NCBI RefSeq assembly: GCF_900167435.1
Contig: NZ_FUWS01000005.1
Coordinates: forward strand, 344,893-408,892
Length of the DNA stretch: 64,000 bases
Origin: Marinactinospora thermotolerans DSM 45154
GTDB taxonomy: Bacteria; Actinomycetota; Actinomycetes; Streptosporangiales; Streptosporangiaceae
Reading direction: 5' to 3'
Each line of letters starts with the position of its first letter. Position 1 is the stretch's first letter. The notes under the pieces are model-generated. The model saw only the letters and a list, made by a program, of their open reading frames with translations, was not told the DNA's origin and did not search any database. Shown here one piece after another: positions 1-64,000 of the stretch. The position numbers and the translations under genes are program-made.

Positions 1-795
1 GAACAATCCCTCGCCTACGTCCGCTCCCGCTACGCCCAAGGCGACGGCAGCGACCTCGGCCGCATCGAACGCCAACAAGAATTCATGGGCGCCATGCTGC
101 GCAAGGTCACCAGCGGCGACATCCTCTCCAGCCCCACCACCCTCTACGACTTCCTCGGCTCCGTCACCAATTCCATCACCACCGACGACGGGTTGACCGT
201 GGACACCATGGCCGACATCGCCATCGCCATGCGTGAGGCCGACATGAGCAACATCCGCTTCATCACGGTGCCCAACGGCCCGGCGCCGCAGGACCCGAAC
301 CGGATCGCCTGGACCGAGCCGGACGCCTCCCAGCTCTTCCAGGCCATCGCCGAGGACGCCGACCTGTCCGGTGGCGAGGAGGAGTCCTCCGGCGGTTCCG
401 CCAAGAAGGAGGAGGAGCCCGAGGAGTCCGCTCCCGCCGTCGAGCCGTCGCAGGTGGCGGTCGAGGTCGTCAACGGCACCGGGGTGTCCGGCCTGGCCAG
501 CGAGGTCGCCACCGCGTTGGGCGCGGAGGGCTTCCAGGTGGTCGGGACCGGCAACCCGATGGACGCCGTGCCGGAGCAGACCACGGTCTACTACGGGACC
601 GGTCAGGAGGCCCACGCCCAGACCCTCGCCGACGCCCTGCAGACCGCCACCATCACGGAGAACCCGGCGCTCGGCACGACCGTGCAGCTCGTGCTGGCCG
701 GCGACTGGAACGGCGTGAAGGGCGCGAGCTCCGGGGAGCTGCCCGAGTCGGCGAAGGGGACGACCGCGGAGAAGCCGGCCAACGCCTGCGGTTGA
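1..795 (+). CDS. LCP family glycopolymer ligase, C-terminal part (start outside window)
   Basis: The frame is open from base 1, so the protein starts left of the window. The first 70 or so codons are the end of an LCP (LytR-CpsA-Psr) catalytic domain, with YVRSRY and RIERQQ. A Glu/Ser-rich linker follows at about codons 122-145, then a LytR_C-type domain from VEVVNGTG to QLVLAG. The protein ends in NACG, as does the next LCP protein. LCP enzymes move undecaprenyl-linked glycopolymers onto peptidoglycan outside the membrane, which fits the polysaccharide genes downstream. Bases 1-111 are identical to bases 1651-1761 of the neighbouring paralogue. Family is clear; the exact polymer is not. Confidence 0.9.
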   Translation, partial: EQSLAYVRSRYAQGDGSDLGRIERQQEFMGAMLRKVTSGDILSSPTTLYDFLGSVTNSITTDDGLTVDTMADIAIAMREADMSNIRFITVPNGPAPQDPNRIAWTEPDASQLFQAIAEDADLSGGEEESSGGSAKKEEEPEESAPAVEPSQVAVEVVNGTGVSGLASEVATALGAEGFQVVGTGNPMDAVPEQTTVYYGTGQEAHAQTLADALQTATITENPALGTTVQLVLAGDWNGVKGASSGELPESAKGTTAEKPANACG

Positions 796-820
796 TCCTC
801 CCGCCATTCCCCCTCTTAAC

Positions 821-859
821 GACAAAGACCCCGAACCGGTACGGTTCGGGGTCTTTGTC
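821..859. terminator. Strong hairpin terminator
   Basis: A perfect 18-bp inverted repeat (821-838 with 842-859) has a 3-base loop and lies 26 bases after the first LCP gene. There is no T-run, but such long hairpins are common actinobacterial terminators. Confidence 0.8.
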
Positions 860-892
860 ATCAAAATACGTACAAGGATCCTCCCCGTGGGC

Positions 893-898
893 TAGGGT
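893..898 (+). promoter_or_regulatory. Candidate minus-10 box TAGGGT upstream of LCP gene
   Basis: TAGGGT matches the actinobacterial TANNNT minus-10 pattern and lies after the terminator. It predicts a transcript starting near 904. No convincing minus-35 element is seen. Confidence 0.4.
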
Positions 899-1002
899 CA
901 CTCATGGCTGTTACGGACAACCCCACGGGACTTTTAGGGTCATCCGAACTCCCCCGGCTCGGGTCTCCACGGCCATCCCCTCCACTGACCGTTGGGTTTC
1001 CC

Positions 1003-2448
1003 ATGTCCAGAAAACGTTCCCCCGCCCGGGCGTCCAGACGGCGTAGCGTCGGCCGTTCCCTCACCTCTGGCGGCTGGGTGGCCGTGGCCACCACGGCCAT
1101 GGTGATCGGCGGCAGCCTGACCGCTTACGGCGCCTACTACGACATCTACGGCAACATCAGCCAGGAGAACATCGACCGCGACGCGCTCGGCGACAGCCCG
1201 GCCAAGGTCGAGGGCGTGGTCAACATCATGGTCATCGGCTCCGATGTGCGCACGGGCGACAACGCCGACTACGGCACGGCCGAAGGCGAACGCCCCGACA
1301 CCCTCGTCATCGCCCACCTGTCCCCTTCACGGGGAAGCGCCACACTGGTCAACCTTCCCCGCGACTCACTCGTCGCGCTGCCGGATTGCCCCGCCACCGA
1401 GACCAAGCCCGGCCAGGCCGCGCATCGGGCGATGATCGGCGAGGCGATGAACAACGGCGGCGTCCAATGCCTGTGGAAGACCGTTCAGGAACTCACCGGC
1501 GTGCACATCGACCACTTCGTCAGCGTCGACTTCACCGGCTTCAAGGGCATGGTCGACTCCCTCGGCGGCGTCGACATGTGCATCCCCACCGACCTCAAAG
1601 ACGAGAAAGCCAAACTCGACCTCAAGGCCGGCCAGCAGACCCTCAACGGCGAACAATCCCTCGCCTACGTCCGCTCCCGCTACGCCCAAGGCGACGGCAG
1701 CGACCTCGGCCGCATCGAACGCCAACAAGAATTCATGGGCGCCATGCTGCGCAAGGTCACCAGCGGCGACACCCTGTCCAGCCCCACCACCCTCTACGAC
1801 TTCCTCGGCTCCGTCACCGAATCCATCACCACCGACGACGAGTTCACGGTGGACACCATGGCCGACATCGCCATCACCATGCGCGAGGTCGATCTGGGCA
1901 ACATCAAGTTCGTCACCGTGCCCAACGGGCAGGCCCCCGACGATCCCAACCGCATCGCCTGGCGTGAGCCGGACGCCTCCCAGCTCTTCCAGGCCATCGC
2001 GAGCGACACCGGGTTGGACACCGACGCGCCCGAGAAGGACGAGGAGGAGAAGGAAGAGGAGCCGGAACCCGCCGAAGCGGACGTCGCCCCCGCCGCTCCC
2101 GCCGAGGTCTCCGTCACGGTCCACAACGGGACCGACGTCTCCGGCCTGGCCGCCGAGATCGCCGCCACGTTGCAGGCCGAGGGGTTCGTCATCGCCGGGA
2201 CCGGCAACCCCGAGGGCGCGCCGCCCGAGCGGACCACGGTCTATCACGACACCGGTCTGCGATCCCACGCCCAGGCCGTCGCCGAGGCCCTGCCCGACGC
2301 CACGGTCGAAGAGCTCCCGGGGATCGGCACGACCGTGCGACTCGTCCTCGCCGGCGACCAGCACGGCCCCGGGGGCGAGGACACCGCGGCGCTGCCCTCC
2401 TCGGTCGAGGCGGTCGACGCCACCGCGAAGCAGAACGCCTGCGGATGA
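1003..2448 (+). CDS. LCP (LytR-CpsA-Psr) family glycopolymer-peptidoglycan ligase
   Basis: Membrane-anchored phosphotransferase expected to attach a wall glycopolymer to peptidoglycan. A basic N-terminus is followed by one membrane segment (about residues 24-43), the LCP core (IMVIGSDVRTGD, NLPRDSLV, YVRSRY) to about residue 290, an acidic Glu-rich linker and a LytR_C domain. An in-frame ATG at 904 would add 33 residues. That stretch uses A/T-ending codons, including a TTA, unlike the rest of the gene, so it is more likely leader and ATG 1003 is preferred. The gene is a tandem paralogue of the truncated gene to its left. Substrate unknown. Confidence 0.88.
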   Translation: MSRKRSPARASRRRSVGRSLTSGGWVAVATTAMVIGGSLTAYGAYYDIYGNISQENIDRDALGDSPAKVEGVVNIMVIGSDVRTGDNADYGTAEGERPDTLVIAHLSPSRGSATLVNLPRDSLVALPDCPATETKPGQAAHRAMIGEAMNNGGVQCLWKTVQELTGVHIDHFVSVDFTGFKGMVDSLGGVDMCIPTDLKDEKAKLDLKAGQQTLNGEQSLAYVRSRYAQGDGSDLGRIERQQEFMGAMLRKVTSGDTLSSPTTLYDFLGSVTESITTDDEFTVDTMADIAITMREVDLGNIKFVTVPNGQAPDDPNRIAWREPDASQLFQAIASDTGLDTDAPEKDEEEKEEEPEPAEADVAPAAPAEVSVTVHNGTDVSGLAAEIAATLQAEGFVIAGTGNPEGAPPERTTVYHDTGLRSHAQAVAEALPDATVEELPGIGTTVRLVLAGDQHGPGGEDTAALPSSVEAVDATAKQNACG

Positions 2449-2452
2449 CGGA

Positions 2453-2489
2453 CGGGGCCGGCGACGCGCGGAACGCGTCGCCGGCCCCG
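2453..2489. terminator. Bidirectional hairpin terminator
   Basis: A 16-bp perfect stem (2453-2468 with 2474-2489) and 5-base loop lie between the convergent LCP and glycosyltransferase genes, so it can serve both strands. Confidence 0.8.
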
Positions 2490-2497
2490 GACCCGGG

Positions 2498-4708
2498 CTA
2501 CTGCGCGGTGAGCGGCGCGAAACGGTCCAGGTCCAGTGGCCGGGGCACGGTCCCGGACACGATGAGGTCGGTCCACATCGCGCAGACCCGGCGCAGCGCG
2601 TAGTTCTCGGAGATCTCGGCCTGCGCCGCCCTGCGCGCGGCGTCGAAGCGCCCCTCCGACACGATGGCGTGGATCGCGTCGGCCATCGCCGAGGTGTCCT
2701 GGTGCACCCAGCGCTTCGAGTAGATCGTGTCGGCCCCGGGCCAGGCGAGCACCGACGGCACTCCCCCCGAGGCCGCGCACTCGGCCGGCGCCAGGTGGAA
2801 ACTCTCGTCGTCACTGGTGGACAGCATGAACCCGACACGGCGCAGCCACACCGCCACGTCCGGGCCGAACGGGTCGAAGACCACGCCCTCGGAGAGCCGT
2901 TCCGAGCGCTGGATGCGCCGGTAGGTCCGCTCGTAGTAGTCCCGCTCCTCCGTGCGGTTCCAGATCCACCAGTAGTCCCAGGGCTGCTTGGTCTTGACCG
3001 CGAGGGTGTAACGCGGGTCCCTGCGGCGCAGCTCGTCGAGTACGTCCAGGCCGCGGTCCAGCCGCTTGCGTGACGGCGCGATGCCGATCATGCCCAGCGT
3101 GTACTCGGCTCCCGGCAGCTTGGGCCGGTCGAGCTGCTCGACGTCCACCCAGTTGGGCAGGACGATCACCTTGTCGGCGGGCCACCCGGCGCGTTCCCTG
3201 GTGAGGTCGGCGTAGTAGGGGCTCACGCAGATGATGGCGTCGACCTTGTCGATGTCGAGCTTGCGCGGCCACTCCGCGTACAACTCGAACCGGTGCAGGC
3301 GGACGAGCAGCCGCTGCCCGGGGCGCTTGTGCTCGGCGTAGAACAGCGCGTTGGGACCGCACCACTCGCAGATGACCACGTCGGCCCAGGCCGCCAGCTC
3401 CTTGCTGCGGTACTGGTCGTGGGCGCGCAGCGACTCCCACTCGTCCATGCGGACCTCCAGCCCGGGCAGGGAGGTCAGGTGGTCGGCCAGACGGGTGAAG
3501 AACTTCAGGTCGTGGCCCGCGACGACGACCTTCAGGGGGCGGGCCGGATCGGTTCCGGCCGGCGCCTGCGGGAAGGCCAGGTCCAGGTAGCCGCGCAGCC
3601 GCTCGGCGGCGCGCTCCAGCGTGAAGCGGGCCGACGCCTGGGCGCAGCGCCGCGCGGCGAAGCGGTAGACCTCGGGGTCGGCGGCCAGGGCGATCGCGTC
3701 GGCCGCGGAGTCGAGGTCCTCCCCCGCGTAGAGCGGGTAGTCGGCGCCGAGCAGCTCCTCGTGCATCGGCGTGCGGTTGAGCACGACCGGGAGGCCGAGC
3801 CCGCCGAGCTCCAGCACCTTCGTGGACAGCTCCAGGCTCGCGTCCATCTCCGGGTCCCGCCAGGACAGCCCGACATCGCACCCCGCGGACAGGCTCAGCG
3901 CCTCGGCCCGCGGACGCCCCCCGTGCCAGGTCACCCCGGGGGTGTCCTCCAGGGCCTTGGCCATCCGCTTGGCCCAGTCCGGGGAGTCGCGGTGGATCTT
4001 GTCGCCGATCATGTGGAGCTCGGCCGCGACGCCGCGCTGCTCCAGCGCGCTCGGCAGCTCCGTCATCTCCAGGGTGTTCCAGCGGGGCGCGAACTTGCCG
4101 GTGTAGACGAGTTTGAGGGGGGTGTGCGGCTCTCCCGCACCGGCGACCCCCTCCGGCAGGACCACGACGGGCGGGAACAGCACGCTCTTGCCGCAGGCGG
4201 CCGGGACCGCCGACTCCAGGAAGCCGCGCAGCTCCTCGGTCTGGCAGAGCAGGAAGCGCGAGGCGACGGCGATGTCGGTGAGCTCGGCGACGGCCGTGGA
4301 GGTGAGGTCGGCCACCGTCTGGGGGACGTCGGTGAGGTAGGTCCACAGCCGGCCGGCCAGCGCCTCGGTGTGCGCCGCGATGGCGGCCAGCCTGCGACCG
4401 CGCACGACGACGAGGTCGAAGCGGCGTTCGGCGTCGAGCCTGGTGATGAGGGAGACCGCCTGCTCCGGCGTGAGACCGCGCGGCCCGAGGTCGGCGAGGA
4501 GGCGCTCCTCGTAGGGGCGGCGCAGGGTCACGCCGGGCACCTCGGTGAGCGGCGCCACCAGGCGGTCCGTCTTCACCTGGGCCTTCAGCAGCAGGGTGAC
4601 CTCGCACCCGGCGGCCGCCAGGGCCTGGGTCATCGACTGCGCCCAGATCGCCGAGCCGTCAATGATGTTGAGGTCGACGTCGCCGTAGACGAGTGCGCGA
4701 ATGGTCAC
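2498..4708 (-). CDS. Double-domain glycosyltransferase (two GT4-like modules)
   Basis: Predicted cytoplasmic protein of 736 residues with two GT4/GT-B-like halves. The first (about 1-375) begins RALVYGDVDLNIIDGSA and contains KLVYTGKFAPRWNT. The second starts near residue 388 (KVVVAGHDLKFF) and contains VLPNWVDVEQL and the late Glu motif APAECAASGGVPSVLAWP. Each half is about one GT4 enzyme long, so this is a fusion rather than one enlarged enzyme. GTG 4708 is chosen because GAAGGG lies just upstream; codons further upstream look like leader. It is the last gene of a leftward group starting at wecB. Donor and acceptor sugars cannot be read from sequence. Confidence 0.85.
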   Translation of the reverse strand: MTIRALVYGDVDLNIIDGSAIWAQSMTQALAAAGCEVTLLLKAQVKTDRLVAPLTEVPGVTLRRPYEERLLADLGPRGLTPEQAVSLITRLDAERRFDLVVVRGRRLAAIAAHTEALAGRLWTYLTDVPQTVADLTSTAVAELTDIAVASRFLLCQTEELRGFLESAVPAACGKSVLFPPVVVLPEGVAGAGEPHTPLKLVYTGKFAPRWNTLEMTELPSALEQRGVAAELHMIGDKIHRDSPDWAKRMAKALEDTPGVTWHGGRPRAEALSLSAGCDVGLSWRDPEMDASLELSTKVLELGGLGLPVVLNRTPMHEELLGADYPLYAGEDLDSAADAIALAADPEVYRFAARRCAQASARFTLERAAERLRGYLDLAFPQAPAGTDPARPLKVVVAGHDLKFFTRLADHLTSLPGLEVRMDEWESLRAHDQYRSKELAAWADVVICEWCGPNALFYAEHKRPGQRLLVRLHRFELYAEWPRKLDIDKVDAIICVSPYYADLTRERAGWPADKVIVLPNWVDVEQLDRPKLPGAEYTLGMIGIAPSRKRLDRGLDVLDELRRRDPRYTLAVKTKQPWDYWWIWNRTEERDYYERTYRRIQRSERLSEGVVFDPFGPDVAVWLRRVGFMLSTSDDESFHLAPAECAASGGVPSVLAWPGADTIYSKRWVHQDTSAMADAIHAIVSEGRFDAARRAAQAEISENYALRRVCAMWTDLIVSGTVPRPLDLDRFAPLTAQ

Positions 4709-4826
4709 GTGTTTCCCTTCGAGAACCTGTCCGCCGGGCGCGTCCGGCGGACTGGGGTGCTTGCCTTGAGCTTGCCGTCGCGGGGCCGGCCGGCGCGCCG
4801 GCGTCCCGGGACGGCTCGCGACGTGG

Positions 4827-6554
4827 TCAGTCCGCGCCGCCGGAGGACCGACCGGACAGCGGCCCCAACGCGAGCAGCCGGGCGCCGTGCCGGTTCCACA
4901 CCCCGGGGTGCAGGGCGCGGACGAGGAGTCCGCGGCGGGCGAGTTCCGGCTGGATCGCGCCGACGAACACGTAGTCGCGGTCGGCACCGGCCCAGTCGAC
5001 CGCGTCGGCGTCGGCGGGCGTCCTCTCACCGGGCGTCCCCCAGGCCGCGGCGACGGGGCCGACCGCGTCGGCCCCCGAGCACTCGGCCGCGCACACGGCG
5101 TCGGCGAGGAACGCCGCGCCGCGCGGTTCCCGCCACAGCGCCACCCACGGGGTGTCCGCGGCCTCGGCCAGGCGCGCCCAGGCCGCGGGGGACGCGGAAT
5201 CGGTGCCGACCCCGGGGACGGTGCGCACCGGAAGGCCGTGCGCCCGCAGCCGCTCCACACCGGTCAGGTGCGCGGACTCCTCGGGGACGACGACCTCGGC
5301 GGGAGGCCACTCCTGTTTGAGGGCGTCCTCCGCGAGGGCCAGCGAGGTGCCGTCGTCGGCGGGCAGCGCCAGCAGCGTGACGCGCCGTTCCCGCAGGGGC
5401 AGGTCCGACCCTCCCGAACCGGGGGCGAGTGTCACCTGACCGAAGATCTCGGCGAGCCGCACCGGCGTGGCGGCCGACAGGTACAGCCGGCGCAGCGCGA
5501 GACGCAGCTCCTCGGCCCCGAGCGGGCCGGCCTCGCGCACCTGGGCGAGGCCCATGGCGATCCCCTCGGCGCCCGGGCCGCGCGGACCGGGGTCGACCAC
5601 GTGCGCCCCGTCGTCGAGCCCGCCCCGCCCGGTGGGGGAGGGGGCCAGGAGCAGGACCCGCGTCCCGCAGGCCAACGCGCGCTCGGCGAGTGACGGGTCG
5701 GTGACGACCGCCGCGTCGCTCCCGCGCAGCACGTCGGGCAGCCCGCTCCAGTGCGGCTGGGCGCTGCGCAGTCCCGCGCCGGTGAGCGCCTCCAGGGCCG
5801 CGGCGGTCCGGCCGCGCTCGGGCGTCGCCGCGGGGACGTGGACGGGAACCGGGTCGCGGTCGGGCTCGACGGCGACCGGGTTGAAGCGGTGCAGGGGGAC
5901 GCCGAGATCCCCCTCGTGGACGTGGTCGAACCCCAACCAGGCCAGGGCCGGCGGAGCGGGAGCGTCGGCGACCAGGATCGAGGGGACCCCGCGGGCCGCG
6001 GCCGCCTCGACGACCCAGCGCAGCGCGCGGGTGCGGTCGGAGGCGGCCGGATCGCCGGCGTGCGCCCACGCCGTACCCGGCGCGGTGGCCGACGCGGTCA
6101 CCAGGACCGCGTCGACGTCGACGGAGTCGAACACGGCCTGGGCGTCGTGCGGACGCAACGGCACGACCCGGATGTAGGGGTCGACCGCGGCGCGGGCCTC
6201 GGGGGAGAGCACCCCCGCGACGACGAGACGGCCGTCGAGCGGCCCGACCGTGCCGGCCAGCAGCCGCGACTCCTGGCGCTCGGCCTCGTAGGAGCGCACC
6301 GGCTGGGCGGGACGCCGTCGTCCCGCGGCCTGTCTGGTGCGCGTGCTGCCGCGCCACAGCCGGTACAGGTCACGCGGCAGCCGGACGAGACCACGGGCCG
6401 GCCGCTTCGCCGCGGCCGTCAGGGCCCGGCCCACCTGGAGCGAGGTGGACCCCTCCAGGGCCGCCAGGCGCGCTTGGGCCTCGTGGAGCTGGGCCTCCCG
6501 TTCGGTGAGCGCTCGGCGGAGTTGTTCGGTCTGGCTCTGTTCACGCCGCTTCAT
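4827..6554 (-). CDS. Coiled-coil, glycosyltransferase-associated protein of unknown function
   Basis: A 575-residue protein with no family I recognise with certainty. Residues 1-50 (TEQLRRALTEREAQLHEAQ) form a Gln/Glu/Leu coiled coil of the kind found before surface-polysaccharide glycosyltransferases, followed by a basic segment. The body alternates beta and alpha in a Rossmann-like way (VDAVLVTASA, GVPSILVADAPAP, ALACGTRVLLLAPSPTG), and about residues 385-540 look like a degenerate GT2 core without a clear DXD. ATG 6554 has AGGAGG seven bases upstream. It lies between wecB and the double glycosyltransferase on the same strand, so a role in assembly of the same polymer is inferred. Confidence 0.7.
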   Translation of the reverse strand: MKRREQSQTEQLRRALTEREAQLHEAQARLAALEGSTSLQVGRALTAAAKRPARGLVRLPRDLYRLWRGSTRTRQAAGRRRPAQPVRSYEAERQESRLLAGTVGPLDGRLVVAGVLSPEARAAVDPYIRVVPLRPHDAQAVFDSVDVDAVLVTASATAPGTAWAHAGDPAASDRTRALRWVVEAAAARGVPSILVADAPAPPALAWLGFDHVHEGDLGVPLHRFNPVAVEPDRDPVPVHVPAATPERGRTAAALEALTGAGLRSAQPHWSGLPDVLRGSDAAVVTDPSLAERALACGTRVLLLAPSPTGRGGLDDGAHVVDPGPRGPGAEGIAMGLAQVREAGPLGAEELRLALRRLYLSAATPVRLAEIFGQVTLAPGSGGSDLPLRERRVTLLALPADDGTSLALAEDALKQEWPPAEVVVPEESAHLTGVERLRAHGLPVRTVPGVGTDSASPAAWARLAEAADTPWVALWREPRGAAFLADAVCAAECSGADAVGPVAAAWGTPGERTPADADAVDWAGADRDYVFVGAIQPELARRGLLVRALHPGVWNRHGARLLALGPLSGRSSGGAD

Positions 6555-6650
6555 CGGCGGTCCTCCTGCGCGAGGTGGGGCGGGGGGCAGGCGAGGGCCG
6601 CCCCCACGGTCCGGCGGGGCGGGGCTGGGATCGGGTCCCGGTCACCGGCA

Positions 6651-7769
6651 TCATCCCAGTTCCCCGGCGAGCACGGCGGCGATGCGCTCGCCCGCCCGGC
6701 CGTCCCACAGCGGGGGGACCTCGGCGAGGGTGGTGCCGCCGAGCGCGTCGCCGGCGAGGATCTTGGCGACCAGGCCGGGCAGTTCCGACTCCACGACGAG
6801 GCGGTTGGTGCCGTGGGTGATGGTGATGGGCCGTTCGGTGTTGGGACGCAGCGTGAGGCAGGGAACGCCGAGGATCGTGGTCTCCTCCTGCACTCCGCCG
6901 GAGTCGGTGACGACCGCGGTGGAGCCGCGCACCAGCGTCACGAACTCGACGTAGCCCAGCGGTTCCAGCAGGTGGACCCGCGGGTGGTCGCCGAGGCCGG
7001 CCGCCTCGAACGCGGCCCGGCCGCGCGGGTGGACCGGCATCACCACGTCCACGGAGTCGGCGACCTCGTGCAGCCGCGCGACCAGGCGGGCCACCGTGGC
7101 GGGGTCGTCGACGTTGGCGGGACGGTGCAGCGTCGCGGCGACGTAGGTGTCGGGCAGGTCCCGGGTGCCGCGCAGGGCCGCGACGTCGAAGCGGTCGAGG
7201 TTGGCGAGCAGGGTGTCGATCATCGGGTTGCCGACGAGGTGGACCGACTCGGGGGCGATCCCCTCGTTGGCGAGGTGGGCGACGGCCTCGGGGCTGGTCG
7301 CAAAGCACAGGTCGGAGAGCTGGTCGGTGACCCGGCGGTTGACCTCCTCGGGCATCGACCAGTCGAACGACCGCAGCCCTGCCTCCACGTGGGCGACGGG
7401 TATGTGCAGCTTGGCCGCGACGAGCGCGGCGGCGAGGGTCGAGTTCACGTCGCCGTACACGATGACGAACGCGGGTGAACGGTTGGTGAACTCCTGTTCG
7501 AGACCGACCAGCAGCGCCGCGGTCTGCGCGGCGTGCGATCCCGACCCCACGCCCAGGTCGACGTCGGGACGGGGCAGGCCCAGTTCACGGAAGAAGACCG
7601 CCGACATCCGGTCGTCGTAGTGCTGCCCGGTGTGCACGACAGCCTGCCGGATCCCACGGGACTCCAAGGCCGCGACCACGGGTGCCGCCTTGACGAAGTT
7701 GGGCCGCGCGCCGACGATGTGGACGACCTCGGCGCCCGGCTCGACGGTGCTGTTCGGTGCAGACGACAT
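6651..7769 (-). CDS. wecB: UDP-N-acetylglucosamine 2-epimerase (non-hydrolysing)
   Basis: Converts UDP-GlcNAc to UDP-ManNAc in the cytoplasm. The protein is 372 residues, the family's usual length. Motifs seen: VGARPNFVKAAPV near the N-terminus, HTGQHYDDRMS, GDVNSTLAAALVAAK, HVEAGLRS, and TDSGGVQEE in the C-terminal UDP-binding part. ATG 7769 is preferred to the in-frame ATG 7790 because AAGGGA stands five bases before it. The gene is divergent from the glycosyltransferase at 7843. With wecC at 9641 it gives a two-step route to UDP-ManNAcA, a sugar of teichuronic-type polymers. Confidence 0.95.
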   Translation of the reverse strand: MSSAPNSTVEPGAEVVHIVGARPNFVKAAPVVAALESRGIRQAVVHTGQHYDDRMSAVFFRELGLPRPDVDLGVGSGSHAAQTAALLVGLEQEFTNRSPAFVIVYGDVNSTLAAALVAAKLHIPVAHVEAGLRSFDWSMPEEVNRRVTDQLSDLCFATSPEAVAHLANEGIAPESVHLVGNPMIDTLLANLDRFDVAALRGTRDLPDTYVAATLHRPANVDDPATVARLVARLHEVADSVDVVMPVHPRGRAAFEAAGLGDHPRVHLLEPLGYVEFVTLVRGSTAVVTDSGGVQEETTILGVPCLTLRPNTERPITITHGTNRLVVESELPGLVAKILAGDALGGTTLAEVPPLWDGRAGERIAAVLAGELG

Positions 7770-7842
7770 TGCGTTCCCTTCGCGAAACATACTGTTCGGT
7801 CCCGTGCGCGACGCCGCGACGTCACCGGGAGGTCACTCCGGC

Positions 7843-9552
7843 GTGGTTGCATTCCCGGCTGTGCGCAACATCGTGAAAGCGGGTACCTTCACCGCGACCC
7901 TGACCCTGCGGCACCTGCGGGAGGAGCCCGCCCGTCTGCCGCTGCTCGGCCTGCGGCTGCTGCCCGGCCCCGTCCGGCGGGGCGCCCGCGGCCTCGGCTC
8001 CCGGCTCGGCACCCTGCCCGCGGCCTACGCGCTGTGGGACGCGGGTCGCCGAGCGGAGGCCGTCGAGACGATCCGCGACGCCGGCCGCGACACCTCCCCC
8101 CGACGCCTGGCCAGACTGGCCTCGTTCGCCGTCGCCATCGAGCGCCCCGACCTGGCCGGGGAGCTGATCGCGCGGCTTCCCGAGGGCCGGAACCGTGCCG
8201 AGCTGACGCACCGCCTGGAGCTCAAGACCGGACGCGCCGTCCGCACCAGAGCCCCGGGACAGTGGGACGCCGTCAGCGTAACCCCGGGGCGGAGAACTCC
8301 GAGCTACGCCGCGATGAACGGTCGGGTACTGCACGTGGTCACCAACGCGCTCCCGCACACCAACGCGGGTTACACCCAGCGGACCCACCGCATCGCCCTG
8401 GGGCAGCGCTCCGTGGGGCTGGACCCGCACGTGCTCACCCGCGTGGGCTACCCGCTGACCAAGGGGATTCCCGACACCCGCCCCCGGGTGGAGGTGGACG
8501 GCATCCCCTACCACCGGTTGCTGCCGTGGACCGCGCCGCGCGACGCCGAGGAGGAGCTGCGGGTCGCACTGCGCATGGCCGCGCCGCTGGTGGAGCGCCT
8601 GCGCCCCGAGGTGCTGCACGCGGCGAGCAACCACCACAACGGGCGGCTGGCACTGGAACTGGGACGGCGCTACGGCCTTCCGGTGGTCTATGAGGTGCGG
8701 GGGTTCCTTGAGGAGTCATGGCTCTCCCGCGACCCCTCGCGCAGCACCGACGACGCCTTCTACCGAAGTGAGCGCGCCCAGGAGACCGCGTGCATGAAGG
8801 CGGCGGACCTGGTGGTCACGCTCGGCGCGACGATGCGGGCCGACATCATCGCGCGCGGCGTGGAGCCCGAGAAGGTCATCGTGGTGCCCAACGCCGTGGA
8901 CGAGAGCTTCCTGGAGCCGCTGCCGGACGGCGCCGGGTTGCGTGCCGAGCTCGGCATCGGTCCCGAGGAGTTCGTGGTGGGGACCACGACGAGCTGCTAC
9001 GGCTACGAGGGGTTGGACACGCTGGTCGACGCGGTGGCGGCGCTGCGCCGTCGCGGTGTGGCGGCGCACGCGCTGGTCGTCGGGGACGGCCCCGAACTGG
9101 GGGCGCTGCGCGAGCGCGCCGCGCGCGCCGGGCTCGAGGGGGCCGCGCACTTCCCCGGCCGGGTTCCGGCGGGCGAGGTCCGCCGCTACCACGCGGTGCT
9201 GGACGTGTTCGCGGTGCCGCGGCGCGACGAGCGGGTGGGACGGTTGGTGACCCCGTTGAAGCCGGTGGAGGCAATGGCCGGAGGCATTCCGGTTGTCGCC
9301 AGTGATTTGGAGGCGCTCGCGGAAATCGTGGAACCGGGAGTGACGGGGGAGTTAATTCCTCCAAACGACTCCGAAACTCTGGCCAATTGCCTGGAAAGTC
9401 TGTTTTACAGTCAGAGAACGCGAGATTCTTACGCTCTCGCCGCACGTCAGCGGGTGGGTCGGGACCGTACATGGAACGCCGCCGCATACCGCTATCACGA
9501 GGCATATTCTGAGCTGAGGCGAAGATTGTCCGAAGCAGGCCACTTTGTGTAA
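7843..9552 (+). CDS. GT4 family glycosyltransferase with N-terminal extension
   Basis: A 569-residue protein. The first 155 or so residues are a helical, Arg-rich region without recognised domain. From about residue 158 a GT4 GT-B enzyme begins (VLHVVTNALPHTNAGYTQRTH). It continues with YEVRGFLEESW, VVPNAVDESFL, VGDGPELGALRERA and the donor-binding EAMAGGIPVVASDLEAL. GTG 7843 is chosen for GGGAGG ten bases upstream and because earlier codons would run into the wecB leader. The last 250 bases use more A/T-ending codons than the rest. It is followed by wecC. Sugar specificity unknown. Confidence 0.85.
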   Translation: MVAFPAVRNIVKAGTFTATLTLRHLREEPARLPLLGLRLLPGPVRRGARGLGSRLGTLPAAYALWDAGRRAEAVETIRDAGRDTSPRRLARLASFAVAIERPDLAGELIARLPEGRNRAELTHRLELKTGRAVRTRAPGQWDAVSVTPGRRTPSYAAMNGRVLHVVTNALPHTNAGYTQRTHRIALGQRSVGLDPHVLTRVGYPLTKGIPDTRPRVEVDGIPYHRLLPWTAPRDAEEELRVALRMAAPLVERLRPEVLHAASNHHNGRLALELGRRYGLPVVYEVRGFLEESWLSRDPSRSTDDAFYRSERAQETACMKAADLVVTLGATMRADIIARGVEPEKVIVVPNAVDESFLEPLPDGAGLRAELGIGPEEFVVGTTTSCYGYEGLDTLVDAVAALRRRGVAAHALVVGDGPELGALRERAARAGLEGAAHFPGRVPAGEVRRYHAVLDVFAVPRRDERVGRLVTPLKPVEAMAGGIPVVASDLEALAEIVEPGVTGELIPPNDSETLANCLESLFYSQRTRDSYALAARQRVGRDRTWNAAAYRYHEAYSELRRRLSEAGHFV

Positions 9553-9640
9553 TGGTGGCCAACGCGGAACTAATCTCGGACGTCTAGCGACGGAAACATT
9601 CCTCGACATCCCACACCTTTCACCGCGAGGGGGACCATCT

Positions 9641-10963
9641 GTGGACGTCGACACCTCCACTTCCGATCTTGCCGTCATCGGCCTGGGGTACGTGGGACTT
9701 CCCCTGGCCCATGAGGCGACCCGGATCGGGCTCAAGGTCATCGGACTCGACGTCAACACGCGCGTGGTCGACGGTCTGGCCGCCGGGAAGTCCCACGTTG
9801 ACGACCTGTCCGACCGTGACGTGGCCGGCATGCTGGCCGCGGGTTTTCGGGCCACCACCGACGCGAGCCTGCTGGCCGAGGCCAGGACCATCGTGATCTG
9901 CGTCCCGACCCCGCTGTCCGACGAAGGCGGTCCCGACCTCGGTGCCGTCACCTCCGCGGCGAAGTCGATCGCGGCCCACCTGCGTCCCGGAACGCTGGTC
10001 GTCTTGGAGTCGACCACCTACCCGGGGACCACCGAGGAGGTCGTCCGCCCGATCCTGGAGGAGTCGGGGCTGGTCGCCGGCGAGGACTTCCACCTCGCCT
10101 TCTCGCCCGAGCGCATCGACCCGGGCAACCCGTCCTTCGGCGTCGCCAACACGCCCAAGGTCGTCGGCGGGCTGACCGAGCGCTGCGGCGAACTCGCCGC
10201 GTCCTTCTACGGCAAGTTCGTCCAGACCGTCGTCCAGGCCCGCGGCACTCGCGAGGCCGAGATGGCCAAGCTCCTGGAGAACACCTACCGGCACGTCAAC
10301 ATCGCGCTGGTCAACGAGATGGCGATCTTCTGCCAGGAGCTCGGCGTCGACCTGTGGGACTCGATCGCCTGCGCCTCGACCAAGCCGTTCGGCTTCCAGG
10401 CGTTCTACCCGGGTCCCGGTGTGGGCGGCCACTGCATTCCCATCGACCCCAACTACCTGTCCTACAAGGTGAAGACGCTGGGCTATCCCTTCCGCTTCGT
10501 GGAGCTGGCCCAGGAGATCAACGCCCGCATGCCCGCCTACGTGCTCCAGCGGGCGCAGGAGCTGCTCAACGACGCCGGACTGGCGCTGTCGCGCTCGAAG
10601 GTGCTCCTGCTCGGCGTCACCTACAAGGCCGACATCGCCGACCAGCGTGAGTCCCCGGCGCGGCCGGTGGCGCGCAAGCTGGCCGACAAGGGGGCGACGC
10701 TGACCTACCACGACCCCCACGTCGCCGAGTGGACGGTCAACGGGCGCAGCGTGCCCCGCCGCGAGGACCTGGTCGAGGCGCTGCGCGAGGCCGACCTCAC
10801 CATCTTGGTGACCGACCACAGCGAGTACCAGGCCGACCTGCTCGTCGAGCACGCCCGGCTCCTGCTGGACACCCGTGGCGTCCTGCGCCGGCTGCCCCCG
10901 TCGGGGGTGGCCGCCCAGCGCACGACCGCGCAGATCGAGCGCGAGGGCGTGCAGGTCCTGTAG
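9641..10963 (+). CDS. wecC: Nucleotide-sugar dehydrogenase, UDP-ManNAc dehydrogenase type
   Basis: Four-electron NAD-dependent oxidation of a UDP-sugar to its uronic acid. N-terminal Rossmann motif VIGLGYVGLPLA, central dimerisation helix, and catalytic Cys265 in GVGGHCIPIDP. The C-terminal third has TYKADIADQRESPA. These features and the presence of wecB favour UDP-ManNAc as substrate; UDP-glucose is less likely because a separate ugd-type gene is at 27642. GTG 9641 has GAGGGGGA nine bases upstream. Length (440) is normal. Confidence 0.88.
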   Translation: MDVDTSTSDLAVIGLGYVGLPLAHEATRIGLKVIGLDVNTRVVDGLAAGKSHVDDLSDRDVAGMLAAGFRATTDASLLAEARTIVICVPTPLSDEGGPDLGAVTSAAKSIAAHLRPGTLVVLESTTYPGTTEEVVRPILEESGLVAGEDFHLAFSPERIDPGNPSFGVANTPKVVGGLTERCGELAASFYGKFVQTVVQARGTREAEMAKLLENTYRHVNIALVNEMAIFCQELGVDLWDSIACASTKPFGFQAFYPGPGVGGHCIPIDPNYLSYKVKTLGYPFRFVELAQEINARMPAYVLQRAQELLNDAGLALSRSKVLLLGVTYKADIADQRESPARPVARKLADKGATLTYHDPHVAEWTVNGRSVPRREDLVEALREADLTILVTDHSEYQADLLVEHARLLLDTRGVLRRLPPSGVAAQRTTAQIEREGVQVL

Positions 10964-10982
10964 CCCCGCCGGTTCGTCCGGG

Positions 10983-11010
10983 AGCGCCCGCCGTGTCCAC
11001 GGCGGGCGCT
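10983..11010. terminator. Hairpin terminator after wecC
   Basis: A perfect 13-bp GC-rich inverted repeat (10983-10995 with 10998-11010) lies 20 bases after the wecC stop. The remaining 169 bases before the next gene show no ORF. Confidence 0.75.
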
Positions 11011-11179
11011 TCGCCGTGGAGGACCGAAAGGGGATTCATTCGTCCCACCCCAGCCCGTAACCCGGCTTTTCACCCGCTGTTTCCCTGACTCCCTATCGTG
11101 GCGCTCGTCAAGGTTCCGCCGTTCCGGGCGAACCGACCCAGGCACTCCCACACGGTGGGAAGAGGCAGGTGAGGCGGCA

Positions 11180-12385
11180 ATGCACGCACTCGTGGCCACC
11201 GTGGTCCACCACCCCGAGGACGCGCGCATCCTGCACCGGCAGATCCGCGCACTGCTCGACGCCGGGCACGATGTCACCTACGTCGCGCCGTTTCGCGAGC
11301 GCGGCGTCACCCCCTGGCGGGAGCTGACGGCGGTGGACGTTCCCCGCGCCGCCGGCCGCAACCGGTTGAAGGCGCTGCGGGCGGCGCGCCGGGCGCTGGC
11401 CGAACACGCGCCAGACGCCGACCTGCTGCTGTTCCACGACCCGGAGCTGCTGCTCGCGCTCCCCCGCAAGCGCCCGGTGACGGTGTGGGACGTCCACGAG
11501 GACGCCGCCGCCGCGCTCCTGACCAAGCCGTGGGTGCCCAAGCCGCTGCGCCGTCCCCTCGCCCCGATCGTGCGCGGCTTCGAGCGCCGGGCCGAGCGGC
11601 GGATGCGCCTGCTGCTGGCCGAGGAGGGCTACCGCGACCGTTTCCGTGTCGCGCACCCGGTCGTCCCCAACACCACCTACGTCCCCGAGCGGCCGGCCCG
11701 CGAACCCGGCCGGGACCGCGTCGTCTACCTGGGCCAGGTTTCGGCCGCGCGCGGCGCGCGCGAACTGGTGGAACTGGGACGCCTCCTGCGCCCGCACGGT
11801 GTCAGCGTCGAGGTGATCGGCGCCGCCGATCCCCAGGTCCGCACCCTGCTGCGGGAGGCGCAGCAGGAGGGGGCGATCCGCTGGTACGGGTTCGTCCCCA
11901 ACGACCAGGCCCTGCGGATGGTCAGCGGCGCCCTGGCCGGGATCTGCCTGCTGCACGACACCCCGAACTACCGTCACTCGGTGCCGACCAAGGTCATCGA
12001 GTACATGGCGCACGGGCTGCCGGTGGTGACCTCCCCGAATCCCTCGGCCGAGGCCCTGGTGACCGGCCAGCCTCAGGGCGAGTGCGGGATCGTCGTCCCC
12101 TTCGAGGACCCCTCCGCGGCGGCCGGGGCGGTGCTGCGGCTGCGTGAGGACGCCGCTCTGCGTGAGCGCATGGCCCGGACCGGACACCAGATCGCCCGCG
12201 CCCGGTTCCACTGGCCGGTGCAGGCGGCCTCCTTCGTCCGGCGGTTGGAGGAGTGGGCGGGCGTCGCCCCGTCCGCCTCCGGCGCCTTCCCTCCCGACGG
12301 GCTTCCCGTCCAGGGAGGGCCCGATCCGGCGGCGCTGGTGGGCTCCCCCATCGCCACGGGGACGGCCGCTCCCTCCCGAAGGTGA
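11180..12385 (+). CDS. GT4 family glycosyltransferase
   Basis: A 401-residue GT-B enzyme. N-terminal acceptor domain: ALVATVVHHPEDARILHRQ and VWDVHEDAA. C-terminal donor domain: VVYLGQVSAARGARELVELG, WYGFVPNDQALRMVSGA and EYMAHGLPVVTSPNPSAEAL. The Glu of EYMAHG is the usual nucleotide-sugar ligand. ATG 11180 has GAGG five bases upstream. The last 40 residues are a low-complexity Pro/Ala/Ser tail. Monocistronic between two hairpins. Acceptor and donor cannot be assigned. Confidence 0.87.
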   Translation: MHALVATVVHHPEDARILHRQIRALLDAGHDVTYVAPFRERGVTPWRELTAVDVPRAAGRNRLKALRAARRALAEHAPDADLLLFHDPELLLALPRKRPVTVWDVHEDAAAALLTKPWVPKPLRRPLAPIVRGFERRAERRMRLLLAEEGYRDRFRVAHPVVPNTTYVPERPAREPGRDRVVYLGQVSAARGARELVELGRLLRPHGVSVEVIGAADPQVRTLLREAQQEGAIRWYGFVPNDQALRMVSGALAGICLLHDTPNYRHSVPTKVIEYMAHGLPVVTSPNPSAEALVTGQPQGECGIVVPFEDPSAAAGAVLRLREDAALRERMARTGHQIARARFHWPVQAASFVRRLEEWAGVAPSASGAFPPDGLPVQGGPDPAALVGSPIATGTAAPSRR

Positions 12386-12445
12386 GGAAGTGTGGTTCCC
12401 ACCACGATCGGCAACCGGAATTGTTTCCCGGGAAGATGAGTTGAT

Positions 12446-12479
12446 GTTCCATGTCCCTCTCTGGGACATGGAACTTTTT
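12446..12479 (+). terminator. Intrinsic terminator or attenuator ahead of nitroreductase
   Basis: A perfect 12-bp stem (12446-12457 with 12463-12474), 5-base loop and five Ts (12475-12479) make the only classical rho-independent terminator noticed here. It ends 18 bases before the next start codon, so it may end the upstream transcript or control read-through into the reductase. Confidence 0.75.
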
Positions 12480-12497
12480 CTTCACGAGGTGGGAAGC

Positions 12498-13106
12498 ATG
12501 ACCGACATCATCGAGCCGCTCGCGCTGTCCAAGGACGCCCAGGACCTGCTGTTCCGCAGCGCGCGCACGGCCAACGCGTTCACCGACGAGCCGGTCACCG
12601 AAGACCAGGTGCGCGCGATTCACGACCTCGTGAAGTACGCCCCGACCTCGATGAACATCCAGCCGCTGCGGGTGACGCTGCTGCGTTCGCGCGAGAGCCG
12701 CGAGCGTCTCGTCCAGCACATGGCCGAGGGCAACCAGGCCAAGACGCTGAACGCGCCGCTCACCGCGATCCTCTCCCTCGACGGCGACTTCCACGAGCGG
12801 GCCGGCGAGTTCTTCCCCGACCGCGAGGAGATGATCAAGGGGCTGTTCGGCTCGGACGAGGCCATGCGCCTGAGCACCGCCCAGCTCAACGCGGCGTTGC
12901 AGATCGGCTACTTCATCATCGGCGTGCGGGCCGCCGGTCTGGCCGCCGGCCCGATGACCGGTTTCGACGCGGCGGCGATCGACGCGGAGTTCTTCTCCGG
13001 GTCCGCCCGCAAGACGCTGGTCGTGGTGAACATCGGCCGCCCCGCGGGTGAGAACTTCCCGCGTCTGCCGCGTCTGCGCTACGAGGATGTCGTGACCGAG
13101 CTGTAG
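12498..13106 (+). CDS. Nitroreductase family protein, malonic semialdehyde reductase (RutE/HadB) type
   Basis: FMN-dependent oxidoreductase of 202 residues, matching the RutE branch in length. Seen: LLFRSARTANAFTDEPV, the FMN-contact segment KYAPTSMNIQPLRV, and the C-terminal AAGLAAGPMTGFD with LVVVNIGRP. RutE-type enzymes reduce malonic semialdehyde or related enals with NAD(P)H. ATG 12498 follows a GGTGGGA site; ATG 12444 would start within the terminator hairpin and is rejected. It sits alone among wall-polymer genes, with a bidirectional terminator after it, so it is probably independent of them. Confidence 0.88.
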   Translation: MTDIIEPLALSKDAQDLLFRSARTANAFTDEPVTEDQVRAIHDLVKYAPTSMNIQPLRVTLLRSRESRERLVQHMAEGNQAKTLNAPLTAILSLDGDFHERAGEFFPDREEMIKGLFGSDEAMRLSTAQLNAALQIGYFIIGVRAAGLAAGPMTGFDAAAIDAEFFSGSARKTLVVVNIGRPAGENFPRLPRLRYEDVVTEL

Positions 13107-13131
13107 GACGCGCTCGCCTCCCGCCGTCATG

Positions 13132-13175
13132 GCGGAAAGGGGCCTCCCGCCGATCGGCGGGAGGCCCCTTTCCGC
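13132..13175. terminator. Bidirectional hairpin terminator
   Basis: A 44-base perfect palindrome (22 bp each side, centre at 13153/13154) lies between the convergent reductase and GT2 genes. Confidence 0.85.
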
Positions 13176-13187
13176 GGGACATCCCGA

Positions 13188-14045
13188 TCAGATGATCGGC
13201 GGGCGCCCCACACGGGTCATCCGCCAGGCCGTGGACCACTTGATGGGCGTGCGCGGACCCGCGTCCTCGCGCCATCCCTCGCGGAAGCCCGCGAACCAGG
13301 CCCGCAGCGCCGGACGGGAACGTTCGCGCAGCAGCGTGATGGCCACCCAGGTTCCCAGGTAGCACAGCGCCAGGGGCCAGGGAAGGTTACGCCGGGCCAG
13401 CCAGACCCGGTTGCGGGCGTTGAGCCGGTAGAAGTCCTCGTGGCGGGTCGGGGCCACCGCCGGGTGGTACATGACCGCCTCGGCGTCGTAGACGATGTCG
13501 TAACCCGCGTCGAGGATCCGCCAGGCGAGGTCGGTCTCCTCGTGGGCGTAGAAGAACTCCCCGGGCAGGCCCCCGCCCTGTTCGAAGGCGGTGCGGCGGA
13601 TCGCGCAGGCACCCCCGAGGAAGGTCGTGACCGCGCTGGAGCGCTGGGGGTCCCCCGCCCGCAGCCGCGGAACGTGCCTGCGCTGGTCGGGGCCGCCGTC
13701 GGGGTCGGCGATACGGAAGGAGATGGCACCGAGCCCGGGGTCGGCGGCGAAGCGGTCGTGGACGTGCCGGGCCAGGTCCCGGGAACGGTACCACCCGTCG
13801 TCGTCGAGGAACAGGATGATGTCGCCCGCGCTGGCCTTGACGCCCTCGTTGCGCCCGGCGGGGATGCCGACGTTCTCGGGCAGGCGTAGCGTGACGACGC
13901 CCTCGGGGAGTTCGGGGAGGTCGGCGCCGTTGCCGACGACGACGACCTCGACATCGGCCCCCTCCTGCTGGAGGACACTGTCGATCGCGCGCCGTAGTTC
14001 CGCGGGACGGTTGCCCATCGTCAACAGGACACAGGAGATCTTCAC
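13188..14045 (-). CDS. GT2 family glycosyltransferase
   Basis: A 285-residue GT-A enzyme. The N-terminus ISCVLLTMGNRPAELRRAI is the nucleotide-binding strand. LFLDDDGW carries the metal-binding Asp cluster, and HEETDLAWRILDAGYDI supplies the conserved late acidic motif. The C-terminal part has a hydrophobic stretch (PLALCYLGTWVAITLL) that may touch the membrane. GTG 14045 is preferred, with GGGAGG upstream; ATG 14201 lacks a ribosome site and adds 52 Ser/Gly/Arg-rich residues. Target polymer unknown. Confidence 0.86.
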   Translation of the reverse strand: MKISCVLLTMGNRPAELRRAIDSVLQQEGADVEVVVVGNGADLPELPEGVVTLRLPENVGIPAGRNEGVKASAGDIILFLDDDGWYRSRDLARHVHDRFAADPGLGAISFRIADPDGGPDQRRHVPRLRAGDPQRSSAVTTFLGGACAIRRTAFEQGGGLPGEFFYAHEETDLAWRILDAGYDIVYDAEAVMYHPAVAPTRHEDFYRLNARNRVWLARRNLPWPLALCYLGTWVAITLLRERSRPALRAWFAGFREGWREDAGPRTPIKWSTAWRMTRVGRPPII

Positions 14046-14303
14046 CCGTTGTCCACCCTCCCGACCCGCGCGCGTCCGGCTCTGTTCACCCGCACTGGAG
14101 CCTAGCCCGTCATCCGCCCCACGCGGGCGAAGGGCGGACTGCGCGGAGGGATCGGTGCCGCCGTCCTGCGGACGGGTGTGCGAGGGAGCGGGAGTGGTCA
14201 TGGGAACCGTTCATCCAGGTGGACATCTGGTTGACGACAGTCAACCATTCCACGAATCGGGTAACGAAAAGATAAGGGAAGGTTTCCCGGTGGCCTCCGG
14301 GTG

Positions 14304-14337
14304 GGAAGGGGCCGGCCCGCCGGGGCCGCCCCCTTCC
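14304..14337. terminator. Terminator of the polyol-phosphate gene group
   Basis: An 8-bp outer stem (14304-14311 with 14330-14337) surrounds a 6-bp inner stem and lies one base past the stop of the CDP-alcohol phosphotransferase gene. It ends the leftward group starting at 18461. The 14046-14303 stretch also has a 7-bp dyad at 14229-14246. Confidence 0.7.
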
Positions 14338-14338
14338 G

Positions 14339-15109
14339 TCAGTGCAACCGGCGCGACGCCAGCACGCTGATCAGGTGCAGCACCGACTGGAGCGCCGCCA
14401 CGGCGACGCACAGCGCCATGAGCACCTGTGTGGCCAGCAGGTCACCGCGCACCACGTCGACGACGGCGACGACGACCACGATCAGCGACAGCTCCACCGC
14501 CTGGATGATGCGGTGGAAACGCAGCGCCGAGGCGAACTTGCGCGCCAGGCTCAGCCCGGACGAACGCGGCTGGAGGGCCGCCTCGGAGACCTGCTCGCTG
14601 AGCCCGGCCTTGGCCCGGGCGACCACGACGTTGTCCGTCTCGGCCTTGATCAACGCCGCGCCGAGCGCCGCGGCCATGCCCGCGATCACCCAGCCGCCCG
14701 CGTCGAACCCGCCCTGGGCCCGGATGCCCAGGCCGATGAGCAGCGCGATCTCGGCGAGGTAGTGACCGATGCGGTCCAGGTAGATCCCCGCCACGCTCGT
14801 CCGTCCGGTGAAGCGGGCCACCTCGCCGTCGGAACAGTCGAGCAGGAGGTAGACCTGCACGAGCACGGCGGCCAGGAGCGCCGTCCACAGCCCGCCGAAC
14901 GCGAGCACCACACCGGCGAGCACACCGCAGGCCATCATCAGGTAGGTGATGGAGTTGGGGGACGTGCCCATCCGGACGAAGACGGTGCTCACGTACGGCG
15001 AGATGTCCCGCATGTAGAGCCGGCCGGCCCAGTGCTCCTCGTTGCGACGCTCCTTGATCCCGGGGGGCTGCCCCCCGGCGCGGACCTCAGCGACCGAAGG
15101 CTTCGACAT
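14339..15109 (-). CDS. CDP-alcohol phosphatidyltransferase family membrane enzyme
   Basis: Polytopic protein of 256 residues expected to move a phospho-alcohol from a CDP-alcohol to an acceptor, or a phosphatidyl group to an alcohol. The family motif is present as LLDCSDGEVARF followed by GIYLDRIGHYL. The last Asp of the usual D-x2-D-G-x2-A-R-x8-G-x3-D-x3-D is His here. Several membrane helices follow (TYLMMACGVLAGVVLAFGG, SLIVVVVAVVDVV). ATG 15109 overlaps the end of the iron-ADH gene by 23 bases, so translation is probably coupled. With the nucleotidyltransferase and iron-ADH it forms a small pathway. Confidence 0.87.
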   Translation of the reverse strand: MSKPSVAEVRAGGQPPGIKERRNEEHWAGRLYMRDISPYVSTVFVRMGTSPNSITYLMMACGVLAGVVLAFGGLWTALLAAVLVQVYLLLDCSDGEVARFTGRTSVAGIYLDRIGHYLAEIALLIGLGIRAQGGFDAGGWVIAGMAAALGAALIKAETDNVVVARAKAGLSEQVSEAALQPRSSGLSLARKFASALRFHRIIQAVELSLIVVVVAVVDVVRGDLLATQVLMALCVAVAALQSVLHLISVLASRRLH

Positions 15110-16154
15110 ACTCACCCACACTCGCGCGGATGTCCGCCTCGGACAGGTCCAGGTGTTCCAGGATGGTGTAGCGGCCCGGCCGCGTCTCGGGGGCGTAGGC
15201 CACCGCGCGGACGAACTGCTCCTCGTCCAGACCGATGTCCGAGGGGAGGACGGGCAGGTCGTGACGGCGCAGGCAGGCGTGGATGTCCCACATCCGCGTC
15301 TCCCCCTGCCCCTGGTGGCGGTTGCGCAGGAAGTAGGCGTAGAGCGCGCCGATCCCGGCGAGCTCGCCGTGGTTGCTCGTCCCCGGGTAGAGCTGGGTGA
15401 TCGAGTGCAGGATCTCGTGGCAGGCGCCACTGGCGGGACGGCTGGAACCCGCCACCGACATCGCCATGCCCGAGAGCACCAGCGCCTCCGCCAACGCGGT
15501 CAGGAACTCCTGGGAGTCCACCGAGTCGGTGCGGTGCACGATCGCCTCGGCGGCGACCCGCGCGAAGGTGACCGCGATGCCGTCCACCGGCTCGCCCAGC
15601 TCACGGCCGGCCAGCTCCCAGTCGGCGATGGCCGAGAGGTTGCTGATGGCGTCGCCGATCCCCGAGCGGACCAGCCGCTGGGGCGCGGCGCGCACGTAGT
15701 CGATGTCGACGACCACCGCGATGGGCATGGTCACGCCGATCGAGGGTTTGCCCCCCTCGTGCTCCAGGGAGCTGACCGGTGAGGCGATGCCGTCGTGGGA
15801 CAGGTTGGTCGCCACGGCGACCATGGGGATGCCCGCCATCGTCGCCGCGTACTTGGTGACGTCGATCGTCTTGCCGCCGCCGATCCCGGCGACGGCCTCG
15901 TAGGCGCCGGCCCGCAGTTTCTTGCCGAGCTCGGTCGCCGCGTCCACGCTGCCGCCGTCGACCCGGAAGACCTCGCAGTTGGGCAGGTCGAGGTCGGCCG
16001 CGATCTGGGCGCCCTGACCCGGGCCCACGGCGACGGCGATGCGGCCCTCGGTCGCGATCCGGCGGTCGGCCAGCACCGTGCCGAGGTCGGCGATGGCGCC
16101 CCGGCGCACGTCGATCGCGAGGGGGGAGGCGACCATTCGGGCTAGTAGCGGCAT
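15087..16154 (-). CDS. Iron-containing alcohol dehydrogenase family, sn-glycerol-1-phosphate dehydrogenase-like
   Basis: A 355-residue dehydroquinate synthase-like fold enzyme. Seen: nucleotide loop GIGGGKTIDVTKYAA, VATNLSHDGIASPVSS, GIGDAISNLSA with the first metal Asp, and histidines in CHEILHSI and SNHGELAGIGALYAY. This SHDG...SNHG layout is that of glycerol-1-phosphate dehydrogenases (archaeal EgsA, Bacillus AraM) rather than plain alcohol dehydrogenases. It likely reduces a keto-phosphate to a polyol phosphate. ATG 16154 overlaps the nucleotidyltransferase stop by 13 bases and has GGGAGA upstream. Exact substrate not provable from sequence. Confidence 0.85.
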   Translation of the reverse strand: MPLLARMVASPLAIDVRRGAIADLGTVLADRRIATEGRIAVAVGPGQGAQIAADLDLPNCEVFRVDGGSVDAATELGKKLRAGAYEAVAGIGGGKTIDVTKYAATMAGIPMVAVATNLSHDGIASPVSSLEHEGGKPSIGVTMPIAVVVDIDYVRAAPQRLVRSGIGDAISNLSAIADWELAGRELGEPVDGIAVTFARVAAEAIVHRTDSVDSQEFLTALAEALVLSGMAMSVAGSSRPASGACHEILHSITQLYPGTSNHGELAGIGALYAYFLRNRHQGQGETRMWDIHACLRRHDLPVLPSDIGLDEEQFVRAVAYAPETRPGRYTILEHLDLSEADIRASVGEYVEAFGR

Positions 16155-16873
16155 GCGATCTCCCGAGCCCGGGCCAGGTCGTCGTGGTTGTCCACCTCGA
16201 CCCACTCGACCTTGCCGATGGGGGCCACCGCGATCTTGGCGCCGCGGTCGACCAGCTCCTGGTACCCGTCCTCGTAGTAGAGCTGCGGGTCCCGCTCCCA
16301 GGTGGCCCGCAAAGCGTCGGCGAGACGGTCGGCCAGGGTGGACTCGATGAGGGTCGCGCCGATGTACTCTCCGGCCGCGGTGGCCGGGTCCATCAGCTTG
16401 GTGATGCGCTTGAGGTGACCGCTGTCGTCCAGCGTCACCTTCATCTCCTCGTCGGCAAGGCTTTTCACATTGTCCACCGCGAGGAGGAGTTCCGGTCCCC
16501 TGGCGGCGAGTAGCGTCTCCTCGACGGACACCGGGTGGACGGTGTCCCCGTTGACCAGGAGGACCCCCTCGGAGAAGTACTCGCGAGCGGTCCACAGGGA
16601 GTAGGCGTTGTTCCACTCCTCGGCCTTGTCGTTGTGGACCAGGGTCAACTTGACACCGTGGCGACGCTCCAGCGTCTCCTTGCGCTCCTCGACCGCGCCG
16701 GCGCAGTAGCCCACGACGACCACGACGTCGGTGAGGCCGACGGCGGCGAGGTTGCGCAGCGAGATGTCCATGATGGTGGTGTCACCGTCGACCGGCACCA
16801 ACGCCTTGGGCAGGGTGTCGGTGTAGGGGCGCAGCCGGCGGCCCGCTCCCGCGGCAAGAACCATACCGAGCAT
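16142..16873 (-). CDS. Sugar/polyol-phosphate nucleotidyltransferase
   Basis: A 243-residue NTP-transferase. N-terminal signature MVLAAGAGRRLRPYTDTLPK (G-x-G-x-R-x-P plus Lys), metal-site region VLLVNGDTVHP, and C-terminal KVEWVEVDNHDDLARAREI. Length and C-terminus resemble phosphocholine or inositol-1-phosphate cytidylyltransferases rather than glucose-1-phosphate enzymes. Given its coupling to an iron-ADH and a CDP-alcohol transferase, it most likely makes a CDP-polyol. ATG 16873 has AGGAGG about 11 bases upstream. First of three overlapping or closely coupled leftward genes. Confidence 0.86.
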   Translation of the reverse strand: MLGMVLAAGAGRRLRPYTDTLPKALVPVDGDTTIMDISLRNLAAVGLTDVVVVVGYCAGAVEERKETLERRHGVKLTLVHNDKAEEWNNAYSLWTAREYFSEGVLLVNGDTVHPVSVEETLLAARGPELLLAVDNVKSLADEEMKVTLDDSGHLKRITKLMDPATAAGEYIGATLIESTLADRLADALRATWERDPQLYYEDGYQELVDRGAKIAVAPIGKVEWVEVDNHDDLARAREIACRY

Positions 16874-16916
16874 GTAGGCGCCTTCCTCCTTATGTTCCGG
16901 AGGCGTCCATGCCTCC

Positions 16917-17537
16917 TCAATCGTTTGGCGGCTCGTCCGCCGTTCGGGTGACCGGGGTGGCGAGCCAGGTCGCCGCGCTCTCTCGTACGAGCAGTACCAG
17001 CAGGTACCCCGCCAGCAGACCATAGGCGAACGGCAGCCAGCCGAGCGTCCCGCCGGCGGCGATGAGCAGCATCCGCCCGTCCCATCCGAGCATCGCGCGC
17101 GTGATCCAGGAAGGGGGGCGGACTCCGCAGCGTGTGCGGTGCGCGACGTCGCAATGGTGGAGGACGATCGCTGTCAAGAGTACGAACACCAGCGGTCCCG
17201 GTACACCGGATCCTAGGCCGAGCGCGAGCAGGTAAAGATACTCCGTTCCGCGCAGGACCGGCGGGACCATCCAATCAAACCGTCCGTCGTGCGGATGCGC
17301 CGAGGCCACTCCCGAGAGCAGCAGCGCGGCCACCGGTGCGAACAGGGTAATGCCTTGCAGTTCGCCGGGGCCGGCCAGGAGGAGCACGAGGGTGACGAGC
17401 GCGCCGGCCAGAGCCGGCAGCAGCGGCGGCAGGGAACCGGCCACCAGCCGACCGAAACCGTCGCTGAGGTGACCATCATCACGGAGAAGTCGCAGGTCGA
17501 GCCGGTTGGGAGCGGACGGCGGCGCCACCGGGGGCAT
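16917..17537 (-). CDS. Polytopic membrane protein (DUF5941-like)
   Basis: A 206-residue membrane protein with about five hydrophobic helices (LLPALAGALVTLVLLLAG, LFAPVAALLLSGVASA, YLYLLALGLGSG, LVFVLLTAIVLHHCDVAH). I recall the MVPPVLRGTEYLYLLALG, DVAHR and WITRAMLGWDGRMLL patterns from DUF5941 proteins of streptomycetes, which occur with CDP-alcohol transferases. ATG 17537 follows the preceding stop by three bases, with GAGGTGA as ribosome site. No catalytic motif is evident. Probably a membrane partner of the phospho-alcohol module. Confidence 0.75.
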   Translation of the reverse strand: MPPVAPPSAPNRLDLRLLRDDGHLSDGFGRLVAGSLPPLLPALAGALVTLVLLLAGPGELQGITLFAPVAALLLSGVASAHPHDGRFDWMVPPVLRGTEYLYLLALGLGSGVPGPLVFVLLTAIVLHHCDVAHRTRCGVRPPSWITRAMLGWDGRMLLIAAGGTLGWLPFAYGLLAGYLLVLLVRESAATWLATPVTRTADEPPND

Positions 17538-17540
17538 GGG

Positions 17541-18461
17541 TCACCTCGTACGGTCGTGGCCGGACGTCCCGGCGAGGTCCCCCACCACCGCCAGGACGCA
17601 TCCGGCGATCAATGCGATGAAGGTCACCCGCCCGTCCCACACTGTCACGGTGACGGCGATGACCACGAATCGGTGCGTCTGGGGGAACGCGACGATCCGG
17701 CGCAGCAGCCCTGAGGACGCGGGGGCCGCCCGGCGGGGCCTGGGCCGCCCCTCTCCGGCGTTGTCGGCGGACACGGGGGCCTGGGGGAGGGTGGCGATGG
17801 CCCTACGCGCGCGCGCCGTCCTGATCCGCTCCCGTGGCCGGGCGGACCGGGCCCGGCCGGGCCCGGTCTCGCGGTCGTTGCGTCCCGGCGGAGCCGGCCG
17901 GGGCGCCCCCAGGATCTCGTTGGCCAGCGACTGGTCGGAGGGGGAACGCCCACCGGGCCGGCCGGGGTCGAGGGCGTCGAGCGGGGTGGCCGGGCGCACG
18001 GCGTGCTCGGAGTTCCGCGAGGGGAGGACCGGCCCATCTGGCGACGCGGTGGAGGACATGACGACCGATTCGCGCAGCGCGTGCGCGATCAGCGCCCCCG
18101 CCGCCCACGTCCAGGCCCCGGGGATCCCGGCCGCCACGGCACCGGCCGCGACCCCCGCGTAGACGACGTACTCGCGCAGGACGCGCAGCACCGCGCGGAA
18201 CCAGGCGGTGAAGGCGTCACGACGGGCGCGGCCCAACTCCGCCCCGACCGCGTCGGCGAACCACGCGGCGGCGAGCAGGAGGGAGCCGAACAGCGCGCCG
18301 CGCGGCCCCGGTTCGCTGAACCACACCGCGGAGAGCCCGCACAGCAGTAACCCGATCCAGGCCAGGCGGGCCGGCGCGAGCGAGCGGCGGGCCACCCAAC
18401 CGGCGGCGCCGCGGGTCACGGGACGCAGCAGGGACACGTCATCCGCGGCGGTCTGCGTCAC
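17541..18461 (-). CDS. Membrane protein resembling a degenerate CDP-alcohol phosphotransferase
   Basis: A 306-residue protein with an N-terminal membrane half (LAWIGLLLCGLSAVWFSE, LFGSLLLAAAWFADAVG, EYVVYAGVAAGAVAAGI). A long Arg/Pro-rich cytosolic stretch follows (about 165-245), then a final membrane pair (FVVIAVTVTVWDG, FIALIAGCVLAVVGDL). The helix spacing and AWFADAVGAELGRARR recall the D-x2-D-G-x2-A-R region of CDP-alcohol transferases with most acidic ligands lost. In relatives this part and the next gene product may be one protein. GTG 18461 has GGGAGAGGGG upstream. Function not assigned. Confidence 0.7.
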   Translation of the reverse strand: MTQTAADDVSLLRPVTRGAAGWVARRSLAPARLAWIGLLLCGLSAVWFSEPGPRGALFGSLLLAAAWFADAVGAELGRARRDAFTAWFRAVLRVLREYVVYAGVAAGAVAAGIPGAWTWAAGALIAHALRESVVMSSTASPDGPVLPSRNSEHAVRPATPLDALDPGRPGGRSPSDQSLANEILGAPRPAPPGRNDRETGPGRARSARPRERIRTARARRAIATLPQAPVSADNAGEGRPRPRRAAPASSGLLRRIVAFPQTHRFVVIAVTVTVWDGRVTFIALIAGCVLAVVGDLAGTSGHDRTR

Positions 18462-18623
18462 GGCGGTCCCCTCTCCCGTACTCCTCGTGCCGTAACCGTT
18501 ACCCAGGGCGCGCCGGTTGGCAAGTCCGACGCGCCGACCCGTACCGGCCGGAAGGGGCCCATTCGCCGCCGCGGGCGCCGAAGGCCCTCCGCCCCCGCAG
18601 GAGGGTGCCCGAAACGACGCCGA

Positions 18624-18649
18624 CCCGCGTGGAGAGGTCTCCACGCGGG
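18624..18649. terminator. Hairpin terminator after the ABC exporter genes
   Basis: A 12-bp stem with a 2-base centre (18624-18635 with 18638-18649), extended by a further GCCG/CGGC pair across a one-base bulge. It lies 27 bases past the ATPase stop and before the leftward polyol group. Confidence 0.75.
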
Positions 18650-18676
18650 CCGGCGCGGTAAGCGCTGGGGAGGGGG

Positions 18677-19471
18677 TCAGGCGGCCTTGCCGTCGCCGCC
18701 GGACTTCTTCTTGCGGGCCTCGATCTCGGCCTGGGTGTCGGCGTTGTAGGCGGCGAGGGCCGAGGTGATGTCGGTGTCGGCCACCAGCGAGCCGTCCTTG
18801 ATGTAGAGGCCGCGGTTGCAGAACCGCTTGAGGTCGCCCTCGTTGTGGGAGACCAGCACCATGGTGCGGTCGTTCTCCAGCATCTTCTCGATCGTGTCGT
18901 AGCACTTGCGGCGGAACGCCTTGTCCCCGACCGCCAGCACCTCGTCGACCAGCATGATGGGGTGCTGCAACTGGGAGATGAGGGCGAAGCCCAAGCGCAC
19001 CTTCATGCCGCTGGAGTAGTGCCGCACCGGCATGTCGATGTAGCCGGAACGCAGCTCGGCGAAGTCGACGATCTCCTGGAACTTCTCCTCCAGCATCTTC
19101 GGCGTCATGCCGTGCAGGGAGCCGACCAGGTTGACGTTCTCGCGCCCGGTCAGGTCGTCGGAGAAGCCCGCCCGCAGCTCCAGCAGGGGGGCGATCTTGC
19201 CCCGGACCGTGACCTCGCCCTCGTCGGGGATGAGCACACCGGCGATGAGCTTGAGCAGCGTCGACTTCCCGGTGCCGTTCTTGCCCACGATCCCGACACA
19301 GTCGCCCTTGGCGACCTCGAAGGAGACGTTGCGCAGGGGCCAGAAGTCCCCCCCCTTGTTGGGGTCGCGCTTGCTGCCGTGGATGAACATCTCCCGCAGG
19401 CTGAGCCTGCGCCGCCGGTTCATGGCGAACTTGACGCCGAGCCCTTTGGCCTCGATCACCGGCTCCGCCAT
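18677..19471 (-). CDS. ABC exporter ATPase, polysaccharide/teichoic acid type (TagH/Wzt-like)
   Basis: Cytoplasmic ATPase of 264 residues that powers export of lipid-linked glycopolymers. Walker A GIVGKNGTGKSTLLK, signature YSSGMKVRLGFA, Walker B IMLVDEVLAVGD and switch His in VLVSHN are intact. The N-terminal SLREMFIHG before the core and the RGKIAPLLELRAGF segment are typical of TagH/RfbE exporters. There is no long C-terminal substrate-binding domain, only a short Lys-rich tail, so polymer recognition is probably by the permease. Its ATG overlaps the permease stop by one base. Confidence 0.94.
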   Translation of the reverse strand: MAEPVIEAKGLGVKFAMNRRRRLSLREMFIHGSKRDPNKGGDFWPLRNVSFEVAKGDCVGIVGKNGTGKSTLLKLIAGVLIPDEGEVTVRGKIAPLLELRAGFSDDLTGRENVNLVGSLHGMTPKMLEEKFQEIVDFAELRSGYIDMPVRHYSSGMKVRLGFALISQLQHPIMLVDEVLAVGDKAFRRKCYDTIEKMLENDRTMVLVSHNEGDLKRFCNRGLYIKDGSLVADTDITSALAAYNADTQAEIEARKKKSGGDGKAA

Positions 19472-20289
19472 TACAACTCCTTCAGGACGGCCGTCTCAAG
19501 ACGCCGGAACGTCAGGTATCCGATCACGAACATGATGAGCGCCCCCGCGACCGTCGACCACAGGATGAACTGGGTCGGCTGCTCCGTGGGGAACCACACC
19601 GCGTGGTGCATCTGGAAGATGCCCACGAGGGGGTTCATCTCGTACAAGGTCTTGAACCAACCAGGGATCCGTTCGGATTCCATGACTTGGAACATCGGAT
19701 AGATGATCGGCGAAGAGTAGAACAGTACGCGGTTCAGGATACGAACGATTCGCTGCACGTCGCGCAGGAGCACGTTGAGCGACGCCAGGAAGAGCGTGAT
19801 CCCCAGGGTGAACACGAACTGGACCGCGATGGCCACGGGCAGCCACAGCAGGGTCCAGCCGGTCTGTCCGCCCAAGACGATGACGAAGAGCAGGAGCACC
19901 GGCCAGGTCAGCAGGTACTCGATGAACTTCGTCTGCACCACGGCGAGCGGGAAGATCTCCCGCGGCACCTTCATCGTGGTGATGAGCTTGGCGTGGGTGA
20001 TCAGCGCGCGGCTGGCGTCGTTGAGCGCCGTGCTCATCCACATCCACGGCAGGATGCCCGACAGCAGGAACAACGCGTACCCGCCCGGCGCGTCCTCGCC
20101 TCCCGGCGCCACCCTGGCGTTGAACAACACGCCGAAGACGAAGAAGTAGATCGCCGCCTGGGCGAGCGGGTCCAGAAGCGACCAGGCGTAGCCGAGGATC
20201 GACTTCTGGTACTTGACCTTCAGTTCTCGCCTAACCAGGAGGTTAACTACCTGCCGGTTCTGCCAGACGGCAAGCGCCCTCGACGCCAC
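19471..20289 (-). CDS. ABC-2 type polysaccharide exporter permease (TagG/Wzm-like)
   Basis: A 272-residue integral membrane protein with six predicted helices. Typical start RRELKVKYQKSILGYAWSLL, then IYFFVFGVLFNAR, YALFLLSGILPWMWMSTAL and C-terminal NPLVGIFQMHHAVWF with YLTFRRLE. It forms the export channel with the ATPase at 18677. GTG 20289 is chosen because GGAGGAGG stands just upstream; the alternative at 20331 lacks one. The divergent cytidylyltransferase begins 450 bases away. Confidence 0.92.
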   Translation of the reverse strand: MASRALAVWQNRQVVNLLVRRELKVKYQKSILGYAWSLLDPLAQAAIYFFVFGVLFNARVAPGGEDAPGGYALFLLSGILPWMWMSTALNDASRALITHAKLITTMKVPREIFPLAVVQTKFIEYLLTWPVLLLFVIVLGGQTGWTLLWLPVAIAVQFVFTLGITLFLASLNVLLRDVQRIVRILNRVLFYSSPIIYPMFQVMESERIPGWFKTLYEMNPLVGIFQMHHAVWFPTEQPTQFILWSTVAGALIMFVIGYLTFRRLETAVLKEL

Positions 20290-20739
20290 CGCCACCTCCT
20301 CCGGGATGCAGTCGTAACTAAGCGGTCGCACGGCTGGGGGACGTCACCGCGGGATCCGGGACGGACGCGGCACCGCGGGAAGCGGGGCCACCGGCGACGG
20401 GCCTGAGACGAACCTTGGTGCGCCCGTGTCACGGGGCACCAGCGCGCCATTGGGCCACACAGGCCGCGGTACGGCGCGGTTCAGGGGTGAAAGGGTGTCA
20501 TGGGGGAACGGGTGAGCCTCGGATCACCGGCCTCGGTGCGGCCGGGGCGGCCGGAACTCGACGTCCGATCTTTCCACATTCGCGGACCGAACACCCATCC
20601 AGGCGTCCTCAGCGTACCGGTCGGCGGGGCCGGGCGGACCCCCCAGGGGGGATTGTTCGAGCATCGTTGCCCTGGTGTGTCCCCTCTCCCGCGGCGAGGT
20701 GGGCTACCCTCGGCCTTCGACCGTGGAAGAGAGGATCCC
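20290..20739. other. Divergent intergenic region between exporter and cytidylyltransferase
   Basis: No gene is seen. The region should contain promoters for both flanking genes. On the plus strand TACCCT at 20705-20710 is a possible minus-10 box, about 30 bases before the start codon, without an obvious minus-35. Confidence 0.5.
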
Positions 20740-21498
20740 ATGTCGACGGAGTCGGTTCCGGCACGCCAGGCGCGTCCTCGGGTGACGGCCGCGGTGCTCG
20801 CCGGCGGGGTCGGTACGCGCATGGGCGGGGACCGCCCCAAGCAGCTCCTGTCGCTGGCCGGCAGGCCGATCATCGAGCACTCCATCGCGGCGTTCTGCTC
20901 CGCCCCCGAGGTGGACGACGTGATCGTGTTGATGGTCGACGACCATCTGGCCGAGGTGGAGAAGATCGTCGCCGAGGGCGGCTACGGCAAGGTGTCCCGG
21001 ATCCTTCCCGGCGGCGCCACGCGCACCGACACCTCCTGCGCGGCACTGCGCGCGCTGGAGGGACGGCCCGGGGAGGAGCTGGTGCTCCTGCACGACGCGG
21101 TCCGGCCGCTGGTGAGCGGGCGGACCATCGCGCGCTGCGTGGCGGCGCTCGGCGAGGCCGGCGCGGTGGGCGTGGCGGTGCCCTCGACCGACACCGTGGT
21201 GGAGGCCGAGCTGGGACCGGACGGCCGTGAGGTCCTGCGCGGTGTCCCCCCGCGCGCGTCGCTGCGGCGCATGCAGACGCCCCAGGGGTTCCGCCTCGAC
21301 GTGATCCGGCGCGCCTACGAGCGGGCGCTGGCCGATCCGGGCCTGGTCGCCACCGACGACTGCGGCGTGGTGCTGCGCTACCTGCCGGACGAGGAGATCC
21401 GGCTGGTGCAGGGCGAGGAGGCCAACATCAAGGTGACCCACCCGGGTGACCTGGCCGTCGCCGAGGCCCTGTTGCGCGAGCGCGGGGAGCCGGCGTGA
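20740..21498 (+). CDS. IspD/TarI-family cytidylyltransferase
   Basis: Transfers CMP from CTP to an alcohol phosphate: 2-C-methylerythritol 4-phosphate (IspD) or ribitol 5-phosphate (TarI). Length 252. CTP loop LAGGVGTRMGGDRPKQLL, LHDAVRPLVS and QTPQGF are seen. PSTDTVVEA and EEANIKVTHPGDL resemble TarI-type enzymes, and ispF does not follow. Its neighbours are a teichoic-type exporter and a glycerophosphodiesterase, so ribitol-phosphate polymer synthesis is a serious alternative to isoprenoid synthesis. ATG 20740 has GAGAGGA upstream. Confidence 0.85.
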   Translation: MSTESVPARQARPRVTAAVLAGGVGTRMGGDRPKQLLSLAGRPIIEHSIAAFCSAPEVDDVIVLMVDDHLAEVEKIVAEGGYGKVSRILPGGATRTDTSCAALRALEGRPGEELVLLHDAVRPLVSGRTIARCVAALGEAGAVGVAVPSTDTVVEAELGPDGREVLRGVPPRASLRRMQTPQGFRLDVIRRAYERALADPGLVATDDCGVVLRYLPDEEIRLVQGEEANIKVTHPGDLAVAEALLRERGEPA

Positions 21499-22247
21499 CC
21501 TTCACCGCGCCCGAGGTGATCGGGCACCGCGGCGCCGGACGCGGCACCGTGGACGGCCTGCGGGAGAACAGCGCCGAGTCGTTCGCCGCCGCGGTCGCCG
21601 CGGGGGCGACCTGGGTCGAGATCGACGTGCGGCGCAGCGCCGACGGCGTCCTGCTGATCCACCACGACGCGGCCCTGGCGGACGGACAGGCCATCGTGGA
21701 CCTGCCCGCCGCCGAGGGGCGCAGGGCCGGCCTGCTCACCCTGGAGGAGGCGCTGGAGGCGATCCCCGCCGACATCGGGCTGGACGTCGACGTCAAGACC
21801 GTGATGGAGGACGCCTCCGACCCGAGGGAACGGCGCACCATGACGCTGCTCCTCCCCCACCTGCGGCGCGAGGCGCGGCGGCGCCGCCTGTTCGTATGCT
21901 CCTTCGACCCGGCCGTCCTGCTGGCCGTCCAGGCGGAGGCACCGGGGATCCCCACCGCCTGGATGCCGTTCGTGCGCAATCCGCTCGACCAGGCCGTGGC
22001 CGGAGCAGCGGGGCTGGGCTGCCAGATCGTGGCGATCGACGCGCGCTCGTTCGGGCTGGCCGGCGATCCACCCCGGCCCGGCCGCCGGACGGTGGACTAC
22101 ACCGTGGAGGTCGCGCATCGGGCGGGCCTGGAGGTCGTCTCGTGGTGCCCCGGTCCGGCCGACGCCGCCCGCTTCGCCGCGGCCGGCGTCGACGCGGTCG
22201 TCGTCGACGACGTCGCGGGCGTGGTCGCGGCGCTGGACGGACGCTAG
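21495..22247 (+). CDS. Glycerophosphodiester phosphodiesterase
   Basis: TIM-barrel hydrolase of 250 residues. Conserved HRGA with EN (residues about 7-27), EIDVRRSADGVLLIHHDAAL carrying the metal and catalytic residues, and C-terminal GLEVVSWCPGP with DAVVVDD. It releases glycerol 3-phosphate from glycerophosphodiesters. No signal peptide, so cytosolic. GTG 21495 overlaps the cytidylyltransferase stop by four bases (GTGA), so translation is coupled. This pairing hints at turnover or supply of polyol phosphates for a wall polymer. Confidence 0.92.
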   Translation: MTFTAPEVIGHRGAGRGTVDGLRENSAESFAAAVAAGATWVEIDVRRSADGVLLIHHDAALADGQAIVDLPAAEGRRAGLLTLEEALEAIPADIGLDVDVKTVMEDASDPRERRTMTLLLPHLRREARRRRLFVCSFDPAVLLAVQAEAPGIPTAWMPFVRNPLDQAVAGAAGLGCQIVAIDARSFGLAGDPPRPGRRTVDYTVEVAHRAGLEVVSWCPGPADAARFAAAGVDAVVVDDVAGVVAALDGR

Positions 22248-22249
22248 CC

Positions 22250-22272
22250 CGCTCCCCTCAGCGGAGCGGGGC
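22250..22272. terminator. Short hairpin between convergent genes
   Basis: An 8-bp GC-rich stem (22250-22257 with 22265-22272) fills the 28-base gap between the phosphodiesterase and the GT2 gene. Confidence 0.6.
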
Positions 22273-22275
22273 CGG

Positions 22276-23283
22276 TCAGGCGTCCTGGTGCTGTGCCCGG
22301 GCCGTGCGGGAGTCGGAGCCGAGCCCCCGCGGGCTGGTCAGGAAGCCGCTTCCCCAGGACATGTGCATGGTGACCAGCGCCACGGGGACGCACAGGCGCC
22401 CCTTGAGGCCCAGCCCCGACCCGAGCGGGACGGAGACCGCGGCGATGGCGACCAGGTAGGCGGCCGGGACGAGCCAGGCCGGCCAGAACAGGAAACCCCC
22501 GAGCAGGCCCGCGGCGAAGGCCACGACCGCCGTCGGCGGGGCGAGATAGCGCAGGTTGATCGTGCCCTTGTGCTGCCGGGCCACCACACGCCGCCAGCGA
22601 CCGTAGTGGAAGTACTGCTTGGCCAGGGCCTTGGCGTTGGGGCGCGGCCGGTAGGACACCCGCATGCGCGGCTGGAACCACACGGTTCCGCCGGTCTGGC
22701 GGATGCGGTGGTTCATCTCCCAGTCCTGGGCGCGCAGGAACGCCTCGTCGTAGCCGCCGACCCGGTCCAGGGCGGAACGGCGGAACACCCCGAGGTAGAC
22801 GGTGTCGGCGGGGCCCCCCTCGCCCCCCGTGTGGAAGCGCGCGTTGCCGACACCGACCTTGGAGGTCATGGCCTTGGCGACGGCCTGCTCCCAAGGGGTC
22901 TCCCCCTCGGCCGCCATGATCCCGCCGACGTTGTCGGCCCCGGTCTGCTCCAGGGTCTCCACGGCCACGCGCAGGTAGTCCGCGGGCATCATGGCGTGGC
23001 CGTCCACACGTGCCACGATCCCGTGCGAGGAGGCGGCGATCGCGGCATTGAGGCCGGCCGGGGTGCGCCCGGTGGGGTTGGGGACCACCTTGACCCTGGG
23101 GTCCTCCGCCGCGAGGGCGTCGGCGACCTCCTGGGTGCGGTCCTTCGACGGTCCCACCGCGAGCACGACCTCCATGTCGCCGGGATAGTCCTGGCTGAGG
23201 ACGTGGCGCACGGCGGCGGCGAGGTGGCGTTCCTCGTTGAGGATGGGCATTACAACCGATACGGCCGGCCAGGTCACGGGCAT
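22276..23283 (-). CDS. GT2 family glycosyltransferase with C-terminal membrane helices
   Basis: A 335-residue processive-like GT-A enzyme. N-terminus VSVVMPILNEERHLAAAVRH, PAGLNAAIAASSHGIVARVD with the metal Asp, and QDWEMNHRIRQTGGTVWFQP match succinoglycan ExoA-type transferases. Two or three membrane helices follow (VVAFAAGLLGGFLFWPAWL, AAYLVAIAAVSVPLGSG). ATG 23283 lacks a clear ribosome site, so the start is less certain than the gene. It is divergent from the LCP gene at 23647. Confidence 0.87.
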   Translation of the reverse strand: MPVTWPAVSVVMPILNEERHLAAAVRHVLSQDYPGDMEVVLAVGPSKDRTQEVADALAAEDPRVKVVPNPTGRTPAGLNAAIAASSHGIVARVDGHAMMPADYLRVAVETLEQTGADNVGGIMAAEGETPWEQAVAKAMTSKVGVGNARFHTGGEGGPADTVYLGVFRRSALDRVGGYDEAFLRAQDWEMNHRIRQTGGTVWFQPRMRVSYRPRPNAKALAKQYFHYGRWRRVVARQHKGTINLRYLAPPTAVVAFAAGLLGGFLFWPAWLVPAAYLVAIAAVSVPLGSGLGLKGRLCVPVALVTMHMSWGSGFLTSPRGLGSDSRTARAQHQDA

Positions 23284-23646
23284 GTCCAAGAAAAGGTGGT
23301 GGAGAACGAATCGGGGGACCGCGCGATGGCGCGCGTGGGCAACGCTACTGCACGGGTCGAAAGCCGCGTCACGCCAAGGGACACGGCCGTTGTGCGGCGG
23401 CGCCGCGCCCCTCCATTGTGCGCCGCCCGGCCTGGATTGACCAATCGGGAACCGGGGCGCGGGGCCACGGTCCCCCGTCGCTCGTCCGTGTCCGGCCATC
23501 GCGGCCACCACGCCGGCCCTTGAACCGTCGGAGGGGTACGGACGCCACGCCCGGGCGTGGCGTCCCGGGACCGGTGGGTGGATTCCTGACACCCTAGGGG
23601 ACATTCAGGTGGAAGGGGGACGGTCGATGGGACGGGGGCTCATCCG
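23284..23646. other. Divergent intergenic region with perfect 26-bp palindrome
   Basis: No gene is seen in 363 bases. A perfect 26-bp palindrome occupies 23540-23565. Because both flanking genes point away, it is more likely an operator or leader structure than a terminator. Confidence 0.55.
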
Positions 23647-25182
23647 GTGAACGGCGACACAGGGAGAAACGGGCGGGGCTCCTCTCCGGAGTTCCGCCGT
23701 GTCCGGTCGGGCCCGACCCCGCCGGGCGGAACGTCCGGCGCGTCCCCGCGGCGCCCCTTCGCCCTTCCGAGCAGGCGGGCCCGGCGTAAACGGGCCGGGC
23801 TGCTGCTGGCGGGCACCATGTCCGTCGTCGTGCTGCTCGCCTCGGGGACCGCGTGGGCCCTCACCAGTTGGGTCTCGGGGCGACTCAACCGGTTCGACGT
23901 GTTCGCGGGCCTCGGGGGCGACCGTCCGGCCGCGGGGGCCACCGGCGCGCTGGACTTCCTCGTCATCGGCTCCGACAGCCGTGGCGAGCTCGACCGCGGG
24001 GCACAGGCCGAACTCGGGGTCGGCAACGCGGCCGGACAGCGTTCCGACACGATGATGCTGGTGCACGTCAACGAGGACCGGGACCAGATCACCGTCATCG
24101 GCATTCCGCGCGACTCGTGGGTGCGCGTCCCCGGACACGGGGAGGCCAAGATCAACGCGGCCTACGCCTACGGCGGCCCCCAGCTCGCCATCCAGACCGT
24201 GGAGTCGACCACGGGCGTGCGCATCGACCACTACGTCGAGGTCGACTTCGCCGGCTTCGTCGATGTCGTGGACGCGCTCGGGGGCATCGAGGTGTGCCTG
24301 GAGGAGCCCATCTACGACGAAAAGGCCCACCTGAACATGGGCGCGGGAACCCACCACGTGGACGGCACCGAGGCCCTGGCGTTCGCCCGGACCCGCAAGA
24401 CCGTGGACGGCGACCTCGACCGCATCGACCGGCAGCAGCAGGTGATGGCCGCGCTTCTCGACAAGGCGCTCGACTCCGACACCCTCGGCAACCCCGACAA
24501 GCTCACCCGCTTCCTGGACACCGCGCTCGGGTCGGTCACCGTTGACGAGGGACTGGACACCGCGGCCATCAACCAGCTGGCCGCCCAGCTGCGCTCGATC
24601 AAACTGGACGACGTCGCCTTCACCCAGGTCCCGGTCTCCTCCATGGACTTTCGGACGCCCAACGGCGAGACCGCGGTGACCTGGAACAGCGAGGCCGCCG
24701 AGGAGCTGTTCGACAAGGTCGCGGCGGATGAGCCGCTGACCGGCAAGGACGGTGAGGAGGAGCCCGCGCGCTCCGAGTCCCGGCCGGGACCGACTCCGCA
24801 GGAGGTCACTCTTGAGGTGTTCAACGGGGCCGGCGCCCCCGGTCTGGGCGCGCGGGCGGCCGCCGACCTGGCCGGGGCCGGCTTCCAGGTACCGGAGCAG
24901 GCGAGCAACTGGCCCTCGTTGGGGGTCACCCAGACCCTGGTCCGCCACGCGCCGGAGCAGGCCGACGCCGCGGCCCTCGTCGCCGCGGCGATCCCCGGGG
25001 CCGTCCTGGAGGAGGACACGTCGCTGTCCGAACGGGTCCAGGTCGTGGTCGGCTCCGGCTACGGCGGCGTCGACGCGCCGGCCGACACCGCCGTCGCGGA
25101 GCCCGCGGCCGCAAGCGGTGTCGGGGCGGGCGGACGTGACATGGTGCACACCTCGACCGCGCAGGAGAACATCTGTGCCTGA
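23647..25182 (+). CDS. LCP (LytR-CpsA-Psr) family glycopolymer ligase
   Basis: A 511-residue protein. A long basic, Pro-rich cytosolic N-terminus (1-50) precedes one membrane helix (AGTMSVVVLLASGTAWAL). The LCP core follows (FLVIGSDSRGE, RSDTMMLVHVN, VIGIPRDSWV, DRIDRQQQ), then an acidic linker and a LytR_C domain (TLEVFNGAGAPGLGARAA). It differs clearly from the two LCP proteins at the left edge, so it is probably not redundant. GTG 23647 follows GGGGG at about ten bases. Transfers a wall polymer to peptidoglycan. Confidence 0.9.
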   Translation: MNGDTGRNGRGSSPEFRRVRSGPTPPGGTSGASPRRPFALPSRRARRKRAGLLLAGTMSVVVLLASGTAWALTSWVSGRLNRFDVFAGLGGDRPAAGATGALDFLVIGSDSRGELDRGAQAELGVGNAAGQRSDTMMLVHVNEDRDQITVIGIPRDSWVRVPGHGEAKINAAYAYGGPQLAIQTVESTTGVRIDHYVEVDFAGFVDVVDALGGIEVCLEEPIYDEKAHLNMGAGTHHVDGTEALAFARTRKTVDGDLDRIDRQQQVMAALLDKALDSDTLGNPDKLTRFLDTALGSVTVDEGLDTAAINQLAAQLRSIKLDDVAFTQVPVSSMDFRTPNGETAVTWNSEAAEELFDKVAADEPLTGKDGEEEPARSESRPGPTPQEVTLEVFNGAGAPGLGARAAADLAGAGFQVPEQASNWPSLGVTQTLVRHAPEQADAAALVAAAIPGAVLEEDTSLSERVQVVVGSGYGGVDAPADTAVAEPAAASGVGAGGRDMVHTSTAQENICA

Positions 25183-25210
25183 GGGAGCGTGAGGGACGGC
25201 CCACGTTAGC

Positions 25211-25238
25211 CCCGTGGTCCGAGTGGTAATACCACGGG
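25211..25238 (+). promoter_or_regulatory. Stem-loop ahead of membrane protein gene
   Basis: An 8-bp stem (25211-25218 with 25231-25238) with a 12-base loop lies between the LCP gene and the next start. It could be a weak terminator or leader structure. Confidence 0.4.
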
Positions 25239-25263
25239 CAACCGCTTGTTCCGGGAGGACGCC

Positions 25264-25866
25264 GTGTTGCGCCATCTGCTCGGTCTGCCGATCGGGCTCC
25301 TTGTCACCCCACTGCTGTGGGCCGGCACCGCGTGGTCGGCCGCGACGATCGAGGCACGCATGGGGGACATCGACCCCGGGGACCCCACGCTGCTCACCGC
25401 GGTCGCCGCCGTGATGGCGATCGGCCTGGTCTGCGGAGTCCTGGCCGGTTCCCGGGTCTCCCCCCTGGCGGCCTTCGTCTCGGGCGGCGCACTGCTGGCC
25501 GTGGGGCTGTGGCCGCTGCTCGATCCCGGTTCGTTGGCGTCGGTCCTGCCCTCGTGGATCGCGCCCGGTTCGCTGTTCCACCCCCTGGGTCCCGCCCTGC
25601 CGCTGAACCTCGCCCTGGGGACGCTGCTGTTCATCTCCTCGCTCACGCCGTCGCGCTGGCGTTCGCGTCCGCGCGCCGACGGGCCCCGTCCCGGGGCGGA
25701 GCCCCGGATCGCCGCCGCGCCGCCCGTGGCCGGCCCGCTTCCCGCGGACGACGACTCCAGCCGCACCACCACCCCCTTCCGGCGGGGTGAGAACGGCTTC
25801 GAGACCACGACCTGGGGTTCCCCCGATCCCGGGGACCAGACCCGGGTGTTGCGCGACGACCGCTGA
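25264..25866 (+). CDS. Four-helix membrane protein of unknown function
   Basis: A 200-residue protein with four predicted membrane helices (LLGLPIGLLVTPLLWAGTAW, LTAVAAVMAIGLVCGVLAGS, FVSGGALLAVGLWPLL, LNLALGTLLFISSL) and a 65-residue hydrophilic tail. GTG 25264 is used because GGGAGG lies five bases upstream. It shares helix layout and the AGSR[VM]SPLA loop with the protein at 26181, so the two are paralogues. No catalytic motif recognised. The adjacent LCP gene suggests a cell-envelope role, but this is only context. Confidence 0.75.
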   Translation: MLRHLLGLPIGLLVTPLLWAGTAWSAATIEARMGDIDPGDPTLLTAVAAVMAIGLVCGVLAGSRVSPLAAFVSGGALLAVGLWPLLDPGSLASVLPSWIAPGSLFHPLGPALPLNLALGTLLFISSLTPSRWRSRPRADGPRPGAEPRIAAAPPVAGPLPADDDSSRTTTPFRRGENGFETTTWGSPDPGDQTRVLRDDR

Positions 25867-26180
25867 TCCGCGTCGGCGGCGGTGAGTTCCGTGCCGCGGC
25901 GTCCGACACGGGGATCGGCGCGCCCGTCGTGGAGCACCACGTGTCCGGGCGGCGTCCTCTCCCACCGGGTTCCCCACCCCCTCCCACCCGGACAACCCGG
26001 GCAGACGAGGGGCCCACCGCGCCCCGGGGCGCGGTGGTCGGACTCCCCGCCGTCTCCGAGCCCTCCCACCGTTGTCCGACCACTGGAACACGCCTCTGGC
26101 GCGGGTTCCGTCGCAGGTAGGCGTCCTGCGACTAGAGTCGGATCGCGTCCTCCCAACAGGGACGACGAAGGGGGTTTGGC
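25867..26180. other. Intergenic region between two paralogous membrane protein genes
   Basis: No gene or clear hairpin is seen in 314 bases. TAGAGT at about 26134-26139 is a possible minus-10 box for the downstream gene. Confidence 0.45.
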
Positions 26181-27245
26181 ATGTCGGACGGGCTACGGCA
26201 CCTCATCGGAGCAGGGGTCGGTCTGGTCGCTGCACCGGTCTCGGTGTTCGCGCTGGGCTGGGGGGCTGACTCTCTGCGCGCGGCGATGATGGCGCTCCAC
26301 GTGGATCCCGGGCTTTACCTGCCCGGACTGGCCTCGGTGTTCATCCTGGGACTGCTCCTCGGACCTCTCGCGGGGTCGAGAATGTCACCGCTGGCCTCGC
26401 TGCTTCCCGGTGTCACGCTGACGGCGCTGGGGCTGTTCGCGCTCTCACCGGTGTTCGCCGAGCTGGCGACCGGCCTCACCCCGCTGGGGCGGCTGGGCGG
26501 CGGCGCGGTGGTCTACCTGCTGCTGGGCGGACTGTTGATCGCCGCCTCGGTTCCCGCATCGCGGTGGCGGCCGGCGGCGCGCCGGACGGCCGAGGCCGTT
26601 CCCGAGACCGTCATGGAGCGTCCCGCCGAGCGTCCCGCCGACCCGTGGACGCCCCCGCCCCCCACCTGGGACCGCTGGGAGACGGACGAGGGGGTCCGGG
26701 TGATCCCGCCCTCGCCGCACACCGGGCCACGTCCACCGGCGGGGCCGGAGCCCCGCGCGGCACGTCCCCGGGAAATGCGGCAGCCACCGCACCCTCGGCA
26801 CGGCGGCCACGACACGCCGCCTGCGTGGGGGCAGCGTCCGGCCACCTCGCACGAACCGACGCATCGGCGTCCGCCTGACGTCCCGCACCTGTACGGGACC
26901 GGGCCGCTGCCCGCGAACGCCGCGCCGGCTCCGCAGAGGCCACGGCACTTCGCCGGCACCGAGCCGTTCGCGCAGGCCGCGCCGACCATCCCGCAACCGG
27001 CTCCGCGGATGACGCCCGCCACGGCGCCCGCGCCCCGTGAGACGCCCCACTTCCACAACACCGGGCCCGCGCCCCGCGCGCCGCAGACCGCGCCGCCGCC
27101 CGCGGGGCCGCCTTCGGCGCCCCGCGAGTTCCAGCACCGTTACGGAGGCCCGGCTCCCCGGATGACCGAGCCCGTGCAGTGGCCGCCGCCCCGGGAACCC
27201 GATGAGGAGGACTACCCCTACAGCGGTCCGCCATCGCGTTGGTGA
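26181..27245 (+). CDS. Four-helix membrane protein with long proline-rich tail
   Basis: A 354-residue protein. Four helices span about residues 7-125. The AGSRMSPLASLLPG loop matches AGSRVSPLAAFVSG in the upstream paralogue. Residues 130-354 are Pro/Arg-rich and contain degenerate repeats near 235, 255, 290 and 319 (PHLYGTGP, RHFAGTEP, PHFHNTGP, QHRYGGPAP), ending in an acidic DEEDYPYSG. The tail is presumably cytosolic and may bind a partner. Start ATG 26181 has AAGGGGG upstream. Function unknown. Confidence 0.78.
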   Translation: MSDGLRHLIGAGVGLVAAPVSVFALGWGADSLRAAMMALHVDPGLYLPGLASVFILGLLLGPLAGSRMSPLASLLPGVTLTALGLFALSPVFAELATGLTPLGRLGGGAVVYLLLGGLLIAASVPASRWRPAARRTAEAVPETVMERPAERPADPWTPPPPTWDRWETDEGVRVIPPSPHTGPRPPAGPEPRAARPREMRQPPHPRHGGHDTPPAWGQRPATSHEPTHRRPPDVPHLYGTGPLPANAAPAPQRPRHFAGTEPFAQAAPTIPQPAPRMTPATAPAPRETPHFHNTGPAPRAPQTAPPPAGPPSAPREFQHRYGGPAPRMTEPVQWPPPREPDEEDYPYSGPPSRW

Positions 27246-27641
27246 CCGGCTCCACCGCGGCTTCCACGACGCCCATCCGCACTCGGCGCGGGTGGGCGTC
27301 GTGCTGAACTGCGAGGGAATGCGAGGGAAGAGGGAACCGTGTAACGGCCCCCCGCATACGTACCATCTCAAAAAGTCACATAAGATGCGGCCGTTCTGCT
27401 TTAGGGCAGGGTTGAGGTGGTGTTAGGGCCGAGTTCGGCAATGTCTCATTGAGGAACGCTGGTTCGGGTCCCTTCCCCTACCGCACCATGGACGGCAAGA
27501 ACAGACGGGTGCGTGTCGCCACGTTCCGCCACATCGCGCCATGGTCGTCCGGCGTCGATGACCTCCCGCGCATCTCACCGCCCGTGTCGGCCGGGAAGCA
27601 CACTGTGACACGTCTTGGCCGACTGTAGGAAGGACAAACCA
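27246..27641. other. Long leader region of the UDP-glucose dehydrogenase gene
   Basis: No gene is seen in 396 bases. The part around 27350-27400 is the most A/T-rich of the area and includes TAAGAT (27381-27386), a possible minus-10 box; this would leave a leader of about 250 bases. Confidence 0.45.
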
Positions 27642-28979
27642 TTGGTCGGACAACAGCGCCTGAAGATCTCGGTGATCGGTACCGGTTACCTGGGCGCCAC
27701 GCACGCCGCGTGTATGGCCGAACTGGGTTTCGACGTGCTCGGCATCGACGTCGACCAGGCCAAGGTCGACTCCCTGTCGTCTGGCCGGCTCCCCTTCTTC
27801 GAGCCGGGGCTGGAGGAGGTGCTGGCTCGCAACCTGGCCGCCGGGCGGCTGCGCTTCACCACCGACTACGCCGAGGTCGCCGAATTCGCCGACGTCCACT
27901 TCATCTGCGTGGGCACCCCTCAGCGCGCCGACTCCAACGCCGCCGACCTGTCCTACCTCGACGCCGCCGTCGACGCGCTCGCGCCGTTGCTGTCGCGCCC
28001 GACCGTCGTCATCGGCAAGTCCACCGTTCCCGTCGGGACCGCCGCGCGGCTGGCCGCCCGCCTGGCCGGCACCGCCCCCGCGGGTGCCGACGTCGAGCTC
28101 GCCTGGAGCCCGGAATTCCTCCGGGAGGGCTACGGCGTCGAGGACACCCTGCGTCCCAACCGCATCGTCATCGGCACCGCCCCCGGATCACGGCGGGCCG
28201 AGGCCGTGATGCGCGAGGTCTGCGCCGAGCAGATCGCCGCGGGGATCCCGTTCCTCACCACCGACCTGGAGACCGCCGAGCTGGTCAAGGTGTCGGCCAA
28301 CGCCTTCCTCGCCACCAAGATCTCCTTCATCAACGCGATGGCCGAGGTCTGCGAGGTCGCGGGCGCCGACGTCATCAAGCTCGCCGAGGCGCTGTCCCAC
28401 GACGACCGCATCGGCGGCAAGTTCCTCGGTCCGGGCCTCGGCTTCGGAGGCGGCTGCCTCCCCAAGGACATCCGCGCGTTCATGGCGCGCGCCGACGAGC
28501 TCGGGGTGGAGCCGGCCCTGTCCTTCCTGCGCGAGGTCGACGCCATCAACCAGCGTCGCCGGGCGCGCACGATCGACATCGCCCGCGGTCTCATCGGCGG
28601 CAGCTTCAGCGGACGGACCGTGGGGGTGCTGGGCGCCGCCTTCAAACCCAACTCCGACGACATCCGCGACTCTCCCGCGCTCGACGTCGCCGCGACCATC
28701 AGTTCGCTGGGCGCGCGCGTCACGGTCTATGACCCCGAGGCCCTGGAGAACGCCCGCCGCGCCCACCCCGGCCTCGGCTACGCCACCTCGATGCTGGAGG
28801 CCGTGCGCGACGCCGAGGTCGTCCTCCTGCTGACCGAGTGGGCGGAGTTCCGCGACGCCGACCCCGACGAGCTGGCGAAGGTCGTCGCCCAGCCCCGGAT
28901 CGTGGACGGCCGCAACGCGCTGGACCCCGAACAGTGGCGGGAACGCGGCTGGACCTACCGCGCCCTGGGCCGCCCCTAG
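27642..28979 (+). CDS. ugd: UDP-glucose 6-dehydrogenase
   Basis: Oxidises UDP-glucose to UDP-glucuronate with two NAD. A 445-residue protein: Rossmann motif ISVIGTGYLGATHAACMAE, FICVGTPQ, EFLREG, VKVSANAFLATKISFINAM, and catalytic Cys272 in GFGGGCLPKD. The GGGCLPKD form is that of UDP-glucose dehydrogenases and differs from the GGHC of wecC. TTG 27642 is chosen because AGGAAGG lies eight to nine bases upstream. It supplies glucuronate for surface polymers. Confidence 0.92.
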   Translation: MVGQQRLKISVIGTGYLGATHAACMAELGFDVLGIDVDQAKVDSLSSGRLPFFEPGLEEVLARNLAAGRLRFTTDYAEVAEFADVHFICVGTPQRADSNAADLSYLDAAVDALAPLLSRPTVVIGKSTVPVGTAARLAARLAGTAPAGADVELAWSPEFLREGYGVEDTLRPNRIVIGTAPGSRRAEAVMREVCAEQIAAGIPFLTTDLETAELVKVSANAFLATKISFINAMAEVCEVAGADVIKLAEALSHDDRIGGKFLGPGLGFGGGCLPKDIRAFMARADELGVEPALSFLREVDAINQRRRARTIDIARGLIGGSFSGRTVGVLGAAFKPNSDDIRDSPALDVAATISSLGARVTVYDPEALENARRAHPGLGYATSMLEAVRDAEVVLLLTEWAEFRDADPDELAKVVAQPRIVDGRNALDPEQWRERGWTYRALGRP

Positions 28980-29027
28980 GTTCTCCGGCCTCCCCTCCCG
29001 GCGCGGCGGGACCACCACGGCGACGAG

Positions 29028-29033
29028 TAGGGT
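29028..29033 (+). promoter_or_regulatory. Minus-10 box of probable leaderless promoter
   Basis: TAGGGT ends six bases before ATG 29040, so the transcript would start at or next to the start codon. No Shine-Dalgarno sequence is present. Confidence 0.65.
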
Positions 29034-29039
29034 GCGCAC

Positions 29040-29453
29040 ATGCACGACATCGACGACGAGGTCATCCGCCGCCTGCTGGAGCAGTCCAGGGTCTGGGCGG
29101 TCGTCGGGTTGGGCGCCAACCCCGACCGCCCGGCCTACCGGGTCGCCCGCTTCCTCCAGGACCAGGGCAAGCGCATCGTCCCGGTCCACCCCACGGCGCA
29201 GACCGTGCACGGGGAGACGGTCTACCGCTCTCTCGCCGACATCCCCTTCCCCGTGGACGTGGTGGACGTGTTCCGCCGTTCCGAGGACGCCGGGGCGGTC
29301 GCCGACGAGGCGCTGCTCCGCGACGACGTGCGTGCCGTGTGGTTCCAGCTCGGTGTGGTCGACGAGGACGCCGCGCAGCAGGTCCGCGCGGCCGGCCGGG
29401 TCATGGTCATGGACCGCTGTCCCGCCATCGAATGGCCCCGCCTGCTGAGCTGA
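29040..29453 (+). CDS. CoA-binding domain protein (YccU-like)
   Basis: A 137-residue single-domain Rossmann protein. VVGLGANPDRPAYRVARFL is the nucleotide loop, followed by IVPVHPTA, GETVYRSLADIP, VDVVDVFRRSEDAG and VWFQLGVVDEDAA with a final MDRCPAIEW. This is the CoA_binding_2 pattern; the family binds CoA but its role is unresolved. Probably translated from a leaderless mRNA (see 29028). Stands alone. Confidence 0.9.
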   Translation: MHDIDDEVIRRLLEQSRVWAVVGLGANPDRPAYRVARFLQDQGKRIVPVHPTAQTVHGETVYRSLADIPFPVDVVDVFRRSEDAGAVADEALLRDDVRAVWFQLGVVDEDAAQQVRAAGRVMVMDRCPAIEWPRLLS

Positions 29454-29507
29454 GGTAACGCCGGTCGACACCGATTCCCTCACCCCCCTCGGGGGTAGGG
29501 GAGGCGT

Positions 29508-30122
29508 ATGCGACGTCCACGACTGGCCCTGCTGCGCGGCCGGACCCAGAAGACACGGGATGCCGGTGGGCCGGGGCCCATGCCCGACGACCTCGGGCTG
29601 GCGGCCGACCGCCGGAGGTTGGCCGACCGCAACGGCTGGCTCTACACGGAGCACGACCAGCGGATCATCCACGGCTGGCCGCGGCCGGTGCTGCCTCCCG
29701 GCCGCATCGGCGGGGTCCGCAACGTCCTGTCGGGCTCCTACCGGGGCTCGGAGTTCACCGTGTTCGACTACTTCCATGTTCCCTCGGGAACGCACCAGTG
29801 GGAGACGCTCACGGTCCACACGATGGCGCTGCCGGCGGAGGTCCCCTACGTCGAGATCAGCGATCCCGAAGGCGGCGCGCACGACCTCTACGCCCAGAGC
29901 CCCGAACCGCGCTTCCCCGTGGAACTGCTCTCCGACGAGGTGCGCGAGACGATCCGCAGGCACGCCTTCACCGCCTTCGTCCTCGACGGTGACCTGCTGA
30001 TCTGCACCTCGTCGGGCGGCGGCCCCGAAGACGTCGAGGCGAAACTCGACGCGATGGCCGACCTGCTCAGCGAGGTCTCCGGTGACCTGTGGACCCGCTG
30101 GGACGGCGTGCCGGCCCGTTGA
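29508..30122 (+). CDS. Conserved hypothetical protein
   Basis: A 204-residue soluble protein with no family I can name. After a basic N-terminus comes RRLADRNGWLYTEHDQRIIHGW, then GSYRGSEFTVFDYFHV and a beta-rich middle (TLTVHTMALPAEVPYVEI), ending in FTAFVLDGDLLICTSSGGG and an amphipathic helix. Layout recalls small actinobacterial proteins that test membrane or lipid state, but this is a weak impression. ATG 29508 has GGGGAGG upstream. Confidence 0.75.
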   Translation: MRRPRLALLRGRTQKTRDAGGPGPMPDDLGLAADRRRLADRNGWLYTEHDQRIIHGWPRPVLPPGRIGGVRNVLSGSYRGSEFTVFDYFHVPSGTHQWETLTVHTMALPAEVPYVEISDPEGGAHDLYAQSPEPRFPVELLSDEVRETIRRHAFTAFVLDGDLLICTSSGGGPEDVEAKLDAMADLLSEVSGDLWTRWDGVPAR

Positions 30123-30124
30123 GC

Positions 30125-30155
30125 CCGCCGCCCGCCTCACGGAGGCGGGCGGCGG
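30125..30155. terminator. Bidirectional hairpin terminator
   Basis: A perfect 14-bp stem (30125-30138 with 30142-30155) and 3-base loop lie between the hypothetical gene and the convergent purE. Confidence 0.8.
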
Positions 30156-30160
30156 AACCG

Positions 30161-30703
30161 TCAGCGGGCGACGCCGAACCCGATGGCGGAAGAGGTCCCC
30201 TCGGCGACCTGGCGGCGCAGACGCTCCCCCTTCGCCTGGGCCTGCTTCTTCAGATCGGCCTGGAACTCCTCCATCCTGGCGCGCAGCGCGTCGTCGTGGG
30301 CGGCGAGCATGCGGACGGCGAGCAGCCCGGCGTTACGGGCCGCGCCGACCGCGACGGTGGCCACCGGAACCCCCGCCGGCATCTGCACGATCGACAGGAG
30401 CGAGTCCATGCCGTCCAGGTACTTCAGGGGGACCGGGACGCCGATGACCGGCAGCGGGGTCACCGAGGCCAGCATCCCGGGCAGGTGCGCGGCGCCCCCG
30501 GCCCCGGCGATGACCACCTTGAGCCCCCGCTCGGCGGCCCGGGTCCCGTAGTCGATCATCTCGTGGGGCATCCGGTGGGCGGAGACGACGTCGGCCTCGT
30601 AGGGAACGTCGAACTCCTCCAGTGCCTTCGCCGCCTCCTGCATGAACGGCCAGTCGGAATCACTGCCCATCACGATGCCGACGATCGGGGCTGTCTGGGT
30701 CAC
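30161..30703 (-). CDS. purE: 5-(carboxyamino)imidazole ribonucleotide mutase
   Basis: Isomerises N5-CAIR to CAIR in purine synthesis. The 180-residue protein has [21 protein letters not shown] with the active-site His, and [15 protein letters not shown], the family's substrate loop. GTG 30703 overlaps the purK stop by four bases (GTGA), so the two enzymes, which act in sequence, are translationally coupled. The C-terminal 20 residues form an Arg/Lys-rich helix. Confidence 0.97.
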
Positions 30704-31857
30704 TGTTGGTCTCCCTTGAGGTAGCTGGCCGCGTCACGGGCACGGGCGAGGAGGTCCTCGTAGTCGTCGCCGAGCACCGTGACGTGCCCGATCTTGCGAC
30801 CGGGTCGGACCTCCTTACCGTAGAAGTGGATCTTCACCCCGGGGTCCTTGGCCATGACATGGACGTAGCGCCGGTAGACGTCGGGGTCGGCGCCGCCCAG
30901 CAGGTTGGCCATCACGGTGTAGGGGGCGGTGGCGCCGGGGGCACCCAGCGGCAGGTCCAGCACCGCGCGCAGGTGCTGCTCGAACTGGGAGGTCCGGGCG
31001 CCCTCGATGGTCCAGTGGCCGGAGTTGTGCGGACGCATCGCCAGCTCGTTGACGACGACGCCCGACTCGGTCTCGAACAGCTCCACGGCCAGCATTCCGA
31101 CCACGCCCAGCGCGTGGGCGATCTCGATGGCGAGCTCCTGGATCCGCACCGCCCGCTCCTCGTCGAGGCCCGGGGCCGGTGCGATGACCTCGTGGCAGAT
31201 GCCGTCGCGCTGCACCGTCTCGACCACGGGGTAGGCGGCGACCTGTCCGTAGGGGGAGCGCGCGACCTGGACGGCGAGCTCGCGGGTGAACACGACCTTC
31301 TCCTCCACGAGCATCGGGACGCCCGCCCGCGCCGCGCCGTCGAGGACCTCGCGCGCCTCCTCGCCGCTTCCGGCGACCCATACGCCCTTGCCGTCGTAGC
31401 CGCCGCGCGCGGCCTTGAGGACGACGGGCCAGCCGGTGACGGCGGCGAACTCGTCGACGTCGGCGGCGGTCGCGACGCCACGCCAGCGCGGGCAGGGGGC
31501 ACCCAGCTCCGTCATACGAGCGCGCATGAGGAGTTTGTCCTGGGCGTAGCGGAGCGCGTCGGGGCCCGGGCGCAGGACGGTTCCGGCCTTCTCCAGCTCG
31601 CGCAGGACCGGTTCGGGCACATGCTCGTGGTCGAAGGTGATGACGTCGCAGGACTTGGCGAAGGCCGACAGGTCGGATGGGGATCGGTCGTCACCGAGCT
31701 GGACGTCGCCACAGATCAGTGCGGCACTGTCGGAGGGAGAGTCGGCCAGAACCCGGAATCCCACCCCGAGGGCGATCGCGGCCTGGTGCGTCATCCGGGC
31801 CAGTTGCCCGCCTCCCACCATGCCAACGGAGGGGACGGACCGATTACGCTCACTCAC
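30700..31857 (-). CDS. purK: 5-(carboxyamino)imidazole ribonucleotide synthase
   Basis: ATP-grasp enzyme that makes N5-CAIR from AIR, bicarbonate and ATP. A 385-residue protein: [30 protein letters not shown] as the ATP loop, [36 protein letters not shown] with metal Glu and Asn. GTG 31857 begins the purK-purE pair; the divergent GtrA gene starts 97 bases away. Complete. Confidence 0.97.
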
Positions 31858-31954
31858 ACTGCCTCAACTCTTGACGGGATGTGGGTTTCGACGTCGCCAG
31901 GCGTGGCTCTCATGGAATTCTAGTGACCCACCTGCGAGAGGATCGGAACGGCTC

Positions 31955-32440
31955 TTGAGTATCGTCCGGGCGCTCTACCAGCGCTTCTCCCACCTGATCC
32001 ACGAGGTCGCCAAGTTCGGCACCGTGGGCGCCGTGGCCTACGTGGTGCAGCTGACGGCCACGAACACGTTCTGGTGGTTCCTGGGCATGTCCGAGCTGGC
32101 CGGGCAGGCGCTGGGCACGCTCATCGCCACCGTGGTCGCCTTCCTGGGCAACCGGTTCTGGACGTTCGGCCACCGTGCGCGCAGCGGCCTGGGGCGCGAG
32201 TACGCGCTGTTCTTCCTGTTGAACGCCGTCGGTCTGGTGATCCAGCTGCTCTGCCTGGAATTCACCGTGTCGGTGCTCGGCCTGGACGGCCCGCTCGCCC
32301 GCAACATCGCGGGCAACGTCGTCGGCGTCGGCCTGGGGTCCCTGTTCCGCTTCTGGTCCTACCGCAAGTGGGTCTTCCGCGAGGCGGAGCCCGCCGGCCT
32401 CCCCGAACCGACCACCCCGCGGCGCGAGGGACGGATCTGA
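31955..32440 (+). CDS. GtrA family membrane protein
   Basis: A 161-residue protein with four predicted helices. KFGTVGAVAYVVQLTATNTF, FLGNRFWTFGHR, YALFFLLNAVGLVIQLLCLE and FWSYRKWVFRE are the GtrA signature; R/W-F-x-x-Y-R-K-W-V-F is characteristic. GtrA proteins are thought to help move polyprenyl-linked sugars across the membrane. TTG 31955 is the likely start; the ribosome site (GGAA) is weak. It could serve the wall polymer genes upstream, although it lies away from them. Confidence 0.88.
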   Translation: MSIVRALYQRFSHLIHEVAKFGTVGAVAYVVQLTATNTFWWFLGMSELAGQALGTLIATVVAFLGNRFWTFGHRARSGLGREYALFFLLNAVGLVIQLLCLEFTVSVLGLDGPLARNIAGNVVGVGLGSLFRFWSYRKWVFREAEPAGLPEPTTPRREGRI

Positions 32441-32605
32441 ACGGGCCCGTGCCCTACCCCCGCCACACCAGGTCCGATCCAACCGGACACGAAACCACGG
32501 ACAGGGTGTGAAGTAAGGGAAGTATGCCGGTTATGGGACTTGCGCATTTTTGGTCAACCCTCAGTCAAGCGGCGCGCATAATAGGGAAAACCCTCCGGCC
32601 CAACC

Positions 32606-32611
32606 TACGAT
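32606..32611 (+). promoter_or_regulatory. Candidate minus-10 box of response regulator gene
   Basis: TACGAT lies seven bases before ATG 32619, a spacing that predicts a leaderless transcript. A second candidate, CATAAT near 32577, lies further upstream. Confidence 0.5.
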
Positions 32612-32618
32612 CAGGGGC

Positions 32619-33287
32619 ATGACCTGCGTTTTGCTGGCCGAAGACGACACCTCGATCTCCGAGCCACTCGCCCGCGCGCTTCGCCGGGAAGGGTACTCGG
32701 TCGACGTCACCGTCGACGGCGTGGAGACTCTCGAACGCGCCCGCGCGGGAGACGTGGACCTGATCGTGCTCGATCTGGGACTGCCGGAAATGGACGGTCT
32801 CGAAGTGGCGCGACGGCTGCGCTCCGAAGGACACGGGACGCCCATCCTGATCCTGACCGCCCGCGCCGACGAGGTGGACACCGTCGTGGGGCTCGACGCG
32901 GGCGCCGACGACTACGTCACCAAACCGTTCCGCCTGGCCGAACTCCTCGCCCGGGTCCGCGCGCTCCTGCGCAGGGGCGGCGCCGAGGTCCCGGTCGTCC
33001 ACGGCGTGCGCATCGACAACGACTCCCGCCGCGCGTGGCTGGGCGACCGCGAACTCCAACTCACCACCAAGGAGTTCGACCTGCTGCGGGTTCTGGTCCG
33101 GGACGCGGGCAAGGTCGTCACCCGCGAGCAGATCATGCGCGAGGTGTGGGACACCAACTGGTGGGGATCGACCAAGACCCTGGACATGCACATCTCCTGG
33201 CTGCGCCGCAAGCTCGGCGACGACGCCAACCAGCCCTCCTACATCACCACCGTCCGAGGCGTGGGGTTCCGGTTCGAACGGGAGTGA
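32619..33287 (+). CDS. OmpR/PhoB-type response regulator
   Basis: A 222-residue regulator. The receiver domain (1-115) has LLAEDD, phospho-acceptor Asp52 in LIVLDLGLPEMDGL, Thr in LILTARA and Lys in VTKPF. The winged-helix domain (about 125-220) has LTTKEFDLLRVL, WGSTKTLDMHISWLRRKLGDD and TVRGVGFRFE. The kinase at 33351 is its obvious partner. Signal and targets cannot be read from sequence. Confidence 0.95.
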   Translation: MTCVLLAEDDTSISEPLARALRREGYSVDVTVDGVETLERARAGDVDLIVLDLGLPEMDGLEVARRLRSEGHGTPILILTARADEVDTVVGLDAGADDYVTKPFRLAELLARVRALLRRGGAEVPVVHGVRIDNDSRRAWLGDRELQLTTKEFDLLRVLVRDAGKVVTREQIMREVWDTNWWGSTKTLDMHISWLRRKLGDDANQPSYITTVRGVGFRFERE

Positions 33288-33350
33288 CGGGAATCCGCGG
33301 CCCGGAGCCCCGACACGCCGGTACCGGCCGCGGCGCGGACGAGGGGTGAT

Positions 33351-34634
33351 ATGCGCAGGCGGATGCTGTTCTCCACGCTGGTGGTCGCCGTCATCGCGGT
33401 GATGCTCCTGGGACTGCCGCTGGGCGCGTTGGCCTACCAGTCGGTCTACAGCGAAAGCCTCAGCCAGCTCAGGCGCGAAGCCGACGTCATCGCCGCCGAG
33501 ACCGACGCGCAACTGGAGAACGAGGGGCGTGTCGACACCGAGCACTTCGCCGAGGTCTATCCCGGGCGCCGCATCGAGATCACTCCCCCCAACGGCCGGA
33601 CGGTGGTCACCGGCGGCTGGGACTACACCCCCGGAGACGCCAGCGCCGGAACCGCCCTGGAGGCCACCGCGACCTCCCGCGGCAACGTCCGGGTCGACAT
33701 CTGGCGCGACACCAGCGACGTGCGCGACAGCATCATCAGCGCCTGGGTGGGCATCGCCTCGCTCTCCCTCCTGGCCATCGGCGTGGCCGTGGGCCTGGCC
33801 ATCCTCCAGGCCCGACGGCTGACCCTGCCGCTGGTGGACCTCGCCGCCACCGCCGAACGACTGGGATCGGGGGTGACCACCCCCTGGGGTCACCGTTACG
33901 GAATCCCCGAGGCCGACCGGGTGGCCGAGGTCCTGGACCGCAGCGCCGAACGGATCGCCAGCCTCATCTCCACCGAACGCCACTTCGCCACCGACGCCTC
34001 CCACCAGCTGCGCACCCCCCTCACGGCACTGTCGATGCGCCTGGAGGAGATCATCGCCGAAGCCGACGACCCGCAGGTCGTGCGCGAGGAGGGTCAGGCC
34101 GCGCTCGCCCAGACCGAACGGCTCGTGGGCATCGTGGAGAGCCTGCTGGGGCGCGCCCGCAAGAGCCAGAACCCCGAGGTCGAACCGGTCCGCATCGACG
34201 ACGTGATCGAGCAGTTCGTCGACGAGTGGAGCCCGATGTTCACCCAGGCCGGAAGGGAGCTGCGGCTCACCGGGACCCCCGGTCTGACCGCGCTGACCGT
34301 CCCCACCGACCTGACGCAGATCCTGGCGACGCTGGTGGAGAACGCCTTCAAGCACGGCGCGGGAACGGTCACCATCCGACGGGTGGAGACGGGCCAGTCG
34401 GTACGGGTCGAGGTCACCGACGAGGGCGAGGGGATTCCCGAGGAGCTGGCGCCGCGCATCTTCGAACGTGAGGTCAGCGGCGGCGACGGCACGGGGCTGG
34501 GCCTGGCGCTGGCCCGCCACATCGCGGAGTCGGAGGGCGCGCGGGTGGAACTCGTCCAGGCCAGGCCGACGACGTTCGCGGTCTTCCTGCCCTCCAGCGC
34601 CGGCGGACTGGTCCGGACGACCGGTCCGGTCTAG
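33351..34634 (+). CDS. Sensor histidine kinase
   Basis: A 427-residue membrane kinase. First helix about 5-25 (STLVVAVIAVMLLGLPLGAL), an extracellular sensor of about 100 residues, and second helix about 128-150. A HAMP-like linker follows, then the HisKA box with His218 in ASHQLRTPLTALSMRLEE. The ATPase domain carries the N box (LVENAFKHG), DEGEGIPEE and GDGTGLGLALARH. RBS GAGGGG lies before ATG 33351, 63 bases after the regulator gene, so they form one operon. Ligand unknown. Confidence 0.94.
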   Translation: MRRRMLFSTLVVAVIAVMLLGLPLGALAYQSVYSESLSQLRREADVIAAETDAQLENEGRVDTEHFAEVYPGRRIEITPPNGRTVVTGGWDYTPGDASAGTALEATATSRGNVRVDIWRDTSDVRDSIISAWVGIASLSLLAIGVAVGLAILQARRLTLPLVDLAATAERLGSGVTTPWGHRYGIPEADRVAEVLDRSAERIASLISTERHFATDASHQLRTPLTALSMRLEEIIAEADDPQVVREEGQAALAQTERLVGIVESLLGRARKSQNPEVEPVRIDDVIEQFVDEWSPMFTQAGRELRLTGTPGLTALTVPTDLTQILATLVENAFKHGAGTVTIRRVETGQSVRVEVTDEGEGIPEELAPRIFEREVSGGDGTGLGLALARHIAESEGARVELVQARPTTFAVFLPSSAGGLVRTTGPV

Positions 34635-34784
34635 GGCGTACCGGCGAGGCGGGCCGTGCGGTGCGCCGGAGCCGCGAGGCGCGGGAGCGCGACCGGCAGC
34701 GGTGGACGGCGCATCGGCGGCCAGCGGCCATGGCCCACTCGCCGGCGCCCCGCACACCCCGGGCCACCGGCGAAGCGGCCGGAC

Positions 34785-34810
34785 CGTGAGGGACCGGCCG
34801 GCCCCTCACG
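34785..34810. terminator. Possible terminator after the two-component operon
   Basis: An 8-bp stem (34785-34792 with 34803-34810) encloses a GC palindrome in the 228-base gap between the kinase and the convergent hydrolase gene. No other feature is seen in this gap. Confidence 0.5.
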
Positions 34811-34862
34811 CGAACGGACGGCCGGCCGCCGGAGTCCCCCGAGGGATCCGGCGGCAGCGGAC

Positions 34863-35504
34863 TCAGTGTCCTCGTTGGATCCATTCGTGCAGGTGGGGCG
34901 CTTCGGCTCCGATGGTGGTGGAGGCGCCGTGACCGGTGAGGACGAGGGTCTCCTCGGGCAGGGTGAGGAGACGGCCGCGGATGGAGTCGATGATGGTGGG
35001 GAAGTCGGAGTAGGAGCGGCCGGTGGCCCCCGGGCCGCCGCTGAACAGGGTGTCGCCACTGAACAGCACGCCGAGCTCGGGCGCGTACAGGCACACCGCG
35101 CCGGGCGCGTGCCCCGGGGTGGCGATGACCTGGAGTTCCACACCGCCGGCCTGCAACCGCTCCCCGTCCAGCAACGGCGCGTCGGGCTCGCGTCCGGGGT
35201 GGACCATCCGCCACAGCGGAGCGTCGTCGGGGTGGAGCAGGATCGGGGCGTCGGCCAGGTCCGCGAGGTCGGCGGCGGCATTGACGTGGTCGTTGTGGGC
35301 GTGGGTGCACAGGATCGCCATCAGCTCGCGGTCGCCCAACGCCCGCGCGATCGCCTCGTGGTCGTGGGCGGCGTCGATGACGATCGCCTTCCGTTCGTCC
35401 CCGACGATCCAGACGTTGTTGTCGACCTCCCAGGAACCACCGTCCAGTTCGAAGGTGCCCGATGTGACCAGACGGTCGACAGGGTCGGGAAGGTTCTCCG
35501 TCAT
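34863..35504 (-). CDS. MBL-fold metallo-hydrolase, partner of mycothiol formaldehyde dehydrogenase
   Basis: A 213-residue metallo-beta-lactamase-fold hydrolase. CTHAHNDHVNAA is the H-x-H-x-D-H metal motif, VIATPGHAPGAVCLY gives the third His, LFSGDTLFSGGPG the bridging Asp, and LTGHGASTT the last His. Its ATG overlaps the mscR stop by one base, and the same pair is adjacent in mycobacteria. By glyoxalase-II logic it is expected to hydrolyse the S-formylmycothiol product to formate and mycothiol; this is inference. Confidence 0.9.
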   Translation of the reverse strand: MTENLPDPVDRLVTSGTFELDGGSWEVDNNVWIVGDERKAIVIDAAHDHEAIARALGDRELMAILCTHAHNDHVNAAADLADLADAPILLHPDDAPLWRMVHPGREPDAPLLDGERLQAGGVELQVIATPGHAPGAVCLYAPELGVLFSGDTLFSGGPGATGRSYSDFPTIIDSIRGRLLTLPEETLVLTGHGASTTIGAEAPHLHEWIQRGH

Positions 35505-36586
35505 CACAGCATCACGACCGATCGCAGTACCTCGCCGCGCTCCATCCGCGCGAACGCCTCCTCCACATCCTCCAACCCGATCCGCTCTGACACGAACCCT
35601 TCCAAATCCAACCGCCCCTGCGCAAACAAATCCACCAACATCGGGAAATCACGCGATGGCAGGCAGTCCCCGTACCACGACGACTTCAACGCCCCGCCGC
35701 GGCCGAACACCTCCCCCAACGGCAGCTCCACCCGCATCTCCGGCGTCGGCACCCCCACCAGCACCACCGTCCCCGCCAGATCACGCGCGTAGAACGCCTG
35801 CTCATAGGTCTCCGGGCGGCCCACCGCCTCGATCACCACGTCAGCCCCGAACCCCCCTGTCAGCTCCCGCACGGCCGCCACCACGTCCACCTCGGCCGCG
35901 TTCACCGTGTCCGTCGCCCCGAACCGGCGCGCCCACTCCAGCTTGCGCGCAGACACGTCCACCGCGATGATCCGTCCCGCACCCGCCAACCGGGCCCCCA
36001 CGATCGCCGCGTCGCCCACGCCTCCGCACCCGATCACCGCGACGCTGTCCCCCCGCGTCACCCCACCGGTGTTCACCGCCGCGCCGATCCCGGCCATCAC
36101 CCCGCACCCCAGCAGCCCCGCCACCGCCGGGTCCACCCGCGCCACCCGCGTGCACTGGCCCGCCGCCACCAGCGTCTTCTCCACGAACGCGCCGATCCCC
36201 AGTGCCGGGCTCAACGCCGTCCCATCGGCCAACCTCATCGGCTGGGAGGCGTTGGCGGTGTCGAAGCAGTACCACGGCCGTCCCCGCCGGCACGCCCGGC
36301 ACCGCCCGCACACCGCACGCCAGTTCAACACCACGAAATCGCCCGGGGCCACCTCATCGACCCCCTCCCCCACCGCCTCGACCACTCCGGCCGCCTCATG
36401 GCCCAGCAGGAACGGGAACTCGTCGTTGATGCCGCCCTCCCGGTAGTGCAGGTCGGTGTGGCACACCCCGCACGCGGCCACCGTCACCACCGCCTCACCC
36501 GGCCCCGGATCCGGCACCACCACCGTCTCCACCCCCACCGGCGCCCCCTTGCCCCGCGCCACAACGCCCTTCACCTCGTACGGCAT
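35504..36586 (-). CDS. mscR: S-(hydroxymethyl)mycothiol dehydrogenase
   Basis: Zinc-dependent, NAD-linked class III-type alcohol dehydrogenase that oxidises the formaldehyde-mycothiol adduct and can also reduce S-nitrosomycothiol. Length 360. Catalytic zinc region [18 protein letters not shown] and LLGHEAAG, structural zinc cysteines in [15 protein letters not shown], cofactor loop [11 protein letters not shown], and C-terminus [11 protein letters not shown] agree closely with mycobacterial MscR. ATG 36586 has GGGAGG six bases upstream. It marks the organism as a mycothiol producer. Confidence 0.95.
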
Positions 36587-36707
36587 GACGAACCTCCCGG
36601 ATCGGCGAGTGTGTACGTTCCCAACATGCCGGATCAGACGCCGGCGTGGAAGCTCATCGCACGGTCGGTTCGATGGTGGCCGCGGGCGCGCCGGCCCGGC
36701 CGCGGGG

Positions 36708-37715
36708 CTACGGCGTGCCCAGCACCACCTCGAAGCTGCGCCGCAGGGCGTAGGGCTGGATCTGGCCGAGCCCGTGGGCGTGACGCGGGCGTACCCGCAC
36801 CACCTGGTAGGAGTCGTCGTCCTCCAGCAGCCCGGCGAGCGCCTCGTCGATGAGGACGGTGCCCGGACGGGCGAAGGAGGTCAGCCGGCTGGCCCGGTTG
36901 ACGGTGGTGCCGAAGACGTCGCCCAACAGGGCCAGGACGGGGCCGTAGGCCAGGCCGACACGGACGTCGGGGACCTCGACGTGGGTCTTCACCCCGTCGG
37001 CGAGTTGCAGGGCGATCTCGGCGGCCTGGGCCGCGGAGTTGGTGACGTAGAGGACCTCGTCACCGAGGGTCTTGACGACCCGGCCACCGCTGGAGGCCAC
37101 GATGTCGGCCGAGGTGGCCTCGAAGCCCTCGACGACCTCGGCCAGGCCGGCCTCGTCGAGCTCGCGGCTGAGCGTCGTGAACGAGACCAGGTCGGCGAAC
37201 CCGACCACCAGGGGGAAGTAGTTGGGGGCGGCGTCCTCGTTCTTCTCCAGGACGGCGAGCGTACGCGCCGCCGACGCCGCGAGCTGGCGCCGCCAGATGT
37301 GCACGAGCAGCCGCTCGACGTCGGGGAGCAGGTCCTTGGTGATGCCCACGAGAGGGGCGAGCTGGCCGCCCTCCACGGTCTCCGGCGGGGTGTAGTCGAG
37401 GGTGGTCAGGATGCTCGTCTGCCACTCGGCGAGGCGGGCCATCGTCTGCCCCATGGCGCGCGCCAGGCGGATCGCGGCCTCCTCGTCCAGCACCCCGTTG
37501 GCCAGCAGATTCGCGGTGATACGCAGGGCCTCGACGTCGCTCTCCGTGAACGCGGGGGTGTCATCGCCCCGCGCGGCGAACCCCAGCGCCCGCCAGATGC
37601 GAGTGGCGAACTCCTGTGGTGCTCCGGCTCGCCGCACCGCCTCTTCACGGGTGTAGAGCGCCTCGCCTCCCATCAAGGCGGCTTCGATCTGCTTGGGGTC
37701 GGGACGCGACGGCAT
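36708..37715 (-). CDS. Class III adenylate/guanylate cyclase
   Basis: A 335-residue soluble cyclase. The helical N-terminal domain (1-150) resembles the autoinhibitory, pH-sensing domain of mycobacterial Rv1264-type enzymes. The catalytic domain has metal Asp175 in FADLVSFT, Lys215 and metal Asp219 in [10 protein letters not shown], Asp266 at the purine-recognition position, and Asn273/Arg277 in VNRASRL. All key residues are present, so it should be active, most likely making cAMP. ATG 37715 has GAGAG upstream. It lies downstream of birA on the same strand. Confidence 0.92.
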
Positions 37716-38045
37716 ACGTTCTCTCGTGTTCTGGGCCGGAGCGGCGGGCCTGGGACCCGAGGGCGGCCTGGGATGGGCGCACGGAGCGTGCGCGTGACTG
37801 CCGGTTTAGTACGTGAGGGCCGGGGCCGTCAAGAAAACGCGCGCCCGGCCGCCGGCGCCACCGCGGGCGACGTCCGGGAGGCGGCGGCGCGGTCGCGTCC
37901 GCACGGGATCGGGGACGGTGCCGCTCCTCGCTCCCCGCGGGGTGACGGTCCGTGATCGGCATGAGCACATGGTCGCACAGCCCGCCGTGACGGCGGCGTG
38001 ACACCATGGTGCACATCAGGTGACCGCGCTGCCGCCCGGCGGAGG
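37716..38045. other. Intergenic region between birA and the cyclase gene
   Basis: No gene is seen in 330 bases. A small palindrome CACCATGGTG occurs near 38003-38012. The cyclase promoter should be here but is not obvious. Confidence 0.4.
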
Positions 38046-38918
38046 TCACGGCGTGGTCCCCGCCCGCCCCGTCGAGGGCCGGACGTGGACGACGTCGCCC
38101 GCGCTCAGCGACGTGACCGTCCCGTCGCCGGCGGCCACGGTGAGCCGGCCGTCGGCGTCGATCCCCGTGGCCGTCCCCTCCAGGATCCGCTCGCCCGGCA
38201 GGTGGACCCGCACCTGCCGGCCGATCGTGACACAGCGGGCACGGTACTCGGCCGCCAGGCCGGACGCCTCGGCGTCGCCGTCGCGTTCCAGCCACGCCCG
38301 GTAGCGGTCGGCGAACCCGCGCAGCACCGCCCGCAGCAGCGGGTCGCGGTCCACGCACGCCGCCTCCTCCACCGCCAGGGACGTCGCCGTGGGAACGGGC
38401 AGCTCGGCACGGGACTGCGCGACGTTGAGCCCCATGCCGATGACGACCGCGCTGTCTGTCGTCGAGGGCGCCACCTCGGCGAGGATGCCGGCGAGCTTGC
38501 GTTCCTCCCCGCCCGTCGCGAGCAGGTCGTTGGGCCACTTCAACCCGACGTCGACCTCGGCCACCCGGGCGACGGCGCCCGCCGCGGCCACCCCCATGAG
38601 CAGCGACAGCCAGCCGTAGCGGGCCGCCGACACCCGCGGACGCACCAGGACCGAGAACGTCAGCGCGGCACGCGGGGGCGTGGTGAAGACACGGTCCAAC
38701 CGTCCCCTCCCCGCCGTCTGGTGCTCGGTGACGAGCACACTGCCCTCGGGCGCGCCGGCGTGGGCCCGGGCGACCAGGTCGGTGTTGGTGGACCCGGTCT
38801 CGGCCACCACCTCGATCTCGCGCCACAGACCCCCGGGCCGCACGAGGGCCCGGCGCAGTCCGGAGTCTCGCAGCGGTGGCCGCCCGAGGTCGGTGTAGGG
38901 AGAGGAGTCAGCGGACAT
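38046..38918 (-). CDS. birA: Biotin-[acetyl-CoA-carboxylase] ligase
   Basis: Makes biotinyl-AMP and attaches biotin to the carrier lysine of the carboxylase alpha subunit at 46337. The 290-residue protein lacks the N-terminal helix-turn-helix, so it is a group I, non-repressor ligase. Seen: AETGSTNTDLVARA, biotin/ATP loop TAGRGRLDRVF, KWPNDLLATGGEERKLAGIL, GMGLNV, and the C-terminal beta domain. ATG 38918 lacks a good ribosome site. A ppc terminator lies just upstream. Confidence 0.94.
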   Translation of the reverse strand: MSADSSPYTDLGRPPLRDSGLRRALVRPGGLWREIEVVAETGSTNTDLVARAHAGAPEGSVLVTEHQTAGRGRLDRVFTTPPRAALTFSVLVRPRVSAARYGWLSLLMGVAAAGAVARVAEVDVGLKWPNDLLATGGEERKLAGILAEVAPSTTDSAVVIGMGLNVAQSRAELPVPTATSLAVEEAACVDRDPLLRAVLRGFADRYRAWLERDGDAEASGLAAEYRARCVTIGRQVRVHLPGERILEGTATGIDADGRLTVAAGDGTVTSLSAGDVVHVRPSTGRAGTTP

Positions 38919-38946
38919 GCCCCCATTCAACCGTGTCCGGGGAGGC

Positions 38947-38979
38947 GTCCGGTGGTCGGCCCAAGGCCGACCACCGGAC
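38947..38979. terminator. Hairpin terminator of ppc
   Basis: A perfect 15-bp stem (38947-38961 with 38965-38979) and 3-base loop lie eight bases after the ppc stop, separating it from birA on the same strand. Confidence 0.8.
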
Positions 38980-38986
38980 CGGCACC

Positions 38987-41629
38987 TCACCCGGTGTTCT
39001 GCAGACCCGCCGCCACCCCGTTGACCGTGAGCAGCAGCAGGCGCTCCAGGTGGCTGCGGTCCTCCTCGGAGAGCTCGCCCGCCTCCGCCGAGCGCAGCGC
39101 CTCCAGCGCGCGCAGCTGAAGGTGGGACAGCGCGTCCACGTAGGGATTGCGCAGGTCCACCGCGCGCGACAGGACCGTGCGGTTCTCCAGCAGGCGGTGG
39201 TGCCGGGTCACCTTGAGGACCAGCTCGCGGGTGCGGTCGTACTCGGCGAGGACGCGCTCGGTGAGCTCCGGCCGGCCGCCCAACATGAGGTAGCGCTCGG
39301 CGATCGCCCGGTCGGTCTTGGCCAGACTCATCTCGGCGTTGTCCAGCAGCGAGGCGAACAGGGGCCACTCCGTGTAGGCGGCGTGGAGGGCGTCGGGGTC
39401 GCCGGCCGCGGCCAGGCCGCTGCCCAGCCCGTACCATCCCGGCAGGTTGACCCGGGTCTGGGTCCAGGCGAACACCCAGGGGATCGCGCGCAGGTCGTCC
39501 AGGCCGCGCGCCGCCGAGCGGCGGGAAGGACGCGATCCGAGCCGGAGCTCACCGAGCTCCTCAAGCGGGCTGACCCGGGAGAACCACTCGGCGAACCCCT
39601 CGGTGTCGATGAGCGAACGGTAGGCGTCGTGCGCCGCCACGGCGATCCGGTCGGCCACCCCCCGGAACCGTTCGGCCGCGGCCTCCGCCTTCTCCTGCAC
39701 CGTCCGGGTCGAGGCCATCAGGACCGCGTGGCCCACCTGCTCGATGTGGCGGCGCGCGATCGCCCGCTGACCGTAACGGGCGAAGATGACCTCCCCCTGC
39801 TCGGTCACCTTGAACCGGCCCGCGACCGATCCGGGCGCCTGGGCCAGCAACGCGCGGTTGGCCGGCCCACCGCCACGCCCCAGCGAACCGCCCCGCCCGT
39901 GGAACATGGTGAGTTCGACGCGGTTGTCCCGCGCCCAGGCGGTCAACCTGGCCTGGGCGTCGTAGAGCCGCAGAGTGGCGCTGACCGGGCCGACGTCCTT
40001 CGCCGAGTCGCTGTAGCCCAGCATGATCTCCATGCGGCGACCGGTCTGCTCCAGCCTGCGCTGCACACCGGGCAGCTTGAGCATGCCGTCGAGCACCTGG
40101 GGGGAGGCGTCCAGGTCGGCCCCCGTCTCGAACAGCGGAACCACGTCCAGGACCGGCGCCCGCCCCGACGGCAGCGCGCGCTCGGCCAGTTCGTAGACCG
40201 CGGCGACGTCCTCCGCGGAACGGGTGAAGCTGACGATGTAGCGGCGGCAGGCGTCCACGCCGAACCGCTCCTGGATCCAGGCGATGACGCGCAGGGTGGC
40301 CAGGACCTCCTCGGTGGCCTCCGAGAGCGCCCCTCCCGCGCGAAGCTCCTCCAGGGCCCGCGCGTGGACGGCGCTGTGCTGGCGGACCTCGAGTTCGGCG
40401 AGGTGGAAGCCGAAGGTCTCGGCCTGCCAGATCAGGTGCTGGAGCTCGCCGTAGGCCTGGCGGACCGCGCCGGCCGCGGCGAGCGACTGCTGCACCGTGC
40501 GCAGGTCCGCCAGGAACGCCTCCGGTCCGGGGTAGGCCAGGTCGGCGTCGCGCTCGCGGGTGGCGCGCAGCCGTTCGGTCGCGAAGAGCAGGAGCTGGCG
40601 GTGGGGTTCGCCCGGCGAGCGCTTGACGATCTCGGCGATCAGCCGCGGATGGCCCGCCTGCGCGGTGGCGAGCGCGGCGCGCAGATCCTCACTCGGCGGG
40701 GTGAGCCCGGTGTAGACGGTCAGGGTCCGGCCGATCCGCCCGCAGGCGGCCTCCAGCGCGCGCAGCACGTGCTCGGACTGGATCGCGATGGCCTCACGGG
40801 TCACCTCGTGCGTGACGAACGGGTTGCCGTCGCGGTCGCCGCCGATCCAGCTGCCGTAACGGACGAACGGCCGGGCCAGGGGAGGCCGCCGGCCGGTCCC
40901 CTCCGGGTCGATCGCGGCGTCCAGCGCGCGGTACACCTCGGGGACGACGCGGAAGATCGTCCCGTCGAAGGCGGCCAGCGCGGTGCGCACCTCGTCGAGC
41001 GGGTCGAGCTTGGTGTAACGCAGCTGGGAGGTCCGCCACAGCAGGTCGACCTCCTCGGCCAGCCGGCGCCGCGCCTCGGCCTCCTCCGCGCTGCCGGGGT
41101 GGGCCGCGCGCAGCCGTTCCAGCTGGTCGCCGACCCGCAGGATCGCCGTGGACACCGCGCGCCGGCGCGCCTCGGTGGGGTGGGCCGTCAAGACCGGGTG
41201 GAACTCCATCCCCTCGACGAACTCCCGCAGCCGCTCCTCACCCGCCTCCTCCCGGATGTGACGGACCGCCGCCGCGAGCGACTCGCGCGGCGGGTTCGCG
41301 GCGTCGTCGCGCTCGCGCAGCGCCCGGATCCGGTGGTGCTCCTCGGCCAGGTTGGCGAGGTGGAAGTAGACGGTGAAGGCACGCGCCACCTGCTTGGCGC
41401 GTTCGAGGGGCCATGAGGCCACGAGTTCGGTGATCTGCTCGCCGGTGACCGAGCCGTCCCGGGCGCCGATGACGGCCCGCCTGAGCCGTTCCACGTCGGC
41501 CAGCAGATCCTCGCCGCCGCTCTCGGCGAGGATCGTACCGAGCGTCTCGCCGAGGAGGCGGACATCGCTCCGCAGCCGGTCGGGCATCTCCTGGCGGGCA
41601 CTGTCGCGTTCCGCGCTAACCGCTGTCAT
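38987..41629 (-). CDS. ppc: Phosphoenolpyruvate carboxylase
   Basis: Carboxylates phosphoenolpyruvate to oxaloacetate, an anaplerotic step. Full-length at 880 residues. FHPVLTAHPTEARRR carries the catalytic His, with GSWIGGDRDGNPFVT, MLGYSDSAKDVG, FHGRGGSLGRGGGP, QTRVNLPGWYGLG and the C-terminal QNTG. ATG 41629 is used; it has AAGGTG six bases upstream, and the same bases read as a TAAGGT minus-10 box. An upstream ATG (41701) would include this signal and is less likely. Confidence 0.97.
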   Translation of the reverse strand: MTAVSAERDSARQEMPDRLRSDVRLLGETLGTILAESGGEDLLADVERLRRAVIGARDGSVTGEQITELVASWPLERAKQVARAFTVYFHLANLAEEHHRIRALRERDDAANPPRESLAAAVRHIREEAGEERLREFVEGMEFHPVLTAHPTEARRRAVSTAILRVGDQLERLRAAHPGSAEEAEARRRLAEEVDLLWRTSQLRYTKLDPLDEVRTALAAFDGTIFRVVPEVYRALDAAIDPEGTGRRPPLARPFVRYGSWIGGDRDGNPFVTHEVTREAIAIQSEHVLRALEAACGRIGRTLTVYTGLTPPSEDLRAALATAQAGHPRLIAEIVKRSPGEPHRQLLLFATERLRATRERDADLAYPGPEAFLADLRTVQQSLAAAGAVRQAYGELQHLIWQAETFGFHLAELEVRQHSAVHARALEELRAGGALSEATEEVLATLRVIAWIQERFGVDACRRYIVSFTRSAEDVAAVYELAERALPSGRAPVLDVVPLFETGADLDASPQVLDGMLKLPGVQRRLEQTGRRMEIMLGYSDSAKDVGPVSATLRLYDAQARLTAWARDNRVELTMFHGRGGSLGRGGGPANRALLAQAPGSVAGRFKVTEQGEVIFARYGQRAIARRHIEQVGHAVLMASTRTVQEKAEAAAERFRGVADRIAVAAHDAYRSLIDTEGFAEWFSRVSPLEELGELRLGSRPSRRSAARGLDDLRAIPWVFAWTQTRVNLPGWYGLGSGLAAAGDPDALHAAYTEWPLFASLLDNAEMSLAKTDRAIAERYLMLGGRPELTERVLAEYDRTRELVLKVTRHHRLLENRTVLSRAVDLRNPYVDALSHLQLRALEALRSAEAGELSEEDRSHLERLLLLTVNGVAAGLQNTG

Positions 41630-41636
41630 GCGGGTC

Positions 41637-41642
41637 ACCTTA
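41637..41642 (-). promoter_or_regulatory. Candidate minus-10 box of ppc
   Basis: TAAGGT on the minus strand lies seven bases before the ppc start codon. It overlaps the possible ribosome site, so leaderless and leadered readings cannot be separated here. Confidence 0.4.
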
Positions 41643-41798
41643 CCCAGATTGGTCTGAACCACTTGAGAGGTGGGGGTCACATGGAGGCGGCCGTCGCGCA
41701 AAGCCCCGGAAGCCGGTCAGACCATGCGGGGAAGCCGACGTTCACGGAATCGCCCGGACGGGGCCGAGCCGGGAGGAACGCCCCTCCCGGACCCGGCT

Positions 41799-42890
41799 TC
41801 AGGGACCGCGGCGTCGCGGACCTTCCCTGCCCGCGGCCGTGTCCGGGAGGCGCGCGGCCGGACGGAACGGGTTGGCCCGGCCGGATCCCGCCCTGGACTT
41901 CTTCCCGGCTCCCCGCGCCAGGGCCTTGCCCGGCCCCGCGGGAAAATCCTTCACTGCGGCCTTCCGGCCCGCCTGGTCCGCCTGCAACGGCAGCCGCCAG
42001 GACGCTCCCGCCCGGTCGGCGAGCCTCTGGAAGTCACGGGAGTCGACGGTCGCGATGGACGTGGCGCGGTGCCTCTCCGCCGCGACGAGGACCGAGGCGT
42101 CACAGCCCCCGACCTTGATATCCGCGTGCTCCCTGATGATCTGCGCCATGCGGCCGTAGTCCTTGGGGCGCGCGTTGACGACACGGACGTCCGGTGCCTC
42201 GGCGAGCGTGCGCAGGAAACTCGCCTCCGCCCTGTTCCCCTCGGCCCCGAGACGACGGATCTGGAAGGCCGCCTCACCGACGATCAGATCGGGGACGAGC
42301 AGCTCCTCACGGCTGCGCGCCAGCCACCGCTCACTCGCCTCGGTGTGCCGGTCGCCGGTGACCAGGCTGACGAGGACCCCCGTGTCGAGGACCGCGGAGT
42401 CGCCCCGCGTCGCGACCTCGGTGTCCTCGGGCACGGGATCGCGGGGCCGCAACGGGCCCAGGGCGTCGGACTGGTCGGGCGGCGCGAACAGGAGGTAGTC
42501 GACCCCCTCCGGGCGCACACCGCCGTAACGGCCGGGGGTCACGGTCGCGATCTGGGGGCCTCCGAGCCGTTCCGCCACGGCAACGGCGCCGGCCTCCGCG
42601 GTCCCGAACCCGCTGTTGGGGTGGCGTCCGACGAGATCGGCCATCCGCGCGTAGTCGGCTCGGGTGTGTTCGACCACGACGAACCGACTTCGGTCGTTGA
42701 GTTCGTCGAAGAAGGCCGCCTCCGCCTGTGGCGCGCCGAGCCGCTCAAGAGCGTGGGAGACACCGGCGACCACGGAGGCCGGAACCCGTACCTGCTCGGT
42801 CTGCCGTTCGAACAGCTCCACGCAGGCCCGGTGGTCGGCGTCGCCCTCGCTGAGCAGGGCGATCAGAAAACCGGTGTCAGCGACGATCAC
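41799..42890 (-). CDS. Fused double PIN-domain protein (VapC-like toxin)
   Basis: A 363-residue protein of two PIN domains and a basic tail. PIN-1 (1-137) begins IVADTGFLIALLS and keeps Asp5, but the expected Glu is Gly43 and the expected third and fourth acids fall at Thr97/Ala98 and Thr118, so it looks inactive. PIN-2 (165-302) has all four acids: Asp169 in VLDTGVL, Glu206 in IVGEAAF, Asp264 in GGCDASV, Asp283 in ATVDSRDF. Residues 303-363 are Lys/Arg/Pro-rich. GTG 42890 overlaps the antitoxin end by 14 bases. PIN-2 is expected to be an RNase; PIN-1 may bind antitoxin or RNA. Confidence 0.85.
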   Translation of the reverse strand: MIVADTGFLIALLSEGDADHRACVELFERQTEQVRVPASVVAGVSHALERLGAPQAEAAFFDELNDRSRFVVVEHTRADYARMADLVGRHPNSGFGTAEAGAVAVAERLGGPQIATVTPGRYGGVRPEGVDYLLFAPPDQSDALGPLRPRDPVPEDTEVATRGDSAVLDTGVLVSLVTGDRHTEASERWLARSREELLVPDLIVGEAAFQIRRLGAEGNRAEASFLRTLAEAPDVRVVNARPKDYGRMAQIIREHADIKVGGCDASVLVAAERHRATSIATVDSRDFQRLADRAGASWRLPLQADQAGRKAAVKDFPAGPGKALARGAGKKSRAGSGRANPFRPAARLPDTAAGREGPRRRGP

Positions 42891-43119
42891 CCGAGGAGCC
42901 GTCCTCCCCCTCGCGGGCGTCCTCGCCGTACAGAATCTCCCCGGTCCTTCTGCTCAGATCGGACGGCGCCCCCTTGAGCATCCCCACGAATTTCGGAAGC
43001 CCCGGGGCACGCGGCGGCAAAGGCATGCACTGCTCATTCAAGAGATCGATCGCGTCACGCAACCGCTCCTCGGGAATCCTCTCGACGAGCCACCGCAATT
43101 CATCACGCAGATCCGACAT
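42877..43119 (-). CDS. VapB-like antitoxin of the double-PIN toxin
   Basis: An 80-residue acidic protein. The N-terminus (LRDELRWLVERIPEERLRDA) is helical. The C-terminal half (LPKFVGMLKGAPSDLSRRTG then EILYGEDAREGEDG) is the kind of segment that wraps around a PIN toxin. It lies directly before the toxin gene with a 14-base overlap, the usual VapBC order. ATG 43119 is chosen because TAGGAT stands seven bases upstream, giving a leaderless start; GTG 43188 opens the same frame but reads through a vestigial toxin start. No ribbon-helix-helix is obvious. Confidence 0.78.
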   Translation of the reverse strand: MSDLRDELRWLVERIPEERLRDAIDLLNEQCMPLPPRAPGLPKFVGMLKGAPSDLSRRTGEILYGEDAREGEDGSSGDRR

Positions 43120-43126
43120 GAACATG

Positions 43127-43132
43127 ATCCTA
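43127..43132 (-). promoter_or_regulatory. Minus-10 box of the antitoxin-toxin operon
   Basis: TAGGAT on the minus strand, seven bases before ATG 43119. The duplicated copy at 43421-43426 reads TAGGGC, losing the final T. Confidence 0.55.
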
Positions 43133-43174
43133 GCGCGGCACCGTCTCCGATCCCGGCCCCTGATCTCACCGGCG

Positions 43175-43413
43175 TCAACGACGATCACCCGAGGAGCCGT
43201 CCTCCCCCTCGCGGGCGTCCTCGCCGTACAGGATGTCCCCGATCCTGATGCTCAGGTCTCCCGGCCCCTCGAGCATCCCCACGAACTCCGGAAGCCCCGG
43301 GGGCGCGGCGGCGCGGGCATGCACTGCTCATTCAAGAGATTGATCGCGTCACGCAACCGCTCCTCGGGAATCCTCTCGACGAGCCGCCGCAATTCATCAC
43401 GCAGATCCGACAT
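43175..43413 (-). pseudogene. Frameshifted second copy of the antitoxin gene
   Basis: The first 33 or so codons match the intact copy closely (LRDELRRLVERIPEERLRDA). Relative to that copy one base is missing near 43300, in the Pro-rich stretch, so the frame runs into a TGA near 43248. The original C-terminal reading (MLEGPGDLSIRIGDILYGED) continues in another frame and stops at 43175. Immediately after it, on the minus strand, are seven codons IVVDAG like the toxin start. Probably inactive. Confidence 0.8.
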
Positions 43414-43466
43414 GAACGCGGCCCTAGCGCGGCACCTTCTCCAATTCCGATCCCTTTTTCACCGGA

Positions 43467-44342
43467 ATTCACCGTTCCCCGAAAAGCCCGGTGAACAGGT
43501 CCTCGGAAGAGACCACCGCCCCCACCACGGTCCCATGCCAGTGGTGGACGACAGGGCGCGGAAGGTCCTCGTGCCGGCGGGAGCCCTTGACAGGGGCCAA
43601 TGGGCGCGCCGGAGAGGGCCGTCCCCGCGCGCCGGTCCGGTCGCAGACAACCGGGAACACCGGCGGCCACGGGAATCCGGGAGGCCCACCACCCCGATCT
43701 GCCGTTCCCCGGCTCCACGCGGGCCGGATGACCGGTGACGTGGCTCGGGCGGTGACGACCTCCTCAACGGACAGGACGGCCGGAGACCGGGATCGGCGGC
43801 GACCACCGTCCTCGCCCCGGCACCGGCGTTCCTCCGTACCGGCCCCTCGCCCCTGGGCATCCCCACGGACTTCGCAAGACCCGGGGCGGGTGACGGCCAG
43901 GACGCGCACTACCCGTCCAGGAGAACGACCGCCGCACGCGGCCACGCCCAGGTCCCCTCTTGATGGGCCACCACGACCATCACGCGAACCCGGCGTGAAC
44001 GCGCCCGGCGCGGCCGGTCGTCACCTGACAACAGAGGCACCGAGGAGGCGGTCCCCCGGGAAGGAACACCATTCGAGGAGGGGCCGGTTCCTTCCCTTCC
44101 CGGAGGTGGACGTCCCGGTCGGTCCGCGCGAGAACGGACCACGGACCCCGACGGATCCGGAACCGGGAATGCCCACTGGACCGTTCTCCTGGCCGGCATC
44201 CCTCCCCCGGATTTCTCCCCCTACCGGGCCGTTCACCGGCACGGGACCACCCCTTTGGCCTCTTGTGCCCAACCCCACTTACCTCCGGGTAACCCCGAGC
44301 ACGTCTCCTCCCAGGCGTCCCACGGGACTACTCTGGTTCTCC
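43467..44342. other. Region without recognisable intact gene, upstream of carboxylase beta gene
   Basis: Several long frames are open but none has a convincing start or family. On the minus strand between about 43470 and 43810 a frame includes [20 protein letters not shown] and [20 protein letters not shown], which resemble CBS-domain strands; a decayed CBS gene is possible. The remainder shows nothing I can name. Confidence 0.4.
44329..44334 (+). promoter_or_regulatory. Minus-10 box of carboxylase beta gene
   Basis: TACTCT lies eight bases before ATG 44343, which lacks a ribosome site, so a leaderless transcript is likely. Confidence 0.5.
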
Positions 44343-45947
44343 ATGGCGACCGAAGCCCCTGAACCGTTGCCCGCGGCGGAGATCGACATCCACACCACCG
44401 CGGGGAAGCTCGCCGACCTCCAGCGACGCCGCTACGAGGCCGTGCACGCCGGCTCCCAGCGAGCCATCGACAAGCAGCACGCCAAGGGCAAGATGACCGC
44501 GCGCGAGCGCATCGACGCCCTGGTGGACCCCGGCTCGTTCGTGGAGTTCGACGAGCTGGCCCGACACCGATCCACCTCCTTCGGTCTGGACGCCAACCGT
44601 CCCTACGGGGACGGCGTGGTCACCGGCCACGCCACGATCGACGGCCGCCCGGTGGCGTTGTTCAGCCAGGACGTGACCGTCTTCGGCGGATCGCTGGGCG
44701 AGGTCTACGGCGAGAAGATCGTCAAGGTCCTCGACCACGCGCTGAAGACCGGCTGCCCGGTGATCGGCATCAACGAGGGTGGCGGCGCGCGCATCCAGGA
44801 GGGTGTCGTCGCGCTCGGCCTGTACGCCGAGATCTTCAAGCGCAACGTGCACGCCTCGGGCGTCATCCCGCAGATCTCGCTGATCATGGGCGCGGCCGCC
44901 GGCGGACACGTCTACTCCCCCGCGCTGACCGACTTCATCGTGATGGTCGACCAGACCTCCCAGATGTTCATCACCGGCCCCGACGTCATCAAGACGGTCA
45001 CCGGCGAGGACGTCACCATGGAGGAGCTGGGCGGTGCGCGCACGCACAACGCCCGTTCGGGCGTCGCCCACTACATGGCCTCCGACGAACAGGACGCCCT
45101 CGACTACGTCAAGGCGCTGCTGGCCCACCTTCCGGCCAACAACCTGGAGGACCCTCCGGTCTGGGAGGCGCCGGCGGAGCCGGAGATTACCAACGCCGAC
45201 CGGGAGCTCGACACCTTCGTCCCCGACTCCGCCAACCAGCCCTACGACATGCACCAGGTCATCGAGCACGTCGTGGACGACGGGGACTTCCTGGAGGTCC
45301 AGGCCCAGTTCGCCCCCAACATCATCGTGGGCTTCGGCCGGGTCGAGGGACGGCCGGTCGGCGTGGTCGCCAACCAGCCGATGCAGTTCGCCGGCTGCCT
45401 GGACATCGACGCCTCGGAGAAGGCGGCCCGGTTCGTGCGGACCTGTGACGCCTTCAACGTCCCGGTGCTGACCTTCGTGGACGTTCCCGGTTTCCTACCG
45501 GGGACCGACCAGGAATTCCGCGGCATCATCCGGCACGGCGCCAAGCTGATCTACGCCTACGCCGAGGCCACCGTCCCGCTCGTCACCGTCATCACGCGCA
45601 AGGCGTTCGGCGGGGCCTACGACGTCATGGGGTCCAAGCACCTGGGCGCCGACATCAACCTGGCCTGGCCCACCGCCCAGATCGCCGTCATGGGTGCCCA
45701 GGGAGCGGTCAACATCCTGCACCGGCGCGCGCTGGCCGCGGCCGAGGACCCCGAGGCCGAGCGGACCCGGCTGGTCCAGGAGTACGAGGACACCCTCCTC
45801 AACCCCTACGTCGCCGCCGAACGCGGCTACGTCGACGGGGTGATCCTCCCCTCGGAGACCCGGACCTCGGTCATCAAGGCGCTGCGCAGCCTGGGCGGCA
45901 AGCGCGCTCAGCTGCCGCCCAAGAAGCACGGGAACATCCCGCTGTGA
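44343..45947 (+). CDS. Acyl-CoA carboxylase carboxyltransferase (beta) subunit, AccD/PccB type
   Basis: Moves carboxyl from carboxybiotin to acetyl- or propionyl-CoA. A 534-residue crotonase-fold protein: [51 protein letters not shown] and [15 protein letters not shown] (oxyanion holes), and [18 protein letters not shown]. The size and C-terminal KKHGNIPL are those of actinobacterial AccD5/PccB. The epsilon subunit follows with a four-base overlap. Open frame extends upstream to 43491 but that part is not conserved coding in character, so ATG 44343 is chosen. Confidence 0.95.
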
Positions 45948-46198
45948 GCCCGCGCGAGGAACACCCCGGAACCGGCACGCGGCCCTTCCTCCAGGTGGTC
46001 AAGGGCGATCCGTCCCCCGAGGAGGTGGCGGCGCTCGTCGCCGTGCTGACCGCGCGGGCCCGTGCCGCCCAGGCGGCGCGGGCCGCCGCGGAGCGTGCCG
46101 CCACGCCGGTCTCGGCGTGGCGCGACCGCTCGCGCCTCGTGCGCCGGCCGCTGCGCCCCGGGCCGGGGGCCTGGCGTTCCGCCTTCCATCCCGGATGA
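45944..46198 (+). CDS. Acyl-CoA carboxylase epsilon subunit
   Basis: An 84-residue small subunit that bridges alpha and beta subunits in actinobacterial complexes. [21 protein letters not shown] is the family hallmark, followed by an Ala/Arg helix and [25 protein letters not shown] 45944 overlaps the beta stop (GTGA). Confidence 0.92.
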
Positions 46199-46264
46199 CC
46201 CACCCAGACGTAGATGTCCCGAGGGCGGGCATACCTGTGCCGACGGCCAGTGGTCCGCCTTGCC

Positions 46265-46270
46265 TAGACT
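46265..46270 (+). promoter_or_regulatory. Candidate minus-10 box of carboxylase alpha gene
   Basis: TAGACT would start a transcript near 46277, giving a leader of about 60 bases that carries AGGAGGAAT (46321-46329) before GTG 46337. Confidence 0.4.
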
Positions 46271-46336
46271 TCTTTCCAGGCTTTTGCCATGCGGGCGCGA
46301 GGGCAAGCCGACGCCGTAGCAGGAGGAATTTCTAAC

Positions 46337-48106
46337 GTGCGCAAAGTTCTGATCGCCAACCGAGGCGAGATCGCGGTGCGGATCGCCCGCGCCTGCCGGG
46401 ACGCCGGTCTGGCCAGCGTCGCCGTCTACGCCGAACCCGACCTCGACGCGCTGCACGTCAAGGTCGCCGACGAGGCGTTCGCGCTGGGCGGCACCACTCC
46501 CGCCGACAGCTACCTCGACATCGCCAAGATCCTCGACGTGGCACGCGAGTCCGGGGCCGACGCCGTCCACCCCGGCTACGGATTCCTCGCCGAGAACGCC
46601 GACTTCGCCCAGGCGGTCATCGACGCCGGGCTGACCTGGATCGGCCCGCCGCCCTCGGCCATCACCGCGCTGGGCGACAAGGTCCAGGCCCGGCACATCG
46701 CGCAGAAGGTCGGCGCGCCACTGGTCGCCGGCACCCCCGACCCGGTCTCCGGGGCCGACGAGGTCGTCGCCTTCGCCCAGGAACACGGCCTGCCCATCGC
46801 GATCAAGGCGGCCTTCGGTGGCGGCGGCCGCGGGTTGAAGGTCGCCCGCTCGCTGGACGAGGTCGCCGACCAGTACGAGTCCGCGGTGCGCGAAGCCGTC
46901 ACCGCCTTCGGACGCGGCGAGTGCTTCGTCGAGCGCTACCTCGACCGCCCCCGCCACGTCGAGACCCAATGCCTGGCCGACGCCCACGGCAACGTCGTGG
47001 TCGTCTCCACCCGTGACTGCTCGTTGCAGCGCCGCCACCAGAAACTGGTGGAGGAGGCGCCTGCGCCGTTCCTCACCGCCGAGCAGCTCGACCTGCTCTA
47101 CTCCTCCTCCAAGGCGATCCTGCGCGAGGCCGGTTACGTGGGGGCGGGCACGTGCGAGTTCCTCGTCGGCGCCGACGGCACCGTCTCCTTCCTGGAGGTC
47201 AACACCCGCCTCCAGGTCGAGCACCCGGTCACCGAGGAGGTCACCGGCATCGACCTGGTGCGCGAGATGTTCCGCATCGCCGAGGGCGGGACCCTGGACT
47301 ACGAGGACCCGGTGGTGCGCGGCCACTCCTTCGAGTTCCGCATCAACGCCGAGGACGCCGGCCGGAACTTCATGCCGGCGCCGGGCACCATCACCTCGTT
47401 CAACCTCCCCGGCGGGCCCGGGGTGCGCGTCGACACCGGGTGCGAGGCCGGGTTCACCGTCCCGCAGGCATTCGACTCGATGGTGGCCAAGCTGATCGTC
47501 ACCGGGCGCACCCGGACCGAGGCCCTGGAGCGCTCACGCCGCGCCCTGGCGGAGTTCGAGGTCGGCGGCATGCCCACCGTCATCCCGTTCCACCAGGCGG
47601 TCGTGGCCGACCCCGCCTTCGCCCCGGCCGACCCCTCGCAGCCGTTCACGGTGCACACTCGCTGGATCGAGACCGAGTTCGACAACGACATCGCCCCCTA
47701 CTCCGGGCCGACCGTCCAGCCCGAGGAGGCGGAGCCGCGCGAGCGGGTCACCGTCGAGGTCGGTGGGCGGCGGGTCGAGGTCGTCCTGCCCGCGGGGCTG
47801 GGCGCCGGCGCCACGGCCCCGGCCGGGCGGACCGCCCCCAAGCGAACCTCCCGACGGTCGGGCGGGGCGGCCGGCACGGCCGTGAGCGGCGACGCCCTGG
47901 TCTCCCCCATGCAGGGCACCGTCGTCAAGGTCGTCGCCGAGGACGGCCAGACCGTGGCCGAGGGCGACACCATCGTGGTCATCGAGGCCATGAAGATGGA
48001 ACAGCCCCTGACCGCCCACAGGGCCGGCATCATCAAGGGCCTGGCCGTCACTGCGGGCGAGACCATCGGCAACGGCGGCGTCGTCTGCGAGATCAAGGAC
48101 GCCTAA
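46337..48106 (+). CDS. Acyl-CoA carboxylase alpha subunit (biotin carboxylase plus biotin carrier)
   Basis: ATP-dependent carboxylation of biotin. A 589-residue protein: biotin carboxylase (1-450) with [43 protein letters not shown] and [15 protein letters not shown], then a linker of about 70 residues, then the carrier domain with biotin Lys in [14 protein letters not shown] 46337 has a strong AGGAGG site; upstream ATG 46289 would lie inside the leader. Biotin would be attached by BirA (38046). Confidence 0.96.
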
Positions 48107-48124
48107 GCCGGAACCGCTCAGCGA

Positions 48125-48165
48125 GAACAGAACGCGCCGTCCCACGGGGGCGGCGCGTTCTGTTC
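48125..48165. terminator. Terminator of the carboxylase operon
   Basis: A 15-bp perfect outer stem (48125-48139 with 48151-48165) closed by a CCC/GGG inner pair lies 18 bases past the alpha stop. Confidence 0.8.
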
Positions 48166-48838
48166 TTCAGGAGTCATCCGTCTAGATCCCGGTCCCACTG
48201 CTCCACGCCCCTTCCAGCCGGGGCATGGAACAGAAAGACGGATTTCTCAGGAGGACAACCGTCGAAGACCCGGATCCACTTCTCCGCTTCCGCGCCGATT
48301 GGCCTGCCACGGGATTGGCTCCCTCATCACCGGGAGACGGAACACAGGAATCTCAATTCGTTTCTGGGAGCACCAGGGAAGGCGAGGGACGCGAGCGGAG
48401 CGGTGGAAGTCGGCTTCCTACCGCTGAAGCGGTTTTCGCTACCTCCCCCTCTCCTCAGCGAGCGAGGAGGTCCCCCTCCCCTCTCTACCGATTGAGAGGC
48501 TCCCCCTCAAGAAACCGGAGTTCCGCTTCTCCAAGACCCCTTCGCCCTTTCTCCAATGGCCCCCGAGTCCTGTGCAACGGAGGCCGACTCCTTCCCCCTC
48601 TTCTCGCCCCCGAAGCTCCGCACCTCCTTGTCGGGTTCGCGAGGAGCTGGGACCTCCGCCAACCTCCCGGAGTCAAGTAGCTTGGCGCCGCCCCCATCCG
48701 AGTTAGTGAGACGGGTACAGACAGGGGACGTTGATCGGCACTCGCCCCAAGGCGTTCACCGGCCCTGAGAACGACCATTTTCCCTTCTCCCTGGAGGCTG
48801 ATGACCATGCTCAAGTGGTGGTGTCCCTGAGCCTGTTC
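48166..48838. other. Gene-poor region at the edge of the type IV secretion locus
   Basis: No supported gene in 673 bases. The sequence is rich in C/T tracts with repeated CTCCCCCTC-like words between 48440 and 48520, unlike the coding DNA on either side. A boundary of a transferred segment could lie here, but no repeat matching the other side is seen. Confidence 0.45.
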
Positions 48839-49231
48839 CTAAGAGTCGAACCAGCCTTCTGGTGCCGGTACGTGCGGCAGGGGACGGGGTTCTTGGTGTC
48901 GGCGGGACGTGCACTCCCGGAAGGGGCCGGTGTCGCCCAGGATGATGGGGAGCTGGAAGTCGAGATAATCCCGGTACCACGTGGCCATACCCGTCCCCGG
49001 CTCCCAGCGCAGCACCTCCCAGGCGTGCCAGATCGCCTGGAACCTCGACACCGCCTCGGGATGTCTCCACCACTCCGCACACCAACGGAACTGGCCGCCC
49101 TCGGGCCGGCAGTACATCGGCAGGAACCGCTGGGTCACGAACTCCTCAACGCTGCCGTAGACCGGCTCCGGAGCCTCCTCACCGTTCTCCTCCACCCGCT
49201 CCTCCCGCGCCTCATCCGCCATTTCCGTCAT
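48839..49231 (-). CDS. Small DUF4913-like protein
   Basis: A 130-residue protein: acidic N-terminus, then VYGSVEEFVTQRFLPMYCR, WCAEWWRHPEAVSRFQAIWH, AWEVLRWEPGTGMATWYRDY and a short Pro/Arg tail. The W-rich pattern with LEALWRAWE-like helix is what I recall of DUF4913 proteins, which travel with actinobacterial conjugation genes. No signal peptide or membrane helix. Function unknown. Confidence 0.82.
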   Translation of the reverse strand: MTEMADEAREERVEENGEEAPEPVYGSVEEFVTQRFLPMYCRPEGGQFRWCAEWWRHPEAVSRFQAIWHAWEVLRWEPGTGMATWYRDYLDFQLPIILGDTGPFRECTSRRHQEPRPLPHVPAPEGWFDS

Positions 49232-49579
49232 CCTTCTCCCTTCACCTCGGACACCACAACGGCCGGAATCGAACCGCCCGACCCGGCCGCTTCCTTATCC
49301 CCATCCGGCATCGCCGGGTCCTGTTACCGCGCTCCCACTCCGTGCGTACTCCGCCCTGTTCCGGGAGCCTGCGGGGTTCCTCTGCGCTTCCGCTAGGGCG
49401 GCACCCATGTGCTTGGCTCCCTCGTCAGAGCCCCGGTGCCCGGTCAGGTGCGCGCGGGAGACCTACCGGCCCGCTCGAATCCGGCGTCCCCACACGGAAG
49501 ATCCCGCGTGTTCTCCCCGCCCCCTCCCCCGCCTCCCGTGCTCGGGCCACCGGCCTCCGCACGACCGCGCGGGGACCTG
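49232..49579. other. Intergenic region between DUF4913-like and lipoprotein genes
   Basis: No gene is seen. On the minus strand GGTTCGATTCC at about 49262-49275 looks like a tRNA T-arm, but no cloverleaf can be folded around it. Confidence 0.45.
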
Positions 49580-50647
49580 TCAGATCCAGCCCACGAGCCA
49601 GGGACCGCTCTCCTCCTTGGGCACCTTCACGGAGTTCTCAGGGTCGTCCAGGGGAAGGGTGTACCACTCGCCGGAGGCCTCGACGACGAGGCTCTTTCCA
49701 TCCGGGGAAAGACAGAAGAATCCGACCGGACTTTCCCGCTCGGGAACGATCGTCCGCCATTCCTCGATCTCCAGGTCGGGGGAGACGGTGACCTCGATGA
49801 TCTCTCCGGCGGCCGGGCCCTCCGGCAGCATTCCCGTCCGGTTGTTGGCGACGAGGTACTGGTTCTCACCTTTGCGCAGCAGTCCGGTGTCGTAGAGCTC
49901 GATGTCGCGAACGCCCATGCCGCGGCTGATGGGATATTCCCGTGGGAACACCACGGCGTTCACCCTCCGTTCCCCGTCCACCTCCTGGTAGCGGATGACC
50001 GGATGCTCGGACGGTCCTTCGCCGGTATACCCGATTTCGGCCTCCGCGGGCCCGTTCGGGCCCGGAACCCACGAGGCGTTGGGATCGTCGAACCGGCCGA
50101 CTTTCTCAGGCTCCTCCTCCCCCTCGATGTCGACCGTGTAGACCGTTCTCGTGTCCATGTTCCGCTCGGCGTACCAGAGCAGGCCGGTCTCGACGTCGTA
50201 GTGGAGATCGTCCTCGATCTCCGGATTCCCTCCGGCGAGCGTGGACTCCTGTGGGGAGATCGTCCGGACCAGACGCGCCTCGTCCTTCTCCCCCTCCAGA
50301 CGGAAGATCTCGATCTCTTCGGAAAGGAAGCGGTAGTAGTGCGAGTAATCGGCGCTGAAGGTCGTGGGCGCCTCCGGGTCGGGGAACATCGCGTTGTCCT
50401 CGGGGAGGAGGATCCGATCCCGTTCGGTCCCGTCCACGGGATCGAGCACAGCGAGGAATTTCCGCTCCTCCTGGTCGAAGACGACGAGCCCCGACTCGTC
50501 TCCCCAGACCGGCTCCGTGGCGGAGGCGCTGGGAGAGGGCTCCCCTCCGCCCCCCGCCGACGGCTCGCCCGCTCCGCACGCCGTGGTCAGGAGCACCAGG
50601 ACCGCACCGATCGGGGCGGCCCTGAGAACCCGTCCTTCTATCGTCAT
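49580..50647 (-). CDS. Predicted lipoprotein, paralogue of the one at 62933
   Basis: A 355-residue secreted protein. Signal peptide VLRAAPIGAVLVLLTTACG with lipobox Cys near residue 20, then a Ser/Pro/Gly linker. The body contains WGDESGLVVFD, RDRILLPEDN, DYSHYYRFLSEEIEIFRLEG, EIIEVTVSPDLEIEEWRTIV and a final WLVGWI, suggesting a beta-propeller-like or multi-strand fold. The gene at 62933 has the same sequence plan. ATG 50647 is chosen as it directly precedes the signal peptide and has AAGGTGAG upstream. Role unknown. Confidence 0.83.
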   Translation of the reverse strand: MTIEGRVLRAAPIGAVLVLLTTACGAGEPSAGGGGEPSPSASATEPVWGDESGLVVFDQEERKFLAVLDPVDGTERDRILLPEDNAMFPDPEAPTTFSADYSHYYRFLSEEIEIFRLEGEKDEARLVRTISPQESTLAGGNPEIEDDLHYDVETGLLWYAERNMDTRTVYTVDIEGEEEPEKVGRFDDPNASWVPGPNGPAEAEIGYTGEGPSEHPVIRYQEVDGERRVNAVVFPREYPISRGMGVRDIELYDTGLLRKGENQYLVANNRTGMLPEGPAAGEIIEVTVSPDLEIEEWRTIVPERESPVGFFCLSPDGKSLVVEASGEWYTLPLDDPENSVKVPKEESGPWLVGWI

Positions 50648-50720
50648 TCCCGCTCTCACCTTCGTTTTTCTCCGCTCTGGTGATGTCGGACGCCCACGCT
50701 TCCGCAAAGGGCGTCCCCGG

Positions 50721-52520
50721 TCATCTGGAGGCGCCGTACCGGGCCTGCGCCCCTTGGGTGATGACCTGCTCCGACTCCTTGATCGCGGCGCTGACGGCGT
50801 CGGCGTCGCGGCCCTTGTACCAGGGGCACATCTCGACCAGGGTGGGCTGGGCGGCCGTGGCGAACAGGAGGGCCTCGCCCTTGGCGATCTGGCGGATCTC
50901 CGAGCCCTGCATGATCTCCTGCCTGCGCACCTGGACGGAGTGGTTGCCCTTCCCGTCGCCGTAGCTGAAGGAGCCCGTGGACACGTCGTGCTGGCCGATG
51001 AGCTTGGACAGCGCGTCGACGATCTTGTGGTCGTCCAGGCCCGCGCCGAAGACCTTCACGGTCGCGGCCGACCACATGGCCTCCATCCCGTTCTCCGTCC
51101 ACACGCGCACGCCCTGGCGGTAGCTCTGCAGGATGGTGACGGGGATGATCCCGCGCGATCCGAGGTGGGAGTACAGGTCCGGGAGGTCGGCGATCTTGCA
51201 GATGTTGGCGGCCTCGTCGAGGACGGCGACCAGCGGCGGGTCGAGCCGGCCGCCCTGGCCCTCCGATGCCTCCTCACCGGCGATGAAGATGGCGTCGGTC
51301 ATGGCGGCGATGAGCGGGGCGGCGGCCGAGCGGGACTTGCTCAGCAGGTGCAACGTCTGCTTGGAGGCGACGAAGGAGCGGGGGTCGAACTCGTCCAGGT
51401 TCCCCTTCGCGGGCGGGTTGACCCACTCCATGATCTCGGGGTCGTCCAGGCAGCGGGCCGCCGTCCGCGCGGTCGTGTAGATGCCGTCACGGGTCTCGCT
51501 GACGATGTTCTGGGTCTCGCGCAGCGCCTCGGCGTAGGCGACGAACCCGTGGTCGAACAGGATGTCGACGGGGCGCGTGTGCTTGGCGTCGTGCAGCCAC
51601 TCCCCGACCGTCGCCAGGGATTCGCCGTCCAGCGCCGCCGCGAGGATCAACTGGGAGATGAGGGTCTTGGCGGCCGGGCCCCACATGTCCTTCTTGGAGT
51701 CGTCGTCGATGGTCAGCACGAAGTGGCCGGCCAGGCGGTGCGCCACCTCGACCGTGTCGACTCCGCGCAGGGGGTTCCACCAGAACTCCTGCGGCTGGTG
51801 GGTGATGCGCTGCGGGTCGAACAGCCAGACCCGCTCCCCGGTGCGCTCCGCGCGGATCTTGGCGGTGGCGGCCCAGACGTCGCCCTTGTTGCTGGTGGCC
51901 AGGGCCGGGCCGGGGGCGGCGAGGACGTAGGGGATCGCCATGCCGGTGGTCTTGCCGGCCCGGGGCGCCATGTAGGCGAGGATCGTGTCCTCCCAGGAGG
52001 CGAAGAGGGTCGGCCCCGCGGGGCCGCGGGGCTGCTTGATCTTCCCGATGACCAGGCCGACCTCGTCGTCGGAGAGCGACTTGGCCTTGCGGCCGGCCAG
52101 CGTGCGCCTGCGCAGCCGCAGGGCCTTCTCGGCCGCCTGGGGACGGGCGAGCTCGGCGACGGTGTCGTCCCCCTTGTTGAGGGCGGCCACGGGGTCGCCC
52201 TCGCGCCCCCGGTACTTACCGATCGCGCGGAAGATCAGGATGAGCGCGCCCAGCAGGAGAGTGGCGATCACGGCGAAGACCGCGACGACCAGGGGAGTGG
52301 GGACCTCCGGCCAGGTGCTCGCGGTGTCCCAGGTGAACAGGCCGAGGATCCAGGACACCCCGAACCCCGGCACCTCCGCCCCGGTCATGGCTGCGGCGAC
52401 GCGCGCCGACAACCAGAACAGCCACACCAGTAGTACCGCTCCCCACAGGGCGACGAGGGCGAACAGGGGGCTCGCCGCCGCCGACAGGCCGCTGCCGCGC
52501 GGCTGGATCCTTTTTCCCAT
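50721..52520 (-). CDS. VirD4/TraG-like type IV coupling ATPase
   Basis: A 599-residue membrane-bound ATPase expected to feed DNA or protein to the secretion channel. Two N-terminal helices (about 17-38 and 76-100) are followed by Walker A APRAGKTT (185-192), FDPQRI, and Walker B VAVLDEAANI (431-440). The C-terminus has ILQSYRQGVRVW and EIRQIAKGEALLFA, typical of TraG/TraD motor domains. Start ATG 52520 has GAGGGA upstream. It lies nine bases after the VirB4-like gene, so it is in the same operon. Confidence 0.92.
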   Translation of the reverse strand: MGKRIQPRGSGLSAAASPLFALVALWGAVLLVWLFWLSARVAAAMTGAEVPGFGVSWILGLFTWDTASTWPEVPTPLVVAVFAVIATLLLGALILIFRAIGKYRGREGDPVAALNKGDDTVAELARPQAAEKALRLRRRTLAGRKAKSLSDDEVGLVIGKIKQPRGPAGPTLFASWEDTILAYMAPRAGKTTGMAIPYVLAAPGPALATSNKGDVWAATAKIRAERTGERVWLFDPQRITHQPQEFWWNPLRGVDTVEVAHRLAGHFVLTIDDDSKKDMWGPAAKTLISQLILAAALDGESLATVGEWLHDAKHTRPVDILFDHGFVAYAEALRETQNIVSETRDGIYTTARTAARCLDDPEIMEWVNPPAKGNLDEFDPRSFVASKQTLHLLSKSRSAAAPLIAAMTDAIFIAGEEASEGQGGRLDPPLVAVLDEAANICKIADLPDLYSHLGSRGIIPVTILQSYRQGVRVWTENGMEAMWSAATVKVFGAGLDDHKIVDALSKLIGQHDVSTGSFSYGDGKGNHSVQVRRQEIMQGSEIRQIAKGEALLFATAAQPTLVEMCPWYKGRDADAVSAAIKESEQVITQGAQARYGASR

Positions 52521-52529
52521 GTCCGTCCC

Positions 52530-54119
52530 TCACAACCTCATCGCCTGGTCGGTGTCGTAGAGCCATTCCTCGTCGCGGGTGAGCGCCATCTGGACCGGGA
52601 TCCCCAGACGCTCCGCGCCGGTCTTGATCAGGTACTTGCCGCGCCCCGGGTGGCGCGCGCCGGGCTGCCAGGAGTCCGGCGACGACCAGGACGCGACGAG
52701 CGCCTGCTCGGGGCCGGTGAGCGGGGTGATCTGGTGGACGCTGGCGAGCTCGCGCGGCGGCAGCCCCGCCATGACGAGGATCGCGCTGCGGTCCACGAAG
52801 CCCCGGGCCTTGGCCCGGTCCTCCTCCGTGGCCAGGGCCTCCAGGTCCGACAGGGAGTGGGTGACCATGATCGAGGCCATGCCCTTGGAGCGGTTGAGGC
52901 GGGTGAGCGAGTCGGCGTACTCGACCAGGCCGGGGGCGCCGCGCAGCGCCCGCCACAGCTCGTCCATGACGCCGAGGAAGGAACGGCGGGGCGCGAGCCC
53001 CGCGTCGGCCAGCGCCTGCGCGGCGTCGACCATGCCGAACCCGTAGCTCCAGGTGCACAGCATCGCCGCGGTGAGCAGTTTGTCGCCGGCCGCGCCGACC
53101 CTGCTGATGTCCACGCTGACCGCGGGGCTGTCCAGGTCGAGCGGGGTGGTGGTCTGGTCGTCGAACACTCCGGCCAGGGATCCGGCGACGAGGAGGCGCA
53201 GGGTGAAGATGAGGTCGTCGACGCGGCCGTCGTAGCGCAGGTCGTCGCCGGCGCGGGCCATGGACCGCAGTTCCTGCGGCCCCTCCTCGATGATCTTGAG
53301 AACGTCGACGACGGTGGGCTGGCGCTCCTCGCCGAGCCGCGCGTCCAGCAGGTCCACCGCGGTGCCGAGGATGACCTCCTCGGCGTTGCTGATGGGGCCT
53401 TCGCGGACCAGCGTGCACAACGCCATGAGCAGGGAGATCCGCCGCCCGCGGACCTCCCAGCGCAGCTTCTCGCCGTCGGGGCCGCTCATCCTGCGCACCA
53501 CCGATCCCAGCGGGCCGGAGTCGAGGGGGTTGATCCGGTCCAGGCCCCGGCCGATGCGGATCACCTGGCCGCCCAGGTGCCGCACCAGGTCGGAGTAGTC
53601 GGGCTTGGTGTCGCCCAGGACGAGGGTCTTGGTTCCCGTCGCGATCGACCCGGTCACCAGGCGCTTGACAAACGTCGACTTGCCGGTTCCGGGCTGACCG
53701 AGGACGAAGACGCCCGGGTTGGTGACCAGGCCGGCCCGCAGCCAGGCCAGCGGGTCCATGCAGACGACCTCGCCGGAAAGCTGGTCGCGTCCGATGGGGG
53801 TGCCCACGGAGGGCGGTTTGCTGCTGGTCACGAACGGGAACAGGCCGCAGGCCTGGGTCGTGGTGGCCTGGTACTCGGGCACCGAGCAGATGTTGGGGGA
53901 ACGTCCCCCTGATCGGTGGGCCCACCCCATCATGGGGGGAAGCTGTTCCCTCTCCTTCTGGTCGACGAAGGAGCCCGGGTCGGGCCCCGTCGGCTTCGAC
54001 CGGCCGACCCCCTTGGCCGCCTTGGGGGCTTTCGCCGCTTTGATCCTTTTGGCGGGTCGAGGGGACCGCTTCTCGCGGGCCGCCTCGTCCTCGCCGCGTT
54101 CTCGTCCACGCCTGGGCAC
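52530..54119 (-). CDS. VirB4-like conjugation ATPase
   Basis: A 529-residue cytoplasmic ATPase. A Lys/Arg-rich N-terminus (1-45) precedes GVFVLGQPGTGKSTF (Walker A 141-149), LGDTKPDYSDLV, Walker B FLGVMDELWR (381-390) and VTHSLSDLEALATE. It has only the motor half of a VirB4; the N-terminal half may be supplied by the upstream SCO6880-type protein. GTG 54119 has GGAGGG upstream. It probably drives pilus or channel assembly. Confidence 0.88.
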   Translation of the reverse strand: MPRRGRERGEDEAAREKRSPRPAKRIKAAKAPKAAKGVGRSKPTGPDPGSFVDQKEREQLPPMMGWAHRSGGRSPNICSVPEYQATTTQACGLFPFVTSSKPPSVGTPIGRDQLSGEVVCMDPLAWLRAGLVTNPGVFVLGQPGTGKSTFVKRLVTGSIATGTKTLVLGDTKPDYSDLVRHLGGQVIRIGRGLDRINPLDSGPLGSVVRRMSGPDGEKLRWEVRGRRISLLMALCTLVREGPISNAEEVILGTAVDLLDARLGEERQPTVVDVLKIIEEGPQELRSMARAGDDLRYDGRVDDLIFTLRLLVAGSLAGVFDDQTTTPLDLDSPAVSVDISRVGAAGDKLLTAAMLCTWSYGFGMVDAAQALADAGLAPRRSFLGVMDELWRALRGAPGLVEYADSLTRLNRSKGMASIMVTHSLSDLEALATEEDRAKARGFVDRSAILVMAGLPPRELASVHQITPLTGPEQALVASWSSPDSWQPGARHPGRGKYLIKTGAERLGIPVQMALTRDEEWLYDTDQAMRL

Positions 54120-54135
54120 GCTAGGCCCTCCTCTC

Positions 54136-55614
54136 CTACCAGCCGTTGAGCCGCTGGAGCAGCCAGGGCGGGCAGATCCCCAGCGGAAGTGTGGTGGCGA
54201 AGGCGACGTCCTGGCTGCCCCAGGCGCGCCGCAGCCGGATCCGGGAGGATTCGGCCGCCGATTCGGTCTGGGCGATGGCCCCGGGCAGTTTCTCCTCGTC
54301 GGTGACGGTGACCGTCACATACATCGACATCTGGACGAGACCGGCGCCCATGCTCTCCTCGCGGGCCGCCTGGGCCGCCCGTTCCTCGTCTTGCCGGTCG
54401 CGGGCACTGACCTGGTGGCGTACCCGCCGGCTGAGCTCGGACCTGTACTGCGCGGCGGTCCGCTGGCTCTCCAGGGTCGCCGCCGCGCTCGCCGCGGGCC
54501 AGGGGCGGTAGAGGAGCGTGGTGCGCTTGGTGTAGCGGGTGGGGGCCAGCAGTTTGGCGAGCACGCTGGAGGTCACGTTGGTGCGCGGCGCCTCCTGCCA
54601 CACCCAGGCGACGCTGACCCCACCGTCGTGCCGGTAGTGGTCGTGGAAGATCTCGGCTCCCATGGGGCCGGCGTCGGCCCAGTCGTCCGTGCGGATCGTC
54701 TCGGGGTCGGTCGTCAGAAGGCGGTTGGTCTCGCCGCGGGCGTCCGGCTCGTAGGCGTTGCGGACGGTGGCCACCAGGTGCTGGGGGGTGGACCGGCCCA
54801 GGACGCTGACCCCGCAGTTGCCCAGGGAGGCCTCCAGCTCGTTGAGGTAGTTGCCGAGCTCCGCCACCGCCTCCAACCGGGTCTTGGGGGCCGCGGGGAA
54901 CTTACGGGGGTCGAAGGTGATCGACACCCGGGTCTCGACGTTGGCGCTGACCGCGGGGGCCGCGGCGACGAGGTCGTTCATGATCTTGTGCGCCTCGGCC
55001 GGAGCCTGGGGGTTCAGGGTCGACAGCACCTGGTCGCGCAGCGTCGAACCGGGGTCGGGCGCGGTTTCGACCGTGACGGCGACCCAGGAGACCCAGGGCA
55101 TGTAGCCGAGCCGGGCGAGCCAGGCGTGCCAGTTGGCGACCCAGGTGTCGACGTCGTGCGACTCGGCCAGCCAGGTGGAGTTGGGCGCGGTGCGCAGGGT
55201 CGCCGTCATGTGCCCGGTCCGCCGGTGCCAGGCGACCCCGTACCTGCCGCCACGGCCGTCCTCGACGTCGAGCAGGGAGATCGGGGCGAGGATCCCGGGG
55301 AGCTGGAAGGCCCGGGGGTGCTCGATCATGACGCCGGCCTGGTACTTGGAGTGTCCCTTCATCCGGGTGAGCCACCAGCGGAAGCGGGCGGCGCTCCAGG
55401 CGGCCAGGGACTCCCCCTGGACGGGGATCGCCATGAAGAGGGCGGCGAGGAGGAAGGGCGGAGCCAGGTAGAGCAGCCAGGCGGGGTTGATCGACGCGGC
55501 GACGACCAGGACGATGAGCCCGCCCATCAACCCCAGCGTCGCCCCCAGACCGAGCCCCGCGATGCCGATGCTGCGCTGTTTGCGCCAGCCGCCGTACATG
55601 CGTGGTTGCGACAT
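54136..55614 (-). CDS. SCO6880-type membrane protein of type IV secretion loci
   Basis: A 492-residue protein with two N-terminal helices (IAGLGLGATLGLMGGLIVLV and LYLAPPFLLAALFMAI) and a large cytosolic domain. I recall the PRMYGGWRKQRSIGI opening, DRTGHMTATLR-like strand and WQEAPRTNVTS as features of SCO6880-family proteins. The helix pair resembles VirB3, and the rest resembles the N-terminal part of VirB4, so a VirB3-VirB4(N) arrangement with the ATPase in the next gene is inferred. ATG 55614. Separated by 16 bases from the ATPase gene. Confidence 0.85.
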   Translation of the reverse strand: MSQPRMYGGWRKQRSIGIAGLGLGATLGLMGGLIVLVVAASINPAWLLYLAPPFLLAALFMAIPVQGESLAAWSAARFRWWLTRMKGHSKYQAGVMIEHPRAFQLPGILAPISLLDVEDGRGGRYGVAWHRRTGHMTATLRTAPNSTWLAESHDVDTWVANWHAWLARLGYMPWVSWVAVTVETAPDPGSTLRDQVLSTLNPQAPAEAHKIMNDLVAAAPAVSANVETRVSITFDPRKFPAAPKTRLEAVAELGNYLNELEASLGNCGVSVLGRSTPQHLVATVRNAYEPDARGETNRLLTTDPETIRTDDWADAGPMGAEIFHDHYRHDGGVSVAWVWQEAPRTNVTSSVLAKLLAPTRYTKRTTLLYRPWPAASAAATLESQRTAAQYRSELSRRVRHQVSARDRQDEERAAQAAREESMGAGLVQMSMYVTVTVTDEEKLPGAIAQTESAAESSRIRLRRAWGSQDVAFATTLPLGICPPWLLQRLNGW

Positions 55615-55635
55615 GGTGAAGGCATCCTTCGGTGA

Positions 55636-57153
55636 TCAGTTCTGCTCTTGGGTCGAGCCCGCGGCCTCGTGCCCGAACTCGCTGGCGGCGTTGAACGCCT
55701 GCTGGGTGACGTTGCCCCAGTCGGGTGCGGTACCGCCTCCGCCGTTGCTCGGGGGAGCCGCGCCGGTGGTCGGCGCCGCGGGGATCGGTCCCCCGCTCCC
55801 CTCGCCTCCGGCCGGCGGGGCACCGGTCGCCGGTGGAGCCCCCGTGGAGGGAGGCGACGATCCGGTCGGCGGGGCACCGGTCGCCGGCGGGGCCCCCGTG
55901 GAGGGAGGCGACGATCCGGTCGAGGGAGAGGAGGAGCCCTCGGGCGAGGGGGAGTCGGTGGAGGGGTCGGCGGGACCTCCCCCGTTCTCTCCCGGGGGAG
56001 CCGATCCCGTCTTGGCGCCCGGAGGCTGGGGCGCGCCACCGCCCCCACCGCCTCCGCCGCCTCCGCCGGGGAACCCTCCCGACATGTCCCCGAGGTTGCC
56101 GGCGATGGTGCCCGCTTGGCCGCCCGCGGCTCCCGCCGCGGCGCTCGTTCCCCCGGTCGCCACCGCCATACCGACCCCCGCGGCCGCCCCGGCGATCGCC
56201 GGGGCCGGGTTGCCGAGTCCGCCGACGTGGCCGACGGTGAAGTCGAAGAGCTTGACCATCACCGGCATGGCGAGCAGGGCCAGGCCGATGATCATGACCC
56301 CCATCGTCATGTTGTAGGCGAGGTCGACGAGGTCGGCCCCGGTCACCCCTTCGGCCTCCTCGTTCTCGGGCAGCATCAGCGACTCGGGGGTGACGTCGTC
56401 ACCGGCGGCGCTCCCCGATCCGCCGTCCAGGAGGCTGAATCCCACCCACATGACGAGGACCGCGCAGGGTTTGTAGAAGATCAGGGCGAGCATCCACCCC
56501 GTGATCTTCTCGAACCACTTCGTGCCGGGGATCATCTTGCCGACCGCCGCCAGGGGGAGGACGCCGGCCAGGACGAGCAGCGAGGCGTCCCGCAGGATCA
56601 TGAAGATCATCTGGACGAAGACGAAGAGGACCCCCAGCAGGGCGACGATGATCATGAAGAAGGCGTAGGCGAGGTACTGGAGGACTCCCTCGGCGATGCT
56701 CATCTTCTCGCTGAAGACCTGGGTGTCGATGATGTCTCCGACGAACATCATCGAGAAGGAGTCGGAGAAGGAGATCATCGCCCCGGCGATCCCCAGCCCG
56801 AGAAGGGTCGTGATGACCAGGGTCAAGATGCCGGAGAGCATGTTCATCATCGGTTCCACCCGGCGCATCAGCGCGAGCCGCGCCGCGGCCGCGAGGATGC
56901 CGCCCACCGCGATGATGCCGACCAGGGGCATGAGCGAATCGTTGAGGCTCGAGACGATCGAGTCCTCACTTCCTCCGGAAGGCATCCCGGAGGGGATCAG
57001 GGACTGCGTGTCGAGGTCGATCGTGGGCTTCATCGCCCAGCCGACGAGGAACATCTTGAGCATGCTCAAGAAGGAGTTGAGTCCGATCGTGGCGAGGCTG
57101 GCGACGCCTTCGCCGACCCAGTCCTCAACAGAACCGAACAGGGCATCAAACAC
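55636..57153 (-). CDS. Polytopic VirB6/TrbL-like membrane protein with Pro/Ser/Gly-rich tail
   Basis: A 505-residue protein. About eight membrane helices lie in residues 10-330 (LMPLVGIIAVGGILAAAARL, ILTLVITTLLGLGIAGA, YAFFMIIVALLGVLFVFVQM, VMIIGLALLAMPVMVKLF). TrbL/VirB6 proteins form the inner-membrane core of the channel. The last 150 residues are Gly/Pro/Ser-rich, with a Gly run and an exactly repeated 18-residue unit (SSPPSTGAPPATGAPP). GTG 57153 follows GTGAGG; codons to 57225 look like leader. Confidence 0.86.
   Translation of the reverse strand: MFDALFGSVEDWVGEGVASLATIGLNSFLSMLKMFLVGWAMKPTIDLDTQSLIPSGMPSGGSEDSIVSSLNDSLMPLVGIIAVGGILAAAARLALMRRVEPMMNMLSGILTLVITTLLGLGIAGAMISFSDSFSMMFVGDIIDTQVFSEKMSIAEGVLQYLAYAFFMIIVALLGVLFVFVQMIFMILRDASLLVLAGVLPLAAVGKMIPGTKWFEKITGWMLALIFYKPCAVLVMWVGFSLLDGGSGSAAGDDVTPESLMLPENEEAEGVTGADLVDLAYNMTMGVMIIGLALLAMPVMVKLFDFTVGHVGGLGNPAPAIAGAAAGVGMAVATGGTSAAAGAAGGQAGTIAGNLGDMSGGFPGGGGGGGGGGGAPQPPGAKTGSAPPGENGGGPADPSTDSPSPEGSSSPSTGSSPPSTGAPPATGAPPTGSSPPSTGAPPATGAPPAGGEGSGGPIPAAPTTGAAPPSNGGGGTAPDWGNVTQQAFNAASEFGHEAAGSTQEQN
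55814..55921 (-). repeat. Two 54-bp tandem repeats in the VirB6/TrbL-like gene
   Basis: Units 55814-55867 and 55868-55921 differ at only three positions or fewer and encode 18 residues each in the Pro/Ser-rich tail. Confidence 0.85.
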
Positions 57154-57231
57154 GGAACACCTCACCGAGGGCCGGCGGCCGGATCGACTGGGAGGCCGGT
57201 CTCCACGGGAGAGACCGGTTCTCAAGGGTCA

Positions 57232-57858
57232 TCACAGGCCTGCCACGCCGGTGATGATGACGGAGGAGAGCAGCATGAGGGAGATCCCGAAGATCACCCA
57301 GGTGACCGTTCCCACTCCCTCGACCACCAGGTCGCTGCGCCCGATCCGGCCAAGCGCCATACGGCCGGCCGCGAACAGCAGGCCGAGCACCCCCAGGACC
57401 GCGACAACGCCTTTGCCCCAGGAGATGATCGTGGACAGGGCGCTGTCGAACGCCTCCCTGTTCTCCCCGGCGACCGAGGCGTCGGCCTGGACGCTGCCCG
57501 AGAGCATGGAACCCGGCAGGATCTGGGATACGAGCGGAAGCGCCACGAGGGTCAGGCACACGGACAGCAGCACCCAGGGGATCTCGCCGACGCTCTGCGC
57601 CGCCTGCCCCGCGTGGCCGCGCATGGCGGCCGAGACGATCTTGCCCGCGATGATCAGCAGGCCGATCACCCCGAGGATCAGCGCGAGCCACTTGAGCGCC
57701 CCAAGGACGGGAAGCAGGGCCTCGTAGGCGGCCGGCGCGCTCGGGGGGATCGGTTCCTCCCCCCGTTGCTGGGCACATGTCAGCCCCATGACCTCCGGAC
57801 GGACGCACGGAATGTCCTGGGCCAGGAGCATGGCTCGCGAAGGCAGACTCATGAGCAT
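57232..57858 (-). CDS. Pilin-like membrane protein with two repeated modules
   Basis: A 208-residue protein with four helices in two pairs. The second half (WGKGVVAVLGVLGLLFAAGR, MALGRIGRSDLVVEG, VTWVIFGISLMLLSSV) is clearly related to the 100-residue protein at 57871. The first half (LKWLALILGVIGLLIIAGKI, VGEIPWVLLSVCLTLVAL) is a more distant copy. Helix pair plus basic loop is the VirB2/TrbC pilin layout. Start ATG 57858; ATG 57852 is also possible. Sits between the small pilin-like gene and the VirB6-like gene. Confidence 0.8.
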   Translation of the reverse strand: MLMSLPSRAMLLAQDIPCVRPEVMGLTCAQQRGEEPIPPSAPAAYEALLPVLGALKWLALILGVIGLLIIAGKIVSAAMRGHAGQAAQSVGEIPWVLLSVCLTLVALPLVSQILPGSMLSGSVQADASVAGENREAFDSALSTIISWGKGVVAVLGVLGLLFAAGRMALGRIGRSDLVVEGVGTVTWVIFGISLMLLSSVIITGVAGL

Positions 57859-57870
57859 CCCAACGGGCGT

Positions 57871-58173
57871 TTAGACGAAACCGAGCACGATGGGGATGGC
57901 GACCATCATCAGGGAGAGCCCGAACACGACCCACACCAGCGAACCGATACCGTCGGCGGCCAGGTCGGTGCGGCCCATCTTGCCCAGCGCCATCCGTCCC
58001 GCCGAGAAGAGAATGCCGATCACTCCGAGGACGACGATGACGCCCTTGGCCCAGCCGAAGATCGTGTTGAGGGAATTGTCGACCTCGTCTGGGAGGTCAG
58101 CACCGGGATTGGGGACGAGGGCGGCCACGAACTGGGTCGTGACCTCGATCGTGTGGAGGGGGAGGAAATCCAT
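57871..58173 (-). CDS. VirB2/TrbC-like pilin-size membrane protein
   Basis: A 100-residue protein with two helices (WAKGVIVVLGVIGILFSAGR and LVWVVFGLSLMMVAIPIVLG) joined by a basic loop MALGKMGRTDLAADG. Size and topology fit type IV secretion pilins. Its sequence repeats in the C-terminal half of the next gene product. Lies 12 bases after the P-loop-like gene and 12 before the two-module gene, so these are one operon. Confidence 0.82.
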   Translation of the reverse strand: MDFLPLHTIEVTTQFVAALVPNPGADLPDEVDNSLNTIFGWAKGVIVVLGVIGILFSAGRMALGKMGRTDLAADGIGSLVWVVFGLSLMMVAIPIVLGFV

Positions 58174-58185
58174 GGTCAGACCTTT

Positions 58186-58746
58186 CTATTCCAGGGCCGT
58201 GCCCAAAAGCCGATCGCGTGCCTGTTCCGCACAGAGTTGACGAATTTGCCGGAGCGCCTCCCTGGCCTTACGTGGCAGGGCGACTTTTCCCGCCTCGGCC
58301 GTGTCCACGTAACGCAGGGCGGGAACAAAGGGGAAGTGCACCAATCCGCCGACCCGCTCCTCAAGTAGCCGGAATCGGATACGGGCGGCCTGGGGCGGGC
58401 CTCCGGCCCCGTCCGCGACCACGATGAGCGCGGTGATCCGAAGTCCCTGTTCCGTCAGCGCGGTGACCGTTTCCGTCGCCCGGCCGCTGGCCGCGACGGT
58501 ATCCCGGCAGACCAAGATCAGAGGTCTGCCATACGTGCCGATGTCACTCCGTTCGGGACCATACGATCCGAGGTCCCAGGAATCGCCGAGCAGGACGTTG
58601 AGCGTGCTGGTCCCCGCACCGCCATGGCAACCGAAAAGCACGGCTTCCTGCGTCCATGCCGGTAGTTCCAGGCCGCTTTCGACTTGTTCCGGCGACTCGA
58701 CCTCTGATTCCCGGCCGTCCGGGCGCCTAGAGGCGAAGAAACTCAT
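58186..58746 (-). CDS. P-loop-like protein (DUF6668-like)
   Basis: A 186-residue protein, first gene of the leftward operon. LFGCHGGAGTSTLNVLLG aligns with the ParA/MinD Walker A loop, but the essential Lys is Thr. LILVCRDTVAASGRATETV and ITALIVVADGAGGPPQAARIR match the following strands. I recall such proteins as DUF6668 in streptomycete secretion loci. It may bind nucleotide weakly or act as a structural regulator. ATG 58746 has AGAAGAG upstream. Confidence 0.82.
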   Translation of the reverse strand: MSFFASRRPDGRESEVESPEQVESGLELPAWTQEAVLFGCHGGAGTSTLNVLLGDSWDLGSYGPERSDIGTYGRPLILVCRDTVAASGRATETVTALTEQGLRITALIVVADGAGGPPQAARIRFRLLEERVGGLVHFPFVPALRYVDTAEAGKVALPRKAREALRQIRQLCAEQARDRLLGTALE

Positions 58747-58845
58747 AAGGATCTCTTCTCCCGTTTTCCCGTCCTGGCGTCACTCCGAAGAAGACAGGGC
58801 CGAAAGGCGAACGCACCCACCCAAAGCCGGGGACGAAACGTCCGG

Positions 58846-58874
58846 AGCATCACAGGATTCCGGCGCCCTGTCAA
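58846..58874 (-). promoter_or_regulatory. Promoter of the channel operon
   Basis: On the minus strand a perfect TTGACA (58874-58869), 17-base spacer and GATGCT (58851-58846) lie about 100 bases before ATG 58746. Confidence 0.6.
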
Positions 58875-59127
58875 TACGTTTCCTCCCTCGCAAGAAGCGT
58901 CTACAACTGTTCCGTATCGAACCGCTCGGATTTCTTTGACGCATCCCGTCCCCCTTCCGCTCCCGGATAGGCCGGATCCGGTCAACGGACCGGTGAGCAG
59001 AAACGACGCCCGTCCTTCCGGGGAGGGCAGGTGACCTCTCTCAACAGACAGGAAACCACGGGGGTACGACAGAACTCGCTCCCCGCTTCTCCGCCCTCTT
59101 CAGAGGGGTCCTGATTCAAAAACCCGT

Positions 59128-59156
59128 TTGCCTGTGTCGTAGCCGATTGGTATGAC
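59128..59156 (+). promoter_or_regulatory. Promoter of the rightward group
   Basis: TTGCCT (59128-59133), 17-base spacer and TATGAC (59151-59156). The predicted transcript starts near 59163, after the in-frame ATG 59152, which argues for a later start codon. Confidence 0.6.
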
Positions 59157-59244
59157 AGACGAGTTCTCTTCCGTCCGAGCCCTCACGGACTCGATGTCGA
59201 AAGAATTCGCCTTCGACCGTCTTGACCGAGGTGAGCGACGACAG

Positions 59245-59865
59245 ATGCCGGATTACTACACCCCGGACCGGACCCCTTGGGTCATCGGCGTCGCGACGGT
59301 CGGCCTCGTCGTCGCCATCGCCCTCTTCGCCACCGGCTGGCTCTCCCCGTCCTCTGAGGCACCGCCCTCCGAAGGACGGTCCGAGCCGACGATCGGTGGG
59401 ACCGGTGCCCCGTCCCCGTCTTCCCCCAGCCCGCCCGCCGATCCCCTGCCGGACGACCAGGACCTGGTGGAACTCTTCGTCGACCCCGAGGAGGTCAGGG
59501 CCGCGCTGGGAACCTCGCTGGGATACGCGGAGGCGCTCGCGACCTTCTCCCCCGAGGAGACCGAGAGCGACTACCATGACCGGCTCGCCGTGCTCTCGGA
59601 CGCGAACATGGCGTCGGGTCTGCCGTCCAACACCCTGATCGGACCGATCTACGAGCAGCTGGAGGCCTCAGGAGAGGCCACCAGGGGAAACGCCCGCATC
59701 ATCAGTCTCCAGGCCGGCGACGGTCAGATGCATTTCACCTTCCTCGTCACCGCGATCCCTATTGACGACCCTGAAGAACGGATTGAGATCGGCAGGGTCT
59801 ATCTCATGACAGACAGCTACAACGGTAACTGGTACATCTCAGGTATTGACCGCTTCCTGCATTGA
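59245..59865 (+). CDS. Membrane-anchored extracytoplasmic protein, possible VirB8/TcpC-like component
   Basis: A 206-residue protein with one N-terminal helix (WVIGVATVGLVVAIALFATG), a Ser/Pro linker and an alpha/beta domain ending in EIGRVYLMTDSYNGNWYISG. This final strand pair resembles NTF2-like domains of VirB8/TcpC proteins; the match is by shape only. ATG 59245 is preferred: GAGGTGA lies ten bases upstream and the promoter at 59128 would start transcription after ATG 59152. ATG 59194 is an alternative. First gene of the rightward group. Confidence 0.75.
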   Translation: MPDYYTPDRTPWVIGVATVGLVVAIALFATGWLSPSSEAPPSEGRSEPTIGGTGAPSPSSPSPPADPLPDDQDLVELFVDPEEVRAALGTSLGYAEALATFSPEETESDYHDRLAVLSDANMASGLPSNTLIGPIYEQLEASGEATRGNARIISLQAGDGQMHFTFLVTAIPIDDPEERIEIGRVYLMTDSYNGNWYISGIDRFLH

Positions 59866-59939
59866 CCGAATAAATCGTCCTCTGCCCCGGACATGATTTC
59901 CTCACATCAATCGACTGACGACTGAGAAACCCCGGGGAG

Positions 59940-61214
59940 ATGTTGAGACTATTCGTCCGTCCAGTCCGCAACGACCGCGGCGAGGCGGTGACCCTCACCG
60001 TTGTCGGGGTCATCGTTGTGTTTGTTCTGCTCCTCACCCTGGTCCTCATGCTCTCCCTGGTGGCGGGGGGACGCGGGTCCGGCGCGGCCGCTGGCTGCGC
60101 GCCGCGTTCCTCCCAACCGGGCCTTTCCGGCGATGCCGAGAATGGAATTCCCGAGGATTATCTGGAGGCCTACCGGCAGATCGGCCGTGAGCACAACATC
60201 CCCTGGAACGTCCTCGCCGGCGTTGGGAAACAAGAAAGCGACCACGGCCGCACCCCCTCCAGCGGGGTCTCCTCCGGCACGAACGATGCCGGCGCCGCGG
60301 GCCCTATGCAGCACGGCGTCTTGAACGACGGGGCCGCGGCCAACGCCTGGTCCAAGCCGGTGAGGGGCGACAGGAGACTCGACGTCGATGATCTGAGCGG
60401 AGCGAGTTTCTGGGACGATCCCTCACGTCGCCATGGCGATGGTTCGGGCTGGCCGGGATACTTCGCGGCCGACGGTAACGACGACGGTTTCGTCGACGTC
60501 TACGACATCTGGGACGCGGCCACCGGCACCGCCGGCTACCTCCTGTGGATGGGGTTCGAGGAGAACCCCGAAGCGGCCCTCCAGAGCTACCACGACGGTC
60601 CGGGTAATTCCCCCGGCTGGTATTCGGACAGCGTCATGCGCTGGGCCGAGAGTTACGCCGACGGGGAATTCGAGGTCGTGGACGGTTCGGGGGCGCAGAA
60701 CTGCGCGCTCCCCGGCCCTCCCGGGGATGTCGACGTCGAGAAGATGAAGGACGGCGAGCTCGAAGAGTGCACTGTTCCGGGGCTCTTCGGTAAACAGGGC
60801 GGGGTCCAGATGCTGACTCCGCTCACCTGCGCGGCCCACGCGGTGATCTACGCAGAATTCGAGGACGTGGTCCACAACGTCCACGCCCAGCGCTGCCCCG
60901 ACGACGGCTACGAGCATCCGCGGGGACGCGCGGTCGATTACATGATCAACGGTGGCGGTGTCGTCGCCACGGGGCAGGATGAGAGGAACGGCGACGACCT
61001 CGCGGCCTGGGTCCAGCAGCATGCCGCCGATCTGGGCGTCTACTACATCATCTGGAAACAGCGGATCTGGTACGCGGCGACACCCGGCAGCGGCTGGAGC
61101 GGGATGTCGGACCGCGGGGGCGCGACCGCGAACCACTACGACCACGTCCACGTCTCCTTCATCGGCTCCAACCAGACGACCTGCAACGACGGCATCAACG
61201 TCGGAAGAACCTGA
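59940..61214 (+). CDS. VirB1-like lytic transglycosylase with extra C-terminal domain
   Basis: A 424-residue protein anchored by a helix at about 18-42. Residues 70-225 form an SLT-type domain with catalytic Glu99 in LAGVGKQESDHGR and GPMQHG, then YLLWMGFEENPEAAL. The C-terminal domain (about 285-420) has HPRGRAVDYM and HYDHVHVSFIGS, the His/Asp layout of ARB_07466/M15-like domains, perhaps a second peptidoglycan-acting site. It would open the wall for channel assembly. GGGGAG lies immediately before ATG 59940, so the exact start may be a few codons later. Confidence 0.9.
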   Translation: MLRLFVRPVRNDRGEAVTLTVVGVIVVFVLLLTLVLMLSLVAGGRGSGAAAGCAPRSSQPGLSGDAENGIPEDYLEAYRQIGREHNIPWNVLAGVGKQESDHGRTPSSGVSSGTNDAGAAGPMQHGVLNDGAAANAWSKPVRGDRRLDVDDLSGASFWDDPSRRHGDGSGWPGYFAADGNDDGFVDVYDIWDAATGTAGYLLWMGFEENPEAALQSYHDGPGNSPGWYSDSVMRWAESYADGEFEVVDGSGAQNCALPGPPGDVDVEKMKDGELEECTVPGLFGKQGGVQMLTPLTCAAHAVIYAEFEDVVHNVHAQRCPDDGYEHPRGRAVDYMINGGGVVATGQDERNGDDLAAWVQQHAADLGVYYIIWKQRIWYAATPGSGWSGMSDRGGATANHYDHVHVSFIGSNQTTCNDGINVGRT

Positions 61215-61256
61215 GATCCGTCCCGCCTTCCCCCCGATCAAGAGCAGGAGTGCCGA

Positions 61257-62129
61257 GTGGCGAAGGACAACCTCCCCCCTGAGGGGAACCAGATCGATCC
61301 CGTGAACGAGGCCGCCCGGGAGTCGGGGAGAAGAGTGGCGGATCTGTTCAGAGCCCTGTGGGAGCTGCTCCGGGCTTTGTTCGGCCGGAACTCCTCACGA
61401 GCCGGCGGCGCAGAACCACGGCAGAGCGGCAGAGGGCCGATGGGCGACCGTGCCGCCGCACGTCCGCAAGGGGACATGGGCCCTCCCGCCCGGCCCCGGA
61501 TCGGTTACTGGCGTGGTCTGACCGCGGCGGCCCGCGGAGTGGTGGTCGCCGTGCGCGGAGTCGTGTCCGCGGCCGGTGAACTGCGCCGGGCGTTCAGAGC
61601 CCGCAGGGAGGAGCGGAGACGGGCGGGAAGCTCGGAGGCGCCCGGTCGCGCCGGACGGAGCGGGCGGTCGTCGGGGCGGCCATCCCGTTCCCCCGGCTCC
61701 ACTCCCGCGTGGCAGAGACCTCTCATCGCCGCGGCCGCTGTGGCGGGGCGGGTCTGGCGGGGATCGGCCCGCGCGTTCGCGGGCACCCGCAACCTCTTCC
61801 GGAGCCGGCCCACGGCTGGACCGGGGCGTGCCGCGCCCTCCTCCCAGGAAAACCGACGCGGCGCGGGCGAGGCGGACCCGCGGCCGGGACAGGCGCCCCC
61901 CTCCTCCCCCCGGGAGCGCGCCGGCGAGCCCCCGGAAAACCCCCTGGAGGGAAGGATCGTGCGGCATCAGGGGAGTGACGTCTCCCCGGCGAGGTCCGCC
62001 GTACGCGACGTTGCGCCCCTCAACGGGGAGGTCCTGCGCAGGGCTCGGGCTGGAGAGGGGATCCGGTCCGCGCGGAACCGGCCGGCCCTTCCAGCGCCGA
62101 ATCGGGACCAGAGGAAGGGGCGGTCGTGA
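61257..62129 (+). CDS. Basic Arg/Gly/Ser-rich protein of unknown function
   Basis: A 290-residue protein with an acidic N-terminus, a short amphipathic helix (RVADLFRALWELLRALFGR), then Arg-rich stretches separated by helices (GLTAAARGVVVAVRGVVSAA and IAAAAVAGRVWRGSARAF). High charge and low complexity suggest a nucleic-acid or membrane-surface partner, but no family is recognised. GTG 61257 has AGGAG upstream, 42 bases after the transglycosylase gene. Confidence 0.65.
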   Translation: MAKDNLPPEGNQIDPVNEAARESGRRVADLFRALWELLRALFGRNSSRAGGAEPRQSGRGPMGDRAAARPQGDMGPPARPRIGYWRGLTAAARGVVVAVRGVVSAAGELRRAFRARREERRRAGSSEAPGRAGRSGRSSGRPSRSPGSTPAWQRPLIAAAAVAGRVWRGSARAFAGTRNLFRSRPTAGPGRAAPSSQENRRGAGEADPRPGQAPPSSPRERAGEPPENPLEGRIVRHQGSDVSPARSAVRDVAPLNGEVLRRARAGEGIRSARNRPALPAPNRDQRKGRS

Positions 62130-62782
62130 TCCGGCCGGTCGACTTCCCCTTGCCTCCGGCTTCCCCCGGTCTCGCCCAGTGGTCTTCCCGAGGAGCGCGG
62201 AGCGCGCGGAGGGCCGTGAACGCCGGCGGCAGGCCGGACGGTGCCCTGCGCCCGGTCCCACCGCCACGGCGCCCCCTGCCTTCTCCCCGTCTCGCCGCGC
62301 TTCCCTCCGTCGCGGTGCTCCCAGCGCGACGGACGGCGCCCCGCACATCGGACGTGCCCCTGGACCGCCCCGTGGATCCGGGCCTGCGCCACGGCCGCCG
62401 AGGGGCCGAGCGCGGGTCCCTCGCAGCCGGGAGCGGGCGCCCCGCCGACCGGATCCTGCGGGGCCTGGACGCCCCGGCGGGTGCCCTGGGCAGCGCGCTC
62501 TCCGCCAGGGCCGCGGCACGAGGTCGTGGCACGACGGGCGGGCCGGCCGTCCCCGCCGACGCCCCGGGGGCCCGGCCGGACCTGCCCCGTGGGACCCGGG
62601 CGGTCTCCGGCACGGGCACCCGGCGGGGCATCGTCGGCGGCGGGCCGGAGCGCTTCACCTGGGGAGACTCGGCCCGCACCGTCCGGGGCGGCCTCGCCGC
62701 GGTGGCCATGGGGGCGCGGCCGCCCCGGTCCTCGCGTCCGGTTGCGGCCCCGTCCGTGAGCACGCGCACCGCCGCGCGCTGA
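62126..62782 (+). CDS. Arg/Pro-rich protein of unknown function
   Basis: A 218-residue frame starting with GTG that overlaps the preceding stop by four bases (GTGA), the junction used by several true gene pairs in this window. The product is Ala/Arg/Pro/Gly-rich with no domain recognised. Because such frames stay open by chance in high-GC DNA, the overlap is the main support. Confidence 0.5.
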   Translation: MIRPVDFPLPPASPGLAQWSSRGARSARRAVNAGGRPDGALRPVPPPRRPLPSPRLAALPSVAVLPARRTAPRTSDVPLDRPVDPGLRHGRRGAERGSLAAGSGRPADRILRGLDAPAGALGSALSARAAARGRGTTGGPAVPADAPGARPDLPRGTRAVSGTGTRRGIVGGGPERFTWGDSARTVRGGLAAVAMGARPPRSSRPVAAPSVSTRTAAR

Positions 62783-62932
62783 TCCGGCCGGGGCGTGGCC
62801 GGCCCCGGCCTCGAAGGTCCGCCCCCGCCCCGGGACGACGGCGGGGAGGAGACCCCTCCCCGCCGGTCCACACTCGGCGACCCAGGCCCCCGAAGACGGC
62901 TGCGCCCGCGCCGGTGACCGGCCCCGGAATTC

Positions 62933-64000
62933 CTAGATCCAGCCGATGAGGGTCTTCTTCCTCCCCTCCATCGTCACCTGCACGTAGGAGTCAGGGGCGC
63001 TCAAGGGGAGGACGTGCCACTCGCCCGAGTGGTCGACGGCCAGCCGCTCGTTGTCAGGCGAGAGGTGGAAGGAGTCGAACGGGCCGCCATCGGCGACGAC
63101 CGTCCTCCACTTCTCGATCTCCAGTTCCGGGGAGGCCGTCACCTCGATGATCTCACCGGCGACCGGGTCGTACTGCTCGATGGAGACGTCCACGTTCGTC
63201 GCCACGAGGAACGTGTCCTCTCCCGCGAAGGTCAGCTCGTTCTGGTAGAGCACCGTGTCCGGCACGCCGGTGATCCGGGTCGCCATGTTCTCCTCGTAGG
63301 GGAACACGACGCCGTAGGCCTTCCGTTCGCCACCGAGATCCCGGTACTGGACCACGGGGTCCCCCTTCTGCTCCTGGGGGTCGCCGACGAGCCCGTACTC
63401 GGGCACCACCGGCCCGCTGTCCCCGGGTATCCACTCGGCGTCGGGATCGTCGATCTCCCCCATCTTCTTCGGCGGGGCGTCGCCTTCGAGCTCGACGGCG
63501 TAGACGGTCCTCCCTTGGGAGCCGGCCTGTTCGAACCAGAGGAGCTGTGATTCCGGGTCGTATTGGAGCTCCCTCTCGATGGCACCCGCTCCGGACAGGG
63601 ATCCGCCCGGGGCGGCAACGGTGCGGGCCAGGCGCGCCTCCTCCGTCGCGCCTTCCACGCGATAAATCCGGATCTCCTCGCCCATGGGCCGGTAATAGTG
63701 GGAGAGGTCGTCGGTGAAGTATTCGTTCGGTTCGCTGTAGGGCCCCAACCAGCTCGTGTCCGGCAGCAGGATCCGGTCGATCTCAGAGCCGTTGTCGGGA
63801 TCGATCAGGACGACCGAGGCATCCCCGTTGTCCCGGCCCGCCTCCAGGCCGACCAGTCCCGATTGGTCGCCCCAGCGGGGTTCCTCGGGAGAAGGCTGTT
63901 CCGAGGACGGTATTTCCTGCGCCGTCCCTCCCCCGGCACTTCCACATGAGGTCCCCAGAAGGACGATAACGGCCACACCGACCGGAAATCGGAGAACACG
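62933..64000 (-). CDS. Predicted lipoprotein, N-terminus outside window
   Basis: Open to the right edge, so the first residues are missing. It begins RVLRFPVGVAVIVLLGTSCG, a signal peptide with lipobox Cys. The body parallels the lipoprotein at 49580: WGDQSGLVGLE, EIDRILLPDTS, DLSHYYRPMGEEIRIYRVEG, EIIEVTASPELEIEKWRTVV and a final TLIGWI. Both sit on the minus strand at opposite sides of the secretion genes. A GTG at 63976 lies inside the signal peptide and is not the start. Function unknown. Confidence 0.82.
   Translation of the reverse strand, partial: RVLRFPVGVAVIVLLGTSCGSAGGGTAQEIPSSEQPSPEEPRWGDQSGLVGLEAGRDNGDASVVLIDPDNGSEIDRILLPDTSWLGPYSEPNEYFTDDLSHYYRPMGEEIRIYRVEGATEEARLARTVAAPGGSLSGAGAIERELQYDPESQLLWFEQAGSQGRTVYAVELEGDAPPKKMGEIDDPDAEWIPGDSGPVVPEYGLVGDPQEQKGDPVVQYRDLGGERKAYGVVFPYEENMATRITGVPDTVLYQNELTFAGEDTFLVATNVDVSIEQYDPVAGEIIEVTASPELEIEKWRTVVADGGPFDSFHLSPDNERLAVDHSGEWHVLPLSAPDSYVQVTMEGRKKTLIGWI

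Follow-up and report, generated by a model that had tools for sequence, protein, structure and literature searches.

sn-Glycerol-1-phosphate (G1P) is usually regarded as a hallmark of archaea, and a 2021 paper considered it likely that bacteria lack CDP-1-glycerol (PMC8262930). A locus of the actinomycete Marinactinospora thermotolerans DSM 45154 raises the question of whether a bacterial gene cassette makes a CDP-polyol of this type and, if so, where the polyol goes. We analysed the locus in a stretch of 64,000 nucleotides (the window).

Layout and distribution of the cassette

Five minus-strand open reading frames lie at 14339-18461, as the first-pass annotation had listed (Table 1). The overlapping genes that it described for a cytidylyltransferase-like enzyme (NTase), a glycerol-1-phosphate dehydrogenase (G1PDH)-like iron-ADH (Fe-ADH) and a CDP-alcohol phosphotransferase were confirmed by the reading frames and by Pfam: NTase and Fe-ADH overlap by 13 nt, and Fe-ADH and the phosphotransferase by 23 nt. 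Both "membrane partners" are likewise real reading frames; one encodes a DUF5941 protein and the other is better described as a decayed second CDP-alcohol phosphotransferase. This second gene gave no Pfam match, and an alignment of 282 residues shows its product to be 29% identical to the intact counterpart at locus L098 (E 8e-19, small set). The motif is intact in most relatives and has been lost in the window's clade. In Streptomyces, DUF5941 is fused to the second phosphotransferase; for example, L051:10086-11486 has both PF01066 and PF19365. The cassette extends past 14339-18461 on both sides, with a GT2 gene downstream and TagH and TagG genes upstream. An IspD-like gene at 20500-21498 was considered as a ribitol cytidylyltransferase and rejected: it is the only real IspD of the genome, and it is therefore most likely an isoprenoid enzyme that stands outside the cassette. 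With a single IspD, the genome has no spare TarI.

Table 1. Genes of the cassette and its surroundings (positions in the window).
Gene product	Position	Strand	Length and evidence
GT2 glycosyltransferase (final cassette gene)	13188..14201	-	Glycos_transf_2 6e-17
CDP-alcohol phosphotransferase	14339..15109	-	256 aa, six-TM type; PF01066 28 bits
Fe-ADH, glycerol-1-phosphate dehydrogenase homologue	15087..16154	-	355 aa; Fe-ADH_2 5e-27
NTase, LicC/IPCT-like (COG1213-type) cytidylyltransferase	16142..16873	-	243 aa; NTP_transferase 3e-12, NTP_transf_3 6e-11 (Pfam)
DUF5941 membrane protein	16917..17537	-	206 aa; PF19365 1e-27
Second CDP-alcohol phosphotransferase, motif decayed in the window's clade	17541..18461	-	306 aa; comparison with relatives
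TagH-like ABC exporter ATPase	18677..19471	-	teichoic acid export ATPase models of NCBIfam, 7e-54 and 8e-46, both below cut-off
TagG/Wzm-like ABC exporter permease	19471..20331	-	ABC2_membrane 6e-10; galactan/capsule export permease models
GDPD, glycerophosphodiester phosphodiesterase, possible accessory	21495..22247	+	PF03009 6e-24

Far from being rare, the cassette is near-universal in several families of actinobacteria. In the order, 120 of 121 genomes encode a full-length Fe-ADH (E <= 3e-118), which is also common in Streptomyces, and NTase lies directly upstream of it, mostly overlapping, in 45 of 49 loci of the family. The arrangement is thus far too regular to be due to chance. Conservation of the NTase-dehydrogenase pair extends over Nocardiopsis relatives and over Streptosporangiaceae, Thermomonosporaceae, Micromonosporaceae and Streptomyces. 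GT2 accompanies Fe-ADH in 34 of the 49 family loci, and TagH is linked to the cassette in relatives too; the synteny of the cassette with tagGH in Streptomyces has already been noticed (PMC13118837).

The dehydrogenase and the cytidylyltransferase

Fe-ADH scored 247 bits against the G1PDH model NF002022, which is under the equivalog cut-off of 413 bits (two relatives scored 240 and 262), versus 71 bits against the glycerol dehydrogenase model. Its best PDB match by phmmer was the G1PDH of M. jannaschii (3e-46), and Foldseek placed the same enzyme first for the AF2 model (pLDDT 93.5; TM 0.83/0.88). In both searches this G1PDH ranks above characterised glycerol dehydrogenases, with the Clostridium structure 3ce9, titled "glycerol dehydrogenase", close behind. 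The motifs SHDGIASP, SRPASGACH and HGEL are present and conserved across relatives, and D121, H246 and H262, which from alignment to G1PDH and general knowledge we take to be the metal ligands, are invariant in 33 aligned sequences. Judged by sequence and predicted fold, Fe-ADH is a G1PDH homologue whose nearest characterised relative is G1PDH, and this homology suggests that it would reduce dihydroxyacetone phosphate to G1P. Another bacterial G1PDH homologue, AraM of Bacillus subtilis, works with PcrB in converting G1P to heptaprenylglyceryl phosphate; however, the cassette has no PcrB, its dehydrogenase is tied to a cytidylyltransferase, and Fe-ADH and AraM are only 22% identical in the fold alignment.

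Earlier work took the G1PDH of Streptomyces as a hint of archaeal-like lipids and listed this genus with homologues of all three archaeal genes (PMC6431249). That G1P is made here for archaeal-type ether lipids is extremely improbable. It is largely contradicted by the absence of PcrB/GGGPS from the M. thermotolerans genome and from all 246 Actinomycetes genomes searched (positive controls were found), and the gene context is that of wall-polymer export.

NTase carries the LAAGxGxRLRP...PKAL motif and the NTP-transferase fold of COG1213 cytidylyltransferases, and its nearest solved relatives are LicC (1jyk), PntC (6pd1) and the T. maritima IPCT (4jd0). No close paralogue was found in the genome. 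From the operon structure and the family, we propose that NTase is a CTP:sn-glycerol-1-phosphate cytidylyltransferase, which would form CDP-1-glycerol from CTP and G1P. A cytidylyltransferase activity of A. fulgidus prefers G1P (PMC8262930, PMC4634129); for CpgD, a COG1213 enzyme, G1P yielded no product (PMC12275187). Because known COG1213 enzymes act on phosphocholine, inositol-1-phosphate, phosphonates or phosphoglycerate, NTase might instead activate one of these or another unrelated phosphate compound, with the dehydrogenase serving a separate purpose. This is very unlikely, since NTase and Fe-ADH are near-invariantly adjacent and the pair also occurs where the rest of the cassette does not (for example, L064 and L088). 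Phosphonate biosynthesis at the cassette, which the similarity of NTase to PntC might suggest, is unsupported.

The order of keto-phosphate reduction and activation as a CDP-polyol, put forward earlier for these genes, is the best-supported reading in its G1P form, given the G1PDH homology and the adjacency of NTase; the part that assigns the transfer to the cassette phosphotransferase fares differently, as described below. The capsule locus of the pneumococcal CDP-2-glycerol pathway likewise holds a LicC-like NTase and a glycerol-forming reductase, but that pathway uses glycerol-2-phosphate, another gene set and another transferase.

Destination of the predicted CDP-1-glycerol

The first-pass annotation named a lipid or a polymer as the destination. 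TagGH, GT2 and LCP genes recur around the pair in families outside Micromonosporaceae. GDPD is found near the pair in other families as well and in L064, a locus of a distant lineage, where GDPD, a TarF-like transferase, NTase and Fe-ADH stand side by side. Co-occurrence was counted in 246 Actinomycetes genomes, which are not phylogenetically independent. PF04464 (TagF/TarF-type glycerophosphotransferase) is present in 57 of 60 genomes with Fe-ADH versus 36 of 186 without it, kinship being ignored in these counts. TagD was found in none of the 60 Fe-ADH genomes; among PF04464 genomes it occurs in 0 of 57 with Fe-ADH versus 11 of 36 without, again ignoring kinship. Neither supply route to CDP-glycerol (TagD, Fe-ADH) is present in 25 PF04464 genomes. 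In four genomes PF04464 is located 4.5-9.5 kb from Fe-ADH. The M. thermotolerans genome encodes one TagF-like protein, outside the cassette on contig C19, which scored 308 bits with TarF versus 107 with TarL. It thus has both the TagF-like transferase and the TagGH exporter of a TagD-type pathway; no TagD match above the cut-off was obtained in this genome.

The TagGH, GT2 and LCP neighbours and the TagF/TarF co-occurrence suggest the wall polymer of the two destinations. From homology, gene order and co-occurrence, we consider it reasonably likely that the cassette makes CDP-1-glycerol via G1P for a glycerol-phosphate wall polymer, substituting for the TagD/G3P route to CDP-glycerol. Co-occurrence and linkage suggest that the glycerol-1-phosphate units would be added by a TagF/TarF-type glycerophosphotransferase, whose gene lies away from the cassette here but beside the pair in some relatives; judging from the neighbours, GT2 would extend the chain, TagGH would export it and LCP proteins would anchor it. 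The predicted CDP-glycerol, the TagF/TarF-type transferase and TagGH export are shared with the TagD-TagF poly(glycerol phosphate) pathway. In contrast to that pathway, the cassette has a non-homologous NTase in place of TagD, the opposite glycerol-phosphate enantiomer is predicted, and the TagF-like gene usually lies outside. Counted against CDP-1-glycerol for the wall are the sub-cut-off score of Fe-ADH, the varied COG1213 substrates, the CpgD result, the loss of an aspartate and the Micromonosporaceae arrangement (both described below), the 25 PF04464 genomes lacking a supply route and the non-independence of the counts.

Glycerol-phosphate polymers are known from Nocardiopsis (PMC6801904) and Streptomyces (PMC3196553). 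However, some Nocardiopsis walls contain ribitol phosphate, which counts against the CDP-1-glycerol reading, and N. metallicus has a ribitol teichoic acid (PMC6801904). Fe-ADH might therefore reduce another keto-phosphate, such as a pentulose phosphate, and supply CDP-ribitol or another CDP-polyol; the lack of a spare TarI and the sub-cut-off Fe-ADH score would agree with this. We regard it as unlikely, because Fe-ADH is nearest to G1PDH in sequence and fold, well ahead of other Fe-ADH enzymes, TagF-like proteins fit TarF (glycerol) far better than TarL (ribitol), and GDPD genes are neighbours.

Should CDP-1-glycerol be the product of the cassette, much of the Actinomycetes would have a G1P economy that serves the wall and not the membrane. 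The teichoic and lipoteichoic acids that Streptomyces and Thermobifida relatives build with glycerol phosphate would also gain a possible source; the genomes of these organisms are reported to have no clear LtaS orthologues (PMC3196553). A wall-polymer role for G1P or CDP-1-glycerol in bacteria appears to have had no earlier assignment in the open-access literature.

The phosphotransferase and its fourth aspartate

The class I signature DxxDGxxAR...GxxxDxxxD contains four aspartates. In the cassette phosphotransferase it reads D91xxD94G95xxA98R99...G108xxxD112xxxH116, with His in place of the fourth (D4). Among 82 unique cassette copies, D4 is His in 65, Ala in 17 and Asp in none; the other six CDP-OH proteins of the genome retain it. 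Because D4 acts as the catalytic base in those relatives that have been studied, a final transfer by this neighbouring enzyme is unsupported as originally written. The AF2 model (pLDDT 90) has the six-TM fold. AF2299 of Archaeoglobus is the nearest protein by phmmer (3e-8) and by Foldseek (4q7c), where DIPPS and PIPS are also among the top matches, and its donor pocket accommodates CDP-glycerol (PMC4634129). By sequence and model, the cassette enzyme probably binds CDP-1-glycerol. The archaeal glycerophosphoinositol route, in which AF2299 joins a cytidylyltransferase-like domain to a CDP-alcohol phosphotransferase, differs from the cassette, which is bacterial, has separate genes, lacks D4 and sits in a teichoic-type export and glycosyltransferase setting. 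The IPCT/DIPPS di-myo-inositol phosphate synthase shows the same pairing of a COG1213-type NTase with a CDP-alcohol phosphotransferase, and both cassette proteins match NF041135 weakly; here, however, the genes are unfused, lack D4 and are coupled to a G1PDH homologue instead of inositol-phosphate synthesis.

On the model of these two archaeal syntheses, CDP-1-glycerol or a similar CDP-polyol might go into a small phosphodiester or the head group of a phospholipid, the TagGH linkage being incidental. AF2299 and IPCT-DIPPS, the closest structures, use soluble donors, and in Micromonosporaceae the NTase-FeADH pair is accompanied by a different, intact CDP-alcohol phosphotransferase, with no TagGH detected within ~6 kb. 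Nevertheless, this is unlikely in view of the recurrence of TagGH, GT2 and LCP near the pair outside Micromonosporaceae, the PF04464 co-occurrence and the loss of D4.

For a wall polymer, the cassette phosphotransferase most likely either transfers glycerol-1-phosphate onto a special acceptor or has turned into an accessory subunit. One such acceptor would be base-independent. With undecaprenyl phosphate, for example, CDP-1-glycerol would yield a lipid-pyrophosphate-linked glycerol primer; we rate this specific reaction as a slim prospect. If true, wall polymers would have a new priming chemistry and the superfamily a new type of reaction, with a bacterial pool of G1P as the supply. A catalytic pair of the two CDP-alcohol phosphotransferases, one lending D4 to the other, is an attractive idea for Streptomyces; it was rejected because the second copy in the window's clade is also motif-less.

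Organization of the cassette and its distribution

In the window, the genes from tagG to that for GT2 form one compact minus-strand unit, the cassette (see table). The nucleotidyltransferase (NTase) gene shares 13 nt with that of the iron-dependent alcohol dehydrogenase (Fe-ADH), which shares 23 nt with the CDP-alcohol phosphotransferase (CDP-AP) gene. It sits in a wall-glycopolymer locus, where genes for an LCP protein, GT4 glycosyltransferases, a UDP-sugar dehydrogenase and a UDP-GlcNAc 2-epimerase surround it. The genome is 5.66 Mb, and its closest named relatives in a scan (its own records possibly excluded) were Streptomonospora and Nocardiopsis.

Genes of the cassette (positions in the window)
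Gene product	Position	Strand
TagG	19471-20331	-
TagH	18677-19471	-
ORF without Pfam match (predicted second CDP-AP)	17541-18461	-
DUF5941 protein	16917-17537	-
NTase	16142-16873	-
Fe-ADH, glycerol-1-phosphate dehydrogenase (G1PDH)-like	15087-16154	-
CDP-AP	14339-15109	-
GT2	13188-14201	-

Within the order, 120 of 121 genomes, the window's own among them, encode a full-length Fe-ADH (E <= 3e-118). Across the class it occurs in 60 of 246, and many Streptomyces have it. The recurrent order is NTase-FeADH-CDP-AP-GT2, with TagGH upstream or downstream; some loci have NTase-FeADH-TagG-TagH. The NTase gene lies directly upstream of Fe-ADH in 45 of 49 family loci, and in most of these its end meets or overlaps the Fe-ADH start.

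L088, from the Streptomyces family, carries Fe-ADH twice; its second NTase-FeADH pair lies, without the remaining cassette, between RNase E/G and Obg-like GTPase genes. A second Fe-ADH copy in Nonomuraea (L101:7932-8981) has no adjoining NTase. L054 and L083 possess Fe-ADH, a CDP-AP without the fourth signature aspartate (D4) and GT2, with no recognisable adjoining NTase; their activating enzyme is encoded elsewhere or is of another type. In a remoter G1PDH-like clade (L055-L063, about 36-43% identity), a COG1213 NTase of its own often precedes the dehydrogenase, and D4-intact CDP-APs sometimes lie on the opposite strand.

Elsewhere in the window, the minus strand of 50721-58173, partly of lower GC, encodes a TraG/VirD4-type coupling protein, a weak TraG P-loop match and a TrbC/VirB2-like pilin candidate. 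This is probably a type IV secretion or conjugation module.

Dehydrogenase, nucleotidyltransferase and predicted product

Fe-ADH scored 247 bits against the NCBIfam G1PDH model NF002022, under its curated cut-off of 413, versus 71 bits against the glycerol dehydrogenase model. Among solved structures it is closest in sequence to M. jannaschii G1PDH (3e-46), which is also the first Foldseek match of its AF2 model (pLDDT 93.5). D121, H246 and H262, which align with the G1PDH metal ligands and presumably act as such, are invariant across 33 relatives. We infer that dihydroxyacetone phosphate is the specific substrate. The NTase is of the LicC/IPCT type (COG1213) and has no close paralogue in its own genome. 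Because COG1213-type enzymes use varied phosphate substrates (PMC12275187), its substrate is inferred from the adjoining partner gene, that of Fe-ADH.

Among 246 Actinomycetes genomes, PF04464, the TagF/TarF-type CDP-glycerol glycerophosphotransferase domain, occurred in 57 of 60 with Fe-ADH versus 36 of 186 without it (Fisher 3e-27, genomes treated as independent despite kinship). All nine family labels that hold Fe-ADH include PF04464 genomes. TagD, of the G3P route to CDP-glycerol, was called (E<=1e-30) in 18 of the 246 genomes, in none together with Fe-ADH. Within PF04464 genomes, TagD was present in 0/57 with Fe-ADH and 11/36 without, counts that are not phylogenetically independent; 25 had neither supply route. 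In four genomes Fe-ADH lies 4.5-9.5 kb from PF04464, and in L064, a locus from another class of the phylum, GDPD, a TarF-like transferase, NTase and Fe-ADH are adjacent. The window's genome encodes a single TagF-like protein, nearer TarF (glycerol) than TarL (ribitol); neither TagD over the cut-off nor a spare TarI was found there. PcrB/GGGPS, the ether-lipid enzyme, was detected neither there nor in any of the 246 genomes, and controls were recovered. Together, these patterns argue that the Fe-ADH-NTase pair offers another route to CDP-glycerol, as the sn-glycerol-1-phosphate form, and that it serves wall polymers rather than ether lipids.

Streptomyces has been listed among bacteria possibly making archaeal-like lipids because of homologues of archaeal genes (PMC6431249); no informative gene structures were reported around such homologues (PMC5059525), and CDP-1-glycerol was considered likely absent in bacteria (PMC8262930). 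One Streptomyces syntenic region with araM, tagGH, a nucleotidyltransferase and a CDP-alcohol phosphotransferase has been linked to teichoic acid (PMC13118837). Streptomyces possesses polyglycerolphosphate LTA and a similarly built wall teichoic acid, and clear LtaS orthologues are missing from actinobacterial genomes (PMC3196553). Both glycerol-phosphate and ribitol-phosphate polymers are known from the walls of Nocardiopsis (PMC6801904). We found no biochemical role assigned to the cassette in the open-access literature. The proposed pathway is a prediction at every step, and its key consequence would be that the glycerol has the opposite stereochemistry from that in polymers made through TagD.

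Phosphotransferases of the cassette

In the class I CDP-AP signature, the last aspartate, D4, is the likely catalytic base. The D93N substitution nearly abolishes activity of the M. tuberculosis enzyme (PMC4634129). D4, one of the features that define the active family, is missing from the cassette CDP-AP, which has H116 at this position in the window. Among 82 unique cassette CDP-APs the residue is His in 65, Ala in 17 and Asp in none; the other six family members of this genome keep D4. The remaining signature residues are invariant among cassette CDP-APs, as are the polar residues D159, R165, R190, E206 and D218 (K155 and E157 in 33/34), and these polar residues may compensate for the lost D4. 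The AF2 model has a normal fold, and its closest Foldseek match is AF2299, whose donor pocket accommodates CDP-glycerol (PMC4634129). Therefore, the cassette CDP-AP descends from a CDP-alcohol phosphotransferase and may work like one.

Judged from its sequence, the ORF without Pfam match is a second CDP-AP. It is intact in Streptomyces, where it is fused to DUF5941, and in most Streptosporangiaceae, and has decayed in the window's clade. Across Streptosporangiales, this DUF5941-linked CDP-AP has lost its catalytic motif by degrees while the gene was retained (17541-18461 of the window; L097, L105, L106): D4 is replaced by G in two loci, the motif is partial in L097 and it is absent in the window's clade.

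Micromonosporaceae combine NTase and Fe-ADH with a different CDP-AP, D4-intact in 27/27. This NTase-FeADH-CDP-AP arrangement was observed in L168-L195 (mostly Micromonosporaceae), L080 and L111, with no TagGH or GT2 detected in their flanks. In these loci, the same activated alcohol possibly enters a different end product.
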